NCBI RefSeq assembly: GCF_032854445.1
Contig: NC_088303.1
Coordinates: 20,097,501 to 20,161,500 of the forward strand
Direction of reading: 5' to 3'
Source: Liolophura sinensis
Taxonomy: Eukaryota > Mollusca > Polyplacophora > Chitonida > Chitonidae
Length of the DNA stretch: 64,000 nucleotides
In this document: positions 1 to 64,000 of the stretch, piece after piece
Position numbering within the stretch: the stretch's first letter is position 1
Layout: every line of letters starts with the position of its first letter
Made by a program: the position numbers and the translations under genes
Notes under the pieces: generated by a model
What the model was told of the DNA's origin: nothing
The model's database searches: none
The model's input: the letters and a program-made list of their open reading frames with translations, nothing else

Positions 1-3000
1 TAGCTATGGTTAGCAGTGTGGCCCATATCGGCTCCCCGTTTGGTCGTAACTTCTTAAAAACTCCTAGGCACGGGATGAGATCGTCCCTGGCGATAGCGTT
101 CAGCAGGCGAGGCGCACCTGAAGACAGAGGTAAAATACAGGTATTAAAGAGAGCGGGTACGACTTTCAGGGCATTGGAAGGATACATATATACACAAACA
201 ACTTAATTAAGTACCCTCCTTGGTGGCGATTTTGTATACATGCGATTAATGTTCTGTATCAAATGGGTGTAAAATGTGATTGCTTGTGAACCGTGTGACT
301 TTTTGCCTAATGAAAAACGATAAAACGTGGAATCCATACAATTTCATGGCAAACACAGGCATTTCTATCTTCACTGGTTTTAATATGAAACGATGGCTTT
401 ACAAGTATGGTTCTAGAGTGAGCAGTGTTGAAGCAGTGGTTAAAATTACTCAATAAAAACATTATTTGGTCTCTCTTAAAGTGTGGTACGTCAACATCGG
501 GTGTATCTTCTCAGAACCTGAACCCTTCTCATACCACCTGCCAGCTCCTTGATACTCTGCAGGGGAAGTCGCTGCCATTCCTTATGCAAGGCAGCTTTCA
601 ACTGGGCCAGATGTTCTTGCATAAAAGGGGTCCACTTGTACATGATCTGACCAAATATTTCACTTACCCGACGGCAGCCAGCATTATGGTGAAAGGAAAC
701 CGGGCGGAGACCCACTGAAACGTATGGCCATCCACAGGTTGCTGCAAGAACTTACCATGTACGGCAGAAGAGAAAGCCAGCGTGAGCTAGGATCGCATTG
801 GTGAGAGGCAACTGGATCTTGACATTAATTCTTTGAAACTAAGATCAGATTACCCCAGATGAATAGAGAACGATGATCCTTACTGATAAGACTTTGTAAT
901 CCCGCCCCGATGGTTGACTGGAAGGATCCTATTGTGATGACCCATGGTGTAGGCCAAGCTAAACGGCCAATGATCATGTCCCCACCCACGCTCTCTCCAA
1001 ACCTAGAAATCCAACAGACACACAGTGAGCCTATCTCCTCGCTATTTCATCAATGTCTATTGACACCTTCCATAATTGCACATTAATAGTACCGTTATTT
1101 GAGAATAGAAGAACACATTTTTCAGAGATACACATTAAATCACGATCGTTAAAATTTAAAGAATTTTTTTATACGTGGATATAGAACAAATCGTTCCTTT
1201 CTTTATTTTCCAAGTTTTAGTGGAGTCTATTCAGCAGATTCAGCAAATGTCTTACTTGTCCCTTAACACCTCTCCTCTAATAGTGGCCCCGAAAAACACA
1301 ACAAATGACATATCTAATGCACCTTTAAGGAAAATTAATACTTGATTTAACTCACTAGTATTTAACACCAAAAGGAAGAATAATTGGCACGCAATGGCTG
1401 GAGGTGACACGTGAGGTGGAACCGGAGTAAACCACCACAATTTGACGAAATATTGAATATATCTTCAAATACAGTACAAGTTCAACTTGTAGGACGAATT
1501 CTTTTGGGTAAGTGCCAAGTGATCTCCACCGAACTTCATTTTACATCAAATACATGGTGGGACCTCCGTGGCCGAGGTGGTTAGCACGCCAGAGCAGTGC
1601 AATGACGCATGAGCACCTCACCAATGAGGTGAGGAAGGTCAGTCAACAACCGACGGATAGTCGTAGGTTTCCCCCTGCTCTGCCCGGTTTCCTACCACCA
1701 TAATGCTAGCCAGCGGCGTATATGTGAAATATTCTTGAGTACTGCGTAAAACACCAATCAAATAAATAAATAAATAAACTACATGGTAATAAACGATGTT
1801 CACAGCTTAATATACCCAATATCAGTTAAGACTAAGGAATCTGAAAACATCCTTGTCTGAAAGTAAGCCAATATCAAATGCAGAGCCTCTGATACTATTC
1901 AGACAGGAAAACCTGAAATACCACAAACGCACACACTCATTGTCCTGATAGAAAGGAATGGGGTACCAAAGGAAACACTCTTATTATTCAGATATTCTTG
2001 GAATACCGAACAAAACCCTCTATTATCCAGATAGAAAGCTTTGGAATACCGAAAAAAACCTCTTATTATCCAGACAGAAAGTCTTCGAATACCACAAAAA
2101 GCCTCTGATTATCCAAATAGAAAGCCTTGGAATGCCGAAAGAAAACCCTCTTCCTATTCAGATAGAAGTCTTAGGATACCAAATGTGTATAGATTCTGCT
2201 TCACAATAACATCTTTTGAATACACCTGTAACATTTTATAGTATAAACCTGCATGCTGTTGATCAACAGGTATATGTATGAAGTATAAAGATGTAAAACA
2301 TAAATATTAAAGTACGTGTGTGGGACCCTGATGCTGTCAACGGCATATAGAGAGGACAGAACTAATGGCCATGGAACATACTGTACCTACATGTACAGTA
2401 AAAACACAATACGGGATATTAATATCATGACCAATTTACCTCTAATATTCGGCGGTAAAACAAAGTACACTAGCAAAGAAAGGAAGTGGCTACATATCTC
2501 ATTGCAGGGTTTCAAAGGCCTACTGTATCTGCTAACGACAAAGGATGCAGACGACACGCGTGGCACCTACTGCGCCTACTGTCCATACTGGTACAACTAT
2601 TTGTATGAAGAATAGATGTGACAGCAACTATGGCAACCGCGCTAACTGTATCCACTCATACAGCGAAGGTTACAAAAAAACAGATGTTATGATCACATCT
2701 TCATCGTTCCAAATGAAACAACTGGTATTCAAGCAATATATGCACATGTGAAGGCCAGGTTCTCCACTGTTCAACGGATACAGGCAATACGCCTGAAGAC
2801 CAATTCCCCTAATATTCGTATTGATATAGTAGACTATACAAATAACAGGTGTGTGCATGACCTGTACTGTTCATAGTGATACAGCAAAATATACGGGCAA
2901 TACACGTGACGACCACAAACATGTAATAAAGGATACAAACAAGAGATGTGATGACCACAGCGCCTATTGTCCCTATTGGTATGGAACGCTGTGGGTCGGC

Positions 3001-6000
3001 TAAATCACCGGAAAGGTTGGATCCGGTCAATAGCCCTGTAAAATACAATAACACATAAAAATACAAGTGTTGCAAATATCTGACTGAATTATATAAAAGA
3101 CTTCCAGTCCGAAGTGACATTTACGACCATAATTTTTCGACACGTTAATTCAGTTTTCATCAAAGTAATATTTCAGATATTTAAAAATCTTGTGCAATAT
3201 TTGCGTTCTCATTTCCACAGATAGTTTTGTCTAATAAGCATTAGATAAGGTATGGGTCAAACGTGGTTGCATCCTGTTGTGCAATAGCAACAATGTAATA
3301 ACAGAAATGTAATAATAAATGTGCAATAACACAAATTTATTGACAATTACAACATTGAAGTATAAACCTGCCTGTGACCGACGGGAAGTAAATGGCGAGC
3401 AAAACGATGAACGATGTGGTGACGTCAGCCATGATGTCACCACGGCCTCTCTCAGCAGCCACGTCAGTTCCGGGAATGTCACCGACTTTACTGTATTTGT
3501 GATACAAATTATCTGAAGAGAAACTTGTTTTATTAAAAACCACATACATCAAACAAATAAACTGATGCTCATAAAATGAATAAAGAACTGAAAATAGAAA
3601 GCACAAACATTTCTGAAAGTCTCAGCCAAAGGCCCACTTGGGATATTTGTACGCTTTTGATCCGGTTGTCGGAGTATTTGTTTGTTTAAATACAGCTTAT
3701 AGTCTGTGAAATCAGTCTGTATATATGGCTGAAGCAAAGACAGAAAACATTACTATAGAAGTGAGAAAGGCATTTGTGAAAATCTCAGACGTACGATTAC
3801 AGTAAACCATGACCAACCACTCCCGTAGAACTAAAATACCGTTAAGTCTTATAATGATTTGCCAATTTCTGAAAAAGTGAAAACGAAAATGTTATATGAT
3901 CATAATACTGTTTGATAGCCATTTGAGGAACGTGTGTAGTAAACAATCGTATGATTTGTTCCTGAAGGTCGTTTCTAATGCTCGACAGAGGTTAAAAATA
4001 CACAGCAGACTGAATGACCTCAACAAGACTGCAAGATCACTAATTGAGACATGTGTCTTTGTTGATCTGAAGAAATAAAATATGTGGTGTTTATAATTGA
4101 AAATCGATAATGCGCATGGGAACATCGCACGTGCCTCTCTGATGACTCTAAGCACTAGTCAAAGCTTTTCTGACTTACTGTGCCTGGTTTTGTAACAAGA
4201 TTATTTCTAAAATGTCTAATTTATCTGCTCGTGAAAAACGGTTATAATGAGATCATTTAATGCAGCCTTTTCAAACTGACCCAGAAAAACACCACTCCCT
4301 AATCCGGGAATGCCGTCCACCCATTGGACAGTGTTGTCCAGGAAATAGGCCTCACACGACGTCATATTAGCGTCTTGACAGTAGTGTCGGTAAATAGGGC
4401 CGGTTTCGTTGTTGTCACATATCACAGCGCCATCTTGCGTGATAGACGCCGTGGTGAGGAGCCGGTCACCAAGCATGCAAACTCTGAAACACGAGTACAA
4501 GAGAGATTAGGGCCTATAGTGCCGTATCCATTAGCATAAAGCATTACGAAGATGTTAGACTGGGAGCAACTGACATGCCAGATGTTTGAAGGAGAAATCC
4601 TCAAATGAACAGAAAATGCGATGCACCGAGCATTTTTTTTTGTTCTAATTCAATTTTCAACAAAACAGTTATATATCTACCGTTGCTTCAATATTCATAG
4701 ATTCGAATTAATCAGTTAACTTAATTTGAATAACATCATTACAACAGCTTGTCAATCATTAAAAAAAATCAGCTTATTTAGAAACATATCGTGTTGCCAA
4801 AAAAGCACATCTATTTTGCTTGTAATGACTTACTTGACACTTCTGTCAGGATTAGCTGAGAATATCCCGCGTATATGGCAATTATAGAGATTATGACACA
4901 GAACAGAGATATCGGCGCGACCCTCTGTACCACCCTAACACCAATCAAAACCAAAATAGACTTGATAATCAACAACGCTGTCCCATAGACTCGGAAGTTG
5001 TTGGCTGAGCTGACGGGATCATTTACGTCGCCGAAAAGCGACATCTCGGGGGCGATGTATTTCTAATTAACGAAAGAAAATGGAAATTCAAGTCAAAAAA
5101 CTGTTCTTGCTGATTAGACAAATAAAATGGACATCGTATGAAAGAGATTATGATAATAAATGCATAGACCGATTTTGACATTCAAGTTACTCCATGAATG
5201 TGGTGTGAACATCATGGTGGGCAAGCTTACATGTCAATCTTGCACATTCCAGAAAGTTCACCAGATGGTCACAGCCCTCCCTATAGAGTTATGTTACTCC
5301 CTTATTAGTTCTTCTAATCAAACACTAATCAAATAAATATATTTATTATTTATATAAAGGTGAAATATCAGGATTTCCGTCACTGATGAAAGTGATATCA
5401 CACTGACTAAAGTTAGATATCATTTTTGTTATTACACACCCCGACGCCATGACGTAACAAAGAAATATTTTGTTTTATGACGTTTCAATTTAAGCTTAGC
5501 AGAATGACTTCATAATACAAGTTCAGTCAACTTCAACATTTTACGCCACACAACAAGACACGACGTCATTTAAGATGTCATGCACGACGTCAAGTCTGGG
5601 AAGGCCTACAGCTAAAAAACATTGCTTAAACTTGTTCGAATACATTTGCTGAGTAAGTCTTTAGAATTATTCAATGTTTTTATACTGATGTGCCGGTTTC
5701 AGGACCTAAATACGAAGCCCGCGTACTCAGTAGTAAACAGACACTGCGACAAACAGGGCTTGTCATGTCCGCCAAGCAAAGCGACGAAGAACCAAGATCG
5801 CCAATTTTACAAAATACGGATTTCGCTTAAAATGCAGCCCACTATCTTCGTAACCATCGCAGTTCGAGAGGAATGTTAAAAGCAATCATCGGCATTACAC
5901 AAGGTCATAAGCAATTATCGACTTTGAAAGTTACTGCAGGCCACACGAAGTTACATATATTAACACTTTTTCAGCCATATGACGACGAGGGGTCATTAGG

Positions 6001-9000
6001 TGTGTGTACATATACTGTGTCTTCTTGTGGTAGGCCGAGTCCATGCCATCAAAGTTCACTACCATCACTGAACTATCATGACAAGACACCCGACACGACA
6101 CCCCACCCAGGCACATCAAATTATCACCGAGCCAACCAGTCACGTTTCCTGACTAACCTATCAGTTTTGAGGCAGCACCAAGTACCATTATGAAGGTCTT
6201 TTGGTATGACCCCATCCTGGTTTGAACTCTGGTCTGGCATTAGGCCACTGACGCGGTCACACGAGGTTAGAAGCAATCGTCGCCTGCTTAGGTTATAAAG
6301 ANNNNNNNNNNNNNNNNNNNNNNNNNNNNNNNNNNNNNNNNNNNNNNNNNNNNNNNNNNNNNNNNNNNNNNNNNNNNNNNNNNNNNNNNNNNNNNNNNNN
6401 NNNNNNNNNNNNNNNNNNNNNNNNNNNNNNNNNNNNNNNNNNNNNNNNNNNNNNNNNNNNNNNNNNNNNNNNNNNNNNNNNNNNNNNNNNNNNNNNNNNN
6501 NCTCATCAACGGGAAGATTACGTAATGGTGAATCGTGAGCTTTGAACTTTATTGCCGGTTAAAGAAGGTGATAACCAATCATGGACTTTAAAGCCAGCTT
6601 AAGTAATGTAATAATGAGTCATAGATGTTAAACTCTATTACAATTGTTGACTCTGAACGCCATTGCAGCATACACAATATTTTAAGCAATCATCGACTTT
6701 GATATAAGCAATCGTTAACTTCTAAAGCTGTTACAGTCTATAAACTGTCAGAAATGAGTCTTCTGTTGATGTAAGATAGAATCTCAATTCAATTACACCT
6801 ACCAGAAGAATTTCTATGGCTCCGGTGACGTACATGGACGAGGCTACTGTGTTAGCTAAGTAGAATAGCAAGCCAACGGCTGCTCCAAACTCCGGCCCAA
6901 GGGCCCGTGAGATCATGAAGTAAGAGCCTCCTGCAGGTACCAGGCCATTCGTGGCGATGGCACTCATGGAAATGGAAGTCAGGATGTCTGTTGGTGGAAA
7001 TCCATTGGTTGACGGTGTGATTAATTGTTCATTCATTGACTGACTGTCAGACAGATAATATATTTGAAGGGTAGGCATTTTAGTAAAGCGATTGAGGACA
7101 GGATGTTGAAGTTAAGTTAAACAACTATATCCTAGAATTATTGGCAGTCGAGTTGAGCATACCGACAGCAGAGGTTATGAGATGAACAGCTGTCGCAGCT
7201 GCTGCTGTCATGCTGCACATTATCACCAGACTGAAAAACGTATCAACAAAAAATATTTATAAAACTCGACATTATAAAATCGTGAAGCCGTGTAGAAATG
7301 CATTTGGTCGTTCTAACGTATTTTGTCATCGGACAACATTTGCTGAGAAGTAAGTTTTGGACATGTGTAGAATACGCCGTTATGTGATTTGTGGTCTGGT
7401 GACATTTGCTGACATTTTGTTGTTATGCGATATTTGCTGACATTTTGTCGTTTGGTGAAATTTGCTGATATTTTGTCGTCCGGGAGATATTTGCTGCGAA
7501 GAAAGCCATATAAGGCATCCATTATAAACCGATTATAAACGATGTTTTGCCAGTTCTCAGCAGTTTTTATCACCCCAACACTAAATGTCGTCAGATAATT
7601 TTCACCCCTGAAAATTTATGTAATTGAAACATATAAAGGTAAAATATATTGTACTTTAAAACAAATTCAAATTCTTTTCATCTTGGGGTAAGGCTTCATC
7701 TGATATGTGTATGCTCACACTTATTATATACATATATATTCACGTTAAAATCTTAGACCTGATTTCACCATGGTGTTGTAGGATTCTTATTTTTGTACAC
7801 CTTACATTTTGACAGTGGCGTAAAAAAGTACGAAGATGAGTGGAGCGCGTCTTCTGTGCGTTCAAAAGGGTATAAGTGTTATGAAATGTTATGAAACATG
7901 AGAGTCGTCTGTAAGTTTTTGTTAAATTTGTTCGTATAGATCGACAAAGGCAATTTTAGTGCTCATACATTGAATATGAAATTCTGCAATTTGCCATATC
8001 GTGGAATGTAACTTAGCATTCAAGTAGAGTGAGAACCATGCACCCTGTAATGCCGTCAAACGACAGCCTTTTTGAAGATGTTTTTCCTCCGGAGGGTTAA
8101 TTTCCAGTGCACGCGGTACCCCTCATACCTTGTTCCCCATATGCCTTTAGAGCCATACACACAGTGCATATTTCGGCTGTATATCTGTGTTGAAAGGAAA
8201 ATAATTAGCCCGTATGAAGTATGGAAGCCATTAGGTAACTAAATTTTTGTCCCAAAACCTCCACACTTCATTTGCTTATTACGCCCGTGTTTGAGCCTTT
8301 AGCCGAAAATACTTATTATTAACCAGTCTCAGACTGCATGTATATATACCACGACTAGCTGGTTGATAATCTTACCGTGCTACAGCAGAGGAAGACAATG
8401 ACGAAGCCCTCGAGGATACCAGCCGTGCCCACGAGCCAGCTAAGCCGTAAGAACATGATCACACCGAAGATGTTCTGTAACGACGGTAGGAATACCCCCA
8501 GCATTGTGCCCAGGCGAGCCCGCTTTACCTATTAAGAATTCAAACGGTGAAAACGGTTTAATTCAATATTTATTTATTTATTTATTCAGTTGATCGGTGT
8601 TTTCCGTCGCACTCAAGAATATTTTACTTATACGGCGGCGGCTAGCAATATGGTGCGTGGGAGGAAACCGGAGGGAAACCAACAATCATCCGCAAGTTGC
8701 TGCAAGACCTTCTTCTTCTATAATCCCTGACAGCGTGTCGGCCCCGAATTCTTTATGACGTCTTTCGTGTTATCTGAGACCAGAGGAACATGAATTCGAA
8801 CCTGTGACCTCATGGGTGTTACATGTGCTCAGCAGGCAGAGATCCTAATCAGATGACGAAACATATTCCTGATTTCAAATAAACATTTAATATACATGTA
8901 CGCTTTGGACTATACGCTAATAGCCCACTGTTACTCATCATATACTGGTTTGTTTGCTTGTCTAGAGTTTTACCTTTACTTGCTTCATATCACCAATAAA

Positions 9001-11494
9001 GCAGATGACTGTTTCGAGCAAAACGAGTCACACGTCGGATAAAATAAAAGCACATGGCCATTGATGCCAATGCTACGGCATTACAGACTTGGACAAAAGC
9101 CAATTATTCAGCACAACTCTGATTTTATGCGGGCTTTTATCTAGGTTTTCGACTTGAAACTATGTTTAAGCCCATTTAAAGTCTCGGGTGTCACAAAGAC
9201 TCGCATAAAATGCACGAACTTGCTGAAATGTGTGTGACTGTCGAGGGCTATAATGCTTCAATCCAGCCATATGGACCTGTTTGTCCTACAGCGAAGAAAT
9301 CTCGGCCACGCGCACTGAAAATAACTATCTCGCTTAGGGCAGTACCGTACACTGACAGTAACCAATATATACCTGACCTCTCCACTATGGCTGAGCGCCA
9401 AACGTGGAAGTACGGAGATAGCCGATTTGGCCCGAATCGAGATTGAATCCATTTCTCACGAGCATACATACCGGGTAGTGCAACAACAGCTAAAGACAAT
9501 AAAAATTGTGGTGCCTATTCATATCATAACGTTGTCAATTTGGTTCATGTTTAGCGGAGATGTAATGATTTACAGCCTGATTTATAAGGAACATACGAGC
9601 AACCTGTGTATGGTCGTGGGTTTCCCCGGGCTATGTCCGGTTTCCTAATGCGGGTCGACGTCGCATACGTGAGATATTCTTGAGTACGACGTAAAACACC
9701 AATCAAATAAATAAAGAAATAAGGAATATACGGAACCGTGGAAGGGACATGCGAAAAAAATTAACACAAGAAAGAGGCAATTTAATAAATAGTTATAATT
9801 ACAGGGAAAAAATTTCTTCTTCAAACCAAATTCCAAAAATCAACTGTTTTGCTCATCAGTGTCACAGTAAATATGAAACAAACTGTCTTTTCCACGGTTT
9901 CGTAGGAATACAAACCACGGCAAAATCTATATATACATGTATGTACCTGGGGTTGCTTGGACGGCGTGTTACTTTCATTTTCGCTCTGGGCAGCCTTCGG
10001 TTGTAAACCTCCACCGTAACTGGCAAACTTGTGCAGAATGTCCGATAAGTGGCCATGAACTGAGATGTCTTCCTGAAAATTAAAAAGTGACATCATTTCA
10101 TTTATAAATTTAGCATACTGCCATGATGACGTAAACATACACGTTAGCTTTACTTATATGTAGGGAAATCTGAAGATGATTACATACATGTGTGTAGAAA
10201 AGACTTAGGTACTGTACCCTATAAAGTACACCATTTATCCGTAAAAAATTCAAAAAAATATAAGATATGTGACGACTTTCATAACCATCTGTATACATCC
10301 ATACGGTATACCTCGTAAAGCGCATCTTCAACATGAGTGTCATCAAGGGCGTCTGAAATTACAACAGAATGTACTTTGATTAAGTGAAATGAGACTTGAG
10401 TAATTCAGGTTAAACAAAGGGTGTAACAGTATTTGAATGAACATTCTATATATGTGTCACATTATTTTAAGGTCGTTTGATTTGTCGTGCCCATTTGTCG
10501 TATCCACTCATCGATTCAATAAAAAAAAATGGCCAAATTATTTGGTACGATGTTTATACATGTCTACTAATATGCAATGAGAACTCGCGTTTCAGTATTA
10601 TTGTACTTACTTGCATAATGCAAGACTAAATTGAGTAACTGGGTCATTTTGTCCACGTCATCAGTGTTATCATAAGACGTGTCCAAATTTCAAATTTCAG
10701 AAAGTACCAAAATGTAAGCATCTTAAAGAGAACTTAAATTTTTACCAAGGCCAGAAATGTCTTTGTGGAATCGTTCCCATGTCGAAGACTAGAAAATGTT
10801 TGTCTTTTGTCCTATTAAATTGAATAAATTGTTTATGGTGAATTGCTGGTATAGTGTTGAATTTACATTCCTTTCCTAGCTTGTGTATTTTTTCATCTGT
10901 CAATATATATAACAGCTGCTCTTACTGTACATTTGTCTCGTACCGGCAATTGATTGCACAATGCATGCATGGGCAACTTTTCCCGCCTGATGTAATTCGA
11001 GCCTAAAATGAGTGGTATTATTTATCCCTACTTTAGCGATGACGTGTTGTGCGCAAACTTGATACGTAATACCCATTACCAGAGTCGACATTGGGCGGAA
11101 AATGCTCTCCGATCATAGAATCCGAATGTTGTTTTGAATGACTGTCGAGGTGTTTACGTCGATATGGATATGAAAACATTCAATACAATCGCGCTAACAT
11201 GCTAACAACAGCGGTCATACTAAGCACTGATTATGATTTCTCTTTACATGTATATAATTAAAACAGTCACAGTCTGACCCATTGTGTTAGGAAACAGTGT
11301 TATATGGCAGAGTCAACCACATAAAATCCATTTCACTCACTCACTCGGTACGACACACACACTGTGTGTAATTTACCTTTCTGATGCTGATTCCGTTCCT
11401 CTGCATGTTGCCTCTCCAGGAGTAATGCGACCGACGGGGATGGCTTGCTGTCCGGGTCAGCGGCCGCCGGAGTAACAACAAACCGCGCGCTCAT
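1..11494 (-). CDS. KCC: K-Cl cotransporter (SLC12A4-7 family), 5' two thirds, runs off left edge
   Basis: Electroneutral plasma-membrane K+/Cl- symporter. Coding exons in transcript order: 11494-11377, 10352-10312, 10072-9947, 8528-8376, 6987-6803, 5062-4834, 4481-4281, 3512-3372, 3035-2937, 1313-1256, 1002-884, 117-1 (open at the edge). About 529 codons are visible. The start is the ATG in MSARFVVTP, resembling KCC N-termini; the frame is open upstream to 11602. Family blocks in order: [20 protein letters not shown] (TM1), [65 protein letters not shown], the cysteine-containing extracellular loop beginning CMLGDR, DITTSF-like [87 protein letters not shown]. The long loop with CMLGxR separates KCC from NKCC/NCC. 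Two oddities are reported as findings: a GC-AG intron (3371-3036) and a one-nucleotide phase break between exons 8376 and 6987. The C-terminal regulatory domain is outside the window. Confidence 0.93.
500..655 (-). mobile_element. Tc1/mariner-like transposase C-terminal fossil
   Basis: The minus-strand translation has the pattern HLxxLxxALxxEWxRLPxxxIxxLxxxMRRR typical of the last ~40 residues of Tc1-family transposases. There is no terminal inverted repeat and no catalytic core, so this is an inactive fragment inside a KCC intron. Confidence 0.45.
655..815 (-). mobile_element. SINE copy, truncated, minus orientation
   Basis: Contains the family core (CCAGCATTATGGTG, CCGCAGGTTGCTGCAAG-like, GGAAGCCAGCNTNAGCT-like) running towards the tRNA-like head. 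The (TAAA)n tail side is missing. Confidence 0.7.
1562..1782 (+). mobile_element. SINE copy, near complete, plus orientation
   Basis: tRNA-like head (CCGTGGCCGAGGTGGTTAGC), central CACCATAATGCTAGCC, then ATATTCTTGAGTAC and the AAATAAATAAATAAAT tail. A short duplication TACATGGT is visible on both sides. Lies in a KCC intron. Confidence 0.85.
1850..2190 (+). repeat. Minisatellite, unit about 43 bp
   Basis: Six to seven diverged units of the form GGAATACC..AAA..CCTCTTATTATCCAGA..AGAAAG..CTT. It sits in the KCC intron 2936-1314. Open frames across it are repeat artefacts. Confidence 0.75.
5968..6260 (+). repeat. Dispersed repeat family B, copy 1
   Basis: Shares blocks with 21745-21960 and 61575-61760: GGTGTGTGTACATAT, GAGTCCATGCC, a CGACA..CC segment, CCAACCAG, TTTCCT..CTAACCT.TCAGT, GAGGCAGC, and GTCTTTTGGTATGAC at the end. 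It ends in a KCC intron close to the assembly gap. Confidence 0.65.
6302..6501. other. Assembly gap, exactly 200 N
   Basis: All bases are N. The round length suggests a scaffold join, possibly of unknown true size. It lies in the KCC intron between exons 6803 and 5062, so KCC exon order across it rests on the assembly. Confidence 0.99.
7163..7230 (-). other. Possible 68-nt cassette exon inside the KCC gene
   Basis: Between KCC exons 8528-8376 and 6987-6803 there is a segment with a good acceptor (TTTTTCAG) and a donor (GTATGC). In one frame it encodes a very hydrophobic stretch, [20 protein letters not shown] followed by AV, and its end is in phase with the next KCC exon. Its start is not in phase with the preceding exon, and KCC proteins have no extra segment here. 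It may be a decayed duplicate exon, an alternative exon, or chance. Confidence 0.25.
7310..7510 (+). repeat. Degenerate short tandem repeat (TTTGCTGA.ATTTTGTCGT)
   Basis: Four to five degenerate units built on ATTTGCTGA and TTTTGTCGTC at roughly 35-45 bp spacing in a KCC intron. Confidence 0.55.
8564..8715 (-). mobile_element. SINE copy, tail and core, minus orientation
   Basis: Starts with TTTATTTATTTATTCAGTTG on the plus strand, then the CTCAAGAATATTTTACTTAT block, CGGCGGCGGCTAGCAATATG and the core to the GCAAGTTGCTGCAAGACC block. The tRNA-like head is absent. Confidence 0.8.
9610..9722 (+). mobile_element. SINE copy, 3' part, plus orientation
   Basis: Carries GGTCGTGGGTTTCCCCGGGC, GTGAGATATTCTTGAGTAC and ACACCAATCAAATAAATAAA. 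The head is truncated. KCC intron. Confidence 0.8.
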
Positions 11495-12811
11495 GTCGAT
11501 GGGTTCAGTGTTTTCTACACGCGAGTTAACAGAGCTACCAGAACAACACCTGGCTGACGTGTCTGAGAACGCTCTAGCAAACGCTGGATAATGAAGCGGC
11601 ACGCCTTAATCCGTTGGGGACTCCGTGGATGTGCGTATCTCCAGCAGTACAATTGCCTGTGGTCGAGAATGTATACTGTATATGAGTGGGGGAAAAGTGA
11701 GGTGCTAAATGCTATCATTACACTCTATTTCCCCACCCCCTTCATCTGCCACAAGCCAAATGCCCGTACGTGCCGGTCACGTTTGTGCTGCACGCGAAGT
11801 TGGCAGTCATCCTGATTGGACCACAAGTCTTGGCGTGTGAGAGATACTGTAGAGAATATCACAAACGTATACCGATAAGCCCTCTAAACTTGAGCTGGGT
11901 ATCCATGAACGTGTGACTTATTCTAATCAAAATAGTAATCAATGACCTGTGGAAGAATACCCTTAATTAGCGGCTGCCGGTTTGTACAATGTATTTGTGG
12001 AGTTAAAAAGATACATGCATGAATATATTCCAAGGTGATTATATTCGAGACGAAGTGGATCGGTGTTGTATGCTAGCAGACCATATCATTTGGTCTGCGT
12101 AACAGTGTAATATGCCCAATAGTTTAATTCCCACTCATCTCACGGCCAGCTCAACTGAGTGGGATGACCTTACATTGTTACCTGTCTTTAAAATTGCGGG
12201 TATTGATTGACCCCGTGTAACGTGTAGGCTAACTATATAATATCTTGCTGAGTGCACATGGGCAATGGGTAATTATCAGGGTATAACCCTCCTTTTGTAT
12301 AAAATAGGAATGTATACGGGAACGACCTGGGGGGTTGTGAGAATATTATGTACTGCAGTATAGGCTACATTTGACAACTGAACAATTAAACGCATACGCG
12401 ATGTGGACATAATGTTATTATTTTTTTTCTGCGTTAATTTTCGTTTTAAGAATCAAGAATTTTAGCTCAAGGATATTTCGTATATGAGGTATGGAAACAG
12501 TATAGTCACACATTCTCAGGTAATCGACGACTATGATGGCTGCAAAACAGACACAAAATATATCGAAACACCGCCTTCGATTCCAGATGAGATCAGATTG
12601 AAATATTTTCCAAGAATGAAGTTGGAACCATAATGCATTGCAACCCAACAGGTGTGATTTGGTACATTAAGTCTGCTATTGAGTGAAAACTTGGACAGAT
12701 CATCTGAAATCCGCCATTTTTTAGGCACTGGTAATCAGTGGCAAAGTATTTAACGTCTGTTTAAACGCAAGGATTTCAACTTCCAGCCATTCTGCGCGAC
12801 AAGCCACTTAC

Positions 12812-12824
12812 CCGAGGCCACCAT
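12812..12824 (-). other. Possible alternative first coding exon of KCC (start MVAS)
   Basis: A short stretch ATG GTG GCC TCG G ends at a strong donor (GTAAGTGG, donor GT at 12811-12810). The phase (1) matches KCC coding exon 2 at 10352, giving MVASDALDD. Vertebrate KCC genes are known to use alternative first exons. The upstream frame stays open to about 12900 but shows no recognisable protein. This is inference only. Confidence 0.2.
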
Positions 12825-13212
12825 GCAGACTTTCTGTCTTGGACTGTCCTTCAACAATAAAATGGTCTTCCGCAGCGAGATAGCATACTGGTACTTCCTC
12901 CAGAAGAAATACACACATTAAACACATGAAATAATTCAAGACCTTTAACAGCGATTACGAATTTGAATCTCGTAATTTCTGTGAGGTAACAAAGAAAACT
13001 ATTAAATTAAACCCACAAAAGTTTGTTGGGAACTAATAATGGCCTTAAACTATGAAATTCACACTGACGGTCTTACTAACCTTTTTACACTAAAGACCAC
13101 TTACAAATATGCTAACCTATATACACTAAAGACCACTGACAATTATGTGAATCTCAGTACACTAAAAGCCACTCATACATGTTAACTTTTGTACACTAAA
13201 GACCACTTACAA

Positions 13213-13572
13213 TCATAGTATAACCTCTTTATAAAAAGACCGCTGTACAGAGGTTAGCATGACTGTCATCGGGCTGTAGGTTACACAGGTTAGCATGACT
13301 GTCAGTGGACTGTTGTGTACAGAGGTTAGCATGACTATCAACGGGCTGTAGTGTACAGAGGGTAGCACGACTGTCAGCGGACTGTAGTTTACAGAGGTTA
13401 GCATGACTGCCAGCGGGCTGTAGTGTTCAGAGGTTAGCATAACTGTCAGCGGACTGTAGTTTACTGAGGTTAGCATGACTGTCAGCGGGCTGTAGTGTAC
13501 AGAGGTTAGCATGACTGCCAGCGGGCTGTAGTGTACAGAGGTTAGCATGATTGTCAGAAGGCTGTAGTACAC
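13213..13572 (+). repeat. Minisatellite, 36-bp unit, about ten copies
   Basis: Unit of the form GTACAGAGGTTAGCATGACT followed by GTCAGCGGGCTGTAGT. Because 36 is a multiple of three, a 152-codon minus-strand open frame runs through it (SPLTVMLTSVHY repeats); it is taken as an artefact. Confidence 0.9.
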
Positions 13573-13629
13573 GACCCTCCATAGGTTGCTGACAGATCTT
13601 CCCACATACGGCCGGAGAGAAAAGAATAT

Positions 13630-13740
13630 GTTATATTTCACAAAACAATATGCCGCAATAACAGAGTACATTCTATCATCAGTTAAACAACAAACTTTCT
13701 GTGAAAATAAACAGATTAGTCATACAAGTCTATATAGACT
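13630..13740. mobile_element. Partial MITE copy (family of 14995-15225)
   Basis: One end of the element: a segment like AGAGTACATTCTATCATCAG followed by a CAACAAACTTTCTGTGAAAA-like block, matching the right ends of the copies at 15164 and 18490. Confidence 0.5.
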
Positions 13741-14994
13741 AAATACCACACTCTTTTTCACTCTAAAGAACTATTCACCGTGATACTAACCTATATCCAC
13801 CAAATAGCATACCACAGTTTGTGCTTGCACTAAAGACGTCATTCCATGCAATCTCAGTACACTAATACTAGTGACAGTCATGACAACCTCCCTTGTGCAT
13901 AAAAGACTAGCCAACTTCTAAACACTAAATACCATTAACAGTCATGTTATTCATTATACACTTCAGACCACTGACAACACCAACCACCAAAGAACTATGA
14001 AAGCAAACACTGTAAAATTAGGCTACGTACCACGTAAAGAGAAGATGACAGCCATGCTAACCTCTACACACTAAAAAAAAAAAACACTGCAGGAGTCAGG
14101 ATGGGAACACAACATACATAAGTGTGGCGAATACTGTACATTTAATTATATACATAACGCAGATAAATGATGATGTCATGAGACAGGGAGGCCATCGAAT
14201 TATGAAATTTTAAATCATAATTGAGATGAAAGGGTAGAAACGCCAGGGAGAAAAATGCGAATGTAATTTAGCTGCAGTGCACGTCAAACTTTTTTTTCTC
14301 TGTTTTTTAAATAAAATCGCTTATGCGGTAATAACGTTAGAAGCAGTACACAGAAGGGACCAGGAGAAGACAATTTGTTCAAAATTATGTTTTCTGAGTT
14401 CAATGATTTTAACTCGGTTACAGGATAACAAACTATTTTCTGTTTTATTGAGTTCAGTGGTTTTATTTAACTCGGTTACAGGATAAGAAATATGAACGTT
14501 ACAAATACATGGAAATAATAAAGGTAAAGCAGGTAAGTGTTGATTGACTTAATGATGTTTATCATAGTAGTCAAAAATATTTTAGTCTGACAACGGTAAT
14601 GACACCGGAGCGTAATATGCATGCCGCACTGGTATAAGCCGTGAACTCCATGTAACGCCACGCGGTCGCTTGTTTCCACGTGCCCCGAGAAGGTATGGTT
14701 ACATTGGAATTTCCAATATAACCTGAGGGAGGATAAGAATATCCGAACGACTGGAAGACAAGGGGCCACTATGCACCTGTCTCTTGCAGGAAAATATTAC
14801 AGACAAATATTTGTGGACTGATGAAACACCACACAGACAAGTGGGTCGAATACTGTATATTTAATTAAATCCATAACGCAGATAAGGGATATATGTAATA
14901 CATTTAAAAGCACAGCGACAATAGGAAATATAAAAGATAAAGCGCCCACTTGGACAAAAATTAACGCAAATAACAGGCATACAGTCAAAAAATT

Positions 14995-15225
14995 AATCTG
15001 TTAATTTTATCAGTCTGTCTTGAGTGATGCTAGAATGTATTCTGCTATTTCAGCAGATTGTTCTGCTAAATATAACACGCTTATTCTATTAAATAAACAT
15101 ACGGTCCTATCTGAGTAACAGGATATTATCTTGAATATGACAGAACATTATGCTACAATTAATGAATACATTCTAGCATCACTCAGACAAAAGACTTTTT
15201 GTCAAAATTAATATATTAATTTCTT
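14995..15225. mobile_element. MITE with perfect 22-bp inner inverted repeats
   Basis: Positions 15021-15042 (starting TGAGTGATGCTAGAATG) are the exact reverse complement of 15164-15185. Imperfect complementarity extends outwards towards TTAATTTT/AAAATTAA ends. No coding capacity. A second copy lies at 18330-18545. Confidence 0.7.
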
Positions 15226-15769
15226 GAGTGTACCGTCTCTTTACACTTAAAGCAAGAGAGAAACGTGTAATAAAAACATTACGCATAAAAGAGGTATGAG
15301 CCTACCGTGTAGACAAAAAAAAAACATAACGCGTGTAAGAAATACAACATACACTTAAAATCATAACACAGGTCAGAAATATGTGCAAACAAAACTCAGA
15401 AACCACATATGCCGTACACTCAATAAAACTCCATGCATGACTAATCGACCGTTTTTGGCCACATGCCCCGTGAAGATATAAATGCATGTGAATTCAGAAA
15501 ATACTCTGTCCGAAGATAAGAGAGCCTGAACGAAAACAGGAAGACAAGGAGCAGGGCGTACCTCTTCTAGAAAATATTGTACAGAAGTACTGTGGTCTAA
15601 TGTATCAAGAAACAATGATAATAAATATCAACAGATATCACGATTAAAGTACTGTGTAGTTCAGAATTTAATCCACACGTATAACATATATCAGGTCGTC
15701 ACAGATATAGAGTACAATAAAAAATCATGTAACGTTAAAAAGAAAACATAAAACATAAAGTTGATCAGA

Positions 15770-16455
15770 GATATAGGGACATTCAGACATAAAGCTTATA
15801 TATGATGACTATACTACACACTTCGATAAACATGCGTATTGCAAAAGAGAGATATACCGCACACTTAGACATAAAGTATATGATAACTATAATACACACT
15901 CCGATATGTATATTGCAGAAGAGAGATATACCGCACATTCAGACACAAAGCATATGATAACTATAATACACACTTTGATAAACATGCATATTGCAGATTT
16001 TTAATTTATTTGATTTTATTGGTGTTTTACGCCGTACTCAAGAATATTTCACTTATACGACGGCGGCCAGCATTATGGTGGGTGGAAGCCGGGCACAGCC
16101 CGGGGGAAACCCACGACCATCCGCAGGTTGCTGCAAGACCTTCCCACTTACGGCAGGAGAGGAAGCCAGCATAAGCTGGACTTGAACTCACAGCGACCGC
16201 ATGGGTGAGAGGCTCCTGGGTCATTACGACTGAGCCACGGAGGCCCCGCATATTGCAGAAGAGAGATATTCCGCACACTTAGGCATAAAGCATACGATAA
16301 CTACATTGCACAATTCGATAAACATGCATATCGCTGAAGAGAGATATACCGCACATTTAGACATAAATCACATATCAGATATATATATAGTGCACACTTC
16401 CATAAACATGCATTTCACAGAAGAGAAATATACCGCACTCTCAGAAGAAACATAA
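15770..16455 (+). repeat. Tandem array, unit about 76 bp, interrupted by a SINE
   Basis: Diverged units built on GAGAGATATACCGCACA, AGACATAAAG..ATATGATAACTA and ACACTTCGATAAACATGC. The array is split by the SINE at 15998-16248. Confidence 0.8.
15998..16248 (-). mobile_element. SINE, full length (251 bp), minus orientation, with target-site duplication
   Basis: Target duplication CATATTGCAGA at 15987-15997 and 16249-16259. The plus strand reads tail (TTTAATTTATTTGATT) to head (TGAGCCACGGAGGCCCCG). On the minus strand the head has A-box-like and B-box-like (GAGTTCAAGTCC) motifs, indicating tRNA origin. Confidence 0.93.
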
Positions 16456-18329
16456 CGCATATATCACAGACGCAAACGAGATATATATACCGTCAAAAAA
16501 AAGCAAATAAGAGAAATACAACACAATGGTATAAAACACAGACTATTAATTCAGACGTACACATGACGCAGATAGGAGATACATATGTACATGTATGAAG
16601 AATTAACACAGATAAGAGGTATACTGAATGGTTAAATATAATACACGCGCTATGTATATATAAAAACATAACACATAAACGCTATAAGCCCAACGTACGT
16701 CGAGAAACATAACGTATGTTTAAAAAAAAAGACAATGTACATTTAAAACCACGATGCATAAGAAATATTTTTATAAAACATAACCCAGAAAATACATACA
16801 TCGAACACTTTAAAAACACAACATATTTAACAGATATAGGCCAGTTATAACACAGTACATATGAAAAGCATAAAACACAGGTGGGAAATATATTACACGT
16901 GTAAACCAAATAAATCTGTGATAATAACGCACCGGTACACACTTCAAAAACACACAGCAGATAAAAAAAATACCGAAGTTAAAAACATAAAGCTCATAAA
17001 CAATAAATTCTTACAAAAAGAAATCACTCACAGGCGTTGCAAATATTTCCTGCCTAGTGAAAAAGTCCAGAACAGAATTCTTTTCTACACGCTACAATTG
17101 TGAAGCGTATGATTAGATACGAGCATTGGGACATTTTCAAACACTGATGGTTGCGTCTGTATCTGAATGCTTTCATCGCTCAAAGAATTATTTCAGGATG
17201 GAAGGGAGGGGGTATTTATGCCTGCATGCATGGTCAACCGAACACGAAAGTGACAGTTTTCGGGGGAAGAATCTGACTTTCTGACAAAAAATTGCATATC
17301 TAGTTCAGAGCATTCATCTCCGCGTTTTTGAAACATTTAAGTTTGATGAAATAATTTTTGGATAAAACATTTTTTACTTTGCTCACCTGTGATATTCATT
17401 TACTATTACTTAATCTTTGTGCGCTGTGTTTGTTAGCAGCCAGTTTTGTGGGTGAAGAAAACGGGAGTGCCTGCATGCAAGGCAAACCTCTGATCTTTGC
17501 CGATTTACTGACAAACTTTTTCACGTGTGACGTACAGATTTACACACCTTGTATTGGCAGGTGACAAGTGATCTTCCAAGACAAGCATCATTGACTGCTT
17601 ATATTGTTACCAATGTCACAAAGTGTTGAAATATTTTATCGTTAACGAACTTTCCCGTTCAATAAATAATAAAACAGCGCTTTGTTGTCATGTTAAAATG
17701 CTTGCAATCTATGGAGTTACATTTGCTTGAATTCAGTTTCATACAAAATACAATACGATTTGCTATAATCGGCATACGTATATTGATACGGAAGATTTAC
17801 GAACGTAAGATGTAAACTTAAGATCATTCGCCTACACAATGTAATGGACAGATTAATACATATGCCTTGGAGCTTTCCAAAGATAACAGATTTCCATGAC
17901 AACTGATTACTACTGATAACATCACGTACCTTCTTGTCTATAGGCTAAATCTAACTGTTAGAAGCTATATAAGTGTACTCAACAGAGATCTAAAGAAACC
18001 AAAGAAGATACATGAATGTTAACCGAATCAAAAGACATGTTGGATCCAAGGTAGATTTCATTTGGCCTTCGTTTAAAGAAAGCTTTTATCACATATAAGA
18101 TGTCAAACTTAATTGGGACTTTGTATAATTAGGCCTACGGGGGTCTGAATCGTGATCTGAAGACGTGCAACCAAGCTCCGTCACCTGCAGGGCTTCCATG
18201 CCCAAGCGTTAAATTTACGTAGACCTATCTTACTTATATGTCGACGTATATCATACTTTCGTACAGTACTTAAAATGGCTCTTGTAAATGTCTTTAAATT
18301 AAATTAATCGTTATTTTTAAGAGAAAGTC

Positions 18330-18545
18330 GGATGTATGCGTGATGCTAGAATCTATTATGTTATTATATCACAATATTCTGTCAAATTCAACATAATATT
18401 CCGTTAGTCTAATAGAATCGATTTGCTGAATTAATAGAATATGTGTGTTATTTTTAACAGGATACTCTGCTGCAATAGCAGAATACATATTCTCTCATCA
18501 CTCAGCCAACAGACTTTCTGGTAAATTTAACAGATTATTTTTTTT
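18330..18545. mobile_element. MITE, second copy
   Basis: Left end CGTGATGCTAGAATCTATTA and right end AGAATACATATTCTCTCATC with ACTCAGCC match the inverted ends of the 15021-15185 element. The interior is AT-rich and non-coding. Confidence 0.6.
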
Positions 18546-20794
18546 GAGTGTGTTGACAATAAGCAGTCGAAGATGCTCGTGTCGCCGTTTGCGTCTCGAG
18601 TAGCCTAACTTTCTTTTAAGACCACTCAACTGTCTTCCGCCAATGTGTGCATCTCTGTATATGTGACATGACGTGGGAAATTTCTTCATGTGGTATGATG
18701 ATGTCATACATAGGTATCACTGTATCACTGTCATGGTATAGTGTGTAGTAGTATAGGTCTATACTTGCACACCGACACCGACACACACACACACACATAT
18801 ATATATATGTCTCTCTTACTGACAAATTATCCCTTGTCACCAAACCCTTCACTCATAGATCTTCATGTTTTAAATTAATTATGCCAGACACCTAGCTGCA
18901 ACGCCTTTAACAGAATATTTCTTAAAAAATAAATAAACAGGCCTGTAGTTTGTTTCATGTTAACCAGGCCTATATACATATGCAACTGCACAATTTACTA
19001 GCTTAAGTTCATGAGACAATGTTACAAAAAATGAAATGCCAGCTCACTTTCTAGAATATTTATTGATCAACAAGGCGTGCCTCATGTATATAGGCCAACA
19101 TTTTCACCGGCCAACAGAAAACCAATAAACAAAATTAAAACAAAAAACAAAAAAAAAAAGAAACAAAAAAACAAAACAAACAAAAAAAAAAAAACAATGA
19201 CATCAACATATGCTTTGTGCCTAATTTGTTTTGCACAGATCTTCAGAAGGTCAGAAAAGAGTATCTATCAGAATGATTTTTTTGCTTCTTTTGTTTTTTG
19301 TGGTTTTTTTTGGGCCACCAACTGCAACTAAACAAAACAATAACATTCTCCAACACTTGGTGTTTTGAGTTCCCTGAGCGTGGAGATCATCGTATTGATC
19401 AAGTAACGGTACTTACAAAGATAATCTCACAAAAATGTGGTACGTGGTAATTATTCAGCATGTCAGTGATTATGCTTACGTTTGCAACTGGTGTTTCTCA
19501 ACAACGGTCTGCGTTGTTATTTGATATCGTAAGACAACCTTGCTACACCACAAAGTTTGTGACTTTCAGGTGTCGAAGTATGGACATCCGATGATCTACT
19601 ACATACAGATTTTCTGCCACAGAAATAAACTTAATTCGGAGATCTGAATTTATGCATGCATTCAACCACTATCCACTTTCTAGTGTATTCAGCTAAACTG
19701 TCACTCACTCTTGCCGCGACCGAGTGAGGTTACGTGCCCTAATCCAGTTCCCATCGGTTTGGCTGTGGCTTTAAGTCAGAAGGATTGTCAGGAACGGGCC
19801 TTAAGCGGGTTCCTCGTTCATGGAAGTTCCGTATGGGGGCGCTCTCGCATATACACGATGTTGTGGGAATAACATAGCGGTGGATAGCCTTGGTGTACAT
19901 GTAAGTTCGGCGAATTCAGCGTATTTGCTGTGGAAAAAGAATAGATATACCCCTGCGATGTGTAATTATTTGTGTTCTTCAAAGTCTTTGTGACAAGAGG
20001 CATACATGGCAATTGTATATTAAGATTATACGAAACATTTGCCATTTGTAACCGGCTATGCAATTCCCCCAACTTCCGGCATTTTTCCGAGCGCGACCAG
20101 GCGAAACCAGCATAAATTGTATTGGGAACTCGCTTGTGTTGTGGTCAAGTGGGTAGGCCTAGATGGCGGAGGTCAGAGGAATTCTCCACACATGGAATTG
20201 ACTGCTGTCAGTGAATTACCGTAACATAATCTTGAGGATAGTGTTTGTAAATTGTAAGAATTCTCAATGTTGGGCACTGGGGCACTTGTCAGCCCGTAGG
20301 AAATCAGATCTCTTAACACACACTACATGAATATGGCGTATAGTATGTGTTGAGAGACCAAATTGGACTATGGTTAGTTAAGAACTCCTGTCATATATTT
20401 GTTGCGTGATACTGCCATGTGTGATTGATTTAATAGAAGTCTGGAATATGTAGGCCTATATGCACAACTGTTTTTTTTTTTGTCAGTTTGAAATATGTGG
20501 AAAGTTATGAACATAGAAAAGCTATGTGGACTTGTTGAAATTTAAACCAAAGCGACCTGTAGCTATATAAGGGTGACAAGTTTCAGTCATGCCACACAGC
20601 TCGCAAGACTAATATATATATATATCAGAAATTGACAGTTTATTCACGAAAAACTAAACTTTAATTCATGGTATGAGTTTGATGTAGACCTACAGAACTG
20701 CAAAGATTATTTATCGCAGAATTTCTGGACCTTATCATAGTAAAGATAATTTGCCACATTGAACCCCTTTTTTTTCTTACATGTTTCTTTTCAG

Positions 20795-20860
20795 ATTAAT
20801 GAGAAATAACAGCAGATATCAAGTATACATTGCATCCAATTCTAGGAGAACAAAACTAAA
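20795..20860 (+). other. 5'UTR part of the ligase start exon
   Basis: A polypyrimidine acceptor (TTTCTTTTCAG, AG at 20793-20794) precedes the start codon by 66 nt, so at least one untranslated exon should lie upstream. The best open promoter candidate is the 19690-20270 stretch, but I see no decisive signal. Confidence 0.5.
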
Positions 20861-23800
20861 ATGGCAGCATCAAACAGCACCAAAGTGAAATGTAAATTTT
20901 GGGAGAAGTGTTATAGGAAGGATCCAGCACACAAGAAGGAATTCCTCCACCCGGGCGACTTATCAGCTGGTGAGGATGAGGGTATCAGGGGAGATAACTC
21001 TACCACTGGTGCTTATGTCACATCATTCTCTCACCAGAAAGATTTTGATTCAGATGAGATGAAGCTCAGCAATATTAACCTTTGTTTATCCCCTTTCAGT
21101 ACTTATAAAGTTAATGAACTTGTAATATTTACCTGTTTTAGTCCTTCACATTTTATTTCAAGTTATTTAAAAAAAGTTGGGAACATAACTAACTCCCCTT
21201 CTTTTGACATTATTTTTAATGTTTAGTGGTAATGAAATGCTCATGACCATATAAATAGAAACTTCATGATTTCATGGACTAAGACTTGGAACTTGGCTGT
21301 CTTTTTACTTCTGAGTTAGGCCCTCAGCATATAAGGAGATACAGCCAGTACTTGTCAATGTCAGTAATTAACAATTAACTAAATAAATAACAAAATGTTA
21401 ATCTACTTTATTGACAGGTACCAGTAAGCTGTCTGGCATAACCTTGAAGGGAAAGACGGTCGTGTTTACAGGAATATTATCCCAGGGTACACGGAAACAA
21501 GCCACAGTCCGAGCAAAGGGGTTTGGACTGGTAGTCAAACCCACTGTTACTAAGACAACAGATATTGTTGTTGCCGGTGAGATGCCAGGAAAAAAGCTGG
21601 ACTTGGCTGATGACAATGGTAAGAGCCAAGGTTTCATGTTAATTACATGAATTACAAGACATCACAAGGATATGTATGTATGTATGTATGCGTGTGTGTG
21701 TGTGTGTGTCTGTGTGTGTGTCTGTGTGGTTTAATGTCGTACTTAACAGTTTTTCAGTGATATAACGATGAGGAGTTACTAGGTGTGTGTACATATGTGT
21801 CTTCTTGTGGCAGGGTGAGTCCATGCCGCCAAAGTGTTGCTGCTGCGACATTATACTGACAGCGGGTCAACCAGCCATGATTCCTTGTTCTAACCTGTCA
21901 GTGGTGAGTGCCATTTGAGGCAGCTGCAAGACATCACAAGGAACATTGCTGGCAAATTTGTAGGGAGTGACTGCCCATTATAATCAAGTGAGGTTGTGTA
22001 TTCTAATCCAATCCATGCTTTTGATCTTAGCACAACTCTCTCAGGATACATGTTATTATGGTCGGTCAGCAGGGAATTCTTTTCTTTTTTTCAAGAGATG
22101 AATATTGTTAGAAGGATTTAAACAAAATTCTATCAAAATCTTGAGGTAGAACTGTAGTTTGGAGGGTTAAGCCCAGCAAACATATTTTTAGCAGGCCCTG
22201 GTTTCCTCTAGGCCCTGCCCAGTTTGTTCCACCAATACACGAGACCCTAGGAGGAATATGTTGTCAAGACTCTTTCAAACGAATAAATAGATAAAAACAA
22301 AAAATGAAGATGTGGAGCTCACCTTCTTTAGGTTTGCAGTATTGTGCACATGAATAAGTGAACAGTTAATTCTCTTCACTGCAATGTTCTTCTGCAGACT
22401 CCATGGACACATTTGCCAAAGTGCACTGCACAAGGTGACTTTTGTGTACATGTCTGAGGCTCTGGGGTTCTTGTTGTTTTGATTAATTTATTTATTTGAT
22501 TAATGTTTTACGCCATACTTAAGAATATTTATCTTATGCGATGGTGACTAGCATTATGGTGGGAAGAAACCAGGCAGAGCCGGTGGGAAACCTTGGACCA
22601 TCCGCAGGTTGCTGGAAGATCTTCCTACATTCATCTAGCTGTTTTGGCAAAAATTGTTGCCCATGTGGAAAGAATTGTTTGCATGGGAAATGGCACTACT
22701 GAGACCTCCAGTGATGGATGAAAAATGGTATTGAAAGCTGAAAGTATGATTTTGGTGAAAACAATATTAAGTCTGTCTTTTGACTTTTGGACACTTTGTG
22801 ACACAGTGACCCTGTCTAAACACTTGGTCTGTTACCTGTACAGGTGTGGCTGTTCTAACAGAGGAGGAATGGGAGCAACTCTTACTTCAGTCTGCATCTG
22901 GCCCTGGTAAAACAGGTAAACAGGGACATCTCATTCCCTCCAGTACTCAGACTGAAGGCAAACCATCTCCAAGCAAAAAACAAAAGGTAACATGCATGTA
23001 TCCTGAAAATGTAACTTTAATGGATGTCAAGGGTGGAGAAATCAAATATTGATTTATGATTACAGTGTTTTCTTTTATCTCCACCAGAACCATGAAAAGT
23101 GTTTTTACTGAACTCTTAACTATTATCATGCTGAAATGTACCTGAACATGTAATCATAATTTTCCAGTTACAATTGTCTATGGGTACCTCTGCAGGCAAG
23201 GTGGTTAGCATGCTATGGCGGAACAACGTCCTAAGAGCCTCTCACCAATGTAGTTTCTGTGAGTTCAGCTCTAGCTAATGCTGCTTTCCTCAGCGGCTGT
23301 ATGTGGAATGGCAACCTGTGTACTCTTTCAAAAGACATGACTTTATGTACACCGGACTACATCTGTTTTCTTGTTCTTAGCTTTTGAAAGATAGATTATA
23401 GTTTCTCCCAGGTGATGTTAAAGAAAAGCTATCCTGTTGACTGTGTGCAGGTAGTTAGCCATGAGGTGAGTGAGTCTGAAGGCAGCATCACAGACGTGAA
23501 CAGCTCTGATGACGAGAACGGGACGAGAAAAACCCCTCTGAGGCGACAGAGAACCCACAACCTCAGTGACAGTGAGGTTGGTTTAGGATGACATACATTG
23601 TATCAGCTGTAATAAAGACGAATAAAGAAATAAATTTATACCAACAAATGTAACATTCATTTATGAGTGCTAAACATTTTGGCATAAAATTTTATAGAAA
23701 TTAAATTCATAGTGTAATGTACAAATTGTATGTATGGTATTGGCATGCAAAGGTGAATACCTCATATTCATACATGTGCATAGGGAACGTCTTGTTATTT

Positions 23801-26800
23801 ATAGGATGAGTCACCCGGGCCGGCCATGAAATTTAAAAATGCCACACCCACATTGCCAAATGAGGGGAAGACCACACCCAGATCACCAAATAAGGGAAAT
23901 GCCACGGCACCGTCATTAAACAAAGGCAAAGCTCCAAGGTGTAAATACTGGCCTAATTGTTACAGGAATGACCCAACCCACCTGAAGACATTCCACCACC
24001 CACCTGTCATTCAAGGTATGGGAAATTTACAAATTCTTAAGTCAGAAATAATGAATGTACTTTTTTGCTAATGGATGCATTATATTCACTGGCCAGCCAA
24101 GTTCGCAGGGAGTAATTGTCGAGTCCAGCCATTTCACGGGATCATAGCGTTCAACAAATTGAATTGCGTGAACGGAACTTATGAAATAGACTTGTCCTAC
24201 ATGTGTCTTCATTCCACTTGTCAAAATCAACAAGTCAGTTGGACAAATTGCATTGTGTGAATTCACCTTTACACATACATTGTATTTTTACAAAAATATA
24301 GATTGGCCGAGGTGGGTTACTGTTCCAGTGCGGTGCAATTACCCAGGAGCCTCTCACCAATGCACACTCTGCGAGTTCAAGTCTAGCTCATGCTGACTTT
24401 CTCTCTGGCCATACGTGGGAAGATCATCCAGCATCCAGTGTTTGTGTAAACTCGGAACCTACGTCCAACATTCCGGTTTCTTGATTGTCAAGCGGAAAAC
24501 AAAATGTACTGTTCGCTACCTTCTGGGAAGAAGAGTTCTACCGGAAATGTATGAACTGCACTTCGGCGGTTTCCAAAGGCAATTCTCCTCCCAACACAAA
24601 AGACATCAGGACCATACTCTTTTCAATGGTGTTTGCTTGATATTTAAATTTTCTTCTCCTTTAAGATGCTGACCCAGGGGAGGGAACCAGTGCAGGTGGG
24701 GGTCAGGGTGATGCTGATTATGACGACGACGATGACGAACCTGCACATATCATGGATGTTGGGGAGACAGTGGACGTAGGAAACTACAGGATCAAGCGAG
24801 TCACTGACCATTACTACTGCACGTAAGATTCTTCTTACACGGCTGTATGTACATATGTATTATATGTGCGGGAGAAATATTTCCTGACAGAAAACTCAAA
24901 TACAATGGAGTTTTATATGGATGCATTTGGGGTGAGGTAGTGTGTTTATGTTTGAAAGGCGTGGGAAGAGACATTTACAAAGCCAAAAATTGGCTAAATA
25001 AACTTTTGCAGCATTACATCACTGTCTCATATATGTTTCGTTGTTTCAAAGAAACCCTATGAAGAAAGTTGTGTGAAAAAATGTTAGTTCATATTAGAAC
25101 ATACTTTTTGGTGGCAGAAGAAAATTTGTATATATACTAATGTTTTTTATCCAGAATATAAAACATGTAGTTATATACATGTACGCAGAACACTGTCATC
25201 ACGTACATGGTATAGATCTGTAACACACTGTACATGTAGTTATATGCATGTACACAGAACACTGTCATCACGTACATGGTATAGATCTGTAACACACTGT
25301 ACATGTAGTTACATGCATGTACACAGAACACTGTCATCACGTACATGGTATAGATCTGTAACACACTGTACATGTAGGTATAGACATGTACACAGAACAC
25401 AGTCATCACGTACATGGTATAGATCTGTAACACACTGTACATGTAGGTATAGACATGTACACAGAACACTGTCATCACGTACATGGTATAGATCTGTAAC
25501 ACACTGTACATGTAGGTATAGACATGTACACAGAACACTGTCATCACGTACATGGTATAGATCTGTAACACACTGTACATGTAGGTATAGACATGTACAC
25601 AGAACACTGTCATCATGTACATGGTATAGATCTGTAACACACTGTACATGTAGGTATAGACATGTACACAGAACACTGTCATCATGTACATGGTATAGAT
25701 CTGTAACACACTGTACATGTAGGTATAGACATGTACACAGAACACTGTCATCACGTACATGGTATAGATCTGTAACACACTGTACATGTAGGTATAGACA
25801 TGTACACAGAACACTGTCATCACGTACATGGTATAGATCTGTAACACACTGTACATGTAGTTATAGACATGTACACAGAACACTGTCATCATGTACATGC
25901 ACTTCGATGCTTGTAAAGCGACTTTTAATACTTTGAAACGTTCTGAGAAAACTATGGGGTGTAGAGTAACAGTTCGCAGAGTTTCATGAAGCTTGCATCT
26001 CTAGGTACAAAAAAAAATCATTTTAACCCCATTTTCCTGCATTTTGTGCATAAATTTCACAGAAAAAGTGCTGAAGATTTACAGTAGGTCACATTTCCTG
26101 AACACTATTGACTTGCAATGTTCTTACCTGACCAGGTGTATGGGATGGAAGACCCAGCCTGGCCCTGTCAACAAGCGTACATGTAAACACCTAAGACAGC
26201 ACCTTGGGGAGAAGTTTGAGGCAAAGCGTTGTGGTAACACAGGTGTTACAAAGAGACAATCTCCTCAAGTATCCAAGTCACCCATTAAAACGCCTCAGTT
26301 ATTGCTGGCCCAGAAGTTTGATGAGAAGTAAGGGTTGAGAAGTGTTTTGTGTTAGTACATGTGCCCTACTGTTAAGGTTTTTCTTGTAGCACATTAATTT
26401 AGAACACATTAATTTAGAACACATTAATTTAAAGTATAAATTATCATATTTATACTGTAATTGATAACATGTTCATTGTATACCACTATATGGCTGATTA
26501 GAATATTCCCAGGCAAAAAAAAAAAAAAAAGAAAAAAGAAAAACATTCAATCTTTAATTGGTAACACTGGTTCTGTTGCTGGTAAAAATTAGCTCCTTAA
26601 TACTTGCATTTTGTTTTTGATATTTGTGTTAATAATGTAGATATATACATGTATCTATGCACATGACATGCAGATTATTTACGGTAGTATGCTTACACTG
26701 GGCCAAAGATTACCTGGATTAATATCCCCTAATGTTGTTATTGACAAAGTACCAAAATTGCCTGTAGTACAGTGTTAAAGATGACCATAGTTGAAATTGA

Positions 26801-29800
26801 GTCTCTCGCTAGAATATATGTGTTACTAGTAATCCAGGTAAAGAATAACTGTAAGAAGGTTCAGCCTGTTCTGTAGTGGGCTACAGTCCTATTCATTTTT
26901 ATAGTACTCTGAGACTGGTAGCATAGTCCATAAAACCTACTATAGAATGCAAACATTTTAATGCATTTAATTCTCATTTAAAAAATCTGAAAAAAATAAT
27001 TGAGAAAATTTTTGCACATGGTTTTCTATTTGTCGATCAAACCTGAGTTCATTTTTTAGGTACATGTAAGGTACATGTACTAATAATCAATAACATTATG
27101 TTTGTTATTAGATCTTGATTTTTCTGTGATCTTTATTAGGATAGACCCAGCAGGGTGGTGGATGAGTGAGAAATTGGATGGGGTGAGGGCATACTGGAAT
27201 GGCAAGTAAGTCCACATGTACATGTCTGCATGTGAGATCACGTGCACTTGTACAGGATGAGTATATCGTCAGTGGTACTGTGTATGTATTATTTATGTAG
27301 CCACCCTGAAGATCTCATTATGTTACAAAATTGTGTGCATCTGTTTTTCATAACTTCAGCCGTAAGCAGAGTTGTCATGTGAGAATTGATCACAGACAGC
27401 ACCATGCATGGGACATATTGCACATGTACTCAAAACTCAATTTACAAACACTTGCGATTGAAAGATCTTGATTCCTCAGAGAAAACTTTGGCCTTTAGTA
27501 CCCGCTGGGGCCAATAAAACAAAGCCAGCTTAAACTTACATGTAAGTCAAAATTTGAAATATTATTTTAGAGCTTATTTTCAGGTCCTGTCAATTAGAAT
27601 ACTGACCTTCTCATCAATGTTATCTGAAGATCAAAATTTCAAATTCCATCACCAAAATCTAAACGTTATGGATTTTAGATTTTTAGTAAAGTGAGACCTG
27701 TCTTAGTGAAATCAGTCCCATGCCATAAATCATAGGCATAGTCTTAATCTCCATTTTGTAGAACGTTAAAATTACTTTAAACCAGAACTTTTTATCTTTG
27801 TGTTTCTGCATATTTTGATTTGATTGGTTATTAATCTCCATGGCCTCCTTTGCTCAGTTGGTTAGCGTGCTAATGCAGTGTAATGACCCAGGAGTTTCTC
27901 ACCAATGCGTTCGCTGTGAGTTCAAGTCAAGCTCATGCAGGCTTCCTCTCCGGCCGTATTTGGGGAGGGCTGTCAGCAACCTGTGGATGGTCCTGGGTTT
28001 CCCCTGAGCTTTGCCCGGCTTCCTCCCACCATAATACTGGCCACCGTCGTAGAGGTGAAATATTTTTGAGTACGGCATAAAACACCAATCAGATCAAATA
28101 AATGTGTTTTTGTGTTATTAGGGGATTTTACTCCAGACTGGGCAACCCTTTCTATGCACCATCCTGGTTCACAAAGGTAAGATGGCCACCAAACTACATG
28201 TATGTGCAAAGCTGTATACCTTGAATGCTTGTCTCAAATGTTTGGTAAAAGCTAGGCCTTGTGATACAATTTCATATCCTTGTAGTTTTTGACAGTAAAT
28301 TTATATTGTGATTTTGCCTGCCCATCTATCCATATAAATGTCTAATTAAGACTCAAACAAGTTAAACTGTGCAGAGTCAAAAACTTGCTACATACAGAAA
28401 TGGTGGCTTTACCCTTTAAAGCTTTAATGTCACCTCGACAACAAATTCAAATTGAAGAGTTCCTGATCTGAGCTGATTGCTATTATCAGGGATCATACCT
28501 ACAGATATGATTTATTGTTATTAGGGATTACCTGTAGACATGATTGCTTTTGTCAGATATTACCTGCAGACATATCGGGGGTTATCGGGGGTTACCGGCT
28601 GACATGATTTCTGCTGTCAGGAATTACCTGTAGACATGTTTGATGATATCAGGGATTAACTACAGGCATGATTGCTGTAACAGAGATTACGTGCAGACTT
28701 GGGTGTTCTTGTCAAGCATTGCATGTAGATATACTACTGTCCGGGATTACCTGCTGTCGTGGTTGCTCTTGTCAAGGGATTGTCTGTAGATATGATTTAA
28801 GTTGTCAGGGATTACCTGTAGATAAGATTTATCTTTTGAGGGATTGCCTTTAGATATGATTTATCTTGTGAGGGATAACCTGTAGATATGGTTTATCTTG
28901 TGAGGGACTGCCTGTAGATATGATTTATATTGTCAGGGACTGCCTGTAGATATGATTTATCTTGTCAGGGACTGCCTGTAGATATGATTTATATTGTCAT
29001 GGATTGCCTGTAGATATGATTTATATTGTCATGGATTGCCTGTAGATATGATTTATATTGTCAAGGATTACCGGTACACATGATCACTGTTATCAGGGAT
29101 TACCTGCAGACATGACATTGGATGGGGAGTTGTTTGGAGGAAGAGGAAAGTTCCAGTCGACTGTCAGCATTGTAAAGACTGCAGACTCTCCAGAGTGGAA
29201 GAAGTTGACGTATCAGGTACATGAATGGTGGTTTTCATTATTTATATTTTGTATAAATACATTTTGAAACATGTTGAAACCACGTGTGAACCCCTAGCCA
29301 ATTAACAAGTATTTTTATTGTTTATATTGGTTATTGTTTTGTGGGTATGATTTGAAGTTATTGTGAATTTAAGTGATGAAAGTACTTCACAAACAGCAAG
29401 TTTGTCACATCAAATAAATGTATTCTCCAAGAATACTATATTCAGATTTTCTTATTTCAGGAGATAAATTATCATTCATTATATATAGTAGCTTTTAAAG
29501 AGCAATTTAAAGATTGAAGAACTATTTAATATTAATACAACTGTACATGTATATCTTTTTCCATTACTGCGTTAGGTTTTTGATGTTCCTTGCAGTGGAT
29601 CCTTACCTTTTGAGAAGAGAATGGAAAAGGTGAAAAAGTATTTTGATGAGAACAGGTTTGTGGTAATTGTGAACACATTAAAACATGATTTATTGCATAT
29701 ACTAGTATAAACTGTTACTATCTGCTTATGTCAGATGTGGGAATTCACAGTGATAATTATTTTTAGTCGCATTCTGCTTTAAAATTCTTAACCACACAGA

Positions 29801-32212
29801 GTTTTTCTGTTGTATGTCATGTGACATTTATTTTAAACCAGTCTGTGAGTGTGTTCATTTGAAACTATTACTCAGAAAATTTAAACTATATCAGCAGAGT
29901 ATATAGATTTTCATGAGGTTATCTCCCTTTATCACAGTGCTCCAAGTGTCATTGTTGTGACACAGACCAAGTGCAAGGGTGGAACCAATCTGCAGGGAGA
30001 GCTGGAGAGAATAATAGCTCTGGGTGGAGAGGGGGTCATGATTCGTCAGCCAGGGTCACAGTATGAACACAGGAGATCACACACACTGCTGAAGTACAAG
30101 AAGTTCTATGATGCCGAGGTTAGTCTAAGTTTGGTTAGTCAAAGCTTGGCGGTATTATTGCATTTGTAGCATGTAAAAGTTGAATAAGGTGGTACATAGC
30201 AGCTGGTTAACATCATGTTCTTCATCAGCCTTTCTTCATCACCATTAGATTTAGGTTCACTCAAAACTTTAAACTGGCAAACATTTGGTGCAAAGTACAG
30301 TATAAAGAGGATCGTCTGATATATTTAGTATGGTGTTACTGTAATCCGTAAAACTACTAAACTGCAGAACTACTGAACTGTACATACAGTGTGAGATTTC
30401 GAGTAAACGCTAAAGTAATACAAATAAGCTAGTCAACTGACACTGTGAATTGAGAGAGCATTAGGCAGGTTGCTCTGTCTACAACTATTTCTAGTAATCG
30501 GCTGCAAGGAAAACATAGTGAGTGAGTGAGTGTTCGTTTTATTTGTTTTTACCAAACCCCAAGTGAATGATTTATGGGCACGGTCCAGAATATAAGCTTT
30601 TCCATCAAGATTTGTCTAAACATACTTGTTTGAAAGCTAGAGTTGTATATATTTACTTGCAAGTAAGCTTTAAAGTCTTCTGTTGCAGGCACGTGTGATT
30701 GGCCATGAGACAGGTAAAGGGAGAAATGCGGGTAGATGTGGAGCATTACGCTGTGAAATGGCTTGTGGGAAGAAGTTTTCTTGTGGCTCAGGGTCAGTAT
30801 CTGTTCTTGGTGTTTGCAGGATTTACGTTAAAATTATATTTCACATGTAGAGGTTATGTTGAAATTATCTTTCATATGTAGTTATGTTCAAATTATTTTT
30901 TGGACCTGCGCAATGACCCAAGAACTGCTTACCAATGCAGTTGCTGCGAGTTCAAGTCAAGCTCATGCTGGCTTCGTCTCTAGCCTTACCGGTGTGTGGG
31001 AAGGTCTGTCAGCAACCTGTCAATTGTTGTGGGCTCCCCCGGGGTCTGCCCGGTTTCCTCCAACCATAATGCTGGCCACCGTCGTATAAGTGAAATATTC
31101 ATGAGTATGGAGTATAACACCAATCTAATAAATAAATAAATAAAATTATCTTTTACATTCAAAAATTTTGTTCAAATTATCTTTCACGTGTAGTAGTTAT
31201 ATTAAAAGTATCTGTCACATGTATGAGTCATGTTAAAATTGTCTGTCACACATGTACATATAGAGGTCCTGTTTTATCTCACCAAATCAAAGGCTGACAT
31301 GTCTACAGATGGGTGTGATTACATTTTAGCGAGACAATAAACATGGTGTAAGAGGCATAGTGTACTTTCTTCATTTCCTTTGTACACAGAGATAACTCAA
31401 GAATTTTGGGAGTCAGTTTAAGGATTGTGTGATTTTGAATTGGCAAGTCAGTCGATCTTTAATCATGTCTCTGTTTTCTCCCCGCTCAGGCTGAGTGACC
31501 AGGATAGAAACAAACCTCCCAAAATTGGATCCATCATAACATACAAGTTCCAGGAGTACACAAACGACGGCATTCCAAGATTCCCAACATACCTTGGTGA
31601 GGGATGCATGTACACCTTGTTGTGTGTGTCCTACAATATTTAGTCTGGAGATTGGCTTCATGTTTTTATTTTAAAATGTACATGTAATTTGTTTGTGTTT
31701 TTGTGATACTCAAGAATATTTACCTGTAGGGAGTCTAATAATAGTCAGATGTAAACGTGAATGAAACTGACAAGAGGTGAAGGAAACCAGTGCTTGTTGT
31801 TAGCAACCTGCCTCACTCTCCATTTATACAGGGAACTTTCCAGAATTAAGAGAATCTTTGTGTTGATTGATCAAAGTCAGCTGTATTGTCCTCAATGTAG
31901 AGGATTAAACTGAATGAAGTTGATGTACCAGAATCTAGCTCCTACTTGTTACCTTGACTGGGGGTTTACAAGCGTCCTGTAGGAAATGTTCTTGCATATA
32001 GCACAGTCAGAATAAGTATGTTAGATTGCTTTATGATGATTCTCTTGCCAGCTTGCATTGCATTCTCTCCATTTTATCAGTAGACTGTAGAACATTTTTT
32101 GTTTCTTCTTAATTTTCAATCAGTCAGTTGATCAATCATTTACGCTGGGAGGTGTATATGTTTAACAGGTGTGAGGATTGACCTGAACCAGCCCAGTGTC
32201 CCAGATGATTGA
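20861..32212 (+). CDS. PBZ-BRCT-PBZ-SWIM ATP-dependent DNA ligase (ligase E-like)
   Basis: 631-residue protein from 15 phase-consistent exons: 20861-20969, 21418-21618, 22844-22986, 23451-23576, 23805-24015, 24666-24822, 26136-26327, 27140-27205, 28122-28176, 29097-29216, 29576-29655, 29938-30118, 30689-30792, 31490-31596, 32169-32212. Domains: PBZ zinc finger (C11, C17, H24, H30; CYRKDPAHKKEFLHPGD), BRCT (~38-115; LKGKTVVFTGIL), Ser/acidic linker, second PBZ (C239, C245, H252, H258), Asp run, SWIM-like CxC...CxH (C315, C317, C332, H334; RTCKHL), then the ligase core: motif I EKLDGVR with nucleophile K391, motif III LDGEL (E431), motif IV GEGVMIR (E518), motif V LLKYKKF (K539, K541), and an OB fold (IGSIITYKFQEYTNDG, PRFPTYLGVR). 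It lacks the N-terminal DNA-binding domain of LIG1/3/4. The core resembles bacterial periplasmic-type ligases (ligase E). PBZ fingers bind poly(ADP-ribose), so recruitment to DNA damage is inferred. Introns hold SINEs and two minisatellites. Confidence 0.93.
21665..21735 (+). repeat. Microsatellite (TATG)n then (GT)n
   Basis: ATGTATGTATGTATGCGTGT followed by GT-rich repeats; directly precedes repeat family B copy 2 in the ligase intron. Confidence 0.9.
21745..21960 (+). repeat. Dispersed repeat family B, copy 2
   Basis: Aligns by eye with 5968-6260 and 61575-61760: GGTGTGTGTACATATGTGTC, GTGAGTCCATGCCGCCAAAG, TTATACTGACAGCGGGTCAA, TTCTAACCTGTCAGTG, GAGGCAGC. Confidence 0.65.
22478..22632 (-). 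mobile_element. SINE copy, tail and core, minus orientation
   Basis: TTTATTTATTTGATTAATG, CATACTTAAGAATATTTATC, ACTAGCATTATGGTGGGAAG, CATCCGCAGGTTGCTGGAAG. Head missing. In the ligase intron before the exon at 22844. Confidence 0.8.
23180..23292 (+). mobile_element. SINE head fragment, plus orientation
   Basis: tRNA-like part only: CAAGGTGGTTAGCATGC, GAGCCTCTCACCAATG, GTGAGTTCAGCTCTAGCT. Ligase intron. Confidence 0.65.
24300..24428 (+). mobile_element. SINE head fragment, plus orientation
   Basis: GGCCGAGGTGGGTTAC, CCCAGGAGCCTCTCACCAAT, GAGTTCAAGTCTAGCTCATG, CCATACGTGGGAAGATC. Truncated before the tail. Ligase intron. Confidence 0.75.
25165..25900 (+). repeat. Minisatellite, 69-bp unit, about 11 near-identical copies
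   Basis: Unit contains ACTGTCATCACGTACATGGT, ATAGATCTGTAACACACTGT, ACATGTAGGTATAGACATGT. Copy starts are 69 bp apart (for example 25261, 25330, 25399). Since 69 is 23 codons, long frames stay open on both strands (230 and 253 codons); these are artefacts. It lies in the ligase intron before the SWIM exon. Near identity suggests recent expansion or homogenisation. Confidence 0.95.
27838..28106 (+). mobile_element. SINE, near full length, plus orientation
   Basis: CTCCTTTGCTCAGTTGGTTA head, GAGTTCAAGTCAAGCTCATG, GGATGGTCCTGGGTTTCCCC, CACCATAATACTGGCCACCG, AACACCAATCAGATCAAATA tail. It ends only 16 bp before the ligase exon at 28122, next to its acceptor. Confidence 0.88.
28485..29096 (+). repeat. 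Minisatellite, 32-bp unit, ending at the acceptor of ligase exon 10
   Basis: About 19 units of the form TTGTCAGGGATTACCTG followed by TAGATATGATTTATA. Each unit resembles the true acceptor and exon start at 29091-29115 (TATCAG then GGATTACCTGCAGACATGA). The exon begins inside the last unit. Confidence 0.85.
30905..31143 (+). mobile_element. SINE copy, head truncated, plus orientation
   Basis: Begins at CAATGACCCAAGAACTGC and runs to AATAAATAAATAAA. An imprecise duplication AAATTAT.TTT is visible on both sides. In the ligase intron between exons 30689-30792 and 31490-31596. Confidence 0.85.
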
Positions 32213-33720
32213 CAAACTGATTTAATCAATCATTCTTGCTGGCAAGTGTTTTATGTTTTACAGGTGTGAGGATTGACCTGGACCAGTCCAGTGACGCAGA
32301 TGTCCCGCCCAAACCAGGTGACTGACAATTTGAGTTGATCAATCATTCACTCTGGCAGGTGTTTTATGTTTTACAGGTGTGAGGATTGACCTGAACCAGC
32401 CCTGTGACACAGATGTCCCGCCCAAACCAGGCGACTGACAATTTGAGTTGATCAGTCATTCACTCTGGCAGGTGTTTTATGTTTTACAGGTGTGAAGATT
32501 GACCTGAACCAGCCCTGTGACACAGATGTCCCGCCCAAACCAGGTGACTGACAATTTGAGTTGATCAATCATTCACTCTGGCAGGTGTTTTATGTTTTAC
32601 AGGTGTGAGGATTGACCTGAACCAGCCCAGTGACGCAGATGTCCTGCCCAAACCAGGTGACTGACAATTTGAGTTGATCAGTCATTCACTCTGGCAGGTG
32701 TTTTAGTTTTTACAGGTGTGAAGATTGACCTGAACCAGCCCAGTGACGCAGATGTCCTGCCCAAACCAGATGATTGACAATTTGAGTTGATCAGTCATTC
32801 ACTCTGGCAGGTGTTTTGTGTTTTACAGGTGTGAAGATTGACCTGAACCAGCCCAGTGACGCAGATGTCCTGCCCAAACCAGATGATTGACAATTTGAGT
32901 TGATCAGTCATTCACTCTGGCAGGTGTTTTGTGTTTTACAGGTGTGAGGATTGACCTGAACCAGCCCAGTGACGCAGATGTCCCGCTCAAACCAGGTGAC
33001 TGACAATTTGAGTTGATCAATCTTTCACTCTTAGTCGGTTAGCGTGCTAGCCCAGCGTAATGACCCAGGAGCCTCTCACCAATGCGGTCGCTGTGAGTTC
33101 AAGTCCAGCTCATGCTGGCTTCCTCTCCGGCCGTAAGTGGGAAGATCTTCCAGCAACCTGCGGATGGTCGTGGGTTTCCCCCGGGCTGTGCCCAATTTCC
33201 ACCCACCATAATGCTGGCCGCCGTCGTATAAGTGAAATATTCTTGAGTACGGCGTAAAACACCAATCAAATAAATAAATAAATAAATCTTTCACTCTTGC
33301 AGGTGTTTTATGTTTTACAGGTGTGAGGATTGACCTGAACCAGTCCAGTGACGCAGATGTCCTGCCCAAACCAGGTGACTGACAATTTGAGTTGATCAAT
33401 CATTCACTCTGGCAGATGTATATGTTTTACAGGTGTGAGGATTGACCTGAACCAGCCCTGTGACACAGATGTCCCGCCCAAACCAGATGATTGACAATTT
33501 GAGTTGATCAGTCATTCACTCTGGCAGGTGTTTTATCTTTTACAGGTGTGAGGATTGACCTGAACCAGCCCAGTGACGCAGATGTCCCATCCAAACCAGA
33601 TGACTGACAATTTGAGTTGATCAATCATTCACTCTGGCAGGTGTATATGTTTTACATGTGTGAGGATTGGCCTGAACTATCCCAATGAAGCAGATGTCCC
33701 GCCCAAACCAGATGATTGAC
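32169..33720 (+). repeat. Tandem array of the ligase terminal exon, 113-bp unit, 12 copies
   Basis: Exon-equivalent starts: 32169, 32264, 32377, 32490, 32603, 32716, 32829, 32942, 33321, 33433, 33546, 33658. Each unit has TTTTACAG acceptor, a coding segment (VRIDLNQPSDADVPPKPG in the common form), a TGA, and a spacer TTGAGTTGATCAATCATTCA. Copy 1 is shorter (ends PSVPDD). Copy 12 has lost the AG (ACAT). Copies 2, 4, 5, 8 and 9 also carry CAG/GTGACT, a good donor, 54 nt after the acceptor. A SINE splits copies 8 and 9. Confidence 0.93.
33033..33284 (+). mobile_element. SINE inserted in the terminal-exon array, with target-site duplication
   Basis: Target duplication AATCTTTCACTCTT at 33019-33032 and 33285-33298. 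Removing SINE plus one duplication (266 bp) restores the 113-bp spacing between copies 8 and 9, so insertion followed array formation. Carries GAGTTCAAGTCCAGCTCATG and a (TAAA)n tail. Confidence 0.95.
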
Positions 33721-34205
33721 AAATTGACGTAGATGCCACTTGCAAGTGATTAGCATATCGCCATTCATGCTTGATGGAGAGCAGTATAATCAGTGATGCC
33801 AACTGCTGACATCAAAGTTATTTCAGGTGTTCAACACCTTAATCAGTCTTTAATATTAACTCTTAGTGTGCGGATACATGTAAAATGCTGACTGTGATGG
33901 GATTCTGTTTAAACTGTATATTTTCAGTTCACTCCACATTTTGTCTGCACGGTTTATTAATTAGCTTTACCTACTTCATTGACTGATACTATGCTGTAAT
34001 ATCTGTGATGATATGATTTCTACCTTTGGTTCAGGTCAATCCTCTACCTTTGCATTGATAAGCTTTTACAAGAATTGTATTTATACATACATTTACAGTT
34101 TTAATTTACAGTATATATTACATTATTTAATATATTAAGCCAAACAGATGAACCCCACTCTAGATTTTATATGTATGTATGAATTAAATACATAGCACAC
34201 AATCA

Positions 34206-34261
<56 letters not shown>

Positions 34262-35994
34262 TTTGGATCATTTGTGTAAAACTTTGTCATGCTTTATATG
34301 TTTCTGTATTAAGTTCAATTTTTTTTTTCATATTTTAAGTTTTTATTTGTATACATTGTTATAGGAAGTATTGTGATATATTAACAGAGTTCATATATAT
34401 ATATATATATATATTTGTTTTTATACACGTAAATATTGTGTCAGGCGCAAACTATTTATTATTATTAAACTATTTAAGAATTGTACATGTAGGCCTATTA
34501 GTACACTTTGATGAACTTTGTTATGGAATTTTAATCAGTTTTGTAATGAGAAAGATGTTCACACCCCTAGTGAAACGCATATGTATTTTTACATCATGAA
34601 TCTACTTTAATTCAAAGCATTATAATTAATGCAATACGCTGCCATTTTCAGCCAAGTTGCACGGTGAAAAAGTCAGAATCCTAAAATTAACACCAATGGC
34701 ACCATTTCACAAGTGGAAGTTCATGTCAGCATCTGGTGTCACCACCATGTGCTACCTATGCATTTATTTTTTGCTAAAATATATAAAAGATGACAGCTTA
34801 TAAATCACTTTATGGGTAAATCTGATATTTCACTCCATATAATTGTTTATGTTTCATACTTCTGTTTTAACATGACTGTACACCCTGAATTTGACTCTCA
34901 ACACTTCACATGATTCACACAAAACTGTTGACATAAATAATAAATAAAATATTTCGTGGTAAAATTTGAATAGTGTAAAGGTTTTGGTTGTGTAATGAAA
35001 AAGTAATACCACACTGGACACTTGTCAGGTTATTGTTCACATTTCATACAAAAATTATATGTGATGCTCTAACATCTCTATGCAGTATCCTCCAAATAAT
35101 ATTAGTGTGTAACTATTTAGAAGAGAAGTCAATAAAACAAAACCTATCTCAATGACACCCAGGTTTGAATTCTCATTTTTGTTTCATTTACGTTAAAGAA
35201 GCTTCAAGAATGTTCCCTGAGTATAATTAATAACTAATTCTGTTTAGTTATTGGCCTTTTGATTAAAAATCATGTCTTTCAATCAGTAGGATAAACAAGT
35301 TGCAGGTTGAGTCCCATGCTGTATACTTCCACTGCACCTCCTGTCTTCAACCAATTTAATATTCATTTCTGTGCGTCACGTGTGAGAAATTTTCTCAATA
35401 ACTTTCTAAAAATTGGAGATTCACCCTGAGTGCTGGAAGTTTCACATAATATACAAACAGTGTTCCGCCAAATGATTCCTGATGGCAAAATAAATGTTGA
35501 AATAAAAATGTTGAATCTAATCATAATCTTATTTGTGGATAATTCTCAAATATGATGAAAAACTGAACAATAAAGAAAAGCGTCTTTACAATGTACTTAG
35601 AAGATGGCAGTATGTTGAAATCGAACTGGTCTCCCAAAGCTCCAAGTAGCTTTGCCAGTAGTGACATCTCCAAAATCAGAGGTCCTTCGTCTATTATAAA
35701 CTTTACTCCGTTGAATAAAATAGGAATTAAATTCACACTTCATATGAAAGACAGGTGTTTTTTTTTTTAAATCTTTATTTTATTCTTAATTTTGTGGAAA
35801 CATGAGAAAACAATACTGAAGCTCCCTATTACAGTCATATAAAGGCTCCACTTTTAACATGACTTTATAATAGTCTGCATTTTGCATTTTAAATCCATGA
35901 AAGCAATCATGAGGCTTAAGATCTTGACTTTCATGTTCCAGATCACACTTTGTACTCATATGTTCCCCAGAAGTTGTTAATTTAGGAGCAAACT
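33721..35994. other. Intergenic, convergent 3' ends of ligase and ADAT1
   Basis: AT-rich, with (TA)n microsatellites at 34207-34260 and 34396-34415 and no coding exon. An AATAAA on the minus strand at 35780-35775 is a plausible ADAT1 polyadenylation signal. An open minus-strand frame at 35521-35736 has no recognised similarity. Confidence 0.6.
34207..34260. repeat. (TA)n microsatellite
   Basis: About 25 TA dinucleotides with one G interruption near the end. Confidence 0.95.
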
Positions 35995-38900
35995 CTACTG
36001 ATTCAAAGGAGATCCATCAAATGTACATGTAAATTGCAGATGGTCCCTAGGTTTTGAGATCCAGGAGGAGAAAACCATTTTGAGTTGGTTCCAAGCAGTT
36101 TGATAGGAACTGGCAGCTGATTTACACACCCAGTAGGCAGTTTGACTGTTCACATTTCTGAACAAAAAAAAAGCAGTAAAATTTACATGTAAATAATACA
36201 AAGTGGCAAGAAAGAACAATTACACTGACTAACAAGACTGAATAATGTCCGAAATACAAATGTCACAAAACACAGGTTTCAAAAAAAACAATTGTGTGAG
36301 GCTCAATTGTGTGAGATTTTACAATAATGCCTTAACATTTTCACATATGAAAGAGCAGCTATCATTGCAATTTATGCATAATCTGATTTTGGAGACAAAA
36401 CTACATTGACTGGATTGGCCAATCTCAGGGCTTCACAAAAAGTACAATTTTATCAGCCTACAAAGAACAATGACTTGAATAAACACCTTTATACTGTAAG
36501 CTGAATTAAACCATGAAATAAAATGTGTCAAAATATAACCTGTCTAGGCTATTTTTAAAATATGTTTGTTGGGAGTAATCTGACCGATCAACAAAAGTGT
36601 CGTACTCTGCAGTTCTATAGCGTATTTTTCCAAAAGGTACTTGTCTTATTTTCCCCTCAGTGTAAGTTTGAACTGTCTTGAAAATCCAATTCTTCTTAAT
36701 TAATAAGAATAAAAAAAAATCCCTATCAACCAGATTTTGTTGTTGTGCAGAATGGTTGAACTATGCTGAACAAACAAAAGGATGGCCTGAGACAGCTGAT
36801 ACCTGTCGACCTACACATGACTTACCTGAGATTCTCTGGTCTTTGATCTTCTGGTAAAGAAAACAATAATCCATGGAACTTTTTGTAAAGTTCCACTCCA
36901 CAAATTTCACACCTGAAATGCAAAAATGTTCATAATATTTTCTTCTGTCTTTTTACACACATCAACTGTTCTGGACACAATTTTCAATTTAACCACATTT
37001 AAAAGGACTATCATTCTTAACATTAACTTAAATATAATATGAATTATTTAGCACAACTGGGTGGATAATTATCTCACGGTCTGCATGAGACAGTTCACAA
37101 AATAGGAACAGGTAATATTTTTCCCCAGATAAAACACAGCAGGTACATGTTGTCACTTTGTTTACCTATAAAAATCATGGACCGTTTCTTGTACAAGTCG
37201 TGTAAAGACCACCAGCATGAGTGTTACAGTTTAAACAAAACCCCACAGATTCCACAAACAAAACTTGCAGCCTATCCAAAAGTGCCAATGGGTAAGCATT
37301 TTTTACAGGGAGATCTGAAAGTTTATTTCACTGTTTTCTTATTTCTGTTTCTTTATGTTGTATTCACAACTACTTCATTAATGTCAGCTATCAGGTTTAT
37401 ATGTGAAGAAAATGTCACTACGTATCTAATAAATAAATCTTCAGCCAACCTTGACGATCTATCTCATCAGTCAAAAAGCTTGTTTTCTTCACTCAGAAAC
37501 ACGGTAAATTGATTCAATGAGTCAGCAAGACCATGTCAGGCCTTTCTTTCATGTATTAAAGCCTAAAATCATGTAAGCATCATATAATTCCAGGCACAAG
37601 AAAGATTACCCTGCAACTTCTCCAAAAAGCATACACTGATACATGCTTCTCTCCCTTTTTCATTAGGCACGACAACAACTTACCTGGACTGGGGTTTGTT
37701 AAAATTTTTAGCTGTAACTCCCTGTTTTCTCCCAGCGACAGACACCTCTGGTCCCTTCAGTTGGCCCAGGTACCACATGCTGGCTGGGAAGAGATGGGCA
37801 TTAACGGTATTAAAGTTAATCGCTGTGAGAAATTATAGTAACACTCGCAGCAGACACCCACACACCCACAAACATGAAGAGGATTTTCTATAAACACGAG
37901 ACACAGATTCTGATATTTAATATAAGTACTTGAATAAACAGCTTATCAATAACACAGACTGAATGTATAGCCATGGAAATGATTACCTGTAGCGGATGGT
38001 TTTAATTTCACTTCACACTGTTTCTCTTTCGCACTGACTTCATTCATTTCCCTGCCATCAATAAAAGCCTGGCTGGACTGATTGCATTTCAGCTTGTTGA
38101 CATGGTAACCAGAGGGCAGGTTAGTCACCATAGCAACCCTCTTCACTAGTGCTCTCTGCATAGCTGAACTGCTGAATGGACACCTGACAAAATATTGATG
38201 AAGTTGTGAATTGCCATTGTCCCATAGTCTTCACAGATGATGTGAATATCATCCAGGGTTGATGCATACATTATGTGTTGCACCTCCTTTATAAACTTTA
38301 TAACACAGTTGACCTTACATATATTTTAAATTTCACTTGATGAGGTATTGGCAGAAAGTTTCTGACTGATGTCTTCTGAAATTAGTCCAGAGATTCTAAT
38401 TCAGAATCTTCATAAAATAGGTAAATAAAGAAATATTTTGAACTTCAACCACTACATAGACAAAACAAATATATTTAAAAAAAAGGTTAATAATATAATA
38501 TACACTTTCATGAAAACCAAGATGTACCTACCTACCAACAACCAGACTGTGTAGATAAACCGGTTGTGCCAGGAAGTGGGAGAGCAGCGCCCCCTGGCAG
38601 CCAGTAACATTCCATCGTGCCAGTTTGTCACTACATGACATGCTCAGGGTCCTATCTCCTCTGCCTGGTTTAATCCTCAGTGCCCCTAGGCAGTGATACT
38701 CCCTCCCTTCTCCCCGGGGATCCTGTACACCCCCGGGTACGCACTTGGCCCCTGTGCGATAAATGTCTTGGACTCCATTCAACAAAGACTGATCAGATTT
38801 TGCAGGACTTACATAGTTTTGACACTGTCGACCATTTTTTCCATCCAACTCAGCCCGATCTGTAGCCTTTCCAACGGTATCCTGTTTTTGTGCTGCCATA

Positions 38901-41900
38901 TTGATGGCAGGGACTGATGCTTGTGATAATGAATCATAACCCCTATCAGTCAAAGCTGCACTCTCCTCACCTGACTGCTTACAAAATTCAACACCCTCAG
39001 TGTCATACCTGTGTATTACCTGACCTGAAAACACAGGTGGCACTCTCTCGATCTGAGAGCAAGCTCTTTCACATCTCACTGCCTCAGAACAGATACAAGG
39101 TTCAGTCCGCAGTTTCTTAGGCACTGGTTCACCACATGGCTTCACAGCACTCTTTCTTTTCTGGTCTGATATCTCAGGCACAAATGACACTGTGGGCTTA
39201 CATGTAGAACCAGCATTCTGGTCTGGGGTCCCCACAACTTCACCAAATTTAAAATCACAGTTTTCTTGTTTGGGAAATATTGATGCATCTCCACCTAAAA
39301 TATACAGTATACTAGAGGGTCTATACTGCTGCCTAAAAGTCTGCTAAATGTGCAGTTAGGTAAGTTACCAAAGTGGCCACAATTCCTCTGTGCATAAAAG
39401 TTTTTGTTCATTAACATAAATAGCCTATGCAGAAATTTGTGGGCCTCAATTGTATACCGGGCCCAAATATGAGATGCAAACTGATGAAAGGAGATAAACC
39501 TCTAGAATAAAAGTAACAGACATTTGCATGCTGTTACACTCACCACATCAGAGCAGCCATGGTCAAATTAGCACACAATCATGGACATCGGCCTTTGATT
39601 TTTTTTTTTTTTTTTTTTTGATTGGTGTTTTTCCCTGTACTCAAGACATTGGCCTTTGAGGCTGCAGCTGCTTTTCACTTTCAGTAAAAAGGCAACATTT
39701 CAAACTAACACTTTCTACCTAACATTTTCAGTTTCTCCATCGTGTTTACCTTAAGCTACTGCAAATAGGGGTATGATTTCCAATGCAGAATTTTAATCAA
39801 ACAAATATTTAATGTAGTAAGCATGCTAGGTTAAAGCACAGCCTGTCACGTGAAAAGTATTACACAGCTCCCTTATACTGCAAGATCTCTAGAAATTTTG
39901 ACTGAAAAAATGCTGGAAATGTGAAAAGCGAATGTGGGTTATAACATTGTACTTATTTGGCAACAATCCTAAAGCCCTGTTTGAATGCACAACAAGGGGA
40001 GATAAGCCAAACTGATCAGGGGATACAGCTTTAACACTAACTTCAAATTGTTTAACAACATCTGAAGTGAAAGTTGACACCATTTTTTCCATGAGATAAT
40101 CACATCAAGTTAACATTCATGGATTCTTGTATGAGCCTAGGTAAAATATAAGAACTACTTATCTACACACAAAATTACAAGTAAACTTACAAGGTGTGTG
40201 AGAGGTGTACAAGTGAAATCTGACACCTGTTTTCACCTGACATCTGAACACCTGTGACTCTGATGAATGCCTTTCTAACACATCACTCTGCTCTCCCCTG
40301 GAAACTTTCAGCAGCTGGTCATACAAGTAACTGAAATAACAAATATGTATAAACCCTGAAAATGAGCAATTCATGAATACTGGCACACCTGGTAACTGTT
40401 TCTTTGAAGACACGAAATACATAAGATGTTATGTGCATGAACACTCCAACAACAGAAAAGAATAAAAAAAAAACATTTTGTTCTGCTTACAGGCTTATGG
40501 CTACGAGGCGATCTTGTCAAACATTAAAATCTTCCATCAGTGTCTTCCATCAATGTCTTCAGCAGATACATGTGCATGTAAGTTTGCAAAGCTGATGCAC
40601 TTTCCACAAGAAAGCTCTGCATGCGATGAGTACAGATCCAAGACTTACACACTTATCACAGAAAAGCTTTCTGTGCAATGACTCTAGCAGATACACTCAG
40701 GTTACCAAAGACTTACACACTTATCACAGAAAAGCTGTCCGTGCAATGACTTCAGTAGATACACTCAGGTTACCAAAGACTTACATACTTACCACAGAAA
40801 AGCTTTCTGTGCAATGACCCCAGCAGATACACTCAGGTTACCAAAGACTTACACACTTAACACAGAAAAGCTCTCCATGCAATGACTCCAGCAGATACAC
40901 TCAGGTTACCAAAGACTTAAACACTTACCACTGAAAGGCTCTCCATGCAATGACTCCAGCAGATACACTCAGGTTACCAAAGACTTACGCACTTACCACA
41001 GAAAAGCTCTCCGCGCAATGATTTCAGCATGGCTATCATTCAACACATCACCTATACAAAAGTAGAAAGTATAGAAAGTAACATGAAGAAACATTGATGT
41101 ATCAGAACTAGTAGGAAGTTTTTTCTCTACAACTTAGTAAATACTGTGGTAAAAATTAATATACGTTAATACTCGAGGAATTGAATGGATATGTTTACAG
41201 GCATGACTGGCTATAAACTGGCAGAAGAAGTGCTTCCTGGTATGTTATGTTGTAGATTACTACACTACTTAAAGTGCTGAAGTCAGCCATTAAAGCTGAT
41301 TTAATTAATAAAGTAGTAGGCCAGAAATGTTCTAAAAATGTTTAAAAAATTGTACACCTCTTATCAACAAAAGAAACAGAAAATGATCGTCAGTATCTCG
41401 CCACCCATTTGGTGACGCTATTTTGCCATGTTATGGTTATCTATAGTGAAGTAGACAAACTCTAGGAGCCCTCCTGTACCATCGGTATTAAACATTATGC
41501 CAACGAGAAAGTGCAAACAAAAATGCCTGATACCCAACCAAAGAGAATCGAATTTGTCCTGTTTTCACAGGGTTGATGTTTCTTTTAGCCTGGCACTCAG
41601 TCTGGGTGGTCTTTGTGGGCACAAGAGTCATGTTTTAAGCAGTTCTGCCTGTCCTCATCTTCAACTTGCATGGGTGTCAGCATTAGGCCTAGCTGGCTGT
41701 ACTGACTTCAGGGAATTTACCGAACATAGCAGGATCTACTGCTTTATAACTCTTTCGTGCTGATTTTGTAAAGATCTTAATGTAATAAATCTGACTTTGC
41801 TAAGAAAAAAAAATCGCAGTGTCACAATATTTTTCTTCAAACAGTGACTCTCCCCAGCTCTCTTGCCAGCTCACCATGACAAGTTACTGTAGTCTCCTGC

Positions 41901-43109
41901 CCAACATGTATGCATTGTGACATGGGCAGCCATTCTCAGTTCCTTATTCACAGTTCACAGTTTAACACTTAAGCTAACCACAAAATCTGATTTATTGTAT
42001 CGATATCTGTCTATCCTCTATAAGAAACCACACTTACAATCGAGAGCTGATAGGTTGTTTGACGTGTTATCACCTGACGCTTTCAGCACTACTGATTGGC
42101 CAAGTCCCTGAGGGCTTCTACAACATGGCTACTCAGAGTGAATTGTCTATCAATGCCATATCCCCATAGCTGAGCTTTATCTTCTCGGCTTTCAAAACTT
42201 TATAGAATGTTTTATATGTTTTTCTGTGATAACTGTGTCCTATATCATTTTTTCTATAAATACATAGTGGCAGACTTTATGTTCACAGTAATAAACTGGT
42301 CTAGCACTATTTACATGTACAAAGACCTTGTGAGTTTTAATTATGAAACAGCAAATGCTTCGTGCTTTGCATACTCTAATGCATACCCTTCAAACTCATC
42401 TTGTTCTGCCCAATGCATTTGGAGCCTGTTCCCATGGCTACCACTGTAGGCTCATCCTGTACACCTGTATAATTAACAGAGAAATCAAACAAAAGTAGGT
42501 GTATCAGTAGTTTATGGTCAGTGAAAACAACCCTACAGCACAAACAAAAAGAAACAGATGATCTAAATATGTAGACAATTTAGGGTAGGGTAAGGTACAC
42601 GTAAATGTAGGCCAACATCAGCAATAAAAATTTGACATCAATCACCACAACCAATCAGTTTCTGAGCAGGCTTGTATTTGGCTGTCACAGATTTGGCATT
42701 GCAAAAGTTATTTTTCGTTAGGTTTATCATGTTTATTCATGAAGGGAATCTGAGCGACTGGAATTTGGAGTAAACCACTATAATTAACAGAACCAGTGAG
42801 ACTTGGATCCAAGAACCACGCTTTCATGACTTTCCTCCCAGGAACCTGATCACTGTTATTTGTAAGTCAAAAGTCTATATAAATCTTACAATATTATAAA
42901 AATATAATTAGTGAATCTCTCAGCTCTTATTCAGTTCACATACCTGAAGTGTACACAATGGCCGCCATCAATGTCCATTTACCCTGAGGTTCATTGCCCC
43001 TCTTCAGACTCTGGTATTTCTCATGGCAAGTTTCTGACAATCTGTCTGCAAACGACTGTGAGTCAGAGACAAGCATGGCACTGTCTTCCTCACAAACATC
43101 TACTCCCAT
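35995..43109 (-). CDS. ADAT1: tRNA-specific adenosine deaminase 1 (ADAT1)
   Basis: Deaminates adenosine 37 to inosine in eukaryotic tRNA-Ala. Nine phase-consistent exons in transcript order: 43109-42944, 42464-42387, 41051-40997, 40330-40191, 39294-38532, 38183-37987, 37783-37684, 36912-36826, 36157-35995; 582 residues. Deaminase motifs: [11 protein letters not shown] (H89, E91), HTPCGDASI (C147), [12 protein letters not shown] (C367), the zinc and proton-shuttle set of the ADAR/ADAT family. Also [13 protein letters not shown] before the first motif and [30 protein letters not shown] near the C-terminus, which match ADAT1 rather than ADAR. No double-stranded RNA-binding domain is present. The start was chosen for its context (GAAATGG); ATGs at 43136 and 43076 are also in frame. 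The human protein is about 500 residues; the surplus is mainly a low-complexity Ser/Lys segment between motifs two and three in exon 5. Its neighbour TRIQK is divergent. Confidence 0.95.
39598..39655 (-). mobile_element. SINE tail fragment, minus orientation
   Basis: T-run then GATTGGTGTTTTTCCCTGTA and CTCAAGACAT, the extreme 3' end of the family only. ADAT1 intron. Confidence 0.5.
40555..40990 (-). repeat. Tandem array, 68-bp unit, derived from the 3' end of ADAT1 exon 3
   Basis: Copies start near 40561, 40618, 40686, 40754, 40822, 40890 and 40958. On the minus strand each unit holds GTCATTGCATGGAGAGCCTT-like sequence and CTGTG/GTAAGTG-like sequence, matching the exon 3 end (ATCATTGCGCGGAGAGCTTT then CTGTG and donor GTAAGTG at 40996). 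Some copies keep GT at the donor, others read ATAAGTG. Confidence 0.85.
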
Positions 43110-43980
43110 TTCCAATACAGGTGCCAGTATTAACAAATTTCATGTACATCAGCCAAGAATCTGTCATTGAAACAGAAAGATATACCGGTGTGTTATGGAA
43201 GCATCACGACAGAAAAAAACACTTCTGTACTGACAAACATAAGCTTTAATTTATTACTCCATGGATCTACATTCAGTTAGCCAGTCAGTGTTCTATTTTA
43301 AAATTCTGGCATTTCATTGAAATTTTAAAATAGTCCATCTAAAGCCTTTATAACATACTGGAGGTTTCTTCATTTGTTTGTTGATCATAGTCATATCGGA
43401 GCTCGAGAATATGAAATAGCATCGCTAATGTTTTGGTTCAATAATATCAATTTATTTATTTATTTGATTGGTGTTTTATGCCGTATTTTGTTTGTTTGTT
43501 TTGTTTGATTGGTGTTTTACGCCATGCTCAAGAATATTACACTTATATGACGGCGGCCATCATTATTGTGGGAGGAAACCGGGCAGAACCCGGGGGAAAC
43601 CTTTGACCATCCGCAGGTTGTTAGCAGACCTTCCCACGTACCAATAATATCAAAAGTGCGTAAATATTTACCGGTACAGGTGTTTCTGATAGTCCGAGAG
43701 TGTTCTAAAGGATATGCTTCTGATAGTGGTAATGCAACCATCATGAGCGAATCATACAACGCTGGTGTACGCAATGACAGTTTGTGGACAAATTCCATTC
43801 AGGGCAGTTGGAAAGACCATTGCATTGTGATCCAACTGTTCATAAGTTACTTCTCAAATGTTCATTGTGAAAAGCTGCTTCTTCAATGAACTGACGTCAC
43901 TTTACTACGTAACAAGTACCTCAAGTATAAAATTTCCCCATTCAGTATGGGTTGAAAGTATAGCTGTATACTTTAGCTGT
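43110..43980. promoter_or_regulatory. Candidate bidirectional promoter region ADAT1/TRIQK
   Basis: Less than 1 kb separates the ADAT1 start from the likely TRIQK 5' exon. It contains a perfect CRE palindrome TGACGTCA at 43892-43899 and the SINE at 43451-43641. Promoter activity is inferred from geometry only. Confidence 0.35.
43451..43641 (-). mobile_element. SINE copy with duplicated tail, minus orientation, target-site duplication
   Basis: Target duplication CAATAATATCAA at 43439-43450 and 43642-43653. The tail block GATTGGTGTTTTA(T/C)GCC occurs twice, separated by a TTTG-rich stretch. The head is truncated after CATCCGCAGGTTG. It lies between the divergent ADAT1 and TRIQK genes. Confidence 0.9.
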
Positions 43981-43982
43981 AG

Positions 43983-44220
43983 ATGACCATGTTCACTTTT
44001 CTACGCGTGAACTGGTGGATCGTGAGCATACATGGACCATTCACAGCGACACGCTTGCAGTTTCAGGGAAATCCCTGTGGCGCACGTGGCGCCATCTGGC
44101 GAGGATTCCCCTCTTCCGCTACCACACGTCAACGCAAAAATCGTCTGCCCCCCAAACCCGGTGTGAGAAGTTTGTTAAGCCGTTTGATATGTGACTGTTG
44201 GTGGAATACATTTGTGAATG
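43983..44220 (+). other. Candidate TRIQK untranslated first exon
   Basis: Ends in a strong donor (GAATG then GTAAGTTT, GT at 44221). The right boundary is supported by that signal; the left boundary is a guess. The region is more GC-rich than its surroundings. An 85-codon open frame here is not similar to any family I recognise. Confidence 0.4.
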
Positions 44221-44980
44221 GTAAGTTTAGTGTAATTTAGCACGTCTAGTGCATGCTTGCGGACCCTGCCATCTACATAATAGTGCATAAGGATAAGTAT
44301 TTCTTTGCAATGCGCTTCAAAAGGTAACAGTTGTTTTCAGTGGTGGTTGTTGAGTTGCTGTTCGCTACATTATTGATCTATGCTCGTGTTGCCACGCACA
44401 CAGATCAGTGTTCAGTGGGTGCTGTCAGTATAATTGTAGGTGTCTCTTTCAAATTTTCGCTCGGAATAGAGTTCCAGAGCATTCAACATACATGTATTTT
44501 TCAGTTCTGATTGCCTAACCCAGTCCATGTACTAAGCATGTCCATTGTGCTATTTTAGAATTCTGACATTCATCAGTCAGGGTTACGATAAATGTCAGAA
44601 GTTTCAAATAGCACACTGGGCCCGTTTGTATTAATCCAATAAAGTTAAATATAATACTTACATATTTTATATTCTGACAAGGTACATGTCAGAATGTGAA
44701 GTAAAGACTGGGGAGACCCCCTTACAAAATTGTCACTTGATAAGAATGTTAAATGGTTAAATTAGTAGTTACACACTGGGTTTAAAAGTGGACTCTCTGC
44801 ATCACTCTCTGTTTCACTGTCTGTTTATTTGTCACATTTAGTGCCATATTTTGTCTGCTTTACTGCAACAAACATTATTTTGTCATTATATATCCATGTT
44901 ACCACTATATTCATTGGCCATCATTTACAGCATTCAATACCAATGAAATAAAGGAATAATTCAATTTCCTGACATTGTAG

Positions 44981-45124
44981 AACTCTGTGGAAGAGCCATT
45001 GTACAAGGAACAATGAGCTGAATGGCTGAATGACTTGATTCAGAAGGCAGAACTAACCCATGTGATGCAGAAGACGATAAAGTGCAGACGTTACCAGGAA
45101 GACAACGGCTAGGGATTAGAGAAG
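44981..45124 (+). other. TRIQK: TRIQK 5'UTR part of the start exon
   Basis: Acceptor TTTCCTGACATTGTAG ends at 44980; 144 nt of leader precede the ATG at 45125. Confidence 0.6.
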
Positions 45125-46903
45125 ATGGGACGTAAAGATGCCATTGGAGCACGATCAGCCCCTGTTGATCAGTACAGGAAACAGATTGGTGAACAATATA
45201 GCCATGTTCTGATGTGCATACTTATACGGTTTACATATTTATTCTTGCATTGTAAAAGACAAGTGTTTTTAAGGCAGAGGTAGTTTTGTGTTTAAGAGCT
45301 ACTTTAATGTTAAGACATGTATGTCTTAAAGGCATGGTTAAATGATAAGGATTGAGATAGTCCGAATTGCTTTCGTAAATTGTAGAAAAAATGCGTTGTA
45401 ATACAGGCATTGTTGTTAGTTTGTGAGGGTAATACGGAAACAAAAGTTTTCTGCCATTCCACTTTTGCCGGGTGTGACGTCATGCAAGAATACTTGATGT
45501 CACCCTTGGCTGACTAATAGTACAAATGATGTACGTCATACTTTCAAACGGGCATGACGTCATTCCAGCACAACTGTTTCATGCAACGTCATATCAGCCT
45601 GATTCATTGTCACAGAAAGAATATTACTATGTCAAAGAAGGAAAATTTTTACGGAAACTGTGGAAGATTTTGTTTTTCAGGACTCTTCACTTGTAGGGGT
45701 TAAATAGCATTTTTCTGCGTAAATTTTTTTGAACCATGGTGCCAGCTTTATTCCATAGGGCATCCTTCATATCAGTTTAATATTTCAACCTGGCATCTCT
45801 TAGGACTGAAGTAGCACTTTAAATTTTAGCAGGTTCAGTTTTTGCATAGTAAACGAAGGTATGAAAGAAATTGTTTTAGTTTTTAACCCGAATATAAACA
45901 TTATATTGAATGGATTTATTGTAATGAACCTAAAATTTCATCCATCACTGAGTTACTCATTTTTGCTGATTGTGAGAGATCTATTGATCTAAGAAAGAAA
46001 AGTCCAGCTCATGCTGCCTTCCCTTGTTGGGTATAGCATGTAACAGCATTCAAATAAATAAACAGTTCATGTATTCAGGCATATAGTTCACAATGTACAA
46101 GCATAAAAACAGCTCTGAAATAATTCTGTTTCAGGAAAGCAAGATTGGAAAAAGAGCAAGAAAGAAATGAAATCTCTTAAAACGCAGTCTGATCTGAAGA
46201 AGTCGGGGATGTCTGCAAAGGTATGTAACGAAATTCATAAATAAATACGAGTGAGTTTTATTATAACTAATAATTGGTGGGCTATATGTTTTGGGAAAGT
46301 CTGTGAGCTACTTGCCTATGTCCAAGGGTTTACAAGTGAGCACCTCGAATCCCAACATGTACACATAAAACTAAGCAGCATTATCTAAGTGAAAAAAAAT
46401 TAATAAATTAACCATAATCCTTAAAAAGCTTTCAGACCATAAAGGTATACATGAACAATTATGATCTGTATTGGAACTGAAGTCTCTGTTAGCTTAGGAA
46501 ATGTATAGAAGTACATTCGCTTGACCACCTTCCAGGGGAGCCCTGCTGTATATTAAATTTCTAGATTTCATTATTTTTTTTTTCTTCCAGTATTTATCTG
46601 TTTAGTAAATTTCTTGTCATCATAAACATTTGTGTGAATGACTTAATACTTGACTTTGAATACAGGAGATTTTTTTTGGCTTTTGTTAACCGTGTATTTG
46701 TATGTTGAGTGGGGGTGATTCAACCTTTGATAGATTGTTATGACAGAAGAATGATAAAAATCAATGTTTGACACAAGTATTTGTGTTATTTTGTCAAAGG
46801 GAAATTAATTTTTTCTTTTGTACAGGACATTGTGCTTATAACAGGAACAATTTTGGCCATCCTTGGTGGGCTCTATGGGTGGCTGTTTTGGTACCTCAAC
46901 TAA
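45125..46903 (+). CDS. TRIQK: Triple QxxK/R motif-containing protein (TRIQK)
   Basis: Small single-pass membrane protein, associated with the endoplasmic reticulum in vertebrates; molecular role unknown. Three phase-consistent exons, 45125-45188, 46135-46220, 46826-46903, give 75 residues. It opens with MGRKDA, as in vertebrate TRIQK, then carries the three defining motifs in direct succession: QYRK (16-19), QIGK (20-23), QDWK (24-27). A Lys/Ser-rich stretch follows, then a hydrophobic helix from about 52 to 73 (IVLITGTILAILGGLYGWLF). The protein ends two residues after the helix (YLN), without the acidic tail of the vertebrate protein. The start codon is fixed by the conserved first residues. 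Polyadenylation signals occur downstream, for example AATAAA at 48425. Confidence 0.92.
45475..45562 (+). promoter_or_regulatory. Pair of perfect CRE palindromes in TRIQK intron 1
   Basis: TGACGTCA at 45475-45482 and again at 45555-45562, with further half sites (ACGTCA) at about 45535 and 45588. CREB/ATF binding is inferred. Confidence 0.35.
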
Positions 46904-48588
46904 GGGGAGAGAACTAGTCTAGAGATAAATTTGGAGAGAAGCCTTGACCAAGTACTGCCTTACGTGATGATCATGTGATAGTGTATGGAGCTGGTTATGT
47001 GTTCAAGAAGAAGAACATACTTATGAAGATTTTATCACTGCCTATTCTGTGTAAGTGATCAGAATGCACAGTTTTAAATGCATAAATATGTAAGATATTG
47101 TAAATGACCTGATAATTTTTCACTGAACTGTAGTGAACATGCTCAAATGTTACCGTCACCATATGTGTTCAGAAGTGTATTTCCTGAATCAAGCGCAAGT
47201 AGCACATTATCATTATACTGTGACTTTCTTATACATTTTACATGAAATTATATGTATTCCTAAAAAAAAATATCTGATGAAAGAATGATGAACATGAGTT
47301 ATATGTAACTATAAGGTTTATCACGTCATTGTTGAAGAAAGAACAGTTTTTGTATATAGGTGTTTCCTTGGACATTTTTCACATATCATTATTGAAACAG
47401 TTAAACAAAAACTGTAAGATGATCTTGACATTGTGTGGGCTTTCCTCCTGATTTACCAGTGTGTAGGATGGTTTCAGATTTACTTAAGGCAAAAATAACA
47501 TAAAGATGATATATATGTTAGATGACAGAGCATTAAACACTCTCCATGAAAATAGTTCAGATTTTATCAGCCTAGTAAAATGCATTTGAAACTTTGAATT
47601 CTACGGTGACATTTTCAGACCATATAAGGACCAGTGATGTCAAATCGACTTTTTACCACTTATCACATACAGACCGCTAAATTTCACCATTCAACATACA
47701 TACATACATATAGATTTAATACCATTTTACTTGATTGGAAAAACTCTAAGGAAATGAATGGAACTATTTTCCTGGACAGTGTTGAATGATCTTTATGTGA
47801 TGTATACTTGTACTTCATTTTAGTGTTTTCTTTGCTGTCGACAATAGTTACTCGCCTCTACATCTACCGCACACACAGTTACATGTGGTGTAACTTAGCT
47901 ATGCAATATGATTTATACATATTATAGGAATATGAGGAGAGTAATACATATCTGTTATATGTCCAGTACATGATGTGTGTCTGCTGTGTGAATCAAGCTA
48001 GCTGTCCTTGGGCTGGTTTTGTAATGCATCCTTGGGGCTATTCACAGATAACTGCCATAGAAGTGCTATACCTTCAGCACTAGGGAATACGACAGTAACA
48101 TATCTACCTATGGCCAGCAAGTTCATGTATTAGAAAATTTCACCTTTTACTCATGATCTGCTGTTTGTAATATTTAAAAAAAATTTTTTTTTTTCAAAAT
48201 TGTGTCTCTCACCACATTATCACCGAAATATTGAAGCTTAAAGTCATAATCATTCATTGATTTAAAATAGTTTCTTAATTGACCTCAATTATCTCGTTAA
48301 CAACACTTGGCTTTGACCATGATGGCATCGTAGTGTGTATGTCCCACACGAAAAAGTTTGTAACTTTCCAAAGGTTGATGGTTTACCATGGACATTACTA
48401 GTGATATGTCAGACGCATGACATTAATAAACAATGAAAAAAAAATACAACATTATTTAAAATAATATGCTGACATTTTGACAATTCTGTTATTTTAAAGG
48501 TTTATAATACTGTTGACATTTTTGGATATTTGTCAGATTTTTGTCTATGCAATGAATACCTTAGTGAGCATTTGCAGTGACTTGAGTC

Positions 48589-48706
48589 GCCCATTTTACA
48601 AAAGAGGACCAACCTTTATCGGACCTTACTGTCATGATAACGCCATACTGTGGAGATTGTAGTTGCATTGGACGTATAAAGGTTACACCCTCTTTGTAAA
48701 ATGGGC
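48589..48706. mobile_element. Foldback (MITE-like) element, 118 bp
   Basis: Left arm GCCCATTTTACAAAAGAGGA and CCAACCTTTA; right arm is its imperfect reverse complement (TAAAGGTTACACCCTCTTTG then TAAAATGGGC). Arms of about 30 bp, no coding capacity. Confidence 0.65.
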
Positions 48707-49439
48707 TGCAGGCCCCAACTTCATGAAGTTGTCTTAGACTTAAGTCAGTGTTTTGTCTTAACTTCAGAACAATTTACTGCGCTAAATAGGTTCCTACAAG
48801 GAATTTTTATTTTAGAGTTCTCTTAGAGGTTCATGACAAAATTGAAAATTTGCATTTAGAATCAAATTTGTTCAGAAATAATGCTGTAAGTTTAGACTAA
48901 TTCTGACCTAAGTACTGAGGCCATGCGTAAAGAGAGGAGAGAGGGTGCGAGAAAGTGTAACAACATACGTGTATATTTTTGTTTAGGATTATACTGTTAG
49001 AAATTAAGAAAAAAATTAAGAAAAAAAAAACGACTTGAGGTTTGTGAAATTTTGTACACAATAAGGTCGAAAATAAACACCTATAAGCTATTCATTTGTG
49101 CATGTTATTGGTCAGCGCAATTGTAAAAAAAAAAGAAAAAAAAAAAAAAAGGGAGAGAAAGGCGCAATATCGGACATCCCACAAGTGGACTCCTCGTATG
49201 GATGAAGCAAAATGTTTAATTTTGTTAGGATAACCAAAACGTCTCCCACCAGCAGTTTCTGTGTGTTACCTTGTCTGACCTATTGGCTGTACTTTAATCC
49301 CCATTAGTGTGAAAAGCGAGGCCAGTGGCCAGTGGACTCGTGTTACACATGATACTAATGATGGGATGTGTAAGTGGAAAAACGGTGCAGAGGGTTTTTG
49401 ATTGCTGAACAACATGTCAAAGGTTGGTGCTTCACTTCG

Positions 49440-49531
49440 GTTACCTCCATTCATTGCACTGATAGCCGTCATGTTGGTGAAATATTCTTGAGTACGGCGT
49501 ACGTAAAACACCAGTCAAATAAATAACTAAA
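49440..49531 (+). mobile_element. SINE tail fragment, plus orientation
   Basis: GTGAAATATTCTTGAGTACG, ACACCAGTCAAATAAATAAC. Only the 3' end of the family. Confidence 0.7.
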
Positions 49532-52500
49532 CACGTTCGATTGTTATTTGTCATTTTAGGGAGTAAAACCAAAACAGCGACGACACTTACCTCAGTTAGG
49601 GTTTATTCCAACTGTTCATTTTCATATGCTGAACTGGTAGCAGCTTACATACACGTGCATTCTCCGGCATCATTGCGCATGTATTAGGTACAAAAAAGTG
49701 CAGTATTGTTAATTGCAGTTTAGACGACAATGGTCTAGAGTTACTCAAAATGCTGTGTTGTCATCATATTTATTAAACAATCACATGGAAACGATGCAAT
49801 AACACGATGCCTCAGGGCTGCTCTAGTCCACCGAGAGAATCCTGACCCAGATCTGTGATGGTTGCGAGTATTGTTTAGCTAGATGCAGTATAAACTCAGC
49901 ACGTCGTTCAGCATATTATCATTTGTTACAAAATATAGGACAAGGCTAGTCTAATTTACTGCATTGTGTTAGGCTGCTGACATCAGGACGCAAGCACCAG
50001 GCTGCAAGTATAATTATGTTACACGTCATAATTTGATAAAGTACATTATGATACGATATGTTACGTAAAAAAGCTACGTGCACTTAAATACTTCAAGCCC
50101 TACTTTATAACAAATAGAGTAAGTTAAAAGAACGCGTGAAATGGCTTAATGCACACAGAGTTTGAGAAAAGCAGGTCAGAATATGGGCCTTAATCTGCTG
50201 TCAGAACGGTTTCAAGCGGTATATTTTGAGATCATTATAATATGAGCCTTTATCGCTGAAGAACAAAGAAGAACAGAGTAATTTATTTCTATTATCTGTC
50301 TATTTCATCTATTTATTTCTACATACATTAATTCCGTATTATGCCGTTGGAAATCCAGGACGCCATGAGCAGTCGAGAATAAACAAACTTTTAAAGCATT
50401 TCGTGCGGTAGAAGGTTAAGGGGATGTTATGATGTTATGAAAGTTAAGGGGATGTCTTTATCGTATGTTATATGTGATGACAACACACTTTGTTTAGTAA
50501 TTCTAGGCGAGTGACGTCTATAATAAATGGCAAGCGTGGAGATCTATTAACATCACTGCATCATTTGTACCAAATTCTGCTCAAGCCATGGTGTTGAGTG
50601 GCGTGCATGCCGTTAGCTACTACACTGTCGTCGCTGCATTGGATTTTGCTATCTGTGCTATACGTCTTTAATTATATCATCTGTTTCTGTCGACGGGTCC
50701 TTTAAGTTTTACAGGTGCACTAGGAATTCTGCCATCCGTATATACACAGGTCAAAAAATAAGCCGAAACAGGCATTTTATTTGCTTTTGGTTTCAACATT
50801 ACTTTTCGGCCACATGACGACGATTGAATCTGGGTGATTTGGGGTATAAATGACAGCTTGGCTAATGAGAACGCAATCATGTTATTTCACAGTGGAGCAT
50901 ACACCTGGGCCGATTACACAAAGCCATTTCTAAGTAAACTCAAAATTTAAACCTCTTCACAGTGCTTACCTTTTGGTACTGCAAGTTGAAGTTTGGACGC
51001 ATTAGTCATAGGATAACATTGGTGAGGTGGGAAAAAATTCAATTTCTAATGCCGAAGATTGTATTTCAAATGTTGAATAAAGGTATCCGAAATGGTCAGA
51101 AATGGATGTGGAATCGACCTCTGGCCCTAAATAGCCCAAAAAATTCACCATCTTCATACGAGTAATACATTTAATACATGTAATATTCTAACAACGTTTT
51201 ATGAAAAGTGTATGAAAGAAAGCTATTGTGTATTTTTTGCTTATATTCCTGCATTTCTTTTGTAAGTGATGGTAAATGAATGTTGGGGTTGTTTTTCACA
51301 TTATTTCAACACCTGGTTTTGATAACTGTAAAAATTCACCTGCTTCACTGATTTGATCAAACGTCAGCTTACCTTGAGCTTACATTTGAGAGTTGTTTAT
51401 ATAGAGTAACAGGGGGTGGTAATGCGAACACATATAAATAAAAGACTGCAAAGCCGACGGTGTATGTGTTACACATGTATATCGAACCCAGAGCGGGAAC
51501 TGGCAGCTGACTTTGGGATAAAAATGAAACAAGCGTGATGTGGTATATACGTTGACAGATGTAGGTGACATGTCAAGAGCTGTGGTACACAGGGAACCGC
51601 AATGACCATACAGGTCGCCATACACAACAGCCAAGCTCATTTGTTTGAAGTATGTTATATATTTCTTCGTTGAAATGAATATTCAGACTTGCAATATGCT
51701 ATTTATAGGTTGTTGTTGAAATCCATGCCCCTCAGAGCAAATTATAGAGGGTAACAGTATCTTTCGATTTTGTGTGGAATGACAGCTATGTCGACAATAA
51801 ACCTGAAGGCCCTATTCAAGAAAATTTGCATTAAAAACATACACAAAAACGTTTTCTTATATACAGTTTACTTAAACGGATTGTAGAGTTTACAAGAAAT
51901 GATATCACGAATAACCAACGGTGAGAAAACAAATGGTGAGCATTTCATTAAAAGCAACTGAAAGACATGTCAAAGATACAGTAGTATACACGCATCTGTC
52001 CCTTTAAGCATAAAACAACTATACATACACAGCGTTTATTAATATGTAAACAGTAACTCTATCCAATAATTACATGCTCTGGCATAAACAATATCACTTA
52101 TAAGTTTGCATCGTGACAAAAAACGGATCACACTTCTTATCAAAAGCCGTTTATACCCGTCTGAGATGTGCAAAAACACAAAAACCGAATCAATCCTGTT
52201 TTCTGGTGGAATATATTGTTTCACGCATTAAAAGGATAGCGTATTATTCTATACTAGTACACAGAATACAACTGCACCAAACTGGTCGTAATTGGTCTCA
52301 GTCGACATACATTCCTTAATAGCGCCAGAACGCTGAGAATGCGTGGTCTATATCAAACGTCAGCATACCGAAGATATTCTTCAACGCAAAATCATTTGTA
52401 TTGTTGATCAAACTTGTCCCTTGATCACACATATTTAGAACTGGCTACATGTTATACACAGCATTATGGACAAAATCATTTTCATCCAATATCTACATCC

Positions 52501-52798
52501 AATATATCTATATACAATATACGTCATGTATGTATGTAGGTTGACTCTTATATTCGTCAAAAGTAGGAGGCTAAATAATCTCATGTAATATTTCTTCTCA
52601 ACGAATTCTCATCAGAGGTAGCATTGTTTCCCAGATAAAAGGCAAACCATTATTTCAGAGCTGAGATGGAATTGTTCGCATGGTACTCACTGAGTGCAGT
52701 TTATGTGGACAATGTAGGCCTCATACTCAGTTTGTATGGACAATGTAGGCCTCATACTCAGTTTATGTTGCCCAAACAATGTCATCCTCATAAATTAC

Positions 52799-55700
52799 CT
52801 ACAAGATGAAATCTGCAAATCCACAAAAGAAGATTTCCCCTGTATTGTCCGTGGCCCAGGCTTTCACCGTGTATCGACCCTGCAAGGAAAAAGAAACGCC
52901 ATATGAATTAATACACAAGAATCAGGATTCAACATTTTTTCCCTTTCATAACATGACGGTGTTTTCTACAGCAGTGTTTGACAATGCGCTGAAAAGCGTA
53001 GATGCCGCGTTGATAGCGAACATAGATAGCGAGCTATAGCAAGTCATCACCGTTACACGCAATGACGGTATACCCACACCGGACATGCCACCCAATCCAC
53101 TCAATCACAGTATACCGACATCGGACGCCCTACCCAATCATAATATACCCATATCGGACACCCTTCCCAATCACAGTATACCGACGTCGGACACTCTACC
53201 CAATCATAGCATACCGACATCAGACACCCTACTCAATCACAGTATACCGACATCGGACACTCTACCCAATCACAGTATACCGACATCAGACACCCTTCCC
53301 GATCACAGTATACCGACATCGGACACCCTACTCAATCACAGTATACCGACATCGGACACTCTACCCAATCACAGAATACCGATATCAGACACCCTACCCA
53401 ATCACAGTATACCCATATCGGACACCCTTCCCAATCACAGTATACCGACATCGGACACCCTACTCAATCACAGTATACCGACATCGGACGCGCTACCCAA
53501 CCACGGTATATCGACATCGAAAAACCTACCCGACCACAATATACCGACATCGGATACCTTACCCAATTACATGACAATACCGACATCGGACACCCTACTC
53601 AATTACGGTATACTGCTATCGAAAACCCTATAAACAATCACGGTATACCCACACTGGACACCCTACCCAATCACAGTACACCGACACATAACAACTCACA
53701 AATTCATGTCATATCGACTCCGGTCACCCCACCAATCAGATTAAGGTATACTTACATCAGTCTTCTATTTTTCAAACTACTCCCTATGAGCTAATTGCGT
53801 AAGAAGCCGTAAAGGTGACATGGTGAAAATAAAATTCGAAAAAAAAAATGACATGATGAAAATTTTTTTCTTTTATTTTTAACTCCCGACTTTTAAAGTC
53901 GAGCCCCGAGTTTACAAGTCGGCTTAAATGGTCAATCGCAGGTCCTTTGCCATCAAACAACCAAAATGGCAGCCACAGCCGCGCGTCTCTCACTGATAAA
54001 TACCCGTTTTGACTGGGGTCTTACCATGAGACAAATAACTTGTATTTTGAATAAAGAACAAGGATTACAATGGGAATGATCGTCTACACAGTTAAGTTCC
54101 AGTCTGTTTAAAACCACATATTCTCAGCTGCCACGCTCAGTGCTTGTGAACTTCATGTGCATCTACGACTTCGCTCGATGGACGTGACTAGGTACGCAGA
54201 AACAGTGACGAAATAAATGAATGACGGAGTACATCGCTTTAGACCGACTTGTTTTAGGCGGCCAAAGCATTTTCCTATATCATCTAGGCAGCTTATTAAT
54301 AAACAGATTTAAAGAGATATATATGGACTAAATAAACATAAAATATAAATACAGCGTGCAGCCCCGCCCTTGTATAGCCAAGTTGAGTTCTGTCAATCCC
54401 AAGAGCAACAGCTATATGTGAGACACTATTCGAATACATGTACTTGATCCAGGCAGAGTGGAACTAAGGCAAGCTTTAAGGCCAACGGCCTTTACATTAC
54501 GTCACATACATGTCTGAGGAAAACTGTGATAGGTTTAAATCTTATCGTATTGTTTGGTTGTGTTTACTTTATTAATAATCACAGATTGTTGAAGGTTATA
54601 GTATAAATCGCGTTGGCTTTTCTTGTCGTCTGAAAGACCATTTTGGGACTGAGAAAGTATAATTTGCAAGAGACAAAAGTTAATTTGCAAAAACATAATG
54701 GCACTGACGATCAGGCAGTAGCCCCCTATATATAGATGAGATTGTAACGTAACCATTAATTATGACTTATCAATTATGTCTGGGACCCAACAAGTAAACT
54801 CGGGGCCCCGGCTTGTAAACTCGGGGTTAAAAAACTTTTTTTCTTCCAAAAAGAATTTTTGTTTCACCATATATATTTTTTTTGCTCTTCCAAAATTTGT
54901 TTTTTTCACCATATCACTTTTACGGCTCCGTCGCTTATAGTGCTCACTTTTGGAATGTATCTGGGAACTTTCAAGAATCTGTCGTAGGTCTTGTATCCCT
55001 CTGTTATAGGGCAGACGATAATCCGTCGAGAGTCTGGAACGCTGGGGTCCTTGAAACATATCTCAAAGTTGTTCTCGTACAGATCCTGACCGTTATACTT
55101 CACCTGGATACGAAACCACCCATCCGTGATATCCGCGTCTAAAAACAAATATATCCAGTTACGTAAGACGATATAACGTGAGTTTACTAATAATATTTTA
55201 CTACATTTTCTTTGAATCCAATTTCCTTTCTTAAACAATTTATATTCTTACAAGTACCAAAAAACTTCAATTAATGATGTGCGAAAACGTAAGCCTATAC
55301 ACAGTTGTTTTGACAGATAACATAGATAGCATGTGTAAACCTATAAGAACTTGATAATATTTATAATTTAACATCTGGTTGAATCAGAATACAAAACAAC
55401 CATTGGTATGCGTATCACCCAAACACATCATGCTTTTCTTAGAGATATACAAAGTACAGGCGTACCGGTAAGACAGAGATAAATGACAACTGCCTTACAT
55501 AGGGACATTTGTATACCTGTAATTGTGTACGCTTTCATGGCACGTGTCCATGCACAATATAAAGATTATGAATCTATACATTTAGGCATACTTATATATT
55601 ATCTTCAACTGTTCAGGCATATGACAAATACAAGTATGTAGGTTTAAGTCCACAGTCATGAGCAATGGTTTATCCAGTGTTGAGGCAGGTACATTACAGG

Positions 55701-58700
55701 TGTACAATATTTCTTACTTAGGGATATATTGACGAAAATCCTCGACGTCACACCTCCGAAAACTAGGTCTGGCATCAAAATTACTTTTCCCACCGTGAAT
55801 CGATCACTCGGGTCTGGAAGAAAGATCCGAATGTCAGTGTATGGAAGATCAACGATTGTACTTGTACGATACACCAAAATTTACCATGAAACGGAAAATG
55901 AAGACACGTATACCAGAAAAATGAGAAAGAACGCATCATTGAGTCATAATTTAGGTTTCTTAATAGCCCTTCTATTTTATGCACATTTTCCGTGAATGGT
56001 CGGGAATATTCGGAAATGTCGTCTCAGTGAACATACTAGGAATGCGAGACCAGATTAGCGCTCCCAATTGCATACTTTTTGTCAGGCCATATCCTGAATT
56101 CCATACTGAGAAGAAAAAAAAAGCGTTTCATGTATCCTTTGATAAGACAGATTGGTAAGGCCCTTACATAAACGTGAATAGAAGCTACTGGCCTAGCCAG
56201 TTAAATATAAATCTGAACATAGATCTTCGCCCGTCCAGCATTGCTCGCCCTAATAAACAACAGGACAATCCCTTGGTTTGGTGTTGTCGTGTTGTACAAA
56301 CCGAAACTATAATTCTATACATCTTCACACCTTTCTTACCATTTTATACCATTACACACTTCCAAGCCATGGCGAATTTAAAGAATCTGCCATTGGGGCT
56401 TTAGGCATGTACATTTATGCCTCTTGATTTTTGTATTTACAACATTTATAGTCTGGGCCTCTATCCCGTAAAAACATCTGGGCCTCTAACCCGTACAAAC
56501 ATCTGGGCCTCTAACCCGTTGCGAACATCTCAGCGTCTAACCCCTTCAAAACATTTGGGCCTCTCACCAGTACAAAACACCTGAGTTTCTAACCCGTACA
56601 AAATTTCTGGGCCGCTAACCCGTGGAAAAACATCTGGGCCTCTAGACCGTGCGAAACATCTGGGCCTCTAGCCCGTGCAAAACTTCTGTACCTCTAACCC
56701 GTGCAAACCATCTGGGCCTCTAACCCGTCAAATACGACTGAATCTCTAACCCGTTGCAAACATCTAAGCGTCTACATATGGGCTAACCCGTACAAAACAC
56801 CTAAGTTTTTATCCGGTACAAAATTTCTGGGCCTTTAACCCGTACAAAACATCTGGCCCTCTAGCCCGCAGAAGAACATCTGGGCCTCTAGCCCGTGCGA
56901 AACATCTATGCCTCTAGCCTGTGCAAAGCATCTGGGCCTCTAGCCCGTGCAAAACATCTGGGTCTCTAGCCCGTGCAAAACACCTAGACCTCTAGCCCGT
57001 GAAAAACATGTGGGCCTCTGACCCGTGCAAAACATCTGGGCTTCTAATCCCGACAAAACATCTGGGCCCTCAACAAGCGAAAACATCCGGGAATCAATCA
57101 GAACTCGCTTTATTGAGCCTCTGGCAACAGGCTTTATCACTATTGCTCAAAAAATGAAATATCCAAAAAGGTTAAGATTTGTCAGAACTTCGGTCCGTAC
57201 CTCAGACAAGAGTGAATCAATTGCCTAACCAGACACATTTATTACTCCCATATTCTCGCGGAATCACGAGCTTCCAAGCGGACCATAGCGAGTACCCCAC
57301 GCTGTCAGTGCACACCTGTAGTGTATCCCGGGTCTCCGCTTCCTCGGAGAAAGAAATTCCATTTCAATTCTTTCCCGTTAAACAAATGAAATTATATTTC
57401 TAGTGTGGCTTAAAATATTATAATTACACCTAACAATTTTTGATTATTATTATTTTAGAATTATTTATTATTATTACTCAAGTTATATGTTTCCTAGATT
57501 GCATGGCCCGTTTTGATACTGTAATGCCATGATTCAGCACCGTTCACACGGTGCCATTCATCGCGCCAATATGAAGAATTCATGAAGGTTGTAGGCACAG
57601 CGTGTGACTTATTTTGAGTCTGGAAGGTGCTGTTCGTACATGTATATAAAAGAGAGACATTTCATATTTAAATTCGACTAATAAAATTTGACGAGTGAAT
57701 ACGACAAACCTGTTTTTCTCATTTTTGTCAAAATGTTTAAATTGCTTTAGTGCTACTAACGTGACGACCCTTATTGAAGACATTTGAACAGGCTAATGGC
57801 CGACGTACAAAGTGCATTGTGAATGCTTCAGGGTCACAGAATCCTAATCTGCCGGACGTAAATCGACGCTGTGACTGGGAACGGCTGGATTTTTGAAAAC
57901 TAAAAAGTGACTTGGAGCAGCAGTTTCTCGGAGCTGAACGTGCATGTTGGAACTTTCTGCGACTCGAAGCATCCAGTTGTACCCAGATTCGTCGATCTAC
58001 GTGCAAACAAACGGAATCTTGTAAGACACCGCCAAAATGCTCCTGATCGCGAGATTTTCTCAAACATTTGGACATAAGCGTTACGCTTATGATCGTAGGT
58101 GTACATAATAGTTCATGTCAGTATTAAGATAAGGCGGGATATATACTGAACCTTGGCCTTTTCTTAGTAAAGACTGCATAAATAAGGGCTTGATAACAGC
58201 TGCATACTTTAAGGCTCACCAGTGCCACCGTCATGTTTGTCAATCGAGCATATATTAACATCGAGAAGGGATAATGCTAACTTTGTCTGAGATGTCAGAC
58301 CTGTCTTCATGCTACACGTTTGTGAGATACCTGCATGACGAAGGATGGTAGTTTTCCACGGCGTCCACCCAGTTTCCCTAACCCATAAATAAGACCGAAA
58401 GTATGGCGTTAAACCACAATCAAATAAAGTAATATCCTACAGAAACACACGGCTGATTTTCCTTAGGGATCACAGGTCATACAGACCGATCGGAAGACAG
58501 AGAGTGTAAGCATAAGGCCCTGTTTTACATATACATGTCTACGAGAGTAGGTTTTGAAAGAGAAAATAAGTTGCAAAGAGAGATTATCATCAATCTATGT
58601 GTTAACTAATTAAACTTGTAAGACACTAATGAAAAATATCAGTGCTCTTCTATTTTTCTAAGCCACTTAGGACTCACCACATTTGTCATAAATACTGCCA

Positions 58701-58927
58701 ATGGAAACATAACCGCTGGCGATGATGAAGTTGTTCCAACTTTTTTCGGCCTCGTCGTACGGGTCATAATCTGGGTCTCCGGGCTTGTGCACCTTCTCGA
58801 TCGTCTGCTTCTCTCGATTGTTGGCTGCCAGAATCTCGGCCGTTGGCGGGTGACGAAACATCGCCAAGTACACCGTGAAGACGGTAAAACCAGCAGCTGT
58901 TAGCCCGACAACCACTTTTTTACCCAT
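52799..58927 (-). CDS. ML-domain (MD-2-related lipid recognition) protein with N-terminal membrane anchor
   Basis: Predicted lipid-binding beta-sandwich protein, closest in pattern to the phosphatidylglycerol/phosphatidylinositol transfer branch of the ML family. Four phase-consistent exons in transcript order: 58927-58678, 55813-55718, 55138-54948, 52879-52799; 205 residues. Residues 5-24 (VVVGLTAAGFTVFTVYLAMF) form a signal peptide or anchor after MGKK. A charged Pro/Asp/Glu-rich stretch (~40-65) follows. The ML domain runs from about 80 to the end: C83, GKVILMPDLVFGGV, SRIFVNISL, DGWFRIQVKYNGQDLYENNF with C143, VCPITEG with C158, PRYIPKGRYTVKAWATDN, and C198 in the last strand. Four cysteines fit the two conserved disulfides. 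NPC2, GM2 activator and MD-2 fit less well. The ligand is unknown. Introns 1 and 3 hold minisatellites. Confidence 0.82.
53062..53690 (+). repeat. Minisatellite, 33-bp unit, about 18 copies
   Basis: Unit TATACCGACATCGGACACCC followed by TACCCAATCACAG. Multiple of three, so two plus-strand frames of 170 and 182 codons stay open (11-residue repeat such as SIPTSDTLPNH). It sits in the last intron of the ML gene, antisense to it. Confidence 0.93.
56450..57085 (+). repeat. Minisatellite, unit about 26 bp, roughly 23 copies
   Basis: Diverged units of ACATCTGGGCCTCTAACCCG followed by TGCAAA, in the first intron of the ML gene. Confidence 0.9.
58270..58435 (+). mobile_element. Diverged SINE-like tail
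   Basis: TTTCCCTAACCCATAAATAA, AAGTATGGCGTTAAACCACA, ATCAAATAAAG recall the 3' end of the main SINE but are diverged; perhaps a related family. ML intron 1. Confidence 0.35.
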
Positions 58928-59729
58928 CCTTGTTCAGTCTCACAGCGTGGTGATGAAATCCTGACCAAAAGTTTTTGTCGCTGACATTTTCACTTGTATT
59001 TGATTAGAAACATTCTTCACTGCGAAGGCATGCCTTTCAGAGGAAAAAATGGACAGTTTCAGGCACCGAAACACAGAATAATGGTTCCTTGTGACGATTG
59101 TCTGTATGTTGGTTAGCATTTCGGTCGGCCGTCTCGGATGTTACATGTCAGTAACTGATTTAAATTTAAAACTGCACCGTATCATTCATGTACTCAGTAT
59201 TGTCATGTTATCAGCACGCTTCCTAGGGTCAGTTCGTACGATGTCAACATTTATAGGCTTGTTCTGTATGAGATATAAGGGCAAACGGCTGACTGCAACC
59301 GCCTTCACCACACAGCTGTCGGCTCTTCTGACTGAATAATTCGCGACGGAAACACTCGACTCTTGTTTCTGTACCCAGGGACGGAAACTTTCCGGTGCTA
59401 TTAAATAACAGCAGTTTGCATGGTTCCCGAATCTCTGATGTCGAGCATGAGTGGAGAACATTGCCTGCCAGCTGATAGGAGAGATCAAAGTCTGTGCCAC
59501 TAGGTCAGTAACTTAATAGGTTGTAGAGCTGATTAGTCCAGGGTCGATGGATTGACATAGGTATGGTATGCAGGTCAAAGATTCGGACAGCAGATGTCCA
59601 TATGGATGAGTGGTGATCTCATGCCTCAGCCATATCCCTGACAAAGTCAAGTGGCAGTGGCTAAGGGCTATAACTCCATGGTTAAATGATTTGTCCCAAG
59701 TGGCTGGGAGATATGTACGGATATGTCTG

Positions 59730-60740
59730 TCACCATAGGAAAAAGTGTGTCCCACTGGCTGAAATCGCCATGGTTTAGAGATATGTTTCCATGGCTGGGG
59801 ATATCGCCAGGCAGAGGGATATGTCATCTGGATGAGGGATATGTCACCGTGGCTGAGGGATATATGTTACCTGGGTGCGGGATATGTCACCTAAGTGAGG
59901 GATATGTTACCTGGGTTAGGAATTTGTCACCGTGTCTAGGGGATATGTCGCCTGGATGAGGGATATGTCACCATGGGTGAGGGATATATGTTACCTGGGT
60001 GAGGGATATGTCACCTGGGTGTTGAATTTGTCACCGTGGGTGAGGATATGTCACCGTGGCTAAGGGCTATATCATTGTGGCTGAGGGGTTTGTCACGCGA
60101 GTAAGAGGTATGTCACCTGGGTGAAGGATATGTCGCTTAGGTGAGGGATGTGTCCACAAGTCTGAGGTATGTCATGACTGAGGGATGTTTGAGGCATATC
60201 TCGCCGAGGTGAGAGATATGCCGCCTGGGTGAGGCATTGGTCGTATGGGTGTAGGATATGTCACCGTGGCTGAGGAATATGTCGCCTGGGTGAGGGACAT
60301 GTCACCGTGGCTGAGGGATATGTTACTTGGGTGAAGGATATGTCACCTGAGTGAGGGATATGTCGCCTGGGTGAGGGATATGTCACCGTGGCTGAGGGAT
60401 ATGTTACCAGGGTGAGGGATTTGTCACCGTGGGTAAGGGATATGTCGCCTTTGTGAGGGATATGTCACTGTGGCTGAGGAATTTGTCATCGTGGGTGAGG
60501 GAGATGTGGTCTCGGTAAGGGATATGTCACCATGGCTGAGGGATATGTCAACGTGGCTGAGGGCTTCATCAACGTGGCTGAGGGTTATGTCACCCGAGTA
60601 AGGGATCTGTGACCTGGGTGAAGGATATGTCACCGTGGCTGAGGGATACGTTACCTGGGTGAGCGATATGTCACCATTTGTTAAATATCTCTGAAAACTG
60701 ACTGGAGAATATGTCGCCATGGGTAATGGATATGTCAGGG
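59730..60740 (+). repeat. Minisatellite, unit about 24 bp, roughly 40 copies
   Basis: Units alternate GAGGGATATGTCACCGTGGC and GAGGGATATGTCACCTGGGT with insertions and truncations. Confidence 0.9.
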
Positions 60741-61482
60741 ATATAAAGGACAATACAAATTCAATAGTAATAATAAATGCATTAACGTCAACAGCAATAT
60801 TTACCGGTAGCTAAAGCTTGTCTTCCTGACAATGGAAGTAGACGTTGCCCTACGTCATTTAGTTTGCCCTCTTATCCCAGCACTATGCCAGCGTCAAACT
60901 ATACTCCACTCAATCTGCATGGTGTGGATGGCTATTAGAATAACCATATATATCTTCATTCACAATTCTATCAATTTTCTTTCTAATTTATTTATTTCCA
61001 CTGTGTTTTACCTTGCAGTGTGTATTATTTCACTTATTTGACATATATACTAACCAGTGTGATCAGCCCAACAAAACGAACTTTGGGGGCAAAAAGCTAC
61101 ATCCAATTAGTCAGTCAGAGTTGGGTTCGAACACGAAATCTCAAGGGGTAACTGGACCAACTGGGGACTTTGCTCATGGGTGCTTACCGCGCATTCAGAT
61201 TGGTTAATTAGTTATCTTCATGTAGATTTCATCTGGTCTAAAGAAAACATGGACATTTTTGTAACATGACCATCTCTAAATGTCGCTCAGTTTTTTTATT
61301 ATTGTAGAATTAAACATTTTACCTTGGATGTTTTATGCATACAGACATGGCATAAACTAACTGTGCACATGTAATTCATTCCGCTGAACAGTCCGAACAA
61401 GATGAACACTACTGACTGACTACTAACGTAGATACGGTGACGTTAACATATCACATGAACGTTTTTGTTTCACCATGTAAGA

Positions 61483-61575
61483 GTGTATGTATGTATGTAT
61501 GTATGTATGTATGTATGTGTGTATGTATGTATGTATGTATGTATGTATGTATGTATGTATGTATGTATGTATGTC
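61483..61575 (+). repeat. (TATG)n microsatellite
   Basis: About 23 tetranucleotide units with one TGTG variant; as at 21665-21735 it abuts a family B repeat, so it may belong to that element. Confidence 0.95.
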
Positions 61576-61760
61576 CATATCGCCAAACTGCTGCCACCGC
61601 TGAAGTATCCTGCCGAAGACACCAGACATGACGCCACTCCCAGTCCGTTATACTGACACCGGGCCAACCAGTCCTGTTTCCTTGCTCTAGCCTCTCAGTG
61701 CTGAGCGCCAAGCGAGGTAGCAACAAGTGCCATATGTAAAGTCTTTGGTATGACAGTTAT
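61575..61760 (+). repeat. Dispersed repeat family B, copy 3
   Basis: CCGAAGACACCAGACATGAC, TATACTGACACCGGGCCAAC, TTGCTCTAGCCTCTCAGTGC, AGTCTTTGGTATGACA; shares these blocks with the copies at 5968 and 21745. Confidence 0.65.
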
Positions 61761-61984
61761 TGCTTAGTGATGATTTACTGCGTACATTGTACATAATGAC
61801 AATCTTTCAACCCAAACGTTTTCGATCCACAAACCAACATTTGATAAAACTTACAGCGGCGTCATGTATGAGCGTTTCAGTCAGAACTGAGAACATTATT
61901 TCACAATCGTATCGACAGTTCACAGTTTAAATTTTAGTTCGTTTATGTGAAGTCCTTAAATCTGTCCATGAGCCAAGTTTTTGT

Positions 61985-62235
61985 TCAGGAAGTACAGCTT
62001 GATGAATCTCCATGGCTTCTCGCTTCGTCTTTCCTATCCTCGGGTATTGGCGGCAGGCGTCCACTTTCTCTATAGGCGCCAATGTTGTCTATAACAGATA
62101 CCATATCGAGGAGATCGTCTTGCGTCACACACGTGTCAATGGTTGATCCGGAACTGACGTGTTCGTCACTAGGCACCACCGCTCGGCGTTTGTTGGGCCG
62201 ATCAAGATTCCGAGGGTGAACACACGTCTGGATGC
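61985..62235 (-). CDS. Last coding exon of an unrecognised gene
   Basis: Acceptor GTTATAG precedes an open frame of about 82 residues ending in TGA at 61987-61985. The frame from the acceptor gives IQTCVHPRNLDRPNKRRAVV and later DDLLDMVSVIDNIGAY, SGRLPPIPEDRKDEARS, SSSCTS. The composition is polar and proline/serine-rich, like a cytoplasmic tail or disordered C-terminus. Upstream exons would lie to the right; I found none with confidence before 64000. Coding status rests on the open frame, the acceptor and protein-like composition. I do not recognise the family. Confidence 0.45.
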
Positions 62236-62548
62236 CTATAACATGTGGGAGCGGGAATTATGTTATAACTAATACTTGTTTGATTTTTGCTATTGCATGT
62301 GCATAGCTCGGATATCAGTTAACAACTTTAGGCAGTTAAAATAAACTTGGCTTTAAATTTTCCAGAAAAAATACACTATAATTCAAAAGAACAGAGTTTT
62401 GTTGAACGCAAATCACCCAAAATTCAACGTATTCCGAAAATGCAGACGAAACCAGATTAACATGGACGTTTGAAACCTATTATATACGTATTATACCCAT
62501 TTGATGTTAAACTCTCCATCTTTTAATGTAGTGGCCATTGATCTTAAT

Positions 62549-62749
62549 GGTAACGGTAAGAATCCGATCCTTTCTCCATGCAGGCGTGGCCTATTCAGGA
62601 ATTTTAACGAAACACGCCTAACCCTAACGCTAACCATATCTGCTAACCCTAACCCTAAAAAACATATTTTCAGTGATGATGTTTTCCATTATAATATTCA
62701 TGAATAGGCCACGCCTACCTGGAGAAAAGGTTGGAATCTTACTATTACC
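62549..62749. mobile_element. Foldback (MITE-like) element, ~201 bp, with telomere-like core
   Basis: Left arm 62549-62606 and right arm 62690-62749 are imperfect reverse complements over ~55 bp, sharing GTAGGCGTGGCCTATTCA-type sequence. Between them lies CTAACCCTAACGCTAACC and GCTAACCCTAACCCTAAA, degenerate vertebrate-type (TTAGGG) telomere repeats. Confidence 0.7.
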
Positions 62750-63442
62750 TTTCTTTCAATTGGGTGAAACCTCGCTCTCGTTTGAGGAGATCGGCTCTTG
62801 ACCACTGAGGTCATGCGCTTCAATTGTGAGCAGCTTTAAATCATGCGGTTATAATCTGGCGTTATGCAGGCGAAGTGCGTTTCTAGCGTCACCCATAAAC
62901 GTGAAGTCGGCGTATAAAAGTCTCTTCTCACCATCTGATTTACTTGTTTATCTTTGCAAATAATTCTAACACCTCAGCAGATTATTTGTAAGTACAGACA
63001 TAATGCAGTATATTTTCCCCGGAATAACGACTCGGGCTGCAGATCGCCTTTACCACTAATCTCATGTACATATATACTGCAGGAGCACTATGTGTATGCG
63101 TTAATCCGTTGTAATCAGAAAGATATGCAGGAAAGAACACCACTTGCCTTAATTACTTAGGTGGGGAAAGTTGTAAGCGATATTATACAGTTATTACATT
63201 TAAACATGAAGAATAATATTGGAAACAATATGACAGATCGTTAGCAATATCAGTACTTGATAAAATACGTGCAGAAATATTACCTATGATTCACCTTATG
63301 CCAGCTACATGGGAAGGTCTGGTAGAAACCTGCGGATGGTCGTGGGTTTCTCCCGGACTGTGCCTGGTTTCCTCCCATCATAATGCTGGCCGCCGTCGTA
63401 TAAGTGAAACAGTCTTGAATACGGCATAAAACACCAATCAAA

Positions 63443-63473
<31 letters not shown>

Positions 63474-64000
63474 AAATACATTTATGCGAGCTGTCCGAAA
63501 TGTCGCGTACCAACATGTTGCATGTTTGGAAATACAAACTGCTATATGCAAAGTGAATGAAGTTCCCTACTGCAATTTCGGCCTCAGTGAGCAATTTACA
63601 ACCTTGTAGTTATAGAAACAGATTAGGGTTAAGTGTCGAGGCCTTTGGGGTCACATGATTTAAAGGAAACTGTCGTTCAAATCCATGCCACGTCCATTGG
63701 ATCAACTGGACATATTCATCTGAAGGGTTTTTACGAGCATAAACAGTTTAGTATCTGGCGAACCAAGCGGATTTCTTCAAGCTCTACAAAAGTGAAGAAT
63801 ACAAATGCAAACTAATGAAAACATTTAAAGGTGGAGAAAACATAAAAATGGCGTAAAGTTCGGATGAAAATTTACGAAAAGTTTGTCGTAAATATGCCCT
63901 TCAATATTTTTTCGATTTTTCTTTAAAGAGAAAAAAGACACTTGAAAATATCTTTTGAATGTTAGCTGAATGCTATATACAGTTTTGTGTAATTATGTTA
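62750..64000. other. Right edge, no gene recognised
   Basis: Apart from the SINE at 63296-63480, AT-rich sequence without a supported exon. It may be intron of the gene ending at 61985. Confidence 0.4.
63296..63480 (+). mobile_element. SINE copy, head truncated, plus orientation
   Basis: ACATGGGAAGGTCTGGTAGA, GGATGGTCGTGGGTTTCTCC, CATAATGCTGGCCGCCGTCG and a long (TAAA)n tail. TTATGC.AGCT flanks both sides as an imperfect target duplication. Confidence 0.9.

Follow-up and report, generated by a model that had tools for sequence, protein, structure and literature searches.

In the window, that is, the whole stretch of 64,000 nucleotides of chiton DNA that was analysed, a DNA ligase gene carries twelve copies of the opening part of its last exon, together with the splice site and the stop codon. 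The array is very probably a mirage-type minisatellite lying across an exon boundary, and transcripts would then be spliced from position 31596 to the acceptor of one of units 1-11. With nearly any copy replaceable by another, the array looks near-harmless and not like a device for making protein variants.

Structure of the array

The twelve units are listed below; each row starts at the first base past the acceptor, and the slash in a motif marks the splice point.

32169..32212, + strand: unit 1, acceptor AACAG, GVRIDLNQPSVPDD followed by the stop, without donor
32264..32325, + strand: unit 2, acceptor, tail and stop, donor-like CAG/GTGACT
32377..32438, + strand: unit 3, acceptor, tail and stop, CAGGCGAC
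32490..32551, + strand: unit 4, donor-like CAG/GTGACT
32603..32664, + strand: unit 5, donor-like CAG/GTGACT
32716..32777, + strand: unit 6, without donor
32829..32890, + strand: unit 7, without donor
32942..33003, + strand: unit 8, donor-like CAG/GTGACT
33321..33382, + strand: unit 9, donor-like CAG/GTGACT
33433..33494, + strand: unit 10, without donor
33546..33607, + strand: unit 11, without donor
33658..33719, + strand: unit 12, acceptor lost (ACAT), VRIG replacing VRID, adjoining unrepeated 3' sequence

Tandem Repeats Finder called the array in pieces from 32131 to 33727, and the genome search returned at least eight matches in the animal's own genome, every one at the ligase locus. Its length and the similarity of its copies rule out a chance match. 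The sequence-only reading had described a terminal exon repeated twelve times in 113-bp units, each with its own acceptor. The array and the number of units were borne out, but the acceptor AG is kept in eleven of the twelve, the exception being unit 12 with ACAT/GTGTG, and the 113-bp period is interrupted. Unit 1 measures 95 bp, which is 18 nt shorter than the other units, and units 10 and 12 each begin 112 bp after the unit before them. The array is not wholly head to tail because a SINE separates units 8 and 9.

The further claim of an acceptor and an in-phase frame with a stop in at least eleven units was correct; read in the phase that the exon up to 31596 imposes, all twelve are open, and every unit terminates in TGA. 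The donor-like CAG/GTGACT, located 54 nt past the acceptor, was likewise present in all five units for which it had been given (2, 4, 5, 8 and 9 of the twelve). At the same position unit 3 reads CAGGCGAC, units 6, 7, 10, 11 and 12 read CAGATGA(T/C) and unit 1 reads CAGATGAT. The donor looks derived because both edge units read CAGATGAT. Units 6 and 7 have a common tail with differing intron parts.

The inserted element was read by eye:

about 33033..33284, + strand: tRNA-type SINE, tail AAATAAAT, lying between units 8 and 9

Its target duplication, also by eye, is the 14-nt AATCTTTCACTCTT, and BLAST gave 15 other partial or full matches to it within the window. The scan of 32101-36000 for AATAAA and ATTAAA found neither word in the units; the first were four AATAAA words at the SINE tail end (33269-33286) and the next lay at 34183.

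Ligase gene hosting the array

Judged by its domains, the host gene looks like a ligase-E-type enzyme. The exon limits were read by eye.

20846..21223, + strand: ligase gene, open frame encoding its first PBZ zinc finger (PF10283, E 1.6e-10)
21402..21647, + strand: open frame of the ligase gene with a BRCT domain (PF00533, E 3.9e-07)
23805..24068, + strand: open frame of the ligase gene with the second PBZ finger (PF10283, E 1.3e-06)
29938..30118, + strand: ligase catalytic exon, GGEGVMIR...KYKKF (PF01068, E 1.4e-05; limits by eye)
31490..31596, + strand: OB-fold exon, donor TTG/GTGAGG (PF14743, E 2e-14; PDB ligases 8u6x, 4d05 and 6gdr)

The PF01068 match on the catalytic exon scored 25.3 bits, just below the curated cut-off of 26.2. 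The Pfam scan of ten stretches left four without a match; three further stretches of the catalytic region yielded no match at all, among them 28122-28289 (exon FYSRLG), which was scanned in the wrong frame. The catalytic introns measure about 280 nt or more in the by-eye exon model. The PF14743 (OB domain) match exceeded its cut-off and covers positions 29-63 of 66 in the exon upstream of the array, and three PDB ligase alignments extend into VRI, VRID or VRIDL of unit 1. These matches support the reading of the repeated segment as the acceptor side of the ligase's last coding exon. None of the alignments shown goes beyond residue five of the unit.

Constraint and divergence among the units

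The column, distance and codon counts exclude unit 1, which is 18 nt shorter, and for unit 9 the first 19 intron columns, occupied by the SINE tail. The variable columns of units 2-12 were 17 of 62 in the exon part against 17 of 51 in the intron part (Fisher P 0.54), with a pi of 0.081 and 0.078, respectively. Restriction to units 2-11 gave 12/62 versus 16/51 (P 0.19), and to units 3-11, 11/62 versus 8/51. Over units 2-12 the exon part has 14 nonsynonymous and 3 synonymous changes, which is near an unconstrained ratio in a small sample; one of the 14 is a stop-making intermediate (unit 12, CAG to TAT), without which the count is 13 to 3. Judged by columns, pi and codon changes, no constraint on the exon part beyond that of the intron part could be detected in units 2-12, and the frame and splice signals, which had been described as conserved over most units, showed nothing beyond the general likeness of the copies. 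On the other side, these units are free of indels and of premature stops in the exon part, although neither was expected to be frequent.

A second observation also goes against a neutral reading. A 25-nt block made of TTTTACAG and the first 17 exon bases has a single variable column in units 2-11, with P 0.004 for this block, which was picked post hoc, and P 0.08 when all windows of 25 nt are allowed for; adding unit 12 raises the count to three variable columns and P to 0.32. This gives a weak hint that several units may retain acceptor and OB strand.

Adjacent units were more alike than distant ones (Mantel r 0.38, P 0.011). The most diverged among units 2-12 were the units 2 (0.127) and 12 (0.112), the rest ranging from 0.055 to 0.082.

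Other explanations of the array

Alternative last exons under selection, by which the eleven acceptors would furnish the ligase with about ten different C-terminal tails, are an improbable explanation. The eleven acceptors, the twelve open frames and the little-changed acceptor and VRID block of units 2-11 would suit it, but the exon part is without detectable constraint and the PDB matches shown cease within the first five unit residues. The units lack AATAAA and ATTAAA, the two words scanned as polyadenylation signals, and so they do not qualify as classical alternative last exons, each of which has a 3' end to itself. Of the suggestion that splicing gives alternative C-termini, the complete frame available from any of eleven acceptors thus stands, and selection for the frame or the splice signals does not.

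The second explanation is in-frame chaining of 54-nt phase 1-1 exons, giving a variable number of 18-residue C-terminal repeats; the array would then catch introns and exons as they arise through tandem duplication. The CAG/GTGACT motif scored 9.2 bits on a human-type matrix, as compared to 5.5-10.2 for the seven donors of the ligase gene, AG/GT is found at both acceptor and donor in phase 1, and intron gain by tandem duplication has already been published (PMC4974935). The would-be intron from unit 8 to unit 9 is 325 nt long because the SINE was inserted there, and skipping of one unit would leave 172 nt. However, the remaining neighbour joins require introns of 58-59 nt, while the smallest gap between adjoining exon matches in the three exon-match sets from the genome was 123 nt (by eye). 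The GT donor is missing in units 1 and 12, at both edges, and in units 3, 6, 7, 10 and 11, so that unit 1 cannot splice onward and must be skipped. With seven of the twelve units lacking a GT donor and such short introns between most neighbours, the in-frame chain of 18-residue repeats put forward earlier looks unlikely.

That the repeat was collapsed or falsely expanded in assembly, a common error in tandem arrays, is hardly credible, given units that differ from each other, the inserted SINE as a landmark and HiFi reads that average 8.3 kb (PMC11068029) and exceed the 1.6-kb array.

Boundary arrays elsewhere in the window and genome

Two more arrays at exon boundaries were located in the window, the second of them in a neighbouring gene.

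28486..29115, + strand: second boundary array (ligase gene), at the acceptor of exon GLPADMTLDGELF, unit length 32 bp
40640..41029, - strand: third boundary array (neighbouring A_deamin, ADAT1-like gene), at an exon's donor side, unit length 68 bp
38531-39343: A_deamin (ADAT1-like) domain, PF02137

The idea that exons are targeted arose from the three window arrays touching exon edges. For the genome, 81 loci (L012-L092) were sampled, 30, 21 and 30 of them from three exon-match sets with 81, 21 and 132 matches, respectively, and 80 were used, L045 being excluded as it lies in the window. Local repeats crossed 76 of 480 flank control points and 7 of 160 exon edges (6/160 without L092); the edge positions are HMM match ends, possibly inside the exon, so boundary arrays could be missed and the difference between edge and flank overstated, and the flank points, assumed to be mostly intron, are not fully independent as some loci overlap. 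Since flank points were crossed more often than edges, exons do not seem to be special targets of repeat birth.

On reading, four of the seven edge crossings were upheld, and clear boundary arrays were thus seen at 4 of the 80 sampled exons (L029, L037 and L081 on the donor side, L068 on the acceptor side). Three candidates were rejected: L092 is intronic, its match having overrun the exon, L035 has a single distant copy, and L049 is a repeated coding tail of a terminal exon with 75-83% identity. L060 has donor-like copies but fell short in the edge test.

The AG kept in 11 of 12 ligase units, compared to the GT kept in 2 of 6 decoys of the ADAT1-like array, could be read as retention. In the four internal-exon arrays, splicing to a mistaken copy would be expected to ruin the protein. 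Of the 38 decoys that the scan found there, 34 nevertheless keep AG or GT (L081 18/19, L029 6/6, L037 4/4, L068 6/9), a count which excludes the authentic copies and is biased toward retention, as the scored windows contain the splice site. Intact signals are therefore weak evidence of use.

Comparison with known systems and proposed origin

The amphioxus mirages are described as minisatellite-like tandem duplications of exon-intron boundaries in Adh3, the globins BflGb6 and BflGb9, troponin C and PGBD5, in which mRNA splicing is regular and the edge units take no part in homogenisation (PMC3087553, PMC3902484). The units of the chiton array similarly lie across a splice boundary, each formed of an intron end, an acceptor (lost in unit 12) and an exon start, and their length of 113 bp falls within the 10-160 bp given for mirages. 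The splice dinucleotide, AG or GT in mirages, occurs in many but not all units (here AG in 11/12), and a homogenised, concerted interior is bordered by diverged edges (units 2 and 12, and unit 1 without 18 nt). The chiton array differs in its host, a mollusc and not a cephalochordate, and in lying at the boundary of the last coding exon, so that each unit has a stop. It also differs in that the unit adjoining the unrepeated 3' sequence has no acceptor; the acceptor of unit 12 being lost, splicing must fall to another copy. The term "mirage" was not found outside amphioxus in the literature retrieved by the amphioxus-directed searches. Amphioxus itself, suggested by the mirages, was rejected as the source of the DNA in view of eight consecutive matches to the haemocyanin beta-sandwich, a molluscan domain.

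The founding segment would have run from 40-50 nt before the end of the last intron, through the short coding stretch of the last exon and its stop codon, into the next few 3' bases. It would have been duplicated in tandem and then expanded and partly evened out, presumably through unequal exchange. Splicing from 31596 would go to a single acceptor in units 1-11, probably mostly that of unit 1, favoured as the first AG met, with later acceptors perhaps used leakily. Units past the chosen acceptor would remain in the 3' UTR. Any one of units 1-11 could complete the OB fold with an equivalent last strand (G-V-R/K-I-D) and add a short tail before a stop. As every one of the eleven would serve, amplification may be nearly cost-free, and the array, presumably near-neutral, may persist for that reason.

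Intron gain through tandem duplication of an AGGT-containing sequence is reported, for example, in the potato RdRp gene (PMC4974935). In the chiton array, too, the duplication brings acceptor and donor-like site into the order and phase required, but any new intron would be a candidate, in most cases of 58-59 nt between neighbouring units.

Ligase E is described from bdelloid rotifers and, among a small number of further animals, from Lottia, Biomphalaria, Capitella and Saccoglossus, as an ATP-dependent ligase and OB domain with PBZ fingers, which are N-terminal in three other animals (PMC10665377). The chiton gene resembles it in the OB domain with PBZ fingers and in a probable ATP-dependent ligase domain; it differs in an added BRCT domain, a word absent from the main text of PMC10665377, and in having its last exon in an array.

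Mirages are a proposed route to new introns. With about one sixth of flank points crossed by local repeats and boundary arrays at 4 of 80 exons, the chiton offers many natural experiments in splice-site choice between almost identical copies, and the last-exon array is a case in which a wrong choice is nearly free. It is possible, though doubtful, that boundary minisatellites are general in the chiton genome and that here, with the acceptor of unit 12 dead, another copy splices and ends the protein, the choice falling by chance among eleven near-equal sites and yielding about ten tails. If boundary arrays were general, they would form a natural test bed for the choice of the spliceosome among copies and for intron birth.

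Results

The ligase array consists of 12 units, all of which (12/12) hold an open frame with a TGA stop, and AG precedes the exon part in 11/12 units, unit 12 carrying AT instead. The donor CAG/GTGACT is present 54 nt past the acceptor in 5/12 units (2, 4, 5, 8 and 9). The sequence-only reading was accordingly right about the frames, stops, donors and at least 11 acceptors. Its description of twelve 113-bp units holds for the number of units but not for their uniformity, as unit 1 has 18 nt less than the others and units 8 and 9 are separated by a tRNA-type SINE, whose 14-nt target duplication was recognised by eye. Four overlapping AATAAA words lie in the SINE tail (33269-33286), and judging from these words the transcript could end after unit 8. 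A search of the chiton's own genome with the array gave at least eight matches, all at the ligase locus.

The plus-strand frames of the gene encode PBZ, BRCT and PBZ domains followed by parts of the ligase core. One exon matched PF01068 slightly under the cut-off, and the Pfam scan of 10 stretches of the gene gave no match in four. Between the PBZ and ligase domains, the frames at 24665-24826 and 26120-26240 read YYCT...RTCKHL and resemble a split SWIM-type motif; the Pfam scan of 26120-26240 gave no match. The domains suggest that the gene belongs to ligase E, which, according to PMC10665377, is known with PBZ fingers from a few other animals. The PF14743 match extends to position 63/66 within the exon ending at 31596, and alignments with ligases of known structure continue into the first residues of unit 1 (VRI, VRID or VRIDL). 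Each unit thus completes the OB fold. The tail that follows has 9 residues in unit 1 and 15 in the others, and the structure alignments do not extend over it, apart from one of the three shown, which takes in the first tail residue.

The proposed conservation of frame and splice signals, beyond the overall similarity of the units, was not borne out. In units 2-12 the exon has 17/62 variable columns vs 17/51 for the intron, with pi of 0.081 and 0.078; the counts were 12 and 16 when unit 12 was left out, and 11 and 8 when units 2 and 12 were both left out. Codon changes from the commonest codon were 14 nonsynonymous, including one stop-making intermediate, and 3 synonymous, the synonymous share expected without constraint being about 26-31%. 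The constraint tests on these counts all gave P > 0.15. The lack of premature stops is unremarkable, because only about 5% of changes make or destroy a stop. Against this null result, the low variability of the acceptor plus first 17 exon bases in units 2-11 (1 variable column; P 0.004 for a block chosen post hoc, 0.08 when any such window is allowed) is a weak hint of constraint; adding unit 12 gave 3 variable columns and P 0.32.

Neighbouring units are more similar than distant ones (Mantel r 0.38, P 0.011) and divergence among units 2-12 is highest in units 2 and 12, which is the pattern expected of a minisatellite under unequal exchange; the copy number of the array has presumably changed. 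Since CAGATGAT occupies, in both edge units, the site where five inner units carry the donor, CAG/GTGACT would most simply be a variant that arose and then spread within the array.

The ligase array seems not to be special in this genome, as further exon-boundary arrays were found in the window and, after reading the hits, clear ones at four of 80 sampled exons outside it (L-numbers are sampled loci).

Other exon-boundary arrays
28486-29115, second array in the same ligase gene: acceptor side of exon GLPADMTLDGELF, 32-bp units, about 20 copies
40640-41029, minus strand, third array, in the ADAT1-like A_deamin neighbour gene: donor side of exon, 68-bp units
L029: boundary array, 66-bp units
L037: boundary array, 32-bp units
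L068: boundary array, 64-bp units
L081, locus positions 1641-3150: boundary array at a kinesin exon, 73-bp units, 20 copies

At 28486-29115 the repeated unit takes in the acceptor together with roughly the first 20 nt of an exon that encodes part of the ligase catalytic region. Arrays with a period of at least 15 make up 13.7% of the 164 kb in a set of 51 loci that surround myosin or A_deamin exons (some loci overlap, and L045 falls within the window). For the 80 exons, local copies cross 7/160 exon edges vs 76/480 flank control points (P 7e-05; this value is approximate, since some points depend on one another and the ends of matches need not be splice sites). Downstream of the L081 kinesin donor GACAGAG/GTAAG the scan found a further 19 copies, mostly at 73-bp spacing, and 18/19 have GT. 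Over the four loci, 34/38 decoys found by scan have an intact splice dinucleotide, even though splicing at them should ruin the protein. Retained signals in the ligase array are therefore poor evidence that they are used. The ADAT1-like array points the opposite way, with GT retained in only 2/6 decoys, possibly through weeding of decoy donors. At L049 (about 1000-1520) an A_deamin coding end is repeated at 75-83% identity, past the stop by eye, and is perhaps a second terminal-exon tail array.

On C8 of the same genome, eight matches to the haemocyanin beta-sandwich domain follow one another, a molluscan trait. According to the chiton genome paper (PMC11068029), the assembly comprises 632 scaffolds totalling 609.5 Mb, with an N50 of 37,343,639; the authors of that paper later reassigned the species, first given as Liolophura japonica, to L. 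sinensis (PMC12441733).

Discussion

The array is probably of a known kind, the mirage of amphioxus. Two papers (PMC3087553, PMC3902484) give this name to minisatellite-like exon-boundary duplications that carry AG or GT many times over and are homogenised in the middle and diverged at the edges; their copy number differs among haplotypes, splicing stays regular, and they are put forward as an intron source. No mollusc mirage was met in the partial texts of a literature search, the mirage queries of which always named amphioxus too.

As to acceptor use, we infer that the spliceosome would pair the donor at 31596 with a single acceptor out of 11, probably that of unit 1. Chained splicing of successive units in frame, as proposed from the sequence, is possible on paper: its donor scores 9.2 bits vs 5.5-10.2 for seven donors of the gene by a human-type matrix, and a chain from unit 8 to 9 (325 nt) or over skipped units (at least 172 nt) would escape the short-intron limit. 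The chain has to leave out unit 1, and neighbouring units are mostly 58-59 nt apart, whereas the smallest gap seen by eye between adjoining exon matches in the genome searches is 123 nt. With joining to one acceptor, whichever is chosen, the ligase would gain the same last strand (R or K variant), a short tail (10 different tails were counted in units 1-11) and a stop, and the array past the chosen unit would be 3' UTR. Because this outcome would follow from any acceptor, a boundary array here would be nearly free of cost, and the last exon is thus among the few sites of a gene where such a tandem array costs nearly nothing.
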